DNA from: Asterias amurensis
Lineage: Eukaryota > Echinodermata > Asteroidea > Forcipulatida > Asteriidae
DNA: 64,000 bases
Assembly: GCF_032118995.1 (NCBI RefSeq)
Contig: NC_092650.1
Span: forward strand, 2,480,001-2,544,000
Direction: 5' to 3'
The notes under the pieces are model-generated. The model did not search any database and was not told the origin of the DNA. It worked only from the letters and a program-made list of their open reading frames with translations. The translations under genes were made by a program, and so were the position numbers. Positions 1-64,000 of the stretch are shown here, one piece after another (the stretch's first letter is position 1; every line of letters begins with the position of its first letter).

Positions 1-200
1 ATATTAAGTATGATTTTAAACTTTGCAAGATGTATAGAACCAAGAGTCATTTTGGCAGCTTTATTCCACGTACTGCATCTCTTTGGAACTCCTTACCTGG
101 TGGATGTCCCCCCCCCCCCCCCCATCCTACAATCTGGACTGTTTTAAGAGGAATATCAATCACTGCATCCAGCTCTCCTGAGTTACTTCCATGTTTAATA
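1..200 (+). pseudogene. LINE reverse-transcriptase C-terminal fragment
   Basis: Encodes SFIPRTASLWNSLP, a signature near the C-terminus of many LINE (CR1/L2/jockey-like) polyproteins, followed after a C-run and a frame change by a typical tail with FKRN-like spacing. Truncated by the window edge. Confidence 0.6.
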
Positions 201-493
201 ATTTTCTTGTTGTAGCCCCTTACCTAGAGTGGCTGTAAGCAATGTTTGGGGGCGAACTTGCAGGATTTTTTTTTGTTTTAACCATGTGCAAATCTCTTTA
301 TAGTAGTGTTGGTTCTGAGAAGAACCGGTGGCTGACAATTTAATGCTTTGATCGGTATGCTTTGACCATCTGCAAGATCGTCTGCATAAAGACGATAGGA
401 GCAAAATGAGTTGTCAACGACTGGCTCTTTTCAGAACCATCAATACTTAAAAGAGACGTTCACTTGTTACCACAAACCTCGCCTACTTTAACA

Positions 494-644
494 GGGGTGG
501 ATTTCACAAAGAGTTAGGACTATAGTATTATCTCGAGTTAGGACCATTTACTCGTCCTAACTTAGGACTATCCATGCAATTTGTATATCTCCTAGGACTA
601 GTCCTAAGTTAGGACTAGTCCTAACTCTTTGTGAAATCGACCCC
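494..644. mobile_element. Palindromic inverted-repeat element (GGGGTGGATTTCAC family)
   Basis: Ends GGGGTGGATTTCACAAAG and the inverted form. The inside is built almost only of TTAGGACTAGTCCTAA palindromes. A second copy is at 16934-17106. Confidence 0.75.
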
Positions 645-1257
645 AGTATAAATAATTATGTTTTTTTAATTCACAGTTGTCATTTTCACCCCATAGATAG
701 ACCCTTAAAAACATAATTAATTCATATTTTATTCAATCGAATAATGCAAAGAAGTACTGAACAGTGACTTTTCGGGTACAACCATTGTGTAATATCTCTA
801 TTGAGGGAGTTTTGGCTCTAGTGTGGTCTCGACGTTTCGAACAGTATACTCTGCTCGTCTTCAAGAGATGCAAAGAATCGTCAAGTGAAAATAACAAGTG
901 TCTTCAACCACCGTCTCGATTCTGTATTTTTTTTCCCTTCCTATTTTCTACAAATTAAAGTGAAAGACCTACCCTTAGATTCCCTTCATCGATTGTAAAT
1001 ATTCTATCTTCCCACTAATGAAATGAGTTTCCGCACCAGACAGGAGGTCCGTCCATCGCACCAGCCGGAAAACACGCTGCAAACGGAAATCCTGTTTCGA
1101 CGTAACCAACAATATTGGCCCGGTGGTCGGTGTCGCAATTGCAAAATCAACCACTCCTAAGATTTGTTTAATTTTATCAATTTGTAGGGATCCTAGCTGT
1201 AGAAAAAGGGGCATGTGTTTCTCTTGATTACAAAATGACCAATCTCGACCTATTGAC

Positions 1258-1632
1258 TTAAAGGCAGTGGACACTATTGGTAATACTCCAAATAATTGTT
1301 AGCATAAAACCTTACTTGGTAACGAGCAATGAAGGAGGTAGTATAAGACATTGTGATAAACGACTCCCTCTGGAGTAACGTAGTCTTTGAGAAAGAGGCA
1401 ACTTCTCACTAAAATAATTAAACTTATGACCTTATAGCTGTGTCTCGAATTCAAAGCATCCGAAAGCACACAACTGTGACAAGGGTATATACTTTTTTCT
1501 CCCTTCTCTCGCAACTTTGACGACCAATTGAGTTCAAATTTTCCCAGGATTGTTATTTTGTGCATATGTTGGGAACACCAAGTGAGAAGAGTGGTCTTTG
1601 ACAAAACAAAGAAAGGTCTCCTGTGCCTTTAA
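1258..1632. mobile_element. TTAA-target inverted-repeat element, family A
   Basis: Family A: TTAA followed by AGGCAGTGGACAC, a body of about 330-380 bp with shared words (AAAATTTGAGCTCAATTGG, GAGGGAGCCGTTTCTCAC), then the inverted end and TTAA. The non-autonomous structure and TTAA target suggest piggyBac or Kolobok machinery. Confidence 0.75.
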
Positions 1633-1912
1633 GTCTGACAGCCACACGTTTGAAACTACATGTGGGTAGTATTAGTAAATCGATACCAGTCTTAGTTGAG
1701 GTGATGTCACATTGGTAATGATTGTTGAGGTGCTGCAAGTGATGTAAAACAGCATGTCCCAACGGCACAGTTTGTAAAATAGCAAGCATCAATCACTCTA
1801 TACTAACCTTAATTTTTGTGATTATCACGCCAGATCATTAGCCCACATAATATCACTATTCCCTATTATGACAAATTAAGTGAATAGTCAATTGAAACCC
1901 CTTATCCTGCAC

Positions 1913-1995
1913 TGTAAGCCAATGATCAGCTCAGATGGGGATTCGAACCGAGCAGAGGGAAAGTAAGAGTGCATCTACTCCCCGGTCTACTAATA
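1913..1995 (-). mobile_element. tRNA-like SINE remnant
   Basis: Minus-strand B-box GGTTCGAATCCCC with a weak A-box. No intact cloverleaf. Confidence 0.4.
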
Positions 1996-2076
1996 AAAAG
2001 ACAGCAGTGTCCTATAGGTTCGTGTACTGCCACAGCTTTTGGCTGCAATGGACGTAGTTTGAATGTTGTACGTTAC

Positions 2077-2247
2077 AGACCTTATGCATTGACGTCACCC
2101 AGCGGCCATCTTAGTGGAAAAACGGTGACGAAACAATCGAAACGCACGGATTTGTACGTGCGGCGCACAGGATTGGCCAATGAACAACCTCCTTTTGACC
2201 TCTAGGTGAGGGCGCCCTACTGAAATGACGTCATGTGCATAAGGTCT
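2077..2247. mobile_element. Inverted-repeat element with AGACCTTATGCA ends
   Basis: About 170 bp. Arms AGACCTTATGCATTGACGTCA and the mirrored form put a TGACGTCA (CRE-like) site in each arm. Confidence 0.65.
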
Positions 2248-2499
2248 ATTGCGACAAGATTTGTTAATGACCGTGTACTTGAGTGTCCGTGGTAAGTCTA
2301 TACTGTCCAAGCGTTCTGTTATGACAGAGATTGATTGCTCAGAGCAGTTGTACTTTAAGACCTAATCACCAAGACCTGTTCCGTTATGCCAAGTCACTTC
2401 TTGATCGATCGCCAGCAAAACCAGGGAGGTAAAAAAGCTGTCGTAAAAATTAGTCAATCAGCTCTCGTACATAACATAGGCCCCCCTACACCACACACC

Positions 2500-2650
2500 A
2501 CGCCATGAACATACGTCACATTAGTCCGCATCAGGTCACATTCACAGTGACCCGGAAGTACTACAAAAGACACACCGGAAGTGATCGTCGACAGTGTGTC
2601 GCCTGTATTGTATAGAAAGTTTTGTCACCAGTAAAGATTTGACAAGGTAT
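2500..2650 (+). promoter_or_regulatory. Possible promoter-like patch with two ETS-type sites
   Basis: CCGGAAGT occurs near 2551 and 2574, next to AGGTCACATTCACAGTGACC, an inverted repeat of a nuclear-receptor-like half site. A GTATGG that could be a donor follows at about 2646. No linked exon was found, so this is only a candidate. Confidence 0.2.
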
Positions 2651-2844
2651 GGGTTATTTTTACACCCCATGTGCCACCTGGATAAATAAGGAATGTCATG
2701 ATTGATTGTTGATGTCTTAAGTTCTATTCAAAGATGCACGCATAGTCTGGAGGTGACATACACTAAGAAGAAGAAGTCTTCTTCTTTTTACATACTTATA
2801 TCCAGTCAGTTTGCATTGTGGTTTATAACTTGCTATTTATAATT

Positions 2845-2968
2845 GCAAAATACCATCACCGGTTGCAGTAGTTGATCACCGATTGCAAAATGCCATAATC
2901 ACTAAATTTGATCACCGATCGCAAAACACCATCACCGATACCTAAAGTTGATCACCGATCAAAGGCCA
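2845..2968 (+). repeat. Short tandem repeat, about 40-47 bp unit
   Basis: Three imperfect units of a word like GTTGATCACCGATTGCAAAA followed by a CCATNATCACNGAT word. Confidence 0.6.
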
Positions 2969-3133
2969 ACGATTTACCATCAATCACATTGAAAACTGCA
3001 TGCATGTTATACGCAATCGTAGCAGTAACGCTGAACGGATAATATAAAATTAGTTTGTTGAACTATACTCATGTTGAGGGCGCTCTTTGCAACTAGAGGT
3101 TCACAGTTTCAGCAGGAGATCGAGACTGGTGCA

Positions 3134-3262
3134 CTCTAAAAATATATTAGTAAAAACAACGCTAATTAGTCGTATGATACATGATTTTGTGCTAACTTAC
3201 ATCAAAGTCATGTCCCATATGACTAATTAGCGTTGTTTTTACTAACATATTTTTACAGTGAG
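3134..3262. mobile_element. Inverted-repeat element (about 129 bp)
   Basis: CTCTAAAAATATATTAGTAA ... GCTAATTAGTCGTATG is mirrored by CATATGACTAATTAGC ... TTTTTACAGTGAG. Confidence 0.7.
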
Positions 3263-3424
3263 ATGATGCACGGGATAGTTCTTTAGCATCTTCCATCGGA
3301 AACTACATTTGAGCCTTAAAAATACTACAAGTTGATTGGATAACAAATTTTGAAATTTTTTGTGAGTCCCAGTATAAATGAAATCGTTGTTGCTACAAAT
3401 AAAAAGCTTATACAGACATTATGG

Positions 3425-3763
3425 TTACACTATATTGGTAATTATTAAAGACCAGTCTCCTCACTTGGTGTATCTCAACATATGCATAATTGAGCTCAAT
3501 TGGTCGTCGAAGTTGCGAGATAATGAAAGAAAAAACACCCTTGTCAAACGAAGTTGTGTGCATTCAGATGCTTGACTTCGAGACCTCAAGATCTAATTCT
3601 GAAGTCTCGAAGTCAAATTCGTGGAAAATTACTTCTTTTTTTGAAGTACTACTGTTTTTCACAGTGTTTAGTACTATCAACAGCTCCCCATTACTCGTTA
3701 CCAAGTGATGTTTTATACTGATAATTATTTTGAGTAATGACCAATAATGTCCACTGCCTTTAA
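3425..3763. mobile_element. TTAA-target element, family A, left end eroded
   Basis: Same body, with the right end CCACTGCCT-TTAA intact and the left end degenerate. Confidence 0.65.
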
Positions 3764-3765
3764 AG

Positions 3766-4840
3766 ATGATGGCTAATAATATTATTCAAAGTAGGCCCCG
3801 GACCAAATAAAACAGAGACTTTTCACAACGATACTGTTTTGTTCATCTTGATATTTAATTGAAATAAGATGCCACCAAGATGTAACGCCAAGATCTTGAA
3901 CTTGAAATGATATATTATTAATGCACATTGCACTTTAGACTTAAATAGCTGACAAGTTTCTTAACAAACCCATACGGCCAATTTATAGCTCCTCTTCTTA
4001 TTGACATTTCCTTTTGTATTTTAGCTTCTTTAGAATTCATTCCATCGTTGTTTTGTAAAGGCTTCACAATTGCTCAAATTAACTTCGCATTACCGTTTTT
4101 TAAAAACCGTTGAAGACATGATAATTTCGTTAAATTCTCGTTAAAACATGCACCTAGATATAGTTATTACGACGTTTAAATAGGGTGTTCTCTAAGTGGT
4201 TCGCCCGGAAACAAACTTGGCGTTTTAAACGTTTTTTAATTGACCAATTGTTCACAGCTAATGCTTTCATTCAAAATCTTTGAATGTGTGTGTAATGTCT
4301 TCGCCTATGGCGCAGTGCAGCGCGTTAGAGTCAAACAGCTCAGAAACAGATGGGGTTCTTTTCTTTTATTTCCCAACCTTGACAAAAAAATATGAGTCAC
4401 ACAAAAATTACCTCTAAAATCCAAAGAAATCATCCAAATTTGATTTGGGAACTGAAAGAAGTAAAGCTTATTCCAACAGTTCCACGAGACTCGTTCATTA
4501 CTACTGAGTTCCTAACAATAGTCGAATTAAATTGCTCCCACGTGCGCACAAAAGGCCATGTCTGTTTAATAATTACTCGTCGAGATCTTAAACAAATTAC
4601 CAAGGATTTCCGGCGCTCTCCTCTTCCACTTTCCTTCAATAATTCCTCGAGAAAAGAAAGACAGACATGACAGTGAGAGTTCGTAGCCCTGATAAAGGCA
4701 GGTTGTTTCGCTCACTTACGGGGTGTTTTTGCTATGGGGAAGGGGTGAAGCTGGAGACATTGTGACGTCGAGGGAAATCACATGGGAATATTGTTGAATT
4801 TGTATCAACAACTGGGGGCGCAAACCTAGTTTTATGTTAG
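3766..4840. other. Intergenic, no gene recognised
   Basis: AT-rich, with a weak tRNA-like A-box half near 4305-4335. An open stretch at 4392-4670 has no family resemblance. Confidence 0.5.
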
Positions 4841-4847
4841 TAATAGT

Positions 4848-4998
4848 GGGTGCGTTCGTTTAGCTTCCCCGGGTCGACCCCGGTGTGTGGAGGTTTTTTT
4901 TCCAGGACGAACGTGTGCAGATATTAACCCACGTTCGTCCTGGAAATAAAAACCGCCACACACCGGGGTCAACCCAGGGAAGCTAAACGAACGCACCC
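4848..4998. mobile_element. Palindromic element, GGGTGCGTTCGTTTAGC family
   Basis: About 150 bp, almost a perfect inverted repeat (GGGTGCGTTCGTTTAGCTTC ends, GGTCGACCCCGG inside). A longer member is at 55610-55852. Confidence 0.8.
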
Positions 4999-5349
4999 TA
5001 TGTGTCATAAATTTTGCATTTCAAGCGTTCAAATGTGACCATTCGTGTTGTAAAGTGGAAAGGAACATGAACAAGGCGGGTAAAGAAATCTGTCTGAGAT
5101 GGCATTGAGAATGACCTTCGTAGGTTGCAGTTTATTTTATTCTCATGCAGGGTCAGGGAAGCCAAACTTCTTGTGTCTGTTTGCTCATTTGTAGTTTGTG
5201 GGGAGGAAAACAAACACACTAGAACAAGTTGTGATTAATGTGTAAAAGGAAAGAGACGGGTCTTCTCAAGACAAAACCAACCAGTACCACTACCGCGCTA
5301 AAGTCTATCTCAGTCAAAACCACTGGTTATTGTCATAATGATAAAAGCA

Positions 5350-5680
5350 CACGACACCTTTGGTTATTGTCAATCATTGTACTCATTTGGTGTACGCAAA
5401 CATTATGCATAAATTAACAAACCTGTGAACATTTGAACGCAATTTTTTCATCGAAATTTCAAGAAGATACAACACCATTGTTGCTCAAACTTGTATGCTT
5501 TCAGATGCCTAATACTTGAGTGAGTCGTTGTACATTTTCTCAAAAAACTTCAGAGGGAGCCGTCTCTCACAATGTTTTATACTATCAATCAACAGCTCTC
5601 CATAGGTCGTTACCAAGTAAGTTTTTACGATCATGACAATTATTTTGAGTAATACCCAATAGTGTCCCAGTGCCTTTAAC
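5350..5680. mobile_element. TTAA-target element, family A, diverged
   Basis: Diverged copy ending CAGTGCCT-TTAA near 5680. The left end reads GACACCTTTGG. Confidence 0.55.
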
Positions 5681-5689
5681 ACAGTATTT

Positions 5690-6710
5690 CTATCGATGGT
5701 TCAAAATGTTTGGGGAAAGGTGTCTATGTCCAAAACAGATTGGGAAGAGGTGGTGGAAATACATAACATAGTTTTTTTTTTTTAATAAACTTTATTTTTG
5801 TTGTAGACTTGACGCAATAAAGTGCCATGGCATGCATTATATATTAAGATTTTTAAATCTGATTACTGTGTCAGACGCATAAGGTATGATAGCAAATCGT
5901 GTAAACACACTGTATTAGCTGTCCTAATTGGTTTAACGAGGCGCCAAGCAAGTTCCATCGCGGGGTTTTTATCCCCACAATTTGCTAAACCATAGACGGG
6001 GAATGTTGGTGGGTGCTTTTGGCGGTGCCCGGGGGTAGGTATAAGACGTGATGTACCCCCTCTTCTCTCTATCTGTAAATGCCGCCTGGAGGGGGGATAC
6101 GACCAGATGACAGGCCGTAGGTACGGGGGCTGTTTCTTATGTTTTGCCTCGAGCTAAATGTTCTCGCAACAGTTCACAACCCTCTGTTGACTTGGCAGGC
6201 GTGAGTAATGAGAGTAGAAGCGCATCTTTTATCTGTGATCACGATAACCAAAGCTTCCCAAACAGGATTTACATATTCTTGTCATTTAGTTTTTTTTTTC
6301 TTCTCACAACATCTTAGTGATTAATTTTGCTATACATCGTGAGAGACTTTTTTTTCTTGTAAGTAATTTTCAGGCGTCTCTGAGCTAGTGTGGAAATAAG
6401 TCGTGCGTAAAGTTCTTAGCACTATGCTTTTGTCAGCCGTGACAAGGATTGGGGTTAAGGTGACTGCTTAGCAAATGGTGGCATGGTTACTTACCTCTCA
6501 GCCTCGGTTTGACAATGTCAATTAAAATGTTGTGGAAAACAATGGTATGAGATTAATCATGTAGGCCCCATACCGGCATGTTGTAGACTCAACTCATTCA
6601 GTGTCATTTTGAACACTTTATAATCTACTTTGGAGTTCACTGAATCCGTGGTGGCGACCATAAATGATGAAGGGGTGTGACACAGTTCCCACGAACAATA
6701 TTTTCATTTG
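5690..6710. other. Intergenic, nothing identified
   Basis: A GC-richer patch at 5930-6130 with GGGG/CCCC runs stands out, but no coding or repeat identity was found. Confidence 0.4.
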
Positions 6711-6713
6711 GCA

Positions 6714-7265
<552 letters not shown>

Positions 7266-7437
7266 GCTCAATAACAAGCACAGCGACAAGCGACAACAAC
7301 AGCAGCGACAGCGACAAAGACAACGACAACATCAGAAGCAGCAGCGACATCGACATCGACATCGACAGCGACAACGACAACGACAATGACAACGAAAACG
7401 ACAACGACAACAGCAGCAGCAGCAGCAGCAACAGCAC
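7266..7437 (+). repeat. Degenerate CGACAA / CAG array
   Basis: Continues the CAA array with mixed CGACAA, CGACAT and CAGCAG units, an imperfect hexamer repeat. Read in one frame it would be an Asn/Asp/Ser-rich peptide; no gene is implied. Confidence 0.85.
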
Positions 7438-7647
7438 TGTTTCATTGAATACAGTGAGATTTCGTGCATTCTGGGCCCAAGTCTTACTTGAAATAGCGGA
7501 AAATCATTGGTGGTCGGTGAGTTGGCAAAGCGGCTTCCATGCAACCCCCTCAAAATCAATTGAAGTCGGTAAAGTAATTGGCTTCGATACGCGCTCCCAA
7601 AGAAAGTTATGCCCTTGACGAAACCAACGATAACAGCTTACGAGAAC

Positions 7648-8120
7648 CAGGCCCAATTTCATTTGTGCGTACTAGAATAAGGCTACCAGCCAAACTACTA
7701 TAATGTCACATGTACAATTTGTGACTGGTTTTCTGCTTAGAAAATATGGTTAAGCAATTTTTCTGCCTAAACAGTTCTGCGAAACTTGTCCCTCGTTGGT
7801 TATTTAACGATACCTAAAGCAAAAAGGCTAGCCAGCCTTCTGACAGAAGTATGTGAAGTAGTTTTTGAACCAAGTTCAAAAGTGGTGCACACTTTTTCAT
7901 TTCAGGGCATAATTTCATAAAGCATGTAAGCACAAAAGCACGAAAGCTTGCTAAGCACAGAAATGTTTGCTTAACAGAAACAGGTTACCAGCCAAAATGA
8001 CATTAGGTTAACATTGTTGTGACTGGTGCCCCACTCAATGTTTGCTTGGCAAAGATTTTGTCAAGCAGTTTTTTTTTGTTTTTTTTTCTGTCAAGCAGTA
8101 TTGTATGAAATTGGGGCCCA
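7648..8120. mobile_element. Relatives of the GGGCCCAATTTCAT family
   Basis: Two adjacent stretches start GGCCCAATTTCATTTG and GGGCATAATTTCATAAAGC. They share GCTTAGCA/TGCTTAAC words and GACTGGT motifs, and end near GAAATTGGGGCCC. Confidence 0.45.
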
Positions 8121-8129
8121 GGTCTTTAA

Positions 8130-9110
8130 ATCTTGTTTTTTCTTTATGGTCAAACGGGTTGAGAAAACTTTGTATGCGATGGTTTTCACTCTATGTCCTC
8201 AGATAATGGTATTTTAACGCACATGTGATCGGTATGTTTTATGTTGACTGGACTTTCCCTGCTAATAGGCTTGGTTGCTGTATCGGTTGAGAAAATTGCA
8301 ACATGAACAATGTTACAGCAGAAGGCATCGCACAATGCACACGGACAGAAGTGATGGTTCCCTTAGATCGGAGGAGTCAAAGCGGGTCAAAGAGCCAGCT
8401 CTCACGACCATTAATCTCCCTCAGTAGATACAGAAATGGCACCTCGCAAATCACTACCTCTCCCCTCCTCTCCACTCGCAGTCATTATTGGCCGATAAAA
8501 GGACACAATGCACGGCGCGTGTCGGTCGCGTGGACGGCACACACTGCCGGCCGAGGAGTGCACCATGGTGCATGGGCTGTGCGTAGCTGTGTATCGGGTG
8601 TTTGGTGATAGCAGGGGCGGGGGGGGGGGGCCAACCAAAAACAATGCACATTATTCAGGGGTTATTTCAACTATGTGTGTTGTAATATGGAATACGAAGA
8701 CAATGATAAGAATAGCTCACACATTTAATAAACTTCTTTAAAAGTATGCCTATAAGCGTTAGCAACTTGCTTCTTGCTCATTTTGTTGTGACATAGGCCT
8801 AGCCTGTAGTTAGAGAGAAACGTCAAAATTGTCAAATTTGGGAAAAAATGTATGAAATCAAATATTAATCACTCTCAATCGAATTTTGACTAATTCAAAC
8901 GAATAACCGAAAACTATCGAAAACAGTGACCGAACTATTCACTCAACGCAAATAAAAAATAGCAGGCGGACTGTCTCAGAACGACCGACTATCGGGCCAA
9001 GAGCTTGGCGGGAGAAATGGTTCCGTGTCATAGACAGGCGGGGCTGGGGATAACAACAGACCTAATGGCAAAGTTTATCCTTTTTTTTTTTTAACCGTTC
9101 AATTATTTCA
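8130..9110. other. Intergenic, nothing identified
   Basis: Contains a GC-rich stretch around 8490-8640 with a G-run. Small open frames on both strands show no family motif. Confidence 0.4.
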
Positions 9111-9116
9111 TTATAC

Positions 9117-9382
9117 AGGTAGATGTATACAAACATTATGCATGCAGTATATACCAAGTGAATTTCATTTTAAAAGGTGTCTTGTTTATAAATTTCGCAA
9201 AAAATCCGAGACCCGAAGCCTTGTAATTGTGCATCTGAAAGCACATGACAATTTGTTCGATGTTCGGTGACCAAATGAGTCAAAAAACATCACAGATTTG
9301 TTATTTTATTCATATTGTGTTGGGATACACCAAGTGAGAATACTGCTCTTTGACAATTACCAAAGCAGTCCATTGCCTTTAA
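9117..9382. mobile_element. TTAA-target element, family A, partial
   Basis: Contains the body words and ends CATTGCCT-TTAA. The left part is lost. Confidence 0.5.
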
Positions 9383-9389
9383 AAGGGAA

Positions 9390-10105
9390 AAGACAAAATT
9401 GTTGTTCTGCTTTCGTCGTTGCCAAAGACACACGTAGGCCTACCCCGAGTTTGCTTGGAGGCATTTTCGCAGTGTTTCCCTGCCTGCAACCGCAGCGCAC
9501 TGGCCCGCTACGGGACCATCTGTCGGACGGGAGGGACCCTTCAAAGAGCCTCCACAAGACTCCATCACTCTACCCCCGGGCAAAAAAAAAAAAAAGAACA
9601 CCAATCTACTCTTTTAAAATCATCAATTTTATGCGTAATTTCTCCCGAGGAGCATTTTCTAGCGTCCATTTTTTTTTCTTTCTTTTTTTAAGTTGTACAT
9701 TTTGTTTAGATAAACAGTTAACCATTGAGAGGTAAGTGGCTGGCCTAAAGGGATACGAGGTTTTCTTTAGTCGTTGTGGTTGTAGTTTTTGTTTCTTTGC
9801 TCGTGGGCAGGCCAGAGGTGGGATTATGCAATATGTTGCGTCGCTTGATTCTCGAACTGGTTAGAAAATGGTTCAAGTTAATATGCTTACAGGTGGCGAT
9901 GTTTGTACAGATTAAGCGACGAATTTATCTGTTCTGGGTTCCATGGTTAGAGGAAGAAAAGGTAAAATCTACTCAACTGTCTGTTGATGGAAAGATAAAC
10001 CGCCTGGGGTTGTACACGCTTAAAGAGTGTTTTAACTTCTGAAAGAATCTAAGCCAGATTGTGCAAGCAAATCACATGAGCCTACATAATGGTATAACTT
10101 CTGAA
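9390..10105. other. Intergenic, nothing identified
   Basis: Homopolymer runs and two short open frames with no recognisable domain. Confidence 0.4.
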
Positions 10106-10110
10106 AGAAC

Positions 10111-10496
10111 TTGAAGGCAGTGGACACTATTGGTAATTACTCAAAATAATTATTAGCATAAAAACTTACTTGGTAATGAGTAATGGGGAGAGGTTGGTAG
10201 TATAAAACATTGTGAGAAACGGCTCCCTCTAAAGTGAAGTAGTTTTCGAGAAAGAAGTAATGTTCCACGAATTTGATATCGAGACCTCAGATTTAGAATT
10301 AGAGGTTTCGAAATCAAGCATCTGAAAGCACACAACTTCGTGCGACAAGGGTGTTTTTTCTTTCATTATTATCTCGCAACTTCGATGACCGATTGAGCTC
10401 AAATGTTCACAGGTTTGTTATTTTATGCATATGTTGAGATACACCAAGTGAGAAGACTGGTCTTTTACAATTACTAATAGTGTCCAGTATCTTTAA
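10111..10496. mobile_element. TTAA-target element, family A
   Basis: Near full length, minus orientation of the body, both ends recognisable. Confidence 0.7.
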
Positions 10497-10499
10497 GCT

Positions 10500-10957
10500 A
10501 GACTTATGTTTTACCACATTGAAACATCAAAAATTGAAATTTTAATATATATATTAAAGTTTATTCAGATGACTAATACAACTCATATTTCATGAGATTT
10601 CACCGCAATATAATTGAATTAGAAAAATATAAACTTGTTTAGATTTTGAACCAAAAGACAGACTCTGACGACAAAAACAACTTTTAAGAAGGAAGAACAA
10701 AATACCTTAAAAAGAAGGACAAATTATTTTCATTAATTGTTATTGATGATGATGATGACTCAATTGAGGGGGCTTGTGAATTGCTTATAGAATTATCATT
10801 GTGCGCTGTGTTAAGAACTTTGATTAAAGTTCTTATAATGTTTGTATGGGCTTGGTTATGACACCGTAGTTCTATACATGGATAGCTCCATGGTTTGTTT
10901 AATGTTATAACATTGTTTGTTTGTGCAGACTGTTGAGTACATCTCAAATGAAACATC

Positions 10958-11033
<76 letters not shown>

Positions 11034-12400
11034 TACCACTGGCCGTGGGAGAACACACACCCCAATTTATCGTGAGTAACAAAATACCTATTTGACATGA
11101 AAGTTGTAAAATAATATACAGATAGGTCATGGTCAGTCCTTCACGTCTTACAGTTTCCAACTTGAAGTTGTTGGACCATGTATGATTGAAGAGGTAAGAT
11201 GATGAAGAGGCAAGTAAAGGCAACGTACTCTCCTCCTAGAGGCAACTCATCCTTTCTCAATCTTCAAGATCTGTTAATGATTCAATTCAATCTCTAGGTA
11301 AACCCACCAGCTTATAACTCAATGAATTGTTTTCCCCCCATGCACCGACCCAAACTAAAACCCCCAGGCAAAAACTTTCAAGCTTTAGCAGAATTAGCAG
11401 ATATTATTAATAGATGTAGCGTCATCCCAAAAAGCCGAGCCCCCAAACCGCCGCTTGGGAGTTTGTGGTTTTACGAGAATCTCAAATCCTCTCAGTTAAT
11501 AAAGTCAAAACGCCTAGCAATTTAAAGATTATGTTAGGGTTTTGTACATGGTGGTTAATAGTAAGTACTTCAAACGATCGGTGGTAAGCACAGGTACCAG
11601 TGAGCTGGTGTTTATTAACGCATCGTTTAAGGTTTGCAGAAATTAATCTCTTTAGTAACACCAACGCATAAACTAAAGCATGTGCAGAGAAAAATACCGC
11701 CTTCTTCCGCTGTATACCGCCATTGAGGCCAGAACAAAATGAAAACATGCTTAGTGTCTCCGCCCGCTTCCTTTTTAGAGCCCGCTCATATTTTGTATTT
11801 ATTTGTCCCCCTTTCTTTTTCAGACAAAAAAAAGATACATTTTAACGATACCAATTTTCTTTTAAGCCCAGCCACCAATCAGGTGGCCATTTTGAGAAAA
11901 AGAAGATAATAAACAAAAAAAAAGGGCCCTTCTTCTTCCTTTTTTTCTCGAAAAAGCAGGGCATTAAACATGTTTTTTTCTAATGTGGCCTAAAATTATA
12001 CATGTGGTGAAAAGTGCAAGTAACGAGAACACGTTCAGATCAGTCAAGCTGATGTGGCCAATTTTCGCCCCGGGTGATGATTGTGGATGGAAGTATTTTT
12101 CTTCAACTTGTAGAAATTTGCGAATCAGTTCGGATTGGGAGTCAGGCAAGCGAAGGGTGGAGAGTAGCCCCGTTATCTAACCCCTATAGCCCGGGTAGAG
12201 CAAGGGGGGTAGTGAAGCCGAAATATAATCCAGTGGTAATCCGATGACTCTTCATGCTACATCACACGGTTCATAACATAGGTAGAGGATGTACAACCTA
12301 ATTCTCCTTTTAAGTCAACCCTCCTTTTAGATTGCGACATCTGCTGATGATCATCCCCTGTACTTCTTCGTGTGCTTCCTCACCTTGAAACAATCTTGAG
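10500..12400. other. Intergenic, only a CAA array identified
   Basis: Apart from the CAA array at 10963-11032, AT-rich DNA without coding resemblance. Confidence 0.45.
10963..11032 (+). repeat. CAA trinucleotide array
   Basis: About 23 CAA units. Confidence 0.95.
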
Positions 12401-12415
12401 TAACAATGAACCACC

Positions 12416-12642
12416 TAGACTTGTGGACAAGTCGTTAAATGTCTGTCGCGGTGATAGCGTTCCGACTCTCCCCGCGATTCGCGGTACTCTACTACTGCTG
12501 TCACGACTACTAATGGGGAGTAGAAGTCTGCAACCAGCAGTTCCCGCGAGAGCAGTGATCTCGCTCCATGATCTCGCTAAAGCACCGCCACAACTCGACT
12601 ATCTCCCCGCGTGGGACCATTAACGACTTGTCCACAAGTCTA
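12416..12642. mobile_element. 227-bp inverted-repeat transposon with 9-bp target duplication
   Basis: Ends TAGACTTGTGGACAAGTCG and the mirrored form, about 23 bp each. The flanks 12407-12415 and 12643-12651 both read TGAACCACC, a perfect 9-bp target duplication. Nine-base duplications occur in Mutator-like, Merlin-like and a few other superfamilies. Too short to code. Confidence 0.9.
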
Positions 12643-12779
12643 TGAACCACCCTACTTGCCAAGATTTAGTCATGGGAGATCAAGAGAGAAAACTAAGGGG
12701 GTTAATGAGTGTCCAAGAAGTACAGATACATTGGACATTTTTAGTAAGGAAAAAGGCGGCCACAAATTTAAAATCAACC

Positions 12780-13370
12780 CTACAGTTCAACTCTAACGCT
12801 GAACCTAACCCAAACACTATCCTAACTCTAACCTAAGGTCTAACCCTTATCCTAACCCTAACCCTTAACCCTTACCCTTAACCCTTACCCTAACCCTAAC
12901 CCCTAACCATAACCCTTCGCCCTAACCTTATCACTAATCCTTAAACTAACCTCTAACCCTAACCCTTACTCTATGATCCTAACGAGCAAACTAAAGGGGT
13001 TGATCAACCCGTTTGAGGGTCCTTGAAGTACAGATACATTGAAAAACTATTAGGAATTATTGATAATTGAAAACTATTAACGGATAACCCACCCTAACCC
13101 CCTAAGCGCTAGGCCTAACCCCAGCCCTATATACCCAACCCTAACCATAACCCTAGCGAGCAAACTGAAGGGTTAAAACAACCAGTTTGACGGTCTTTTA
13201 AGAACAGATGCATTGGTTTGTATTTCGGATATTATAGTTAGAAAAAGGGAAGGGTGGACAAATGAAAACCCTTACCCTAACCCACACCTCCCCATCTCTC
13301 ACCCCAACCCTAACCCTTGACCCAACCCCAATCCTGTCCCTCACCCAAACCCTAACGAGCAAACCCAAGA
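12780..13370 (+). repeat. Interstitial telomere-like repeat block
   Basis: Degenerate CCCTAA / CCCTTAA units, interrupted three or four times by a non-telomeric unit that begins GAGCAAACTAAAGGGGTT and includes GTACAGATACATTG. The unit recurs near 12990, 13160 and 13350, with a relative at 12660-12740. Confidence 0.8.
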
Positions 13371-13519
13371 GAGGGTAAATAATTTGGGAAAATTATTTTG
13401 GGAAATATTTATTTTGGAAATTTACTTCAATCAAGAGACTGTTATTGATAGTCCATCGCAGCACGGATTACACCAGGGCCATTCATAATCTAATTGGGGT
13501 ACGTGTTCATCCTTTCCTC

Positions 13520-13905
13520 TTAAAGACACTGGACACTATTGGTAATTGTCAAAGACCAGTCTTCTCACTTGGTGTATCTCAACATATGCATAAAAAAAAC
13601 AAAAAAAAAATGTGAAAATTTGAACTCAATTGGTCGTCAACGTTAATAACGAAAGAAAAAAACACCCTTGTCACACGAAGTTGGGTGCTTTCAAATGCTT
13701 GATTTCAAGACCTCAAATTCTAATTCTGAGGTCTCGAAATCAAATTCGTGGAAAATTACTCCTTTCTCGAAAACTACTACTTCAGAGGGAGCCGTTTCTC
13801 ACAATGTTTTATACTATCAACCTCTCCCCATTACTCGAAACCAAGTAGGTTTCTATGCTAATAATTATTTTGAGTAATTACCAATAGTGTCCATCACTGC
13901 CAAAT
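13520..13905. mobile_element. TTAA-target element, family A
   Basis: Left end TTAAAGACACTGGACAC intact, body complete, right end slightly rearranged. Confidence 0.7.
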
Positions 13906-13909
13906 AGTG

Positions 13910-15300
13910 TCCAAAAAATGGCTAAATGGATTTCTTCTTTATATGAGAAAGTCATTTTCTTAAATAACCAAGTAAGGCAACTCTCTTACACAAAACAATA
14001 AACTTGCCAACACTTCTCTCAATCTTCATTATAAAACAGTTTATTGCAAAAAACCAAGTTCCTGACTAAAGAGGGCGCTATTTAAAGTTAGTGAGGAGAA
14101 ACTTGTAATACTTTACTGAATAATACTTCAGTTATTTGTGTGTAATCAAGACACAATTTTTAGAACAATCTAAACATTCTCATCAGACTCAAATGAGATA
14201 AGACGAGTTCAGAATTTTCTCATTTGCCATGGATTCATTTTAAATGAGCTAAAATGGCAAATAAGGAAGTAAATAAACAAATTTAATACTGTTACTCTTT
14301 ACATAATGTTGACATAAACAATTTACTTTTTAAATAAAATGAATACTCATGGGATGACATCAAGAAAATTGAGTCGCTTTACTATTCATCCAATAACTAA
14401 GCTTACAATTTATTTTTACAAAATAATAAAAAATAAAAAGAGAAACACATCAAAGAATTTTGTTTTTGTTGTTAGTTATTTTACAGTCACATTTGTATCA
14501 AAATAAAATACTGTTTTAAAATTTGCACATTACAGTAAAAAAAAGTTCATTAACTTTGCATCAATGAAGTGAAACTGATTATTGTTAATATTTGGCTACT
14601 TGCTGGTCTCTATTGTTTTAATAGGCAGCTGTAAAGCTGAATTGCATCAATATCACAAATCTAAAAGTAAAAAAAAAAAGGAAAATTCTAAAATTACAAT
14701 TAGCAGAAACCAAGTACTGGTTTTAACATTAAATTTGAAATTTGATGGTTCTTTCAATAGAATTATTTGTAATATAAAAAGCATCACGAAACTAGTCGTT
14801 TTTGCCAACCTTTGCATTGATCCGTCTCATGTACAGGGAGAAATGTTTTCTTGTAGAAAAAAAAAGTATTTTAATATCTGAGTGACGTTACTTCAGAGGG
14901 AGCCGTTTCTCACATTGTTTTATACTATCAACCGCTCTCCATTGCTCGTTACCAAGTACAGTTTTACGCTAACAAATATTTTAAAGTATTTACCAATAGC
15001 GGCCAGTGCCTTCAAATAAAATAGCGATTTTGTGTGACGCCAAACATATTGCCGTTTGATCATAACATTACAGGGAAGATTTAAAGTGCAAACTGGAGCC
15101 ATTTTGTCTGATTGGTCAGTTGTTGCCATATTTTATAGTAATTAAATATTCATAGGACGACATTTAGTGTTGGAAACTCCAGCCTTATAACCAGCCTTGT
15201 TTATCAATACTCCATGATCAAGTAAGTTTTTATGTTAATAATTATTTTAAGTAATTACCAATAGTGTCCATGCCTTTAAGGGTTGACATCCACAAAGAAC
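13910..15300. other. Downstream flank and possible 3' UTR of cathepsin Z
   Basis: Very AT-rich. Minus-strand AATAAA occurs at 14409-14414 and 14040-14045. Includes family A element fragments at 14885-15020 and 15220-15282. Confidence 0.4.
14885..15020. mobile_element. TTAA-target element, family A, right-hand fragment
   Basis: Starts within the body at CTTCAGAGGGAGCCG and ends CCAGTGCCTTCAA. Confidence 0.5.
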
Positions 15301-15310
15301 AGCTAAGACG

Positions 15311-18300
15311 TTAATCAACGATGACATCACCAAAGGAGCAGTTGTCTTCAACGGCTAGGTTGTAATTGTCACCAGTACCTCCTTTATACGCACTCGTCAC
15401 AATCCGGAACCAGCCTTTCTCACCCTGTAGTATTAAAATCAATTCTCAAGTCACCACTGAATCTCGACTTAGATTTCTACACCCCTTGAAGCTGTGTATC
15501 ATTGAAATCAATTCTCAAATCAACACTGAATCTTAAAGGCAGTGGACACTATTGGTAATTACTCAAAATAATTATTAGCATAAAACCTTTCTTGGTGACG
15601 AGTAATGGGGAGAGGTTGATGGTATAAAACATTGTGAGAAACGGTTCCATCTGAAGTGCCATAGTTTTTGAGAAAGTAGTAATTTTCCATGAATTTGATT
15701 TCGAGACCTCAGATTTAGAACTTGAGGTCTCAAAATCAACCATCTAAACGCACACAGCTTGGTGTGACAAGGGTGTTCTTTTCTTTCAATATTATCTCGC
15801 AAGTTCGATGACCGATTGAGCTCAAATTTTCACAGGTTTGTTTTTTATGCGTATGTTGAGATACACCAACTGTGAAGGCTAGTCTTTGACAATTACCAAT
15901 AGTGTCAACTGCCTTTAACTTGAGGTTTCAACTAACTTGCTCTAGTCATCCTCAGGAGACTGCTCTAGCCAGCTTCACTCTTCTGACGATGACTAGAGCA
16001 AGTTAGTCGAAACATTGAGTCCAATATTAAAGGAACACGTTGCCTTGGATCGGACGAGTTGGTCTATTAAAAGCGTTTGAAACCGTTTGTTATGAAATGC
16101 TTATGGTTAGAAAGATGTTTTAAAAGTAGAACATAATGATCCACACAAGTATCACTCAAAATTGAATGGTTTCATTTTACGTCGCGAACTAACACGGTCG
16201 GCTATTTATGGGGGTCAAAAATTTACTCCCATAAATGAGCGACCGTGTTAGTCGACGAGGTGAAAAGAAAACCACGCAATTTCAAGGCATATTTGTGTAG
16301 ATCATTGTATTCTACTTTTACAACATCTTTCTAACCATATCGATTTTATAACAAACGATTACAGAACGCTTTTCATAAACCAACTCGACCGATCCAAGGC
16401 AACGTTATCCTTTAAAGCCATTATACACTGTCGGTAAACGGTATTGTCCAAGTCCCACACTTCGTGTATCACAACTTATAAAAAAAATAACAATCCTTTG
16501 GAAATTTAGGCTCAATCGGACATCGGAGTCGGGAGAAAATAACGGGAAAACCCACTCCTGTCTTCGCGCGTATCGCCGTGTCATGACACGTGTTTATAAC
16601 AAATCCGTAATTCTCGCTAACGAGTATTTAAATTGTTTTACCGTTTTCTCAAAAAGTAAAGCATTTCATAGACTAATATTTCAAGAGAAGTCTTTCACCA
16701 CTACCTTCTGTAAACCCTGTAAATTATGTGTAAATCTGTGAACTTTTTTTTTTCTTCTGAACCGAAAGTGTCCAATGGCTTTAAGAACTCACTCTGCGAA
16801 ACTCAACCTTCTACAATCTTGTAACCTATAGCGGCATGTTGTGGAGAATACTCATTTCAATATACTGTGATGATCAAGACAGTATTTAAGTTTGAGATCT
16901 TCCATCTCAATAATTGATTACTTAAAAAACACTGGGGTGGATTTCACAAAGATAGTCCTAACTTAGGACTAGTCCTATGCAATGCTAAGAGATAGGACCA
17001 GTCCTAAGTTAGGACCAGTAACTCATCCTAACTTAGGACTGGTCCTATCTCTTAGCATTGCCTAGGACTAGTCCTAAGTTAGGACTACCTTTGTGAAATC
17101 CACCCCTGGACACCTTTGGTAATTGTCAAAGACCAATATTCTCACTTAAAGGCACTGGACACTATGGATAACTACTCAAAATAATTGTTAGCATAAAAAC
17201 TTACTTGGTAACAAGTAATGGGGAGCCGTTGATAGTATAAAACATTGTGAGAAACGGCTCCCTCTGAAGTAGCTCCCTCTGAAGTAACATAGTTTATGAA
17301 AAAAGAAGTAATTTTCTAGTAATATTATTTGAATTTAATTTTGAGACCTCAGAATTAGATTTTGAGGTCCCAATCTTTTATTACTATCGACGACCAATTG
17401 AGATCAAATTTTCACAGGTTTGTTATTTTGTGCATAATGTTGAGATACATCAACTGAAAATTACCAATAGTGTCAAGTGCCTCTAAGGTCATTAAACCAT
17501 TTGATCCGAGTCAACGATAGTTTTAAACTCACCCAAGGTTCTCCCCATGAATTGCGGACAATCCAATATTCAGTTCCATTCTCGACACCCCATCCTGCTA
17601 CTGACACAATATGATCGGTCTGTTAAAAAAAGAAGTCAAAATAATGTGAAACTCCTCAAAATAAGCCAACAAGGGCCCAATTTCATGGCTCTGCTCACCG
17701 CCGAATTCTGCGCTTACGATCACAATTCTCCACTTACTGTCATCATCATCATTCTCTTGATCCATCAGAGGGGACGTAGAGCCGCCCAACCAATGCGCTC
17801 TGCTGCCGAGTGCCACAGCTGCCCAGCCCGGGACTCGAAGTCTGCTTCCAGTTGGTCGACCCAGGTGCTGCGAGGTCGGCCTCTTGGCCTCTTCCAGGCT
17901 GGGCAGGGGCGGGATCCTTCCAGAGCTTCGACGCTCAGCCTGAGGGCCACATGGGCAGGTGTATCTTCTGGGAGCTGTCTACTGTACAAGCGCCAAATTT
18001 CCGGGCTAACTGTATAAGCAAAGCATGCCTAGTACATACCCGCTAACCTGTGGAATATGCTTGACATAAAATGGAGTTCCCTTCTTCAACAAGTGCCGAT
18101 TCTTTACTTAGCAGAGCCATGAAACATGGCCAAGATGAGGGGATGTGAACACCATCTGGTAACAGCCAATCTCCTTCACACAAAAATTGGTTTAACGTCT
18201 AAGATTATTGCACAAATTTAAGAAATTATGATTCAGTAACTAGACGACAACATTTATTCTAGATGACTACTAGTCATTGATTGTGAAATCAACGGTTAGC

Positions 18301-21300
18301 TTCAGGGATTCAAACCCACAACCTTCCAATTGCATGTACTGCAGTTTAACCACTGGTATTGGACATTTTAGGGAACTTTTGCGTCCCATATGAAGCAAAA
18401 CCAAATTGTGTTCCAACATGGTCCAATGTTCAAATGTGAGAAAGACTTGCCCAAGTATAGTTTGACAGTCTGACAAGGAATATTTCTGGTTTACTCAGCT
18501 CTGAGATTATGATTTACTCTACTGTGGAGCTTGATTTACTCACCTCTGGGTTTTTGTTGTACTCTTTGTAGATCCTACCTCCTCTAAATTTCTGCAGTTG
18601 TTTGGTCGCATCAATGTCACATCTAGATATCCAGAAAGTGATAAGGAAAAAACAACCTATAAATAAATAGTAAACTTAAAGACAGTGGACACTATTGGTA
18701 ATTGTCAAAGACTAGGCTTCACAGTTGGTGTATCTCAACAATATGCATAAAATAACAAACCTGTGAAAATTTGAGCTCAATTGGTCGTCGAAGTTACCAG
18801 GGCCCAATTTCATGGCTCTGCTTACCGCCGAATTCTGCGCTTACGATCACGATTCACCGCTTACGTGCAAACGCCGAATTTCTGGGCTAGCCTTGTAAGT
18901 GTAGAATGCCTAGTAACGCGGAGTACGCACACGCAGAAGCCAAAATTCGTCGCTAACCCATGAAATATGCTTGCCTTCAGCACAGAAATCCCTGCTTCCG
19001 TAAGCGCCGATTCTGTGCTTACAGTAAGCAGAGCCATGAAATTGGGCCCAGATATTAATGAAAGAAAAAAACACCCTTGTCCCACCAGGGTCACACGAAG
19101 TTGTGTGCTTTCAGATGCTTGATTTCGAGACCTCAAATTCTAAATCTGAGGTCTTGAAATCAAATTCGTGGAAAATTACTTCTTTCTCAAAAACTACGTC
19201 ACTTCAGATGGGAGCAGTTTCTCACAATGTTTTGTACTATCAACCTCTCCCCATTACTCATAATCAAGAAAGTTTTTATGATAATGATTATTTTGAGTAA
19301 TTACCAATAGTGTCCATTGCCTTTAAATAATAATAATAGAGTTGAACATTTCTAGTGCGCCATGTTTGTCAATGATGACACTCCTGACGCAAAAAAAAAA
19401 ACTCTGCTAATACACAATGAAACAAGACAACCAAAAGTTTTGAAGGCTATTGTTTCCGAAATAGATATGTTTTGAGATGATGTTTTGAATTTGGAACAAG
19501 TATCTGCTTCTCTGAGTTGAAGTGGGTTGCTGTTCCAAAGAGATGGCTCGGCATGTGCGAAACAGCGATCTACCCAGGAGTGCAGGCAACGTGAAACGTT
19601 CAGGAGCAGGTTCTTTGAGAAGCAAAGCTGTCTGGGTGGTTTGTACACATGAATTAAGTCGTTGATGTAATCAGGTGATGTGCCATTCAGGGAGTGGAAG
19701 ATCCTTAAAGATGATGTGGTCCCTTGCGGGTACAACCATGTAACGAATCTCTTTTGAGGGAATGTTGGCTCTGAAAAGAGCCGGTTTGGTCTCAACGTTT
19801 CAAACAGTATACTCTGCTTGTCTTCAGGAGAGCCAACAGAGCCAACACTCTTCTCTACAGAGCCAACACTCCCTCAACAAGAGATTCTTATTATCCACAC
19901 CATGCAAAGTTTCAGACATCACTTGATAAGGAAAACGTTGCAAGAGAATTTACAAATAGAAAGCGACGCATTCGCAAGCTTTCAAGTTCTATCACTGCGA
20001 TTGGAGTGACAAGAAAAACTAATGATAAAAAAACATAAACATTTTCATCTTAGATCTAGAGAAAGACTCAGTCAACAAACAGCTGAAACAAAATTGCAAG
20101 TCTAGTTTTAAATTTTTTTTTTTTGACAAATGCATTTGTCTAGAAACAATTGTCTAAAAGTATAAAGAAAAGCACCAATTAAATGGTTCTTTTTATAATT
20201 TTATATCCAGGAATGTGGTTCCCAAAACAAACTACTTAGTAAACTCAAATCTCGTTTTCTTTTCCTTCCTACTTCAAACAGCAAATTATTATACTAACGT
20301 GATTGGTCCATTCTTGAATATTTCTGCCATCATTTTCTGCCTTCCTTGTATCAGTCCATAATCGCCAACCCTCCATAATGTGTAATTACCTTGGTCTATG
20401 GCGGAACACTCTCCAAACGTTGTACAAGTCCCACACTTGTTGAATGCCTCGCATTCTGAAATAACAAAATAAAAGTCGAATGAAAAATATAAGATATGAT
20501 CAATCTTGCTGACTCACTCCCATAGGCGGGCTCGAATATGGCTTTTTCCAATTAGTTCTTGTTTTACATGAGGGTGGCCACATCTGTTGATTCTACACCG
20601 GTGTTCTTTTGCAGCACCCCAGTATAAGACATTTTCAATCTCCCCGGTTAATTTCTTCAACTAATCATTGAAAAGGAAACTAATCAAAAAGATTGTCAGT
20701 TTGGGAATTGTTACGTTATATGTTATACCGCCCTCTTGTGTTGTCAACTATAGGCAGCCATCTTGTATTACATGTGATTCCTGAGAGTTAGAGAACATGG
20801 CCCGATGATACTACAACAGAAATGTGTCTTTGTCTCTATTGATAAACTATAAATAACAGGAATGGCATAGTGGTATCCTTCCTTGCCTTCCCCAATTCTA
20901 CCTTCCATATCTAGAACCTGGTTTTGAATCCCACCTGGGCACTATGTTGATTGGGCTTGCAGTTCCTACCAGACTATGTCAGTTTTCCCCCTGGAAAAAT
21001 TATCTGGGGTTTTCCTCCCACATGTCAAACTGAACTTCCTGTCTTGTCTTCTATCTCCATACTCTCCGTACTTTTCCGACTTCAGTGAAAAGAAAACCAC
21101 CACAGGCAAATCACTCAAACCATCGACTTTTGCATTACTAGAGCAGATGTCTTACCACTAGACCACCAAGCTAGCCCATTGGCTAGAGGCAGTTTGAATT
21201 CAAATACACAAACTTGATGCAGTTAAACTTCTGAAATCTTAAGTGATGTTCGAAGCTTTGCATGGTGTGAAGGTTAAGAATAAGCTATGAATAATAGTAA

Positions 21301-24300
21301 ACTTGTGGGTACAACCATGTTCTAAGGCCGTGTCCGAATTGGTGGCTACGGCTGCGGCTACGACTGTTGCCAGGGGTGTTGCTAAGGGCGTCCAATACTT
21401 CAACGCAAGACGACGCAACGATCCGGCCGTAGCTGTAGCTGTAGCCGCCAATTCGGAAACGGCCTAATTCTCTTTTCTTTTGAAGGCTTTCTCCTGAAGA
21501 AGAGCAGTATACTGTTCGAAACGCCGAAACCAAACCAGCTCTTTTCAGAGCCAACACTCCCTCAAAAGAGAATTATTACGTGGTTGTACGTGCAAGTTTA
21601 CTGTTATTTAAAGTTTATTAAAAAAAAATCTTACTTTGGTTTTTGGCTTGGTAGTTATTACACGTTTCATCGGGTATTCCGTGGGTGTTTGCGTAGCTAT
21701 AAACCCCCATCGCCGATCCTCCGTCACAGTCTCCGGCGTCTCCACAATCAATCACATTCTGAGGGGAAAGGTAAGTGGAGGGGAAAGCACCTTGCCTCTT
21801 GATGTTGATACGATCTGATTAAAAAAAAAAGACACAAAGTGAAAAACAACTTGTTGGAATAATCCATAAGTTGAACTGAAGTTGAAGATTGTTTGAATCA
21901 ATAAGAAAACTTTGTTCTGGAGTTGAACTCCTCCGTGATGAGTAAATTACAGTTGTTTCACCCAGAAGTGTATTTACAATTTGGGTGTTATAAAAGACAA
22001 CGAATGTGAAAGAATTCAAGAGCCGAACCGACAGAGTTAAACATAGTTTTCATAAAGTTACTAAATTCAAATAAATGTAATTTTGTTGTATTCATTAGTA
22101 GCTTTATTTTCAGCCGGTTTGATTATTTCTTGTCTGTAGTTTCAGTTGTGTTTGAACCGGAGTCACTATTGACCCATTTCACCTGACGTCATCATCAGAA
22201 AAATCTTCGCCATACTGGTAGGCAATTTCACTGTGCGGCATTTTCATATGTAACTCTTTGCATAAAGTATGCTGTGCGTTAGCAGTGAAGTGCGCGTTTT
22301 AGGCGACGCGGCGTTAATTCACGTAAACCTAACTTGCCCACCAACATGGAAAGCGTGGCATCAGTCGCTGCGTGTAACACGCATGCAAGGGGTCAATTGG
22401 CAAAAGTTCAAGAGATGAGTATAGGTGTTTGCTAAAAAACGAAATAATGGTGACAATGATTGATTTTGAATTAAGCAGTTACAGTGTGGGGAGCAGGGAC
22501 AGGATTCATAGAGCTGCTCAAGAAGAAAATACTTATTGTTCTGCTTAGCGGACATGAGGAAGATACCAGTCATAAATTTTACATATGACATGGTAATTTG
22601 GCTGGTAACCTTAATCTGGTAATCATGTGCTAAGCGGCTATTTTTGGCTCTATGAATTCGGGCCCAGGAACTTTCAGAGTTAGGCCAATGGGAGACTTTT
22701 GGGACGCTTGGTGGCAGCAGACTTACCAGGTAAAATCCAATGTTTTCGGTCATGTGCGCACGCTCAGAACTACGTAAACAATGGAAATTCACCTGGTAAG
22801 TCTGCTGCCACCTACCGTCTCAAAGTCTCCCATTTACAAATAAAAGATTCAAGGTTTAGAAACTAAGTGTACATTAACAAGTTATCACTTCTGGGCCCAT
22901 TTTCTTGGCACTGCTTACCGCCAAATTCTGCGTTTGAAATCACCATTCTCTGCTAACAGTGCAAGTGCCAAATTTCTGCGCTAGCTGTACAGATGGTGTG
23001 ACCTGTGTTTACATTTAAACCGCCCTCTGTTGACAAAACACTATATACGTCATGTTTCGCCGGGCAAAGAGTTGCGTAGTCATAGTAAGATTGCGTACAC
23101 TTTCTAGCTGGCTGCCAAAACACAAAGGTTTTGCCCTGCGGTATGCGCGCGAATCATATTATGGTTTTCGTGTGACGTCAGAGGTCACGTCGTCTATAAG
23201 CGAAGAATGTCTAACATGGAGTTTGCTCGAACACAAGTGAAAATTCCCTGCTCACCTGTGAAACACGCTTGCCGTAAGCACAGAATTCCCTGCTTCCGCT
23301 AGTGCCGATTCTTTGCTTATGGTAAGCAGAGCCATGAAATTGGGCCACGGGGCCTTTCTAAAACCTCTGCTTGGGCTCCAGGCACTGTCTGATGTTCGAA
23401 CCACCTCCGCATGCAAAACACACACTGCTCCAAAAATCTGAAGGCCTGAAGGCCGAGTTGCGTTTCCACTGCGTACACAGTGCTCGAAGCCTAAGCCGGA
23501 GACGTAGTCCAAGCCGGGGTTTAAGAAAGGCCCCCAGTGTCTTGAATTCTTTCCTCATTACCTCAATTAAAGATACTGGACACTATTGGTAAGTGTCAAA
23601 GACCAGTCTTCTCACTTAGTGTATCTCAACATATGCATAAAGTAACAAACCTGTGAAAATTTGAGCTCAATCGGTCATCGAAGTTGCGAGTTGATTAAAA
23701 TTCTAATCTTGAGTTCTCGAAATCAAATTCGTGGAAAATTACTTCTTTCTCGAAAACTACGTCACTTCAGAGGGAGCTGTTTCTCACAATGTATTATACT
23801 ATCAACCTCTCCCCATTACTCGTTACCAAGAAAGGTTTTATGATGATAATTATGTTGAGTAGGCCTTATTACCAATAGTGTCCACTGCCTTTAAGAATAT
23901 CAAAAAAAAACTTGAAGATACTGGAAGGTAAAAACTGACCTGCCATAGCACTGGTTGCACCCATAGCCCAGCAACTTCCACAATATTGTGGGATATGTTG
24001 GTTGCGTGTTGTACTTGCATAATTCATTCCTTTCATATTACGCCAATCCCACTGTGTTGGTAGATCCTTAGGGTTCACATCCCAGTGAGGTCGAGGGTAT
24101 GTTCTGAAAGGTCAAAGGTCAACATGATACTTTATTTAATATTTGAAAAAGTCGTATTTGGTAGGATACAGAGATCCCATCACAGAAAATTCTTGAAACC
24201 TATTTTGTTTACAAATCAATAAAAAAAAGTAAAAAAACCAAACATAGATAATTTAAAGCTGAAAATAATGGTTAACAAAAAAAATGTGGATTTGAAACAA

Positions 24301-25740
24301 AGTCAAGAATCATGAATGACAACAGATTTTTTTATCCAACTGTCCACGATTTAAATTAAAGACTTGCCCAGAGATCTCCAGCAAATCACGAGACAATTTT
24401 TTTTAAGGACATCCTATGTAAGTATGCCCTCCCACTCCCATCCACACATTGTGCACACAAGCCCAATAAATCCGTCCGATCCTTGGAAGGATACGGAGTG
24501 GATTGGAGGACCAATTTATGGGACTAATTGTGCATCATGCACAAGACTTGAAGATGGTGCGATTGTCTCTTGTCTGACTCGAGACTGACACCACCCTTAG
24601 CATTACGTGCAAACTTGTGGATCCTGCTGAGTAAACCAACGTAAACGTGACACTCAGCGCTCAGCAAACAGTCAGTGATACATCCAGTATCCTCCACTGT
24701 CCTGTTCTCACGGTATTATGGCTTTTTGTCTTTGAATTGGAAAAAAAATAAAATAATGATGCCATATAATATCAACTTTTGCCCTAGTTACCTTCATTTG
24801 TTTATAAGAAGTATGCAAATATAATATTAAAACTTGATGGACATTGAAATTTTTACACCACACAACGATCTTCGATGACTTCAACTGGTCCCATTTGTTT
24901 TGAGTTTTTCCTGTTTTCAAGGCAAACAAGAAAGAATGGTTTCCCGGGGAAGCCATACGTGAAATAAACATAGATCAGTGACTACAAGTGTTCTGTTCTG
25001 TTCTGTGAAAAAAGTGTGAAAAATTATTGGCTTTCAAATCTGATTTTGGATAAGTTTTTTTCCTTTTTTTTTTCTTCTTAACATTTATAATAAAAAGCGT
25101 ATAAATAAACAGTGACAAGTAAATCACCAAGACAATGTTTAAATTTTAATATTAATAATAATATTATTGACATGACTGGGTTAAAACAAATTCTCAAAAT
25201 ATATTAGAAAATTAAATAAGGCACATGGCTCCTTAAAACCTCTGTATTTTTTCCCCAGAAGGCTCGATAGAATGTTTAGTCACATGATTTGATCATCATG
25301 AATAGTGAATTGAAATAGTGTTTCATGAAACTTTTGCGGTGGGCACATTTTTTAGAATTGCTAAAATACAAAACTGTTTGCATGTATGCAACTAACTAAC
25401 CAGTGGAGCCTATACGTGTTTCTAAGTTTGGTCAAGGGAGAGGAGACTCTGTGCTTGGCAAGTCAAACCCCAAAACAATTTATCTAGGGACTGTTTACAT
25501 CGCGCACAGAGAGGTAAAAGATTTGCTACGATTCTGGACACCTTGAAAACAGGACCTCCTATGATACAATTAATGCCGTTCTCCCGGCTGGCTAAAAAAA
25601 AGCAAACAACAAAGAAACACTCACCTTTTTTCTTTGAACAACTTATCTATGTCTGGCCTGGAGCATGGAGCATCAAGTGCCGCGTAAATGCACCCTACAA
25701 ACAGAACCTGCAAGACGAACAAGGACACCCTGGTATGCAT
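15311..25740 (-). CDS. CTSZ: Cathepsin Z (cathepsin X), complete seven-exon gene
   Basis: Lysosomal or secreted papain-family carboxypeptidase. Exons in transcript order: 25740-25625, 24103-23940, 21814-21635, 20455-20299, 18622-18544, 17619-17533, 15424-15311. All have GT-AG borders and join in phase to 897 nt, or 298 residues (human CTSZ has 303). Residues 1-20 are a hydrophobic signal peptide. The propeptide is very short, as in cathepsin Z, and keeps its single Cys (C26, APCSRP) followed by TYPRPH. The mature part has the HIP motif (H75-P77) diagnostic of cathepsin X/Z, catalytic C83 in YCGSCW, H235 in [10 protein letters not shown] and N255 in [11 protein letters not shown]. The protein ends GDVIVD at a TAA. 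Most introns hold inverted-repeat elements. An AATAAA on the minus strand (14409-14414) could end the transcript, but this is uncertain. The start is the only Met ahead of the signal peptide. No break was seen. Family assignment is secure; exon borders were found by eye. Confidence 0.96.
15533..15918. mobile_element. TTAA-target element, family A
   Basis: Full length with TTAA at both ends. In the last intron of cathepsin Z. Confidence 0.75.
15925..16013. ncRNA. Pair of inverted hammerhead-like hairpins
   Basis: Plus strand: CTGACGA (15983), stem GACTA/TAGTC, then GAAAC (16009). The minus strand of 15925-15958 has CTGAGGA, the same stem and GAAAC. This is the CTGANGA-stem-GAAA order of hammerhead cores, but one extra base precedes the stem and stem III with the cleavage triplet is not clear. 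Confidence 0.3.
16027..16415. mobile_element. TTAA-target element, family B
   Basis: Family B: TTAA then AGGAACACGTTGCCTTGG, a central ACACGGTCGGCCATTTATGGG inverted repeat, and a mirrored end. It shares its right-hand TTAA (16412-16415) with the next element. Confidence 0.75.
16412..16784. mobile_element. TTAA-target element, family C
   Basis: Family C: TTAA then AGCCATTATACACT on the left and GTGTCCAATGGCT-TTAA on the right. A related copy is at 30495-30868. Confidence 0.7.
16934..17106. mobile_element. Palindromic inverted-repeat element (GGGGTGGATTTCAC family)
   Basis: Nearly perfect inverted repeat throughout. Flanked by the split end of a TTAA-type element (AACACT on the left, TGGACACC on the right), so it inserted into that element. 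Confidence 0.75.
17146..17486. mobile_element. TTAA-target element, family A
   Basis: Left TTAA intact, right end CTAA, with a short internal duplication of the AGTAGCTCCCTCTGA words. Confidence 0.65.
17673..18124. mobile_element. GGGCCCAATTTCATGG element carrying a LINE insertion
   Basis: Left part 17673-17740 and right part 17986-18124 match the copy at 18800-19050. The gap is the RTE-like fragment. Confidence 0.7.
17741..17979 (-). mobile_element. 5'-truncated LINE (RTE-like) inserted in an inverted-repeat element
   Basis: Minus-strand open frame (17765-17989) with [17 protein letters not shown] and [11 protein letters not shown], the usual C-terminus of RTE-type LINEs, ending in a GATGATGATG tail. 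Flanked by a 6-bp target duplication, TACTGT, at 17735-17740 and 17980-17985. The host element resumes exactly after it. Confidence 0.75.
18290..18370 (-). mobile_element. tRNA-like SINE remnant
   Basis: Minus strand shows CAGTGGTTAAACTGC as an A-box relative and GGGTTTGAATCCC as a B-box, with spacing close to a tRNA. Too degenerate for a tRNA gene. Confidence 0.45.
18676..19326. mobile_element. TTAA-target element, family A, split by another element
   Basis: Both ends with TTAA are present. The body is interrupted at 18800-19050 by a GGGCCCAATTTCAT element. Confidence 0.75.
18800..19050. mobile_element. GGGCCCAATTTCATGG inverted-repeat element, nested
   Basis: About 250 bp with long inverted ends (GGGCCCAATTTCATGGCTC and its mirror). 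Sits inside a family A element, so it is younger than that copy. Confidence 0.75.
19352..19795 (-). pseudogene. LINE (CR1/L2-like) ORF2 C-terminal fragment
   Basis: Open for 147 codons. [20 protein letters not shown], then [13 protein letters not shown] and LREADT, match the extreme C-terminus of CR1/L2-type LINE proteins. The first residues run into a hairpin repeat (19725-19880) seen elsewhere in the window. Only the 3' end is present, as usual for 5'-truncated LINEs. Lies in intron 4 of cathepsin Z. Confidence 0.7.
20862..21185. mobile_element. tRNA-derived SINE sequence, two tRNA-like ends facing each other
   Basis: Plus strand from 20862 reads GGCATAGTGGTATCC ... GGTTTTGAATCCC (A- and B-box like). 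Minus strand from 21180 reads GCTTGGTGGTCTAGTGG ... GGTTTGAGTG. Between them lies a pyrimidine-rich body. Either two SINEs tail to tail or an inverted dimer. In intron 3 of cathepsin Z. Confidence 0.55.
21326..21464. mobile_element. Harbinger-like short element (GGCCGTGTCCGAATTGG ends)
   Basis: 139 bp with long inverted ends rich in GGCTACGGCT. TAA flanks both sides, matching the 3-bp TWA target of PIF/Harbinger elements. It splits the GGGTACAACCAT repeat. A related end is at 58280-58412. Confidence 0.6.
21494..21522 (+). ncRNA. Hammerhead-like hairpin
   Basis: CTGAAGA, stem GAGCAG/CTGTTC, GAAAC. Similar minus-strand units lie at 19794-19830 and (degenerate) 830-874, all inside a repeat that also carries GGGTACAACCAT. 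Confidence 0.3.
22505..22675. mobile_element. Inverted-repeat element related to the GGGCCC family
   Basis: Left arm GATTCATAGAGCTGC and right arm GCTCTATGAATTCGGGCCC are inverted relatives. Confidence 0.45.
22690..22836. mobile_element. Inverted-repeat element (GGGAGACTTT ends)
   Basis: GGGAGACTTTTGGGACGCTT ... GCAGCAGACTTACCAGGT on the left is mirrored on the right by ACCTGGTAAGTCTGCTGCC ... AAAGTCTCCC, each arm about 45 bp. Confidence 0.7.
22893..23347. mobile_element. GGGCCCAATTTCATGG element with an unrelated insert
   Basis: Ends match the family. About 240 bp from roughly 22997 to 23238 (containing ACGTCATGTTTCGCC) are foreign to it and of unknown origin. Confidence 0.6.
23349..23534. 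mobile_element. Inverted-repeat element (GGGGCCTTTCTAAAACC ends)
   Basis: About 185 bp. The right arm GGTTTAAGAAAGGCCCCC mirrors the left. A related but distinct element is at 59300-59458. Confidence 0.65.
23577..23894. mobile_element. TTAA-target element, family A
   Basis: TTAA at both ends, with a short central deletion. In intron 2 of cathepsin Z. Confidence 0.75.
24110..25620. other. Intron 1 of cathepsin Z
   Basis: AT-rich. An open stretch at 24364-24588 has no known relative. Exon phases on both sides match directly, so no exon is needed here. Confidence 0.6.
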
Positions 25741-25979
25741 GTTGGAAAACTGGAACAAAGTGAAAGAAACAGCTGATGATTTTAGTTTTTAAAAGTTTGT
25801 AAACATCACGTGAAAATTAGACGTAGGAAATAACAATGTCATGTGACTGTGTCATGTGATAGTTCCGTTCAAACGGCAGAGGTCGCTATTTACTTGTTTT
25901 TGATGTCTTCGTGGGTGTGGGTGCATACCACCACTAGTAAATAAACTCCCGAGCACAGCTGTGCAGAATGTTATAATAC

Positions 25980-26255
25980 ACAAACAAGTTGAAGATAATA
26001 ATGAAAGAAAAAAACACTTCTTCCTCCATGGTCACACGAAGTTGTGTGCTTTCTGATGCTTGAATTCGAGACCTCAAATTCTCTGAGGTCTCGAAATCAA
26101 ATTCGTGCAAAATTACTTCTTTCTCAAAAACTACGTCACTTAGCCGTTTCTCACAATGTTTTATACTATCAACCTCTCCCCATTACTCGTAACCAAGTAC
26201 GGGTTTATGCTAATAATCATTTTGGGTAGTTACCAATAGTGTCCACTGCCTTTAA
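25980..26255. mobile_element. TTAA-target element, family A, partial
   Basis: Lacks the left third and ends CCACTGCCT-TTAA. From 26082 on it is repeated at 59698-59873 as the left edge of duplication units 1 and 3. Confidence 0.6.
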
Positions 26256-26693
26256 ATACTCTGCTCAATTTAATATGAGTAGTCCCTAGGCCTGTCGAGT
26301 TAGTCTCCCTGCTGGTCTCCAAGTCAATAATGCCACTTTTTTAGGGACTCATCCAAATCGTACATCAAGATGGTAGTCAACAACCCCAAGTCACAATAGG
26401 GAAAATGTGTGTAGGCCTACACCCTGAAAACCCTTTGTGTATAGTAGCGGCCCTATACTTGCTTTTGCACCATCAGTGATTTCATTGGATACAATGATTT
26501 CATTGGATAAACGTGAAGTGACGTTAGCTTTCCACATCTGTATTTCAATTGGTCAGAGGTGATGTGGGTACAGCTGACAAACATCACATTGGACCAATCA
26601 TCAAAACACAGATTTGGTCGTCTGCATGTTGTGGGCGCACTGCTGGTGTCTGCGATGGTTAGTCTAGCCGATAGCCAGCGCCCCTTGTTAGAT

Positions 26694-27041
26694 TTAAAGG
26701 AACACGTTGCCTACGGTCGAGTTGGTCTTTGAAAAACGTGTGTTACCGTTTGTTATGAAATGCACATGGGTTAAAAGATGTTGAAAAAGTAGAATACAAT
26801 GATCCACACAAACATGCCTCGAAATTGCACGGTTTTCCTTTTACCTCGTCGACTAACACGGTCGGCCATTTATGGGAGTTCGCACAGTAAAAGGCAAACC
26901 TCGCAATTTCGAGGCAAACTTGTGTGGATCATTGTATTCTACTTTTAAAACATCTTTCTAACCATATGCATTTTATAAAAAATGGTTACAAACGCTTTTG
27001 ATAGACCAACTCGTCCGATCCAAGGCAACGTGTTCCGTTAA
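26694..27041. mobile_element. TTAA-target element, family B, unit 1
   Basis: TTAA-AGGAACACGTTGCC left, GGCAACGTGTTCC-GTTAA right. Duplicated at 60312-60655 in unit 3. Confidence 0.7.
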
Positions 27042-27356
27042 CATCAGTCGTTTGCCCTATCCACTGCGAGTTGGGGGGCACGATAGCTAGCTTATCTGGG
27101 CGTTGTTCTTTCTTCTCAATATTCTCTTGCAACTTCGACCAGTTGAGTCCACTTTTCCACAGATTGTTATTTCTGCATTATGTTGAGATACACCAAGTGA
27201 GAATGGTCTTTGACAGTCAATACCAAACGTGTCCAGCCGTCATTTTCACCAAACTCTGCCAAACTTTAGAATCAATTTTAGGGCTTAGAACGAGTTCAGT
27301 TCCTTAACCATGGGCCTAGATGTTACGACGCATTGAACCCATCTCCTATAGGACGA

Positions 27357-27708
27357 GTTAATAATAATAATAATAACCCGTTTTTATATAGCGCTCTTCA
27401 CACCCGGAGGGTGTCCCAAAGCGCTTCACATTATTACCCCTGGTCACTGGGCCTTAAATCACTCCTTAAACCATCTCAGCTCCCTGGTGGGGAGTATGCA
27501 GCTTGTGCAACATTAGTATGCGCTACTCGGCTAAATCAATCACAAGAACCATCTCTGCCCTCACAGGTACCCATTTACCTCTGGGTGGAGAGAAGCAATT
27601 ATAGTGAAGTGTCTTGCTCAGGGACACAAGTGTCACGACCGGGATTCGAACCCACACTCTGCTGAACAGAAGCACCAGAGCACCTATCCGCTCGGCCACG
27701 ACACCCTG
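27357..27708 (-). mobile_element. tRNA-derived SINE with LINE-like 3' tail, unit 1
   Basis: Reads from 27708 leftward: tRNA-like head with A-box TGGCCGAGCGG and B-box GGTTCGAATCC and a long variable arm (Leu/Ser type), a body, then GCGCTTTGGG ... GCGCTATATAAA and a TTA tail. That tail resembles the 3' end of L2-type LINEs, which would supply the retrotransposition machinery. Confidence 0.85.
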
Positions 27709-27779
27709 AGTTACTCGTCCTAACTCGAGATAGGATTTATCCTAGCATTTCATTAAATCGGCTGCAGTGCCTTTAATTC

Positions 27780-29090
27780 TAATTGCAACATTCAATTCAA
27801 TTTAATTCACTTTATTATCCCAGATGGGAAATTCAGTTTAGACGAGACGACTTATTTATGCACTAACAAAAATGTTTGGTCCACAGTGAAAACACTGGCT
27901 TATTTGCTTTGCGCACAAAAACATTGTGTGTTTTTTGGTCAATCATTGGACCAAAACGTACACCAACAACGTTGTTTTTCGATCTATCCATTAACATACA
28001 CGGGTTAATATTCCAGAAAGTATGAAGTACATACATGTATACTGCACTACACTTTGTATACAGCGGTAGGTAACACAAATCATTGCACTGTCTGGGCTGA
28101 TTTTATTTGGGTGTTATTATTTTTTATTTGTTTAAAACTACACTTGGAACTGACTAACTTATCATGCTTAACAAAATCGACGTTTTACCTCAAAATCAGT
28201 TGTGGCCGAAGGAGGGTACTTCTCGTTTAATTGAAGAAGTTGCATAAATTACAACAATCTCCGTGTGATGAAATGTAACCTGAAAAAAGGGTACACTATG
28301 AAAACTATATTGAATATAACTAATAAAACACACTCAAGATCGGGTGGGGAAAAGACGCGAGGAAATGCACAAAAAAAATAGGAACAGATGACACAAAGTA
28401 TAGGTTTCTCAAAAAAAATTAAAAAATGACTTTATTGATTATAAGACAATTTAACAAAAGCAGTATAAAACAATGCAAACCAAAAATGGATGAACTTGTG
28501 ATCTAAACCTTAAAAATGACTCTGTTCGGAACTTCAAACAAAGAAAACCAAGTTAAACCTAAACCAAAATAAACTATAAGAAACCTTGACCAAAGCTAAA
28601 AAAAAAAAAAAAAAAAAAATCAAATTAAAATCAAAATGGCTTTTGAAACTGATTCCATAATTATTAGAAGGAAATACACTTGAAGCAGGCAAAATTATGT
28701 AGAAATTAAAACTTGAGAAGAGAGATAAAACAGAAGTGCTCCTTGCGCTGCCAGGCTGCTATCTGATTGTTATTCAAAGATACAATCAATCACAACCTCA
28801 AGTTCAAAATCCATTTAGCAAAATAATATCTGTGAAAGTTTCATCACATTGGGATAGCCAGTAAATCCAAACCTACCCAAGTTGGATCATTACCTGTTAC
28901 ACTTGTTTATTTTAGATTTCATTCATAGATTATACTTCTGTCATAGATTATATCTGAGCATTAATTAACCAGGACATATCCATTGCAGTTAATATTAATC
29001 TTATTAGAGAATAACCGATTTTCCACCATACCGCCATTTGCTTGTTTCAAAGCATTTGCAGGGGGGGGGGCCTTAAACAGAACAATTATT
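27780..29090. other. Duplicated non-coding block, unit 1
   Basis: Repeated in units 2 (44640-45950) and 3 (61390-62780). Contains a TTATTATCCCAGATGGGAAATTC word typical of retroposon tails and an A-run at 28598. A minus-strand open frame present in all three copies has no recognisable product. Confidence 0.5.
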
Positions 29091-29097
29091 GGGAAAT

Positions 29098-29476
29098 GAG
29101 CACTATTGGTAATTGTCAAGGACCAGTCTTCTCACTTGGAGTATCTAATAATATTCATAAAATAACAAACCTGTGAAAATTTGAGCTCAATTGGTCGTCG
29201 AAGTTGCGAGTAGCTATGAAAGAAAAAACAACCTTGTCACACGAAGTTGTGTGCTTTCAGATGCTTTCAGATGCTTTGCGAGACCTCAAAATCCGGTTCT
29301 GATGTCTCAAAATCAAATTCGTGGACACTTACTTCTTTCTCGAAACCGCGTCACTTCAGAGAGAGCCGTTACTCACAATGTTGTATACTATCAACCTCTC
29401 CTCATTACTAGTTACCAAGGTTTTATGCTAATAACTATTTGGAGTAATTACCAATAGTGTCCACTGCCTTTAAAAA
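29098..29476. mobile_element. TTAA-target element, family A, unit 1
   Basis: The left end starts at GCACTATTGG and the right end has TTAA. Orthologous copies lie at 45954-46315 and 62788-63122. Confidence 0.65.
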
Positions 29477-29987
29477 GGCGTCGATTTAGTATGGAACCGT
29501 GTTAAGCCCTTTTTAATGTTCGTATATATCTAAATTCTATGTGAAAAACTTACAATACCGGATCTTTCACGACAAAATTGACAAAATAAAATATTGTATT
29601 CGATTCAACAAGCCACCGCATTGCTTATAAAAACACTAGCATCCACTCTCATTATACGAGTCGGATTTAGAACGGGTTATTTAAAAGGGTATCTTGAGAG
29701 TTTTATAAGCAATGCGTTTGTACTTGGATGTCTTACATACTATACTGGTCGTATTGGGTTTAAAAGTGACATTCCTTATTAGTTACTTTCTGCAACTATT
29801 TTAGCTACCCGATGTCACGGTTTTTATACATGTCTCATTTAATCCATTGCATTAAAAGTTAATTCACATTAAATTGTTTTCCATGTTTTCCATTTTTAGG
29901 TTACAAAGTACAGGTTTAATTATTATGGTTTAAAACATTACGAGAAACTTTATAAGATGAAGCGATCAGGTGCTTTATGAGGAGATG

Positions 29988-29993
29988 TTTATT
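29988..29993 (-). terminator. Polyadenylation signal of FReD copy 1
   Basis: AATAAA on the minus strand 42 nt beyond the TAG stop. The equivalent hexamer follows the stop in copy 2 (46830-46835) and copy 3 (63638-63643). Confidence 0.6.
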
Positions 29994-30034
29994 ACTGCGT
30001 ACCTTTTTATAATGGTATCCATCTTAATTAAGGA

Positions 30035-33000
30035 CTAAACTTTCCTTCTAATTTTCATCTCAGTTGTTTTGAGTGAGCGGGAACCCGAAAAGCCTAACCA
30101 CCTAATTCCTTCTAGGTCCCTAGAGGCCTCATTGAAGTATCTCCCGTTCAAATTGGATTGGTAGCAGGCATTGTACCACCAGGCTCCGTGGCATTGCTCA
30201 GCACAGTTACTACTCCAGGCATCGTTGTCTCGGTCTTTGGTCGTAAAGGCCTGGTTATTGTGGTGTGATAACTTGTCTCCTGAAAGATAACACACGTAGC
30301 CATTATAGTCATACGTGTAAATAAAGGCGATGTTGACAGGAGGTAACTTTAAACATTAATTTGTTTCGAACATAACTTAGGTCGATAAGGTGTGATTAGA
30401 AACAAATTTATCAATTAATGGAACTGGGATATTGGGAGAAGTGAAGTAAATGTTTCACAATCAGGTTCATTTTTAACTGCATTTTGTTTTCTTTTTAAAG
30501 CCATTGGACACATTCTGAACAGAACCAAAAATTAAAAGTTCACAGATTTACAAATAACTTACAAAGTTTACAGAAGGTGCTGGTGAAAGACTTCCCTTGA
30601 AATATTATTCCATGAAACGCTTTACTTTTTGAGAAAACATTAAAACACCTATCAATTTTCGATATCAACAATAACGGATTTATTATAAACACATTTCATG
30701 ACATGGCGAAACGTGCGGAAACAAGAGTGGGTTTTCCCGTTATTTTCTCCCGACTCCGATGACCGATTGAGCCTTACTTTTCACAGGTTTGTTGTTTTAT
30801 ATATACGTTGTGATACACGAAGTGCCCTTTGGACAATACTGTTTACCGATGTTGTGCAATTGCTTTAAGTTACAGTTTAATAAGATAGTTCGAAAATTGC
30901 TATCGAAACGGGATTTAAAAGCAACGTTTATACGTTATATTTGTTCTCCTCCAAATTGTGTTTTTACGATTCAGTTAAATGTTTCTAGCGAGTTTAAAAT
31001 TGCTGAATTCAAGTTATTTGTCGTACATTTTGTCATTTTTTAGTTTCAAGGGATAAACATCATCTTCCTCTTTTTTACTTGGTGTTGGGCAGCAAAGGAT
31101 AATAAAAGTTACACCCCTCCAATTTTCGGCTTGGTTTGAGCAGCAAGGGGTGCAAAATTCTACCCCTCCTCTTCCGTCTGGAGTTGAGGAACAAAACATA
31201 GACAATTCCCCCTCCACTTTTAAAGGCACTCCAGACACTTTTGGTTATTACTCAAAATGATTATTAGAAACCTACTTGAACTAGCAATGGGGAGATGTGA
31301 ACATTATAAGAAACGGCTCCCTCTGAAGGAACGTATAGTTTTTGAGAAAGAGGTGATTTCTCATTCAACTATTTGAATCACGATGTTGCTTTTCTGTCTT
31401 TCATTGACACCTACCAAAAGCAATCGGTCACCACGATGGACACAGATTACCCTGCAATATTTCTGTATAACTACAAGATATCCACTTATAATCGTACCTG
31501 CGGTTCCAGAGTAACTTCCTACAGTCAGCCTGTAGTTATCGCTCACATCGGCAATGCTGAACGATTCATACACGGCAAAGCCGGTATCGTCGTCGAAGCC
31601 TGTGAGATCTACGCGGAGTTCGTACTCGCCCTGAGCAGTCAGACGGTGCAAGTTATCGTTACCCAGCCAAAACTCTCCCTCTAGATTCCCAAAGCCCCGG
31701 CTGTAGCTGGCAAAGTCCAAATAGAAATCTACACTGCCGTCCTGACGCCGCTGGAAAACCTATCGAAGAAACATTAACGCACATCATTTTGAATGGCTTT
31801 GTGTTCACATAACATTTTAGACTTTACACTTCTAAAAAATATGTATTTTAGATGGAAAGTCCGCCATTGTCTTACCGTCCAGCCTCCGCCGTCTGTCTCC
31901 ATATCACAGTACACATCGAATGGCGCACCGGAGTCCGGCTTCACGGCATAAACGCCACTGCCTGCCTCACCCCTTGCGAGCACGTCGGAACAATCTCTGA
32001 CTCCTTCTATACAAAAAACGAGATAATGATTTTAGTATAGATGGAAAACAGAATACCAGGACAAGATGGAAATGAGAAGAATCTACTATATCCCTCTCTT
32101 TAAAAGCACTGGACACTATTGGTAACTACTCAAAATAATCGTTAGCATAAAACTTACTTGGTAATGAGCAATGGAGAGCTGTTGGTGGTATAAAACAGTG
32201 TAAGAATTGAAACGGCTCCCTCTGAAGTAACGTAGTTTTCGAGAAAGAAGTATTTTCCAACTTAAATACTTGATTTGAATTTGAGACTTCAGCTGAGGTC
32301 TCGAAATCAAGCGTCTGAAAGCACACAACTTGTGCGACAAGGGTGTTTTTTCTTTCTTTATTCTCTTGCAACTTCTACGACTATTTGACTCCCTAATTTC
32401 ACAGGTTTGTTATTTTATGCATTATTGTTTTACTGTTGAGTTACACCAAGTGAAAACACTGGTCTTTGACAATTACTGAAGGCGTCCAGTGCCTTTAAAC
32501 ATACAAACTCTCTTAATGTAAAAGAGTGAAAAAACACTCCTTTTGTCCGCCATACCACTCTCGCAAATAGCCATATGACGGTCAACTCTTCTGAGAGTGA
32601 AAGACGGGTACTTTCAACTCGATTTAGAGTGAGTTAGTTTGTTCCAATTTCACTCGAAAAGAGTAACACAGTTTGACTTTCACTCTCAAAAGAGCGAAAC
32701 TAACACCACTCGGACAAGAGAGTGACAACACCCTCGTCGTCGCACTTTTGTGTATGAGTAAATTTGAACGCATGTTTATAACAGACAGAAGGTATAACGC
32801 TTACGATCGGGTGTGTAGGCGTACTTGTCGTCGCTGCAAACCGAGCTCTACTGTGTAAATACACACTCACACATCGAGGACTTTTAGCACAGCGAGGACG
32901 TTCTCGCTTTGAAAAATTGTGATAAATGCAGCATTATAGCCAGTTTGGACGCCACTGAGATATCTAAGCTTTTTGGGACATAAATCCTCGGTTTACGTCA

Positions 33001-36000
33001 TTTACGAGAGGAGTATGTGTGAGTTAACACAATTCTGTTGCCGGAGCGGTGGGTTAGCACTCTTGGATGGTTACATCGCCCTCTGTTGATAATGAAGTTT
33101 CCTTCTTGTAGGTAGTACTACCTACAAGAAGGAAACTTCATTTCTAAATCTGAACTCATTTATGCATGACGGTTAGCTTATTCGATTTGAGTCGGGTAGC
33201 GTGGCCGGTTGCAGCTGTCATGGGGACGCATCATAAACATTGAGTGCATTGCATCCACCAGGACCCTAGAGTCAACCATTCGACCCATGACAGCTCTCGA
33301 GAGAAGACAAGAAATGGGGAGTGATCTGAGTGTAAATAAATTTCCATGTAGGCCTAAACCTTACTCTTTACTGTACTGACTACATCACTATACTATATAC
33401 AGTCGTTTGACCAGTTAACGATTCCTTACACACACTTGTCAACAAACACATAGTTGAATGATTTAGGACATGACAAATTGATGTTTATGCATGTGATTAA
33501 GAAATAACCCCTAAGAATACGTACCCCAGTTGGAATTCCACAAGTTCATTCGAACCAAAGTCAATTCGTGCCCAAGTAAATTCGTACCCGAGTCAATACG
33601 TACCCAAGTTCATTCGTAGCCAAGTCAATTCGTACCCAGGTGTACTGATACCCAAGCACGTTTTAAAGATGACACAATCTTGTATGTTTCCCCCCCCCCC
33701 CCAAATGAAATGAAAATTAATCAACCCGTTTGCCTTTCATTTTTCAGGGAAGTCACTCATCAAGTACTGTGTGCGTTACACTGATGATGGCATCACACGC
33801 TCCTTATTTGAGCACCAGGTGAGTAAATGATGATGTCATGTATTAATTCCATCGATCTTAATTTAATAACATGCTATGTGTCTTCATAATATTATATGTT
33901 CTGTACAATTGAGACGTTTTTCCAAGGTTGACGTGATGAGGCAAACAAATGTCCTCTCTAAATGTAACAGAGTGCAAAAACACTTGCTGTTTACGGCAAG
34001 CGGCTCGCTTTATAGTAAAAGCTGGATAATAACCAATCCGTGCCACATTGAGTACAATGATCAACACAAATATGGCTCAAAATTGGGTGTATTCGTTTTA
34101 CCTCATCGACAAACACGGTCGGCCATTTATGGGAGTCACAACTTGGACTCCCATAAATGGCCGACCGTGTTCGTTCGCGACGTAAAATGAAAACCGTGCA
34201 ATTTGGAGTGATACTTGTATGGATCATTATATTCTACTTGTAAAACATCTTTCTAACCATATGCATTTCATCAGAAACGGTTTCAAACGCTGTTCATAGA
34301 CCAACTCGACCGATCCAAGGCAACGTGTTCCTTTAAGTTCTGACTAGCTTAGTGCTTATGTATTATTTGCCTATAAATTTAAGGGCACGCTGATCCACTC
34401 AACCGTATATATTTAATTCGTGTCATAATCCTAATCATATCTCAGTGGTGTTAATTATATCATTTATCTTTTCCTTGCTAGCTGGCCCATCAAACATCAG
34501 GTTTTCAGTCTGATACTTCAAGGTCTGTCAACCCCAACACCAATTGCAGGGATAACGATGACCCACAAGCTATTTTTCAGTCTGATCCTTCAAGGTCTGT
34601 CAACCCCAACACCAGTTCCTGGGATGACGATGACCCACAAGCTATTGTTCAGTCTGATCCTTCAAGTTGTGTCAACCCCAACACCAGTTCCTGGGATGAC
34701 GATGACCCACAAGCTATTTTAGAAACTGCCGAGCTTCACCAAAGCAATGAAGCTGTAGGATGTGAAACAAATGATTCGAGTGAGAAGTGTGCCGTAACAG
34801 TCATGCAGACCGATAATGTCGGTGGACAAAGGAAATGGGACAAAAAACACTATTGCTTTTACTGTGATGAGCCTCAGGCCAAGTTACCCCGTCATCTTCA
34901 GTCACGTCACAAAGAGGAGAGGGAAGTTGTAGAGATAGCATCGGAGACCGACGTTAGTGCCCGCAAGAAACTTCTGTTATACATCCGCAATATTGGTAAT
35001 CACAGACACAATTGCCAAGTCCTTAGAGAGGGAAAGGGTGTCCTTATTATAGTATACAGACCAAATCATGAGGCATCTCCACTCGCATATGGACCATGCA
35101 TACATTGTTATGGCTATTACGTGCGTCTTGATCTTTGGCGTCATCAGTGCCCACTTAAGCCTGCGCTCCCTGCACAGACTGATGGTAGCAGTAGGAGAGG
35201 TCGTGTTAGGGGGCGAGTAGCTAACAAGAGTGATTTGTTAAAACCACCCCCTGCTGGTGTATCTTTCCAGTTGAACAAGGTTCTTAGTTCTATGAGGAGA
35301 GACAATGTTGGTCTGATTGTCAAGAATGATTCTTTGATTCTGGAAGTTGCCAAACGTGAATACCTTAGACTTGGCCACGATGTTACACAACATGGCTACA
35401 TTCGGAACAAACTACGAGAACTTGGTCGTCTTGTTATACAACTGAGACAAAACACCCACCAACCAAATGCATCACTGGAAGTATTCGTGCATCCCCGCCA
35501 TCTGAATGATATCGTTAAGGCTGTTCATGATGTCGCCGGCTTCAGTGAAGGAAAACAGATGTATCACGTTCCATCTCTAGCACTCAAGATTGGACATTCC
35601 ATCAAGAGATGTGCACTCATACTTCAAGCAAGTGCTTTAGAGTTTAATCTTAGGCAAAAAGCGGAACAGGCCGAACAGTTTAGGCAGTTATGTGAAATAA
35701 AGTGGCCAGAACTTGTGTCAACCCACGCCCACAGAACACTGTCCAAGGAAAGCGCAACAAACCTGCTGATCTCCCCACAAATGCAGATGTGGTGAAAATC
35801 TCATCGTTCCTTCATGAAACTGGCAACAGGGAAGTGCAGCTCCTACACTCTGCTAAGGGCCATGAAATTACACCAGCTTGGAAGAAATTGAATGAAGTCA
35901 CACTGTGCCATCTCAGTATCTTCAACCGCAGACGACAGGGGGAAGTATCCAAAATGAAACTTGAAGATTTTCACAAGCGCAGTAGTGCAGCCATTGTGAA

Positions 36001-39000
36001 TGGTGATTGCGTGATGACTGATCTTGAACGGCACCTCTGTAAAATGTTCAAAGTCATTGAAATAGTTGGTAAGAGGGGCAGAACTGTTCCGGTGCTTCTT
36101 GGTACTGATGTGATGGCGTGGTTGAAGGCTCTGGTCGCAAATAGAAATGCAGCTGGAGTGGCACAAGACAATATTTTCTTATTCGCACGAAGTTGTTACG
36201 GAGGCTCAGGTCATATACGAGGAAGCGACTGTCTACGAGCATATGCAAATCAGGCGGGCCTTGAGAATGCTGATAGCATGCGGTCTACAAAGCTTCGTAA
36301 ACATGTAGCGACTGTTTCACAAATTCTGGCCTTGAATGAACATCAGCTTGAAACACTTGCAGACTTCATGGGTCATGATTTGCGGGTCCATCGTGAGTAC
36401 TACCAGTTGCCAGACACTGTCCAGAGGGTTACCAAACTGTCTCGACTTTTCCTCAGCTTGGAGAGAGAAAACAATTGATTCGCAACATGGCAAATCTTTG
36501 GAGCAGTTGCATGTTACTGGAGGTAAACAAACCCGTTTTTAACTTGTCTTCCCATAACATTCATTCACTGTACAACCTCCCCCCCCCCACCCACCCCCAA
36601 TGGATTGGCCAACATGTTTAGGTGTGTGCGCCAAAAAGCAAGCAAACCTAAATGTAACAATTGCTCTTTGTTTTTGGGGCCTGATAACTCGGCCTGTGGC
36701 CGTCATCACCTAACCCCCCCCCCCTTTTGAACATCATTCACTGTACACCCCAAACCCCACACACCCAACCCAACGGATTGGCCCATATTTTTATTTGTGT
36801 GCCAGAAAGCAATCAAAGCTAAGTGTAGAAGTTTAATTTCTTTTTATTGCAGAAGGCTTCACCGGCGATGAGGACAGCAGTGATTCAGGTGACTCGTGTG
36901 ACCCAGCTTTGGAGGACAGTGTTGATGACAGTAAGTTTGTAATATTTGTGACTGCCTATATCTCTTGTAGGTCTCTTGCATATGCTGGTCCTATTCCCTG
37001 TTGACCCCCCCCCCCCCCCAGACCAACATGCGATAAGATGCCAGACTCCGTTTGCTTTCAACAAATTGAAGGTGTCATGCACCACCAAAGTACAGTCATA
37101 ACCTAAAGTCACTCTGTAGGCACAGCCAAGTGATTAGCCCATCTCGGCAACTCATTTTGTACGGTAGCATGAAACAAGATGGCTGCTTCTTGTCAGGCAT
37201 TTTCTGCAGGTACCTTTATCGCATTCTTTTGTGCTCAGTTGCGTATTGATTTACTCGAGGAGTAAATGTCACATCGGTAACATGAACATATTTAGGTTAT
37301 GTATACGCCCCATTTGATTATGTTGACTAATTTACCTCTTCTTTCCTGTGTGTTGTAGGAAGGCCACCAACCCAAACGGATCCAGCTCCAAAAGATCGAC
37401 AAGTCAAGCGTCGACAATTCAAGCGACGCCCCTGGACTGCCCAGGAAAAGAAAGACGTCACCGAGGGCTTGCAGAGATTCTTTTTGCTGAAGAAGATTCC
37501 AGGGAAACGTGACATTGAATCGTCCTGTCCTGTGGCATTGCAGACCAGAACTTGGAGAAACATTAAGGACTTTTGTAGAAACACGATGACACTTCAACAA
37601 ATTTAAGGTCTCATGCACCACCAAAGTACAGTCATAACCTAGAGTGACTCTGTAGGCACAGCCAAATTATTAGTCTAGACCTTTGGCCTGCCCCCCGCCC
37701 CCCCCCCCCCCCCCAAGAACAAGAAAATACATGTACTACCCCCAACAACATTTCCTAGAAGGCCAGTATACACATTCACATTAGTGAACCGCAAGAACAA
37801 GGATTCATGTGTTATGTCCTCACATCGATAGGTACCATTCGACTTTTGGCAATGTCCGCCATTGGATATTATGAAAAGTATGTCCTCAATCTGCAGTGTA
37901 CACATGTATTGGTGTGTGTGTGAGGGGGGGGGGGGGGAAGTACGTTTCGAATGGTGATTAAATAGACCCCTTGCAAATGACGCCACTGATTGACTGAGAG
38001 TCATGCGCAGTGCGTACACACGAGTGCAGGTTTCCGTAGATTTACATTAAAGGTGGCCGCCATGCAAACGGTCGTTTGTGGTACAACAGTCTCCCCTAAA
38101 CTTAATCTTGAGTATTTAAAGGAACACAAATTTGCCTCGAAATTGCGTGGTTTTCCTTTTACTTTGCGAACTAACACGGTCGGCCATTATGGGAGTCAAA
38201 TAAATTGGCTCCCATAAATGGGAAAAATGTAAAAAACATCTGTTTGTCGCAGTCCGAAGATTAAAATAACAAAAATTAAAATACAGATTTACATTTTTAT
38301 ATAAAATTTTTAAAAAGCACATGAGAATATTTATACACAAGAAACATTAAAAATTTAAAAAGCGAAAGTCAAAAGAGACGTTATGAGAACTTAAATTAGA
38401 TAAACATAGACAATAAATTTTAACAAGCACACCTAACTAACAAACCCAAACACCCAAACACCCAAACAAACACCCAAACGAACATCAAAACAAACAACTA
38501 AACAAACAAAATTGGAGGCCTGCTTAAATGTGTTAAAGTCATCTGGAAATATAAAAAAAATCTTCAAACATTAGAGTATATGTTTCTAAACAATAAAATA
38601 ATTTTTTGAGTAATTGTTTTTAACGACTTATATGCTTAAAAAAATTAATAAAGTGGTGTGGGGGTGACTCCGCCTACCCCTTTTGTGACGTCAATCGAGG
38701 CAGACTTTGCCTCGATCGAACATCGAATTCGAACACACGTACGTGCAAGTACATTCAAGTCCTAGTCGTGAATTTGTACGTTTCGAACAAGTTTTTTTCT
38801 TGCATTTTTCCGGCAATGTCGACCAGGTGTATTGCTGCTGGATGCAGCAAAACAACTAAAGATGACATGAAGAAAGAAGATCTTTTCTTAAACATGACGC
38901 CATCCCAACAATTTGTCCAGCTAGTGGGGAAGTCGAAGAAGGTAACTGAAAGACGTAACGAACCTAAATGAGCAGTTGCCTAACGTGACAAAAAAGCAGG

Positions 39001-40412
39001 TATTGTTTCAACTTTTAGGGCATGTTTTTAGCTTTCGCCAAGCGTCACTATCTAGTGTTGGTACTGCATGCGATTCATCGCGCCTCGATTGACGTCACGA
39101 ACAGCGCCCTCTCGGGTCGGGCTAATTTTCAAATTTGTAAATAAAATGGAAACTAATTTTTTTTAAACCATAGTTAATTGTTTATTCATATTCCACTCAT
39201 CAAACCACATATTTTAGTGACAAAAGCTTTATTTTGACAAAATACCACTTCCATGTTCAAAATACTGGTGAGGTAGTGAATGGCGCTAGACCTGTATCGG
39301 TTGGTTCTGCACCTGATACTAGACAAAGAGTCGGAATTCCTAAGGTTATTGTTCCATGCAGGAGGCAGCCACTCTCTATGTGGTTGAGGACAGGTCCGAA
39401 TTACCAAAATTCAAAGAGAGCTGTTCAAGTCTTTCAGTGAGGGGCGGAATGTTAAGCACCACACAAATATCTGCAAAAAACACCAAACTTTAAAAGAAAA
39501 ACCGGAGCTCTAACAGTTGCGATGTGGACGCGCTGAAAAACTCTACCAAAAAAGAAAAAAAAACATCTTTCCAACCATATGCATTGAATAACAAACGATT
39601 ATCAACGCTTTTCAAAGACCAACTCGACCGGTCTAAGGCAACGTGTTCCTTTAAAAGATAATGTTGTGTGCTTGTGTCTTTTTCTACCTCCATGGTTTAA
39701 CCACGATTGCAAGCAAACAAAACCTACCATGGATCTTCGTCATAGATACTGACTCCTGGAGCTCTTCCACCTGACGCCCACTGACTCCCATTTCACGTCT
39801 TATGTCTTTTAACTGAAGTGTTGTGTTTCTTAGTGCGACAGTTACCTTTTGTTGGTTGGTAGTTACTGCAACCTGCAACTCACTAACCATACGACGTGTT
39901 TCCTCTTGCTCAGAGGTGGCTGTTTCTTGGTTGGTTGATATTGCAGCCATTGTACGTCTTGCCGCAGTCTGCAACTCACTAACCATTCGACGTGTTTCCT
40001 CTTGCTCAGAGGTGGCTGTTTCTTGGTTGGTTGATATTGCAGCCATTGTACGTCTTGCCGCAGTCTGCAACTCACTAACCATTCGACGTGTTTCCTCTTG
40101 CTCAGAGGTGGCTGTTTCTTGGTTGGTTGATATTGCAGCCATCGTACGTCTTGTGTCCTCCAGCTCAGATGAAACAGTTTCATGACTATCAGTCATTATT
40201 ACTTTGAGCTCTTTCACCTGGTCTTGTGTATTTCTGAGTTCATCTTCAAGAATGACTAGGTAGTTTTCTACAATAAGCCTCAACTCGTCTACCTTACTAT
40301 TTGTGTCTACATTACATGAAACCCCACTCTGATGTCTGGAAGCTTCAACTTGTAGTTCAACTTGAGACTTCACAATCAGAACGACCAAGAGCGAACGGAT
40401 AAACAACCCCAT
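30035..40412 (-). CDS. Secreted coiled-coil fibrinogen-domain lectin (FReD), copy 1, complete
   Basis: Probable secreted pattern-recognition lectin of the ficolin/FREP type. Exons: 40412-39728, 32006-31876, 31759-31498, 30279-30035. They join in phase to 1323 nt, 440 residues. Exon 1 starts at the Met of [12 protein letters not shown] (signal peptide) and encodes a heptad-like coiled coil with three near-identical 31-residue repeats ([14 protein letters not shown]...), likely for oligomerisation. Exon 2 opens the FReD (CSDVLARG ... [11 protein letters not shown]). Exon 3 gives [12 protein letters not shown] through [12 protein letters not shown]. Exon 4 carries the Ca-binding DRDND segment and the [10 protein letters not shown] ligand-pocket region, then ends [15 protein letters not shown] box lies upstream and an AATAAA 42 nt past the stop. 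Intron 1 is 7.7 kb and contains an opposite-strand gene. One oddity: a Cys just before HGAWW, where the family usually has Tyr or Phe. The domain call is secure; the immune role is inferred from the family. Confidence 0.92.
30495..30868. mobile_element. TTAA-target element, family C, unit 1
   Basis: Left end TTAA-AGCCATTGGACAC, right end GCAATTGCT-TTAA. In intron 3 of FReD copy 1. The unit 2 copy (from 47339) has lost its right end. Confidence 0.65.
32100..32500. mobile_element. TTAA-target element, family A, unit 1
   Basis: Inside intron 1 of FReD copy 1. Duplicated at about 48926-49315 in unit 2. Confidence 0.65.
32515..32760. repeat. Cluster of short inverted AGAGTGAAA / TTTCACTCT words
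   Basis: Several hairpins built from AGAGTGAAA and CACTCTCAAAAGAG words. The unit 2 copy is at about 49320-49545. Function unknown. Confidence 0.5.
33091..33142. repeat. 52-bp perfect palindrome
   Basis: Perfectly symmetric about 33116/33117 (GGTAGT/ACTACC at the centre), AATGAAG at one edge and CTTCATT at the other. Upstream of the first zinc-finger-gene exon seen. Confidence 0.9.
33530..33660 (+). repeat. Minisatellite, about 17-bp unit
   Basis: Seven or eight imperfect units of CAATTCGTACCCAAGT. Upstream of the zinc-finger-gene exon at 33748. Confidence 0.75.
33748..37606 (+). CDS. Zinc-finger / tyrosine-recombinase-like / Myb-like protein (5' end not found, frame disturbed)
   Basis: Exons seen: 33748-33818, 34482 to about 36522, 36853-36930, 37359-37606, with GT-AG borders in matching phases. 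The long exon begins with three 24-residue repeats, then a C2H2-like finger ([19 protein letters not shown]) and a C2HC finger (CIHC...WRHQC). A tyrosine-recombinase-like domain follows: box I Arg in [12 protein letters not shown], Lys/Arg in [11 protein letters not shown], box [11 protein letters not shown], then FMGHD and REYYQLP with the likely nucleophile Tyr. The last exon resembles a Myb/SANT-like tail ([11 protein letters not shown] ... RTWRNIKDF). Many invertebrates and fish carry unnamed proteins of this layout. The frame changes twice, within 35702-35795 and near 36465, so this is a decaying gene or there are assembly errors. The first exon is unknown. It lies inside intron 1 of FReD copy 1 and is absent from copy 2. 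Whether it is a domesticated recombinase or a mobile element is not settled; no flanking repeats were seen. Confidence 0.7.
33940..34336. mobile_element. TTAA-target element, family B, in the zinc-finger gene intron
   Basis: Right end CAACGTGTTCCT-TTAA (34333-34336), central ACACGGTCGGCCATTTATGGG inverted repeat, left end diverged. Lies between the first two exons seen of the zinc-finger gene. Confidence 0.6.
34503..34718 (+). repeat. Coding tandem repeat, 3 x 72 bp
   Basis: Three in-frame 24-codon units (34503, 34575, 34647) encoding [20 protein letters not shown]-type segments, rich in acidic residues and Ser/Asn, N-terminal to the zinc fingers. They differ by only a few bases, so the expansion looks recent. 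Confidence 0.9.
37057..37680 (+). repeat. 85-bp direct repeat: intron copy and 3' end copy
   Basis: The segment from about 37057 to 37140 in the last intron recurs at about 37595-37680, covering the stop codon and the start of the 3' flank of the zinc-finger gene (shared text ATGCACCACCAAAGTACAG). A partial local duplication of the gene's own 3' end. Confidence 0.75.
38640..39440 (+). mobile_element. THAP-start element remnant flanked by inverted repeats
   Basis: GTGACGTCAATCGAGGC near 38688-38704 is repeated inverted at about 39082-39098. Between them, 38817-38968 encodes a short protein opening [16 protein letters not shown], the zinc-binding start of a THAP domain, then diverging to a stop; a possible GT donor follows near 38940. 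THAP domains start P-element-type transposases and many host factors. A minus-strand AATAAA lies near 39227. It appears to split a TTAA-type element whose halves lie at 38114-38220 and 39559-39657. Unit 2 of the duplication lacks it. Confidence 0.5.
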
Positions 40413-40511
40413 TTTGCTCAATTATAACTGCAACTACAAAACACGACTCCTTTCGTTGCTGAATAGAGTAGAAATGTATAGATGAGTGAGCAACAGCCTA
40501 TCTGTAGATCA

Positions 40512-40518
40512 TTTTATA
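40512..40518 (-). promoter_or_regulatory. TATA box of FReD copy 1
   Basis: TATAAAA on the minus strand, about 100 nt upstream of the start codon of the signal-peptide exon. Initiation would be expected near 40485. The same box is present in copy 2, but that is shared by duplication and is not independent evidence. Confidence 0.5.
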
Positions 40519-40609
40519 TTGAACAGATGGTACCCGCATTAAAGTTTGTTTTTCTTCCTGATATACTGTTAGAGCGACCTGGATTATTAGGGGAAATAGC
40601 CGTTGAACG

Positions 40610-40990
40610 TTAAAGACACTGGACACTTTTGGTTATTGTCAAAGACCAGTCTTCTCACATCTCAACATATGCATAAAATGACAAACCTGTGAAAATTTGA
40701 GCTCATTACTGGTCGTCGAAGTTGCGAGATAATATGGAAGAAAAAATACACTTGTCACACGAAGTTGTGTGCTTTCAGTTGCTTGATTTCGAGGGCCTCA
40801 AAATCTAATTCTGAGGTCTCGAAATCAAACTCGGGGAAAGTTACTCCTTTCTCGGAAACTACGTTACTTCAGAGGGAGCCTTTACTCGCAATGTTTTATA
40901 CTATCAACAGCTCTCCACTACTCGTTACCAAGTAAGGTTTTGTGCTATTAATTATTTTGAGTAATTACCAATAGTGTCCACTGCCTTTAA
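40610..40990. mobile_element. TTAA-target element, family A, unit 1
   Basis: Full length, TTAA both ends, just upstream of the FReD copy 1 promoter. Duplicated at about 54172-54554. Confidence 0.7.
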
Positions 40991-41318
40991 GAGAGACTGA
41001 CTCGGGAACTATGTAGGTAGGTCAGAGTTCAGAGAGTGTCGTGTGAACAACTTTCAACCAGACTCGAGGATTGGTTTTGGACTTGGGCCAGACCCAAAGT
41101 TGTTATAATGACGTGTTGACAACGAACCAGGAAGTACAACTCAGTCTGAACATAACAAGGAAAGATGGCTTAACAAGAGATTGATGGTTTTCACAGCTTT
41201 CACTGTGGACAATGTGTAGTATAGCGCTTGGCTATGGGTTGGGTCCTGAGTCTCGGCTGAATAAAGGTGTAGAGGACGACTTTTGAGCTTTGTGACGTAC
41301 GAAATGTACCCAAACCCT

Positions 41319-41658
41319 TTAAAGGGAAGGTACACCTTGGATACTTGTCAAAGACCAGTCTTCTCACTTGCTGTATCCCACCATAAGCATAAAATAACAA
41401 ACCTGTGAAAATTTGAGCTCAATTTGTCATTGCGAGAAAACTATGACAGAAAAAACACCCTTGTCATTGTGTGCATAGGAATAAAAGACTTCTAGCTAGA
41501 AGTCTTTTATTATTTTAGTGAGAAATTACCTCTTTCTCAAAATCGATGATACTTGAGAATGTTTTATACCATCAACAGCTCTCCAAATGCTCGTTACCAA
41601 ATCAGTTTTGAAGTTAATTTGCAATTACCAAATTACCAAACGTGTACCTTCCCTTTAA
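41319..41658. mobile_element. TTAA-target element, family D, unit 1
   Basis: Family D: TTAA-AGGGAAGGTACACC ends, with a central palindrome AGACTTCTAGCTAGAAGTCT. Related in body to family A. Duplicated at about 54880-55232. Confidence 0.7.
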
Positions 41659-42138
41659 AAGAAAATCCCGCAATGGGTTATTATCCTTTTTGCAAAGATA
41701 AAAATCCGCATGATAGTTCATTGACCAAACTATTACTTGACATAAAGTCACCAGAGATTACTACGATCATTATTTTATGTAATTGTGACATCTGACTTTT
41801 TTTTCAGGAACCGTCAAAGATGCATTAGGGAGTTACACGCTACCGTTTTATCTTAACAGCCTAATGTTTGCTGAAGCAGCCAAAGTTATGACCTCTCGAC
41901 CTTTTGCACATTGGTACAGCAGTCGACGAGTTCAACAAGTCGCCTGAATAAAAGGTCGGGTTGCACTGTAGACTTGATTCAAGTCCCATTCTCGTGTGAG
42001 AGGTCCCGAAGCATATATTCAAACTTACTATAAAGCAACACGTAGCATACACAGTACAGTGCGAGGGATTCCTTGTCGCGCTCGCCGTCCAAATGTGCTC
42101 ACGAGAACAGGTTTATTGGAGTGAATGCGGAGCACTTC

Positions 42139-42289
42139 GGAATGTCAGCTGCGCATGTCTGTTACTGCTGACAACGGATTTTGTCTATCTCCCATAACCT
42201 TTTGACAATACCAGCGGGTATTGTCAAAAGGTTATGGGAGATAGACGAACCCATTGTCAGCAGTAACAGACATGCGCAGCTGACATTCC
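42139..42289. repeat. Long palindrome, unit 1
   Basis: GGAATGTCAGCTGCGCATG ... CATAACCTTTTGACAATACC is mirrored almost exactly on the right. In unit 2 (about 55952-56084) the left half near the centre is deleted. Confidence 0.85.
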
Positions 42290-42299
42290 TAAGTGGCTT

Positions 42300-43640
42300 A
42301 TACGCACAAACTTTTCCAAGTGACGTCATAACCATAGTTTTGGGGTCGCGACTCTATGGGGCGCCAACAGTAAAAATTTTTATTTAAAGCAATATTTACA
42401 AAATAGTTAATCATACAACACGTAATTCATTATTCGTCCATTATTTACAAATATTATATTTTAAACCACACAATTCGCAAGGGTGATGACACACACCGCA
42501 AGCATAGAGAATCACACCGGATTCACCAACTCAAGACAGTCCAACCCTTTGAACCAAGCATAAACACTGGTGTTAAATAACTTCCCATTACCCTCCATTT
42601 CACTTTAGCTGAAGAGTTTATTTTTTGTATATTTATTTATTTAAATAAAGTGTAAAATAATATGCAATTTGAAAAGGTGAGGGTGAACTTCAGGGCCCAT
42701 GGACGGTGGGTCTGCCCACATTAAAAGCCCATACAATCATGACATAATTAATCGTTTGTGTAATTCGGTCTTAAATGTCAGAAAATGTAATATTTAAAAC
42801 AGATTTACAAATGATAACTCAATATGGACACAGAATGTTTAAAACATTTACAATCGTTTATTCACAGTCAGAAAAAAAAAATCTGCATAATCACATTATA
42901 ATTATGATAATAAAACATTTTACCCATTAATCACTAATAAGCAGTGGGAATTCAACATTACCAAAACGATATTTCTTTCAGATGTCATTATTTTTGAAGG
43001 AACACCATACTTTCTTCAAAATCGTTGGGTATTCTACTATTATGGTAGATCTTTATGTTTTTGTGTAAAAGCTTGTAGGCCTACACTGGTGACCTGCCAG
43101 AATGCTATGCAATGTACATTAGTGGCTGGTATCCTGCTCATTCACGTTACACCATCATTCTTTCTTTCTTATTTGCTTCATGAAAATGCAGCACTTAAAA
43201 AATGAATCAAACAGGTGGCCATGTATGGTAAGAACACATTAATGCTCCTTAAAAAAAACATGATTATAGGTTCCTAAATCATCTTAAATCTAATATTACA
43301 TCATGAGTGGCACCTTAAACTTAATTATGTAAATAAGGGGTCAATCTACTCTTCAAAACCATGTCAAAACACTCCAAAGGAAATTAAAGATAATTTTAAC
43401 CTTTGACATCGGTAAGCAATCCCTTCCATTGTTAAGAATACAGACAGTGTATGGGGTAATGGAATATTGTTACATCGTACAGTCAGCAGTGAAAAGTTTC
43501 AGACACTTTTAGCTCTGAAAAATTAAATCGAGTCTCTAAAATGTATTTAAAGGAGCAACAATTTTTATGCAAGTTTCCACGCAATGTAGTAATGTATTAT
43601 AATTTTTAAGTGTACCAACTGAAAACGATGACAAAAATTC
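42300..43640. other. Duplicated non-coding block between two family D elements, unit 1
   Basis: AT-rich, repeated at 56100-57450 in unit 2 with few differences. No gene recognised. Confidence 0.5.
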
Positions 43641-43649
43641 CTAAAAACC

Positions 43650-44010
43650 TTTAAAGGGAAGGTACACGTTTGGTAATTACTCAAAACAAATACTAACTTA
43701 AAGACTGACTTGGTAACGAGCATTGTGGAGCTGTTGGTAGTATAAAACATTGCGGGAAACGACTCCCTCTGATGTAACGTAGTTTTTGAGAGAGAGGTAA
43801 TTTCTCACTAAAATAATAAAAGACTTCTAGCTAGAAGTCTTTTATTCCTATCTGAAAGCACACAAATTCGTCCAACAAGGGTGTTTTTTCTTTCATCATT
43901 TTTCTCGCAACTCCGATGACAAATTGAGCTCAAGTTTTCACAGGCTTGGGATACACAAAGAGAGAAGACTGGTCTTTGACAATTACCAAACGTGTACCTT
44001 CCCTTTAAGA
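43650..44010. mobile_element. TTAA-target element, family D, inverted, unit 1
   Basis: Same family in opposite orientation. Together with 41319 it brackets about 2 kb. Duplicated at about 57464-57838. Confidence 0.65.
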
Positions 44011-44209
44011 CAGGTGTCTCACTGGTCTTGTTTGGGAAACACCAGGAAAACAAGAAACTGTAATTAGAGGTGAACAATTTATCTCGAGGATTGCCTGGCC
44101 CACTTGTTTCCACTTTAACTTAGAATCAATTTTAGGGCTTAGGACGAGTTCAGTTCCGTAACCATGGGCCTAGATGTTACGACGCATTGAACCCATCTCC
44201 TATAGGAGG

Positions 44210-44567
44210 AGTTAATAATAATAATAACCCGTTTTTATATAGCGCTCTTCACACCCGGAGGGTGTCTCAAAGCGCTTCACATTATTACCCCTGGTCACTG
44301 GGCCTTAAATCACTCCTTAAGCCATCTCAGCTCCCTGGTAGGGAGTATGCAGCCTGTGCAACATTAGTTATGCGCTACTCGGCTAAATCAATCACAAGAA
44401 CCATCTCTGCCCTCACAGGTACCCACTTACCCCTGGGTGGAGAGAAGCAATTATAGTGAAGTGTCTTGCTCAGGGACACAAGTGTCACGACCGGGATTCG
44501 AACCCACACTCTGCTGAACAGAAGCACCAGAGCACCTATCCGCTCGGCCACGACACCCTGAGTTACT
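44210..44567 (-). mobile_element. Same SINE, unit 2
   Basis: Copy of the unit 1 SINE at the same relative place, with a shorter TTA tail. It arrived by segmental duplication, not by a separate insertion. Confidence 0.85.
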
Positions 44568-45953
44568 CGTCCTAACTCGAGATAGGATTTATCCAAGCAT
44601 TTCATGAAATCGGCTGCAGTGCCTTTAATTTTAATTGCAACATTCAATTATTATCCCAGATGGGAAATTCAGTTTAGACAAGACGACTTATTTATGCACT
44701 AACAAAAATGTTTGGTCCACAGTGGAAACACTGGCTTATTTGCTTTGCGCACAAAAACATTGGGTATTTTTTTGTCAATCATTCGACCAAAACCTACACC
44801 CATAACGTTGTTTTTCGATCTATCCATTAACCTACACGGGTTAATATTCCAGAAAGTACACTGCACTACACTTTGTATACAGCGGTAGATAGCAAAAATC
44901 ATTGCACTGTCTGGGCTGATTTTATTTGTTTGTTATTATTTTTTATTTTTTTAAAACTACACTTTGAACTGACTAGCTTAACAAAATCGATGTTTTACCT
45001 CAAAATCAGTTGTGGCCGAAGGAGGGTACTTCTCGTTTAATTGAAGAAGTTGCATAAATTATAACAATCGCCGTGTGATGAAATGTAACCTGGAAAAAGG
45101 GTACACTATGAAAACTATATTGAATATAACTAATAAAACACACTCAAGATCGGATGGGGAAAAGACGCGAGGAAATGCAAAAAAAAAATAGGAACAGATG
45201 ACACAAAGTATAGGTTTATCAAACAAAATTAAAAAATGACTTTATTGATTATAAGACAATTTAACAAAAGCAGTATAAAACAATGCAAACCAAAAATGGA
45301 TGAACTTGTGATCTAAACCTTAAAAATGACTCTGTTCGGAACTTCAAACAAAGAAAACCAAGTTAAACCTAAACCAAAATAAACTACAAGAAACCTTGAC
45401 TAAAGCTAACAAAAAAACAAAACAAAAATCAAATTAAAATCAAAATGGCTTTTGAAACTGATTCCATAATTATTAGCAGGAAATACACTTGAAGCAGGCA
45501 AAATTATGTAGAAATTAAAACTTGAGAAGAGAGATAAACCAGAAGTGCTCCTTGCGCTGTCAGGCTGCTATATGATTGTTATTCAAAGATATAACAATAA
45601 GTCACCAGCCTCAAGTTCAAGATTTAATTAGCAAAATAACCAATCTTTGAAAGTTTAATCACATTGGGATTGCCAGTGAATCCAATCTGAAAGATTTTGA
45701 GTACAGGAAATTAGAAACTAACCCAAGTTGGATCATTACCTGTTACACAGTTGTTTATTTTTGATTCCATTCATAGATTATACTTCTGTCATAGATTATA
45801 TCTGAGCATTAATTAACCAGGACATATCCATTGCAGTTAATATTAGTCTTATTAGGCCTACTAAGAGAATAATCGATTTCCACCATACCGCCGTTTGCTT
45901 GTTTCAAAGCTTTTGCACGGGTGGGACCCAAACAGAACAATTATTGGGAAATA

Positions 45954-46315
45954 AGCACTATTGGTAATTGTCAAGTACCAGTCTTCTCACTTGGAGTGTC
46001 TAATATGCATAAAATAACAAACCTGTGAAAATTTGAGCTCAATTGGTCGTCGAAGTTGCGAGTAGCTATGAAAGATAAAACAACCTTGTCACACGAAGTT
46101 GTGTGCTTCCAGATGCTTTGCGAGACCTCAAAATCTAGTTCTGATGTCTCAAAATCAAATTCGTGGACACTTACTTCTTTCTCGAAACCGCGTCACTTCA
46201 GAGAGAGCCGTTACTCACAATGTTGTATACTATCAACCTCTCCTCATTACTAGTTACCAAGGTTTTATGCTAATAACTATTTGGAGTAATTACCAATAGT
46301 GTCCACTGCCTTTAA
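45954..46315. mobile_element. TTAA-target element, family A, unit 2
   Basis: Copy of the 29098 element carried along by duplication. Confidence 0.65.
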
Positions 46316-48925
46316 AAAGGGCATCGATTTAGTATGGAACCGTATTAAGCCATTTTTAATGTTCGTATATATCTAAATTCTATGTGAACAACTTACAATA
46401 CCGGATCTTTCACGACAAAATTGACAAAATAAAATATTGTATTCGATTCAACGAGCCACCGCATTGCTTATAAAAACACTAGCATCCACTCTCATTATAC
46501 GAGTTGGATTTAGAACGGGTTATTTAAAAGGGTATCTTGAGAGTTTTATAAGCGATGCGTTTGTACTTGGAAGTCTTACATACTATACTGGTCGTATTGG
46601 GTTTAGAGTGACATTCCTTATTAGTTACTTTCTGCAACTATTTTAGCTACCCGATGTCACGATTTTTATACATGTCTCATTTAATCCATTGCATTTAAAG
46701 TTAATTCACATTAAATTGTTTTCCATGTTTTCCATTTTTAGGTTTCAAAGTACAGGTTTAACTATTATGGTTTAAAACATTACGAGAAACTTAATAAGAT
46801 GAAGTGATCAGGTGATTTATGAGGAGATGTTTATTACTGCGTACCTTTTTATAATGGTATCCATCTTAATTAAGGACTAAACTTTCCTTCTAATCTTCAT
46901 CTCAGTTGTTTTGAGTGAGCGAAAACCCGAAAAGCCATACCACCTAATTCCTTCTCCGTTCGTAGTGGCCTCATTGAAGTATCTCCCGTTCAAATTGGAG
47001 TCGATGCATTGCCTGTACCACCAGGCTCCGTGGTATCGCTCAGCACAGTTAGCACTACTCAAGGGATCGTTGTCTCGGTCTTTGGTCGTAAAGGCCTGGT
47101 TAGTGTGCCTTGATAACGAGTCTCCTGTAAGATAACACACGTAGCCATTATAGTCATACGTGTAAATAAAGGCGATGTTGACAGGAGGTAACTTTAAACA
47201 TTAATTTGTTTCGAACATAACTTAGGCCGATAATGTGGGATTAGAAACAAATTTATCAATTAATGGAACTGGGATATTGGGAAAAGTGAATAAATGTTTC
47301 ACAATCAGGTTCATTTTTAACTGCATTTTGTTTTCTTTTTAAAGCCATTGGACACATTCTGAACAGAACCAAAAATTAAAAGTTCACAGATTTACAAATA
47401 ACTTACAATAAGTTTACAGAAGGTACTAGTGAAAGACTTCCCTTTAAATATTATTCCATGAAACGCTTTACTTTTTGAGAAAACATTAAAACACCTATCA
47501 ATTTTCGATATCAACAATAACGGATTTATTATAAACACATGTCATGACATGGCGAAACGTGCGGAAACAAGAGTGGGTTTTCGCGTTATTTTCTCCTGAC
47601 TCCGATGACCGATTGAGCCTAACTTTTCACAGGTTTGTTGTTTTATATTATTATACGTTTTGATACACGAAGTGGCATTTGGACAATACTGTTTACCGAT
47701 GGCAGTTTAATAAGATAGTTAGAAAATTGCTATCGAAACGGGATTTAAAAGCAACGTTTATACGTTATATTTGTTCTCCTCCAAATTGTGTTTTTACGAT
47801 TCAGTTAAATGTTTCTAGCGAGTTTAAAATTGCTGAATTCAAGTTATTTGTCGTACATTTTGTCATTTTTTAGTTTCAAGGGATAAACATCATCTTCCTC
47901 TTTTTTACTTGGTGTTGGGCAGCAGAGGATAATAAAAGTTACACCCCTCCAATTTTCGGCTTGGTTTGAGCAGCAAGGGATGCAAAATTCTACCCCTCCT
48001 TTTTCCGTCTGGAGTTGAGGAACAAAACATAGACAATTCCCCCTCCACTTTTAAAGGCACTCCAGACACTATTGGTTATTACTCAAAATGATTATTAGAA
48101 ACCTACTTGAACTAGCATTGGAGAGATGTGAACATTGTGAGAAACGGCTCCCTCTGAAGGAACGTAGTTTCTGAGAAAGAGGTGATTTCTCATTTAACTA
48201 TTTGAATCACGATGTTGCTTTTCTGTCTTTCATTGAGACCTACCAAAAGCAATCAGTCACAACGATGGACACAGATTACCCTGCAATATTTCTGTATAAC
48301 TACAAGTATCCACTTATAATTGTACTTGCGGTTCCAGAGTGACTTCCTACAGTCAGCCTGTAGTTATCGCTCACATCGGCAATGCTGAACGATTCATACC
48401 CGGCAAAGCCGGTATCGTCGTCGGGGCCTGTGAGATCTACGCGGAGTTCGTACTCGCCCTGAGCAGTCAGACGGTGCAAGTTGTCGTTACCCAGCCAAAA
48501 CTCTCCCTCTAGATTCCCAAAGCCCCGGCTGTAGTTGGCAAAGTCCAAATAGAAATCTACACTGCCGTCCTGACGCCGCTGGAAAACCTATCGAAGACAA
48601 ATTAACGCACATCATTTTGAATGGTTTTGTGTTCACCTAACATTTTAGACTTTACACTTCTAAAAAATGTGTATTTTGGAAGGAAAGTCCTCCATTGTCT
48701 TACCGTCCAGCCTCCGCCGTCTGTCTCCATATCACAGTACACCTTGAATGGCCTACCGGAGTCCGGCTTCACGGCATAAACGCCACTGCGTGCCTCACCT
48801 CTTGCGAGCACGTCGGAACAATCTCTGACTCCTTATATAAAAAACGAGATAATGGTTTTAGTATAGATGGAAAACAGAATACCAGGACAAGATTGAAATG
48901 AGAATCATCTGCTATATCCCTCTCT

Positions 48926-49315
48926 TTAAAGTCATTGAATACTATTGGTAACTACTCAAAATAATCGTTAGCATAAAACTTAATTGGTAATGAGCAATGG
49001 AGAGCTGTTGATGGTATAAAACAGGTAAGAATTGAAACGGCTCCCTCTGAAGTAACGTAGTTTTCGAGAACGAAGTATTAAATACTTCAATTGAATTTGA
49101 GACCTCAGCTGAGGTCTCGAAATCAAGCGTCTGAAAGCATACAACTTGTGCGACAAGGGTGTTTTTTCTTTTTTTTATTCTCTTGCAACTTCTACGACTA
49201 TTTGACTCCCTAATTTCACAGGTTTGTTATTTTATGCATTATTTTTTACTGTCGAGTTACACCAAGTGAAAACATTGGTCTTTGACAATTACTGAAGGCG
49301 TCCAGTGCCTTTAAA
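48926..49315. mobile_element. TTAA-target element, family A, unit 2
   Basis: Copy of the 32100 element. Confidence 0.65.
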
Positions 49316-49835
49316 CATACAAACTCTCTTAATGTAAAAGAGTGAACAAACACTCCTTTTGTCCGCCATACCACTCTTGCAATGAGCCATATGACGAAAA
49401 ACTCTTTTTAGAGTAAAAGACGGGTACTTTCAACTCAATTTAGAGTGAGGTTTGTTCCAATTTCACTCAAAAAGAGTAACACAGATTGACTATCACTCTC
49501 AAAAGAGCGAAAGTGATACCACTCGGAGTGAAAACACCCTTGTCGTCGCACTTTTGTGTATGAGTAAATTTGAACGCATGTTTATAATGGACAGTTTAAG
49601 GTGTAATGCTTACGATCAGGTGTTGGGGGGGGGGCGAGTACGTTTCGAATGGTGATTAAATAGACCCCTAGTCTTGGCCCAAGACGATGGTGCTTGATTC
49701 TGGATAGTGTACTACGCGCGGTTGAATCGCCAAAGCGCGCCCGCCACGGTATGATTTAGTTACGTGGACGGCTCGAAATCTAGACTACACTCTGCAAGCT
49801 ACCATCGTCTTGGCAATCCTGCAGCGCTGCGTGCA

Positions 49836-50693
49836 CTGTGGGCGTTGCCGTATTATGTTAATAAGGCCGTTGTCGAGGTTGTGTAATGCATATTCAACAT
49901 GTGAACAACATGGCTGCGCCCAGCAGCATGAAATGAAGTCGGGCCACGGTCGGACGTACGGGACGAACGAGTGATACTATAATATGGTTTGCCTAGCCAT
50001 ACCATGGAGGAATTCCTCCATGGCCATACTTAACGAACGCAATGCAGGGATTTAAGTTCTACATCCCCTTTTCCCAGAAAACCAATTAATAATTATTGTC
50101 GTTATTCTGAAGAATAGCTGACTACAGAATGTCTGAGAGAAAACTGACTAAGGAGGAATTAAGTAACAAAATGCTTCGTTACGTGTCGTGTTTGTTTTAT
50201 GGTTTTATACTTCCCGAATGATTTGTCGTGGGCAGATCACATGAACCACAGACAGACGAACTACCCTCAGTGCATATATTACACCATGGAGGTACCTACA
50301 TGATTATACTCACATGGAGGTAGAAACCTCCATGATACTACCGTATATAGTAGTTTTACTACAGCAAACACTATTCACTGTACAAGTACAATTTATTGTC
50401 GTTCTGAGGCATCGACTTATATGACTTTGCACATGTATTAAACTTTAGGGCTACTAATTGTGTCACAATCACATGAATACCTAATAGTCAGTACGTTATA
50501 ATTAACAATGATGTATTGTGTCTTAAAACAATTGATACAGTTTAATTCAAATTATTTCTAAATAAAGGCCAACACAAATTACTTGTTCATAAAATTGATT
50601 TCTTTCTTTATTGCCAAACACAAATTCTTCACAGAACAGTGGCTATTAAAATGATCAGGTTTGTAAACAGGCTATAACAACGATACCCCACAA
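49836..50693. other. Left interior of the 3.8-kb transposon, no gene seen
   Basis: AT-rich. It contains a small palindrome around 50001-50022 (CATGGAGGAATTCCTCCATG) and further CCATGGAGG words near 50284-50335. No coding signal recognised. Confidence 0.5.
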
Positions 50694-51234
50694 TTAAAGC
50701 CTGAGCGACTAGTGAAATTTGCTTCTCAACTATTCGTGCCTCAAATAGTCGCAACTTCAACACACTAGTCATTTTTCATGCCCCAAAATGCATTGCGACG
50801 TATTATTTGCTGCAGGTGCAATAGAGTAAAACTCACGCTGAAAGGATTTAAGGATTGTGTCACTTTATGTCTAGGGCTGGGCGACTAGTGCGACACAGTG
50901 TCAAACTTGTCGCACAGTCGAGATTATTAAAATCACAAGTCGTGTTGCGACTACTTTTTTTAATTCCTAATTGAATAATCGTGTACTCCAAAAATAGTAA
51001 CAACTTCCTGTTTGGTGAACTGTCTATTGTATCGCTCACGACTATTCATGGCAACATAATTTACTTACGAAACACAGTCAGTGACACCAGTGACAATCCT
51101 TCAATCCTCTAAGCACGAAATTTACCATATTGCCCCTGCGGCAAACAAGTCATGACTAGTGTCGTAGTCATGACTTTTTGAGGTGTGACTAGTTGAGTAG
51201 TAACTTACACAAGTGGCCCAGGCTTACTGATGTC
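50694..51234. mobile_element. Nested short inverted-repeat element
   Basis: Ends read AAGCCTGAGCGACT and, inverted, AAGCCTGGGCCACT. The interior repeats the GCGACTAGT / AGTCGCAACT words many times, a pattern common in hAT-type non-autonomous elements. It lies inside the 3.8-kb transposon. No clear target duplication. Confidence 0.5.
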
Positions 51235-51540
51235 TGGTTGTGTTTCATAGGTAAATTATGTTGTCATGAAAAGTCGTGACTGTGAGCGACACAATTTTTT
51301 CAGCAAGCAGGAATAGTCGCAACTATTGTAGTTGTTGTGGTGGCTCGATTTACGGAGTAGGTGAATAATGGCAGTCGCAACTCGACTAAGCAATAACTAG
51401 TTGCGATTTCGACATCAATCGTAGTGCGTACCACTAATCGCCAATCACAGGCTTTCCCACAGCAGCATTTAAAGTGCACAGGTATCACAGCAGTTATACA
51501 CAATACTGTTTGTACTATGTACTTGTGTGAGCGGCTGAGC

Positions 51541-52040
51541 CTACGACCACTCTTCTACATTGTGGGGTGCAATGCAGTTTTCATCTAATTCTCTTGGTCT
51601 TAGATAGTTTATGGCAGTTGAAAGACCATGTTGCTCATCTCGCCCAACTCTTCCACTTAGTTGTACATTTTCATCTTGGTGTTCAAAATAATGACAAACA
51701 TCAACCCCAGTCCAAAAGCATCGGTTGCTAAGAGTATGCACACAGTTCCCACAGTGTTGAAAAAGCTATGTAAACTCATCTTGAAAGTCAATCTCTGTAT
51801 TGGTATGGTATGATACATGTCGACAATAAATTGTGATACAGTGGTGGAACTTTGCAGCAAAATGTAGAGTACAGTTCTTCACATACGTCTTTCTTGATTG
51901 ACAGTTAATATGATGTTCCATCTTTTCCTTTTCTCTTGAGACTTCCTCTGCAAAACAGCAAAATATCTCTTCCACAATTATATACGCTTGAATCTTGATT
52001 CTGTCACAGATTTGTCTCTCTTGAATCAAGAACTCCATTC
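51541..52040 (-). pseudogene. RecQ-like superfamily II helicase remnant inside the transposon
   Basis: Two overlapping frames give recognisable C-terminal helicase motifs in the right order: CILLATDAFGLG (motif V, 51657-51860) and VQLSGRVGRDEQ (motif VI, Q-x-x-G-R-x-G-R-D, 51541-51741). A preceding FIVDMYHT segment resembles the RecQ strand before motif V. The frame shifts between motifs V and VI and upstream, so this is decayed coding sequence. The Walker motifs were not located. Confidence 0.6.
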
Positions 52041-53281
52041 CTTAATTGCAGAGCAGTCGACTACCCATTCATCTGAAAAGACGAGGCCTAAAAAGTATCA
52101 GTACTCCAAGGTGGGCATGCAGCAGTTCTCTAAAAGCCTTTCCTGGAAATGTGCCCTATCAGAAGAATGAAACAAATACAAATCATAGAATAAGTTCAGT
52201 GATTATATTGGGTCTTATTGTGCTAAACTTTTTCTGCATCAAGCTTAATGTAAAATGTATATCTGTTTTGATTATTAATATTACGATCATCAATCAACCC
52301 AACTATAGTAATTGCAAACAAGTGTTAATTGCTTGTGCACAGAAGAAAAATGTAAGTTAAAAAAAAAAATGTCAGCCAATGAGCCATTTTCAAATCGAGG
52401 GATATGAATCTGTGTGCATTGAAGTGTTGGTGACTCAAGTCAGACAAATCCAATCTCACATAAAGCTGGGCTATGTTCGTTCCAAACCGAAACAAAACCA
52501 AGGAGTAGGCTCATACTTCCTTCGAATGTGAATGCAAAGTGGATTTTGGTGAGGCAATACTTTTACGAGCTGCCCTTCCATAAGTGAGACACAAGAAAAT
52601 TGTGCTTCGCATGATGAAATAGCACTGCTATTTAGCAGGAAGGAGGTCTACCTACATAAATAACAACAAGTTTTGAAGTATTCAAACATGACAAACAATG
52701 ACTACTTACAATGTATGACTTTACGTTTTCTAATTCTATACAGATTCGATCAATATAAACAAGATTCTCTCCACTCACCACTTTGTGACACTGGCAGTTA
52801 CATAATGACTTGGGATCCATCCATGACTTGCTCAGTTGCAAACGTTGGTCGTATGTGGTGTCATGCTCTAGTTCCCTATAGTTTATTCACACCCGGACAT
52901 CCTACCTCCATAGTACAACTGCTGCCTGCACATGCAGCAGACGAAGCACACGAGAACTGACGGAGTTTATCGCAAAACCAGACCGTCCGCAGAGAGGGCA
53001 CTAGCTGGTATATTTTGACATAGTCGTTCATTAATTGCCATCTAGATAGCAGATCAATATAGCTTCGGCTCACTTGTTCATCTTTAACATTCATAATCAT
53101 AATCGTGAATATTTCCTATTTTCTTACGATTTTTCCTCCACGACAAACACGGAGCTGCCAATGCCGTGTAATCATAACATGAATGACCCCGGGGTCAACT
53201 AAACATTATGTTAATTTATTACAACGATCGCACGCTGATTGGTTCTACAGAAAGCTGTAGAAGAAAACAATGAAAAAGTTA
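52041..53281. other. Right interior of the 3.8-kb transposon, no confident gene
   Basis: Short open stretches on both strands with no motif I can name. It may hold the decayed N-terminal part of the element's protein. Confidence 0.4.
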
Positions 53282-54073
53282 ACACAGCGCTGCAGGATTG
53301 CCAAGACGATGGTAGCTTGCAGAGTGTAGTCTAGATTTCGAGCCGTCCACGTAACTAAATCATACCGTGGCGGGCGCGCTTTGGCGATTCAACCGCGCGT
53401 AGTACACTATCCAGAATCAAGCACCATCGTCTTGGGCCAAGACTACCTGACGCCCAACTGCAGTCTGCAACTCACTAACCATTCGACGTGTTTCCTCTTG
53501 CTCAGAGGTGACTGTTTCTTGGTTGGTTGATATTGCAGCCATTGTACGTCTTGCCGCAGTCTGCAACTCACTAACCATTCGACGTGTTTCCTCTTGCTCA
53601 GAAGTAGCTGTTTCTTGGTTGGTTGATATTGCAGCCTGCAACTCACTAACCATTCGACGTGTTTCCTCTTGCCCAGAGGTGGCTGTTTCTTGGTTGGTTG
53701 ATATTGCAGCCATCGTACGTCTTGTGTCCTCCAGCTCCGATGAAACAGTTTCAGTCATTATTACTTTGAGCTCTTTCACCTGGTCTTGTGTGTTTCTGAG
53801 TTCATCTTCAAGAATGACTAAGTAGTTTTCTACAATAAGCCTTAACTCGTTTACCTTACTATTTGTATCTACATTACATGAAACCGTTCTCTGATGTCTG
53901 GAAGCTTCAGCTTGTAGTTCAACTTGAGCTTTTACGATCAAAACGACCAAGAGCGAACGGATAAACAACCCCATTTTGCTCAATTATAACTGCAACTACA
54001 AAACACGACTCCTTTCGTTGCTGAATAGAGTAGAAATGTATAGATGAGTGAGCAACAGCCTATCTATAGATCA

Positions 54074-54080
54074 TTTTATA
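54074..54080 (-). promoter_or_regulatory. TATA box of FReD copy 2
   Basis: TATAAAA on the minus strand about 100 nt upstream of the Met, in the same place as in copy 1. The promoter region is preserved although exon 1 is truncated. Confidence 0.45.
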
Positions 54081-54171
54081 TTGAACAGATGGTACCCGCA
54101 TTAAAGTTTGTTTTTCTTCCTGATACGCTGTTAGAGCGACCTGGATTCTTAGGGGAAATAGCCGTTGAACG

Positions 54172-54554
54172 TTAAAGACACTGGACACTATTGGTTATTG
54201 TCAAGACCAGTCTTCTCACATCTCAACATATGCATAAAATGACAAACCTGTGAAAATTTGAGCTCATTACTGGTCGTCGAAGTTGCGAGATAATATGGAA
54301 GAAAAAATACACTTGTCACACGAAGTTGTGTGCTTTCAGTTGCTTGATTTCGAGGGCCTCAAAAACGAATTCTGAGATCTCGAAATCAAACTCGTGGAAA
54401 TTGACTTTTTTTCTCGGAAACTACGTTACTTCAGAGGAAGCCTTTACTCACAATGTTTTATACTATCAACAGCTCTCCATTACTCGTTACCAAGTAAGGT
54501 TGTGTGCTATTAATTATTTTGAGTAATTACCAATAGTGTCCACTGCCTTTAAGA
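54172..54554. mobile_element. TTAA-target element, family A, unit 2
   Basis: Copy of the 40610 element, upstream of the FReD copy 2 promoter. Confidence 0.7.
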
Positions 54555-54879
54555 GAGACTGACTCGGGAACTATGTAGGTAGGTCAGAGTTCAGAGAGTA
54601 TCGTGTGAACAACTTTCAACCAGACTCGAGGATTGGTTTTGGAGTTGGGCCAGACCCAAAGTTGTTATAATGACGTGTTGACAACGAACCAGGAAGTACA
54701 ACTCAGTCTGAACATAACAAGGAAAGATGGCTTAACAAGAGATTGATGGTTTTTACAGCTTTCACTATGGACAATGTGTAGTATAGCGCTTGGCTATGGG
54801 TTGGGTCCTGAGTCTCGGCTGAATAAAGGTGTAGAGGACGACTTTTGAGCTTTGTGACGTACGAAATGTGCCCAAACCC

Positions 54880-55232
54880 TTTAAAGGGAAGGTTCACCTT
54901 TGGTACTTGTCAAAGACCAGTCTTCTCACTTGCTGTATCCCACCATAACCATAAAATAACAAACCTGTGAAAATTTGAGCTCAATTGGTCATCGGAGTTG
55001 CGAGAAAACTATGACAGAAAAAAACACCCTTGTCATTGTGTGCTTTCAGATAGGAATAAAAGACTTCTAGCTAGAAGTCTTTTATTATTTTAGTGAGAAA
55101 TTACCTCTTTCTCAAAATCGATGATACTTCAGAATGTTTTATACCATCAACAGCTCTCCAAATGCTCGTTACCAAATCAGTTTTGAAGTTAATTTGCAAT
55201 TACCAAATTACCAAACGTGTACCTTCCCTTTA
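54880..55232. mobile_element. TTAA-target element, family D, unit 2
   Basis: Copy of the 41319 element, keeping a longer body than unit 1. Confidence 0.7.
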
Positions 55233-55609
55233 AAAGAAAATCCCGCAATGGGTTATTATCCTTTTTTCAAAGATAAAAATCCGCATGATAGTTCATTGAC
55301 CGAAACCCAAACTATCACTTGACATAAAGTCACCAGAGATTACTACGATCATTATTTATGTTATTGTGACATCTGACTTTTTCAGGAACCGTCAAAGATG
55401 CATTAGGGAGTTACACGCTACCGTTTTATCTTACCAGCCTAATGTTTGCCGGAGCAGCTACAGTTATGACCTCTCGACCTTTTGCACATTGGTACAGCAG
55501 TCGACGAGTTCAACAAGTCGCCTGAATAAAAGGTCGAGTTGCACTGTAGACTTGATTCAAGTCCCATTCCCGTGTGAGAGGTCCCGAAGCATATACTCAA
55601 ACTTACTAT

Positions 55610-55852
55610 GGGTGCGTTCGTTTAGCTTCCCTGGGTCGACCCCGCAGTGCTCACTCGGGTGAGCCCCTGACAAGAGCTAATCGAACGATCACACTCGCTC
55701 TCTCGTGGTGACGGCATGCATCTCAGGTCACCCCCAAGTGACCCACTCCACAAGCAGGGCACTGGGGGCTGACCCAGGTGAGCCCCCTCAAAGCTATCCG
55801 AACGTACCGGGGCAGACCGGGGTCGACCCAGGGAAGCTAAACGAACGCACCC
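55610..55852. mobile_element. GGGTGCGTTCGTTTAGC family element, present only in unit 2
   Basis: 243 bp with the same arms as 4848-4998 and a GC-richer centre (GGTGAGCCC words). The matching place in unit 1 (near 42030) is empty, so it inserted after the duplication. Confidence 0.85.
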
Positions 55853-57463
55853 AATAAAACAACACGTAGCATACACAGTACATACAGTGCGCGCTCGCCG
55901 TCAAAATGTGCTAACGAGAACAGGTTTTGGAGTGAATGCAGAGCACTTCGGAATGTCAGCTGCGCATGTCTGTTACTGCTAACAACTGATTTTGTCATTC
56001 TCCCAGCGGGTATTGTCAAAAGGTTATGGGAGATAGACGAACCCATTGTCAGCAGTAACAGACATGCGCAGCTGACATTCCTAAGTGGCTTATACCCACA
56101 AACTTTTCCAAGTGACGTCATAACCATAGTTTTGGGGTCGCGACTCTATGGGGCGCCAACAGTAAAAAAAATTGTTTAAAGCAATATTTACAAAATAGTT
56201 AATCATACAACACGTAATTCATTATTCGTCCATTATTTTACCTTTATTTACAAATATTAAATTTTAAACCGCACAATTATACATAAGCTTCGCAAGGGTG
56301 ATGACACACACCGCAAGCATGGAGAATCACACCGGATTCACCAACTCAAGACAGTCCAACCCTTTGAACCAAACATAAACACTGGTGTTAAATAACTTCC
56401 CATTACCCTCCACTTCACTTTAGCTGAAGAATTTATTTTTTGTATATTTATTTTCTTTAAATAAAGTGTAAAATAATATGCAATTTGAAAAGGCGAGGGT
56501 GAACTTCAGGGCCCATGGACGGTGGCTCTGCCCACATTAAAAGCCCATACAATCATGACATAATTAATCGTTTGTGTAATTCGGTCTTAAATGTCAGAAA
56601 ATGTAATATTTAAAACAGATTTACAAATGATAACTCAATATGGACACAGAATGTTTAAAACATTTACAATCGTTTATTCACAGTCAGAAAAAAAACCAAA
56701 ATCTGCATAATCACATTATAATTATGATAATAAAACATTTTACCCATTAATCACTAATAAGCAGTGGGAATTCAACATTACAAAAACGATATTTCTTTCA
56801 GATGTCATTATTTTTGTAGGAACACCATACTTTCGTCAAAATCGTTGGGTATCTACTATATGGTAGATATTGATGTTTTTGTGTAAAAGCTTGTAGGCCT
56901 ACACTGGTGACCTGCCAGAATGCTGTGCAATGTACATTAGTGGCTGGTATCCTGCTCATTCACGTTACACCATCATTCTTTCTTTCTTATTTGCTTCATG
57001 AAAATGCTGCACTTAAAAATGAATCAAACAGGTGGCCATGTATGGTAAGAACACATTAATGCTCCTAAAAAACCATGATTATAGGTTCCTAAATCAACTT
57101 AAATCTAATATTACATCATGAGTGGCACCTTAAACTTAATTATGTAAATAAGGGGTCAATCTACTCTTCAAAACCATGTCAAAACAGTCCAAAGGAAATT
57201 AAAGATAATTTTAACCTTTGACATCGGTAAGCAATCCCTTCCATTGTTAAGAATACAGATAGTGTATGGGTTAATGGAATATTGTTACATCGTACAGTCA
57301 GCAGTGAAAAGTTTCAGACACTTTTAGCTCTGAAAAATTAAATCGAGTCTCTGAAATGTATTGAAAGGAGCAACATTTTTTTTATGCTAATTTCCACGCA
57401 ATGTAGTAATGTATTATATTTTGTAAGTGTACCAATTAAATGATGACGACAATTCCTAAAAAC

Positions 57464-57838
57464 CTTTAAAGGGAAGGTACACGTTTGATAATTACTCAAA
57501 AAACTTATTAACTTAAAAACTGACTTGGTAACAAGCATTGGAGAGCTGTTGGTAGTATAAAACATTGCGGGAAACGACCCCCTCTGATGTAACGTAGTTT
57601 TTGAGAGAGAGGTAATTTCTCACTAAAATAATAAAAGACTTCTAGCTAGAAGTCTTTTATTCCTATCTAAAAGCACACAAACTCGTCCAACAAGGGTGTT
57701 TTTTCTTTCATCATTTTCTCGCAACTCCGATGACCAATTGGGCTCAAATTTTCACAGGCTTGTTGTTTTATGCTTATGATGGGATACACCAAGTGAGAAG
57801 ACTGGTCTTTGACAATTACCAAACATGTACCTTCCTTA
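57464..57838. mobile_element. TTAA-target element, family D, inverted, unit 2
   Basis: Copy of the 43650 element. The terminal TTAA on the right is degraded. Confidence 0.65.
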
Positions 57839-58279
57839 TGAGACAGGTGTCTCACTGGTCTTGTTTGGGAAACACCAGGAAAAAAAAGAAACTGTAATTA
57901 GAGGTGAACAATTTATCTCGAGGATTGCCTGGCCCACTTGTTTCCACTTTAACTTATCCCAATACTATAATAATTACACTTTTCATAAACTTACTTTAAA
58001 CGGATCTTTCTTTCCTGCAACAGAAGATTCCATTATGCCAAAATAGAGTTAAAATATTTGAAATACTGTTAGTTTCTTTTCTTTTTTTAAACTTAAGTCA
58101 TCGTGAATTTAAAGTAAATATATAAATCTCATTTTTGTTTAAAGTCATACATGGTTACTCATAAAAAAAGTGTCAAGTAACGAAGTGCCTTAATATACAT
58201 TGCATTTAGATAGATGACCCCTAACCCCTTACCCCCCCCCCCCCCCCACACACACACAAAACAAACAACTAAGACAGAA

Positions 58280-58412
58280 TCCGATTTGCTACTACAGCTA
58301 AGGCTAAGGCTACGGCTGTTGCTAATGGAGTTGCTAAGGGACGTCCTATACTTCAACACATGATAATGCAGAATTCTAGCCGTAGCCGTAGCCGTCAGTT
58401 GGACACGGCCCG
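58280..58412. mobile_element. Relative of the GGCCGTGTCC element, left end eroded
   Basis: CTAAGGCTACGGCTGTTGC on the left mirrors GCCGTAGCCGTCAG on the right, ending GGACACGGCC. Confidence 0.55.
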
Positions 58413-58733
58413 AGTAATAAAGACAAAGGACAACGAATTTCCAATCTCATCCAACTTGCTCGTCACTATCTCGCAAAACAAAGTGACATTTACATAATCA
58501 AAGAAACAACCAAAAAAACTAACCGTCCTCAGTTTTTGAAAGACTTGGTATCATCTGGTTATAAGGCTGGAGTTTCCCACATTAAATGTCATCCTATTAC
58601 TATAAAATATAACAACAACTGACCAATCAGACAAAATGGCGCCAGTTTGCACTTAAAACATTCCCTGTATTTTTATGATCAATTGGCAGTAATTAGTGGC
58701 ATCACACCAAGTCGCTTTTTTTTTTAAGGCACT

Positions 58734-59102
58734 GGACACTATTGGTAATTATTCAAAATAGCTGTAAGCGTAAAAACTTAATTGGTAACGAGCAATGGAG
58801 AGCTGTTGGTAAGTATAAAACATTGTGAGAAACTGCTTCCTCTGAAGTACCTTAGTTTTTTTTAGAAAGAGGTACTTTCTCACTCAAATAATAAAATACT
58901 TAAGCTGAAGCCTTTTATTATGCATCTGGAAAGCACACAAAGTAAAGTAACAGGTGTGTTTTTTCTTTCATTATTCTCTTGCAAAATTTGATGAACAATT
59001 GAGCACAAATTTCTACAGGTTTGTTATTTTGTGCATATGTTGCGATACACCAAGTGAGAATACTGGTCTTTGACAATTACAGAAGGTGTCCAGTGCCTTT
59101 AA
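58734..59102. mobile_element. TTAA-target element, family A
   Basis: TTAA-AGGCACTGGACAC left and GTGTCCAGTGCCT-TTAA right. Full length, between duplication units 2 and 3. Confidence 0.75.
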
Positions 59103-59299
59103 GTCCAATTATCTTCACTCGTGAATCCAATTCCTTTACTCAGCCTTCCAATCATTATTTGAATGCAGCATCTTGAAATGCCCGATAAAAAAAAAGCACC
59201 ACCGTAAAAGAAAACCTTACAAATATTACTGCACAATGAAAGATAAAAAGATCCAGTTCTCTTTCCAGAGGCTGGTTATTGTCATGCACTGTTTACTCT

Positions 59300-59458
59300 G
59301 GCCCTTTTCGAATCCACGGCTTCGTCTTTGGATTTGGCTTCGGGCTCCGTCCACTTGTCTGAAGCCCTGAGCGCGTACACAAAGCACGGGCAAATGTCAA
59401 AACAACCGGGGGCCAAGCTAGCCGAGCCGAATCCAAAGCCGAGGTTTCGAAAAGTGCC
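59300..59458. mobile_element. Inverted-repeat element (GGCCCTTTTCGAA ends)
   Basis: Arms GGCCCTTTTCGAATCCACGG and the mirrored CCGAGGTTTCGAAAAGTGCC. Confidence 0.6.
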
Positions 59459-60311
59459 TATATCACAACTTTACGTTTATCTGTTTTTCCTTTTTAATAT
59501 AAACAAAATCGCATTGATGTTGATCTACTTGGTAAGGACATCATAATGCATATCAACGACTGGATTTATACAGTTCTGAAGGCACGATTGTTAATAATAA
59601 CATCAACAGGTTAATTAGTTATCTGTGTTCTACACATGTGTGCAAAACATCATCCCATCCATACAAACTGCTTGTGGTGAAAGATCAAAGTGAAATAATC
59701 TGAGGTCTCGAAATCAAATTCGTGGAAAATTACTTCTTTCTCAAAAACTACGTCACTTAGCCGTTTCTCACAATGTTTTATACTATCAACCTTTCCCCAT
59801 TACTCGTAACCAAGTACGGGTTTATGCTAATAATTGTTTTGGGTAGTTACCAATAGTGTCCACTGCCTTTAAATACTCTGCTCAATTTAATATGAGTAGT
59901 CCCTAGGCCTGTCGAGTTAGTCTCCCTGCTGGCCTCCAAGTCAATAATGCCACTTTTTTAGGGACTCATCCAAATCGTACATCAAGATGGTAGTCAACAA
60001 CCCCAAGTCACAATAGGGAAAATGTGTGTAGGCCTACACCCTGAAAACCCTTTGGGTATTGTAGCGGCCCTATACTTGCTTTTGCACCATCAGTGATTTC
60101 ATTGGATACAATGATTTCATTGGATAAACGTGAAGTGACGTTAGCTTTCCACATCTGTATTTCAATTGGTCAGAGGTGATGTGGGTACAGCTGACAAACA
60201 TCACATTGGACCAATCATCAAAACACAGATTTGGTCGTCTGCATGTTGTGGGCGCACTGCTGGGGTCTGCGATGGTTAGTCTAGCCGATAGCCAGCGCCC
60301 CTTGTTAGATT

Positions 60312-60655
60312 TAAAGGAACACGTTGCCTACGGTCGAGTTGGTCTTTGAAAAACGTGTGTTACCGTTTGTTATACAATGCACATGGTTAAAAAGATGTTG
60401 TAAAAGTAGAATACAATGATCCACACAAACAAGCCTCGAAATTGCACGGTTTTCCTTTTACCTCGTCGACTAACACGGTCGGCCATTTATGGGAGTTCGC
60501 ACAGTAAAAGGCAAACCTCGCAATTTCGAGGCAAACTTGTGTGGATCAATGTATTCTACTTTTAAAACATCTTTCTAACCATATGCATTTTATAAAAAAT
60601 GGTTACAAACGCTTTTTATAGACCAACTCGTCCGATCCAAGGCAACGTGTTCCTT
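60312..60655. mobile_element. TTAA-target element, family B, unit 3
   Basis: Segmental-duplication copy of the 26694 element. Confidence 0.7.
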
Positions 60656-60973
60656 GAACATCAGTCGTTTGCCCTATCCACTGCGAGTTGGGGGGCACGA
60701 TAGCTAGCTTACCTGGGGCGTTTTTTCTTTCTTTCATTATTCTCTTGCAACTTCGACCAGTTGAGTCCACTTTTCCACAGATTGTTTATTTCTGCATTAT
60801 GTTGAGATACACCAAGTGAGAATGGTCTTTGACAGTCAATACCAAACGTGTCCAGCCGTCATTTTCACCAAACTCTGCCAAACTTTAGAATCAATTTTAG
60901 GGCTTAGAACGAGTTCAGTTCCTTAACCATGGGCCTAGATGTTACGACGCATTGAACCCATCTCCTATAGGAC

Positions 60974-61326
60974 GAGTTAATAATAATAATAATAACCCGT
61001 TTTTATATAGCGCTCTTCACACCCAGAGGGTGTCCCAAAGCGCTTCACATTATTACCCCTGGTCACTGGGCCTTAAATCACTCCTTAAACCATCTCAGCT
61101 CCCTGGTGGGGAGTATGCATCCTGTGCAACATTAATTTGCGCTACTCGGCTAAATCAATCACAAGAACCATCTCTGCCCTCACAGGTACCCATTTACCCC
61201 TGGGTGGAGAGAAGCAATTATAGTGAAGTGTCTTGCTCAAGGACACAAGTGTCACGACCGGGATTCGAACCCACACTCTGCTGAACAGAAGCACCAGAGC
61301 ACCTATCCGCTCGGCCACGACACCCT
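60974..61326 (-). mobile_element. Same SINE, unit 3
   Basis: Third copy at the same relative place, nearly identical to that in unit 1. Confidence 0.85.
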
Positions 61327-62787
61327 GAGTTACTCGTCCTAACTCGAGATAGGATTTATCCTAGCATTTCATGAAATCGGCTGCAGTGCCTTTAATTCTA
61401 ATTGCAACATTCAATTCAATTTAATTCACTTTATTATCCCAGATGGGAAATTCAGTTTAGACGAGACGACTTATTTATGCACTAACAAAAATGTTTGGTC
61501 CACAGTGAAAACACTGGCTTATTTGCTTTGCGCACAAAAATATTGTGTGTTTTTTTGGTCAATCATTGGACCAAAACGTACACCAACAACGTTGTTTTTC
61601 GATCTATCCATTAACCTACACGGGTTAATATTCCAGAAAGTATGAAGTACATAATATACATGTACACTGCAGTACACTTTGTATACAGCGGTAGGTAGCA
61701 AAAATCATTGCACTGTCTGGGCTGATTTTACGGGTTGTTATTTGTCTTCTTTTTTTAAACTAGACATGGAACTGAAGCTTAACAAATTCGACGTTTAGTA
61801 CCTCGCAATCAGTTGTGGACTAAGGAGGATACATCTCGTTTAATTGGAGAAGTTGCATAAATTATAAAATCGCCGTGTGATAAAAATGTAAACTGGATAA
61901 TGGGGTACACTTAGAAAACTATATTGAATATATTAACTAATAAAATAATAATTGAATATATTAACTAATAAAACACACCAAAGTGTAGAAAATCAAGTGC
62001 GGGCGGTGAAAAAACGCGAGTAAATGCACAAAATAGGAACAGTGACACGTATAAGTTTCTCAAACAAACATAACAAATTGACTATTAATCAACCAATAAA
62101 AGCAGTATAAAACAATGCAAACCAAAAATGGATGAACTTGTGATCTAAACCTTAAAAATGACTCTGTTCGGAACTTCAAACAAAGACAACCAAGTTAAAC
62201 CTAAACCAAAATAAACTATAAGAAACCTTAACCAAAGCTAACAAAAAAACAAAACAAAAATCAAATTAAAATCAAAATGGCTTTTGAAACTGATTCCATA
62301 ATTATTAGCAGGAAATACACTTGAAGCAGGCAAAATTATGTAGAAATTAAAACTTGAGAAGAGAGATAAACCAGAAGTGCTCCTTGCGCTGCCAGGCTGC
62401 TATATGATTGTTATTCAAAGATATAACAATAAGTCACCCAGCCTCAAGTTCAAGATTTAATTAGCAAAATAACCAATCTGTGAAAGTTTCATCACATTGG
62501 GATTGCTAGTGAATCCAATCTGAAAGATTTTGAGTACAGGAAATTAGAAACCTACCCAAGTTGGATCATTACCTGTTACACAGTTGTTTATTTTAGATTT
62601 CATTCATAGATTATACTTCTGTCATAGATTATATCTGAGCATTAATTAACCAGGACATATCCATTGCAGTTAATATTAGTCTTATTATGCCTACTAAGAG
62701 AATAATCGATTTCCACCATACCGCCGTTTGCTTGTTTCAAAGCATTTGCACGGGTGGGACCCAAACAGAACAATTATTGGGAAATGA

Positions 62788-63122
62788 GCACTATTGGTAA
62801 TTGTCAAGGACCAGTCTTCTCACTTGTGAAAATTTGAGCTCAATTGGTCGTCGAAGTTGCGAGATCACTATGAAAGAAAAAACAACCTTGTCACACGTAG
62901 TTGTGTGCTTTCAGATGCTTTGCGAGACCTCAAAATCTGGTTCTGAGGTCTCAAAATCAAATTCGTGGAAAATTACTTCTTTCTCGAAAACTACGTCACT
63001 TCAGAGGGAGCCGTTTCTCACAATGTGTTACACTATCAACCTCTCCCCATTACTCGTTACTAAGTAAGGTTTTATGCTAAGAACTATTTTGAGTAATTGC
63101 CAATAATTTCCACTGACTTTAA
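62788..63122. mobile_element. TTAA-target element, family A, unit 3
   Basis: Copy of the 29098 element. It keeps an older form of several positions (GAGGTCTCAAAATC, GCCGTTTCTCAC) than units 1 and 2. Confidence 0.65.
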
Positions 63123-63688
63123 AAAAGACATCGATTTCGTATGGAACCGTATTAAACCTTTTTTAATGCCCGTTCTAAATTCTACGTGAACATTACAATA
63201 CCGGATCTTTTATGACAAAATTGACAAAATAAAATATTGTATTCGATTCAACGAGCAACCGCATTGCTTATAAAACACTCATGAAGATGTAGCATCAACT
63301 CTCATTATACGAGTCGGATTTAGAACGGGTTATTTAAAAGGGTATCTTGAGAGTTTTATAAGCAATGTGTTTGTACTTGTACTTACTAAGTATACTGGTC
63401 GTATCGAGTTTAAACTGACATTCCTTATTAGTTACTTTCTGCAACTATTTTAGCTACCCGATGTCACGGTTTTTATACATGTCTCATTTAATCCATTGCA
63501 TTAAAAGTTAATTCACATTAAATTGTTGTACATGTTTTACATTTTTAGGTTTTCAAAGTAGAGGTAAAATTATTATTTTTTCAAAATTACTAGAAACTTA
63601 GAAAAGATGAAGTGATCAGGTGATTTATAAGGAGATGTTTATTACTGCATGCGTACCTTTTTATTATGGTATCCATCTTAATTAAGGA

Positions 63689-63936
63689 CTAAACTTTCCT
63701 TCTAATTTTCATCTCAGTTGTTTTGAGTGAGCGGACACTCGAAAAGTCAGACCACCCCATTGCTTCTATGTCCCAAGTGGCCACATTGAAGTATTTCCCG
63801 TTCAAATTGGTGAGGACGCAGGCATGGTACCACCAGGCTCCGTGGAATGTCTCAGCACAGTTAACACCACTCCAGCGATCGTTGTCTCGGTCTTTGGTCG
63901 AGAAGGCCATGTTATTGTGGTATGATAACTTGTCTC
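63689..63936 (-). CDS. FReD lectin copy 3, last exon only (gene continues off the window)
   Basis: C-terminal exon of a third lectin gene, 248 nt, acceptor at 63937-63938 and stop at 63689. It encodes [20 protein letters not shown], then [14 protein letters not shown] and a [10 protein letters not shown] end. It has one codon more than copy 1 at the same place as copy 2. The Ca-binding DRDND and the pocket Cys residues are kept. It differs from copies 1 and 2 at many residues although the neighbouring intron is almost identical. The rest of the gene should lie to the right of the window. Confidence 0.88.
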
Positions 63937-64000
63937 CTGTAAGATAACACACGTAGCCATTATAGTCATACGTGTAAATAAAGGCGATGTTGACAGGAGG

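Follow-up and report, generated by a model that had tools for sequence, protein, structure and literature searches.

A hypervariable pocket exon in tandem ficolin-like lectin genes, probably shaped by diversifying selection and exchange between copies

Introduction

The ficolin family is defined by a collagen-like region ahead of a fibrinogen-related domain (FReD). The sea urchin 185/333 (SpTransformer) protein is not a FReD protein. Its genes are tightly clustered, diversified immune genes (PMC5491942, PMC8634487). Among invertebrate FReD proteins, the FREPs of the snail Biomphalaria form a diversified family for which both point mutation and gene conversion have been reported (PMC12074976, PMC7588048). 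In these proteins the IgSF domains are the more variable part, the fibrinogen domain being comparatively conserved, whereas in short FReDs the fibrinogen domain itself is more variable (PMC7588048). Mosquito FREP/FBN genes are clustered and expanded (PMC1242226), and several sites of FBN8 are positively selected (PMC2811201). Work on fly and mosquito FReDs points to a conserved pocket core (PMC2429915, PMC1242226). The ficolin family is also expanded in the brittle star Amphiura filiformis, in the context of clotting, defence and regeneration (PMC11310086). We take the cited points as given in the available portions of the papers.

Here, we analyse a 64-kb stretch of DNA, hereafter the window, that carries ficolin-like FReD genes in tandem on the minus strand. 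The last exon of these genes varies strongly between copies. We consider it probable that this variation reflects diversifying selection on the ligand pocket, together with exchange between copies, in a young array of probably secreted ficolin-like FReD lectins.

Results

A tandem array of ficolin-like genes

Self-BLAST delineates three units. Unit 1 spans ~26.1–44.1 kb, unit 2 spans 44.1–58.0 kb, and unit 3 starts at 59.7 kb and runs to the window end; across the aligned main blocks the units are 88–98% alike. The window is free of N, has a GC content of 36–43% in 4-kb steps, and gave no matches in tRNA and Rfam scans. From the spliced FReD genes, we infer that it is animal DNA. Gene 1 consists of four exons (40412–39728, 32003–31876, 31759–31498 and 30279–30035) with GT-AG junctions, which join into a single open frame of 1,320 bases including the stop and encode a product of 439 residues. 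Exons 2, 3 and 4 match consecutive parts (3–49, 45–137 and 140–219 of 221) of the Fibrinogen_C profile, PF00147. The features of the array are as follows.

30035..30279, minus strand: gene 1 exon 4, C-terminal FReD part with KDRDND, pocket cysteines and variable pocket codons (PF00147 E=2.1e-21 on the peptide; splice acceptor; stop)
31498..31759, minus strand: gene 1 exon 3, FReD middle (PF00147 E=5.1e-33 on the enclosing open frame; boundaries in frame)
31876..32003, minus strand: gene 1 exon 2, FReD start (PF00147 E=2.3e-13 on the enclosing open frame; boundaries checked)
39728..40412, minus strand: gene 1 exon 1, open frame from ATG with in-frame join to exons 2–4; hydrophobic N-terminus, helical-looking region and 96-bp repeat
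44120..49623, no strand assigned: duplicated stretch of unit 2 (self-BLAST 93–94% to ~27266–32814 of unit 1)
46877..47124, minus strand: gene 2 exon 4, variant pocket exon (homology to gene 1 exon 4)
48326..48587, minus strand: gene 2 exon 3; last base unlike copy 1, the exon end CAG being CAA ahead of the donor GT
48704..48831, minus strand: gene 2 exon 2 (boundaries in alignment with gene 1)
49669..53445, no strand assigned: element with terminal inverted repeats (arms 49669–49829 and 53285–53445, 161 of 161 bases identical)
53446..53974, minus strand: gene 2 exon 1, 3′ part absent (open frame and alignment with gene 1 exon 1; runs into the inverted-repeat element)
59699..64000, no strand assigned: start of unit 3 (self-BLAST 88–96% to ~26082–30343 of unit 1)
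63689..63936, minus strand: gene 3 exon 4, third variant pocket exon (homology to the other exon-4 copies; the remaining gene 3 exons would lie past the window)

The three exon-4 copies lie on the minus strand exactly where the initial annotation had placed them, and all three reading frames are open. We reject the idea that they are alternative last exons of one gene: exons 2 and 3 are present separately in gene 1 and in gene 2, as is an exon 1, which in gene 2 is truncated. By inspection, exon 1 of gene 1 appears to encode a signal peptide followed by a coiled coil, and the 439-residue product contains no collagen-like Gly-X-Y run that we could find by eye. Exon 1 of genes 1 and 2 gave no IgSF profile match at E 0.01, only weak sub-threshold hits of HTH type. 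The 96-bp (32-residue) tandem repeat in this exon occupies 39873–40153 in gene 1 and 53460–53711 in gene 2, with a different arrangement of repeat copies in each.

Gene 2 is interrupted. The inverted-repeat element occupies the place expected for the end of exon 1 and part of intron 1, so that this exon end and its donor site are gone; exons 2–4 are still open. The element looks transposon-like, and its identical 161-bp arms suggest a recent insertion. Gene 2 may therefore be a recent pseudogene, or may use another first exon.

The window contains further repeats and putative mobile DNA. Intron 1 of gene 1 holds overlapping plus-strand open frames (34482–36478), the second of which weakly matches Phage_integrase (E=0.00037, short of the curated cut-off) and may belong to a mobile element of the tyrosine-recombinase type. 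There is also a 72-bp tandem repeat at 34502–34720. A dispersed repeat family of up to ~390 bp, ~77–92% alike, is present on both strands (10109–10496; others at, e.g., 13520, 15532, 29101, 40610, 46003, 54172 and 62825). A long AAC-type microsatellite (unit AACAAC; 6950–7412) is preceded by a near-perfect 122-bp duplication (6713–6958), and an interstitial telomere-like repeat (AACCCT) lies at 12789–12973.

Replacement changes accumulate in exon 4

Between copies 1 and 2, exon 4 shows 29 base differences over 240 aligned bases, one codon indel and 17 changed residues in 80, close to the ~27 bases, one inserted codon and ~18 residues that had been counted by eye; these values use the gap placement with the fewest differences, and an alternative placement gives 31 bases and 18 residues. 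Copies 1 and 3 differ in 24 codons, where ~25 had been claimed, and at 23 of 80 residues, and copies 2 and 3 at 28 of 81 residues. Replacement and silent changes (NG86) number 26 and 3 for copies 1–2 (dN/dS 2.47; one-sided Fisher test of N over S, p=0.09), 29 and 2 for copies 1–3 (4.06; p=0.025), and 38.5 and 4.5 for copies 2–3 (2.53; p=0.026). Taken pairwise, the contrast between replacement and silent change is modest. The earlier count of about one silent change was too low for copies 1–2, since two of the three silent changes fall in multi-change codons, but the replacement excess itself holds, and a similar excess is found between copies 1 and 3 as claimed. In codons with a single change, replacement outnumbers silent change by 8:1 (copies 1–2), 16:1 (1–3) and 18:2 (2–3). 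Codons with several changes number 9 of the 18 changed codons in copies 1–2, 7 in copies 1–3 and 10 in copies 2–3, and adjacent differences between copies 1 and 2 exceed expectation both in exon 4 (11 versus 3.5) and in non-coding DNA (8 versus 4.4). Silent divergence of exon 4 is 0.04–0.09 across pairs. The variation stops short of the end of the exon, the last 13 codons and stop carrying 0–1 changes per 42 bases.

The non-coding DNA of the units provides a neutral yardstick. Copies 1 and 2 differ here at 119 of 3,241 bases (3.7%), or 2.6% in intron 3, 3.1% in the 3′ flank, 5.7% in the compared part of intron 1 and 7.1% in intron 2. Immediately beside exon 4, the adjoining 120 bases of intron contain 4 differences and the first 75 of the 3′ flank contain 2, the same numbers as in the initial annotation. 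Replacement sites of exon 4 (26/189) have diverged nearly four times as fast as this non-coding DNA (119/3241, p=4e-8), and the difference is as clear against intron 3 and the 3′ flank alone (66/2336, p=8e-10). Silent sites (3/51), by comparison, do not exceed the non-coding rate (p=0.44). In sliding windows of 242 aligned bases, exon 4 forms the peak with 30 differences, above the 23 of the highest among 3,148 overlapping windows off the exon, which lies at the far edge of the alignment; the proposed rise of exon over intron divergence is thus recovered.

The description of the flanks as nearly frozen fits copies 1 and 2. For copy 3 it applies only to the ~60 bases past the stop. Compared with copy 1, copy 3 differs at 3 of 166 positions around the variable part, counting 64 bases of intron, the final 42 coding bases and the first 60 bases after the stop. 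In the distal flank, 61–800 bases beyond the stop, it differs at 73 of 719 (10%). A 40-base patch at 29905–29944, some 100 bases downstream of the stop, sets copy 3 apart: it has 14 differences from copy 1 and 15 from copy 2, and those two copies differ there at a single base.

The other exons behave differently. Because dN is 0.041 and dS 0.178 in the first 75 codons of exon 1 (dN/dS ~0.23; 7N:8S), the start of this exon is under constraint, the opposite of exon 4, and its N:S ratio differs from the 26:3 of exon 4 (p=0.003). Four of 86 residues are altered in exon 3, as had been noted. Exons 2 and 3 together (10N:2S) have a ratio like that of exon 4 (p=0.62), with a replacement rate one quarter as high (p=4e-5).

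Codon models and neutral simulations

We fitted custom-written maximum-likelihood codon models (GY94 type, F3x4 frequencies) to the three exon-4 sequences on the three-taxon tree, which has one topology only. A single omega (M0) is estimated at 5.1 (p=0.003 against omega 1). M2a improves on M1a by 2dlnL=34.1 and, for these three sequences, places ~25% of codons at an omega near 26 and both remaining classes at omega 1; a second optimiser returned identical likelihoods. Among 60 data sets simulated under M1a, the maximum 2dlnL was 7.0. We also ran 3,000 neutral simulations in which substitutions followed the spectrum of the array itself, using copy 2 as ancestor and branch change numbers (8, 22 and 24) that we set ourselves. 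The observed silent fraction, 0.092, falls well below the simulated mean of 0.275 (p=0.0007), and 11 codons carry three different residues, compared with a simulated mean of 3.4 and maximum of 9. Chance is ruled out jointly by the sliding windows, the rate comparison and the null simulations.

The frequent multi-change codons and the surplus of adjacent differences leave room for multi-nucleotide events or conversion to have inflated the omega of these models. Multi-nucleotide events alone would not raise replacement change above the intron rate while silent change stays at it. Across the three copies of the window, we found neither a dN/dS near or below 1 nor equal divergence of exon and intron. 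The codon models and simulations, with the pocket enrichment described below, support the earlier proposal that the part of the FReD bearing the pocket is under diversifying selection.

The variable codons align with the ligand pocket of M-ficolin

The scaffold of exon 4 is preserved. All three copies have the same KDRDND segment and the same two cysteines, aligned to C270 and C283, bearing out the claim that these elements are kept while their surroundings change, and WWY and NLNG are invariant as well. We take the KDxDND segment to carry the Ca site. In M-ficolin, the available text lists Phe274, Asp282, Cys283, His284, Tyr300, Ala301 and Tyr312 at the GlcNAc site, S1 (PMC3088710), and a comparable residue set is given for FIBCD1 (PMC3908420). 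At the corresponding positions, with codons numbered after the 81-codon copies 2 and 3, copies 1, 2 and 3 have C/Y/F at codon 30 (Phe274), A/Q/A at codon 38 (Asp282), Y/I/V at codon 40 (His284), L/G/I at codon 56 (Tyr300 or Ala301) and S/F/V at codon 67 (Tyr312). Codon 39 (Cys283) is cysteine throughout, and copy 3 retains the Phe at 274. Codon 56 falls in column 300 of the main alignment and in column 301 of the phmmer alignment, the other position then falling in a gap; the aligned ficolin-1 sequence has F at 300. The S1 side chains of M-ficolin are thus mostly replaced, and they differ from copy to copy. Codon 30 of copy 1 (30191–30193) introduces an extra cysteine where M-ficolin has the pocket Phe274.

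Fourteen of 81 codons have a posterior above 0.8 (2, 5, 9, 20, 29, 30, 37, 38, 40, 41, 54, 56, 62 and 67), the posteriors being naive empirical values from three sequences. These include five of the six alignable pocket positions (30, 38, 40, 56 and 67; hypergeometric p=0.0004). The enrichment is also seen against all 29 residue-variable codons (5/6, p=0.02) and among the 11 codons with three different residues (4/6, p=0.003). Codons 5 and 9 correspond to Gly250 and Asn254 of M-ficolin; in simulations of a mutant of that protein, these two residues newly contact GlcNAc, as described in the accessible part of that study (PMC3088710). The replacement excess is therefore concentrated on codons aligned to pocket-lining residues and their neighbours. 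In the same simulations, GlcNAc is lost from M-ficolin when His284 is mutated (H284A; PMC3088710, same portion). As all copies lack this His, these lectins have probably lost or altered the canonical binding of acetyl groups.

Likely exchange between copies

Along the non-coding alignment, the copy that stands apart from the other two switches from block to block: copy 3 at 29235–30034 (65/83 variable sites), copy 1 at 28635–29234 (21/35), copy 3 again at 28035–28634 (44/64) and copy 2 at 27335–28034 (15/26). Because the odd copy changes in this way, exchange between units is suggested. Overall, the pattern forms 82 runs versus 121 expected, a value as low being reached in 0 of 5,000 shuffles; of the four blocks taken singly, only 28635–29234 reaches p below 0.05. 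Within exon 4, sites unique to copy 2 or to copy 3 are clustered (9 runs versus 17 expected under a codon-block shuffle, p=0.0004; p=0.022 with copy-1-only sites included), a pattern that clustered selection could also yield. The variant block differs at 28/201 (copies 1–2), 31/201 (1–3) and 42/204 bases (2–3), and the 166 flanking bases at 2, 3 and 3. As a counterpoint, the divergence of the copy 3 block from copy 1 is only moderately above that of its own distal 3′ flank. From the mosaic site patterns, and from the near-identity of copy 3 right beside its divergent block, exchange between copies appears likely. The initial annotation had offered shuffling by gene conversion as an alternative to selection; it gains some support here, and the two are not cleanly separable.

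Exchange might even dominate, with short-tract gene conversion from other paralogs installing the variant block as a cassette and selection acting on the resulting pool. The block is bounded on both sides by near-identity, yet the distal flank of copy 3 is 10% diverged, and the clustering of copy-2-only and copy-3-only sites also fits such tracts. However, tblastn (E 0.01) within the window finds these three exon-4 copies only, with no donor tract visible among the matches. Silent divergence between copies 1 and 2 at the non-coding level makes an old donor unnecessary, and a replacement excess within the pool would still need selection. We regard dominance of cassette exchange as possible but distinctly the less likely account.

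Drivers and remaining alternatives

Under our preferred reading, selection plus exchange, the array would draw its diversity from substitution under selection and from transfer between copies. Each copy would present a different pocket on a common scaffold, and changing ligands, most likely microbial surface glycans, would be the driver. Exchange among array members would homogenise some stretches and reshuffle the variant segments, for which the mosaic patterns give some support. By analogy with the family, the lectins may act in immunity or self-recognition. The same selection could have another driver, such as self, mate or symbiont recognition, or dietary ligands, instead of anti-microbial immunity, as selection on a pocket leaves the identity of the ligand unspecified. 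We think this improbable, because invertebrate FReD proteins are described, in the text available, as immune recognition molecules (PMC12074976, PMC1242226).

Three further explanations fare worse. An assembly artefact, in which heterozygous haplotypes or error-ridden repeats were placed in tandem, would accommodate the non-coding divergence of copies 1 and 2. Alleles in highly polymorphic animals can diverge by ~3.7% at non-coding sites. The units, however, are unlike in length, insertions and junctions, copy 3 is 10% from copy 1 in part of the flank, and base errors would neither spare silent sites nor target pocket codons, which makes an artefact very improbable. Relaxed constraint or pseudogene decay would suit copy 2, with its lost exon 1 end and donor and its changed exon-3 end, but decay cannot outpace the neutral rate, as replacement in exon 4 does nearly fourfold, and gene 1 is complete and every exon-4 frame open; we reject it, giving it slightly less credence still than an artefact. 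A local mutational hotspot acting without selection would explain why total divergence of copies 1 and 2 climbs over exon 4 and why adjacent changes are in excess, but hypermutation alone is rejected by the deficit of silent change and by the quiet last 13 codons and stop, and is the least credible of all.

Discussion

Diversifying selection with inter-copy exchange remains our preferred explanation. Selection localised to a structurally defined pocket on a still scaffold leads directly from sequence to a prediction of specificity, testable on glycan arrays, in which each copy may recognise something different. It raises the question of whether invertebrates diversify lectin pockets through exchange between tandem genes. 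More speculatively, and with low confidence, the array could be a germline pocket generator. A pocket block of 200 bases would be rewritten by selection and swapped between neighbours, between near-fixed exon-side flanks and around an invariant Ca-site segment; decayed copies such as gene 2 would persist as donors. The canonical acetyl pocket would have been given up for copy-specific, possibly individual-specific pockets.

In the available portions of the literature, invertebrate FReD diversity is described as copy number or, for snail FREPs, mainly as variation of the IgSF part. Among the matches listed in our literature search, we recognised no case of pocket-focused selection between tandem FReD copies; subscription journals are thinly covered there, and this is weak evidence of absence. 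As far as these portions go, large and diversified invertebrate FReD families are known, and pocket-focused hypervariability among young tandem copies appears to be a new form of such diversity.

The solved structures closest to the spliced domain are those of human ficolin-2 and ficolin-1 (E ~1e-70), with tachylectin-5A, which shares the same domain and is, like the ficolins, an acetyl-binding FReD lectin, at 2.7e-52. The likeness to ficolin-1 lies in the KDxDND segment, the cysteine pair and the WWY core common to the array copies. The difference lies in the pocket, where the M-ficolin side chains have mostly given way to copy-specific residues and His284 has become Y, I or V. In contrast to the snail FREPs, the variation here sits in a single exon of the fibrinogen domain. 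FBN8 lacks introns, and the comparison in its case was between Anopheles species, whereas the present signal is concentrated in one exon of young tandem copies. Compared with the Amphiura filiformis ficolins, as far as the available portion of that account describes them, pocket-focused selection is a feature of the present array.
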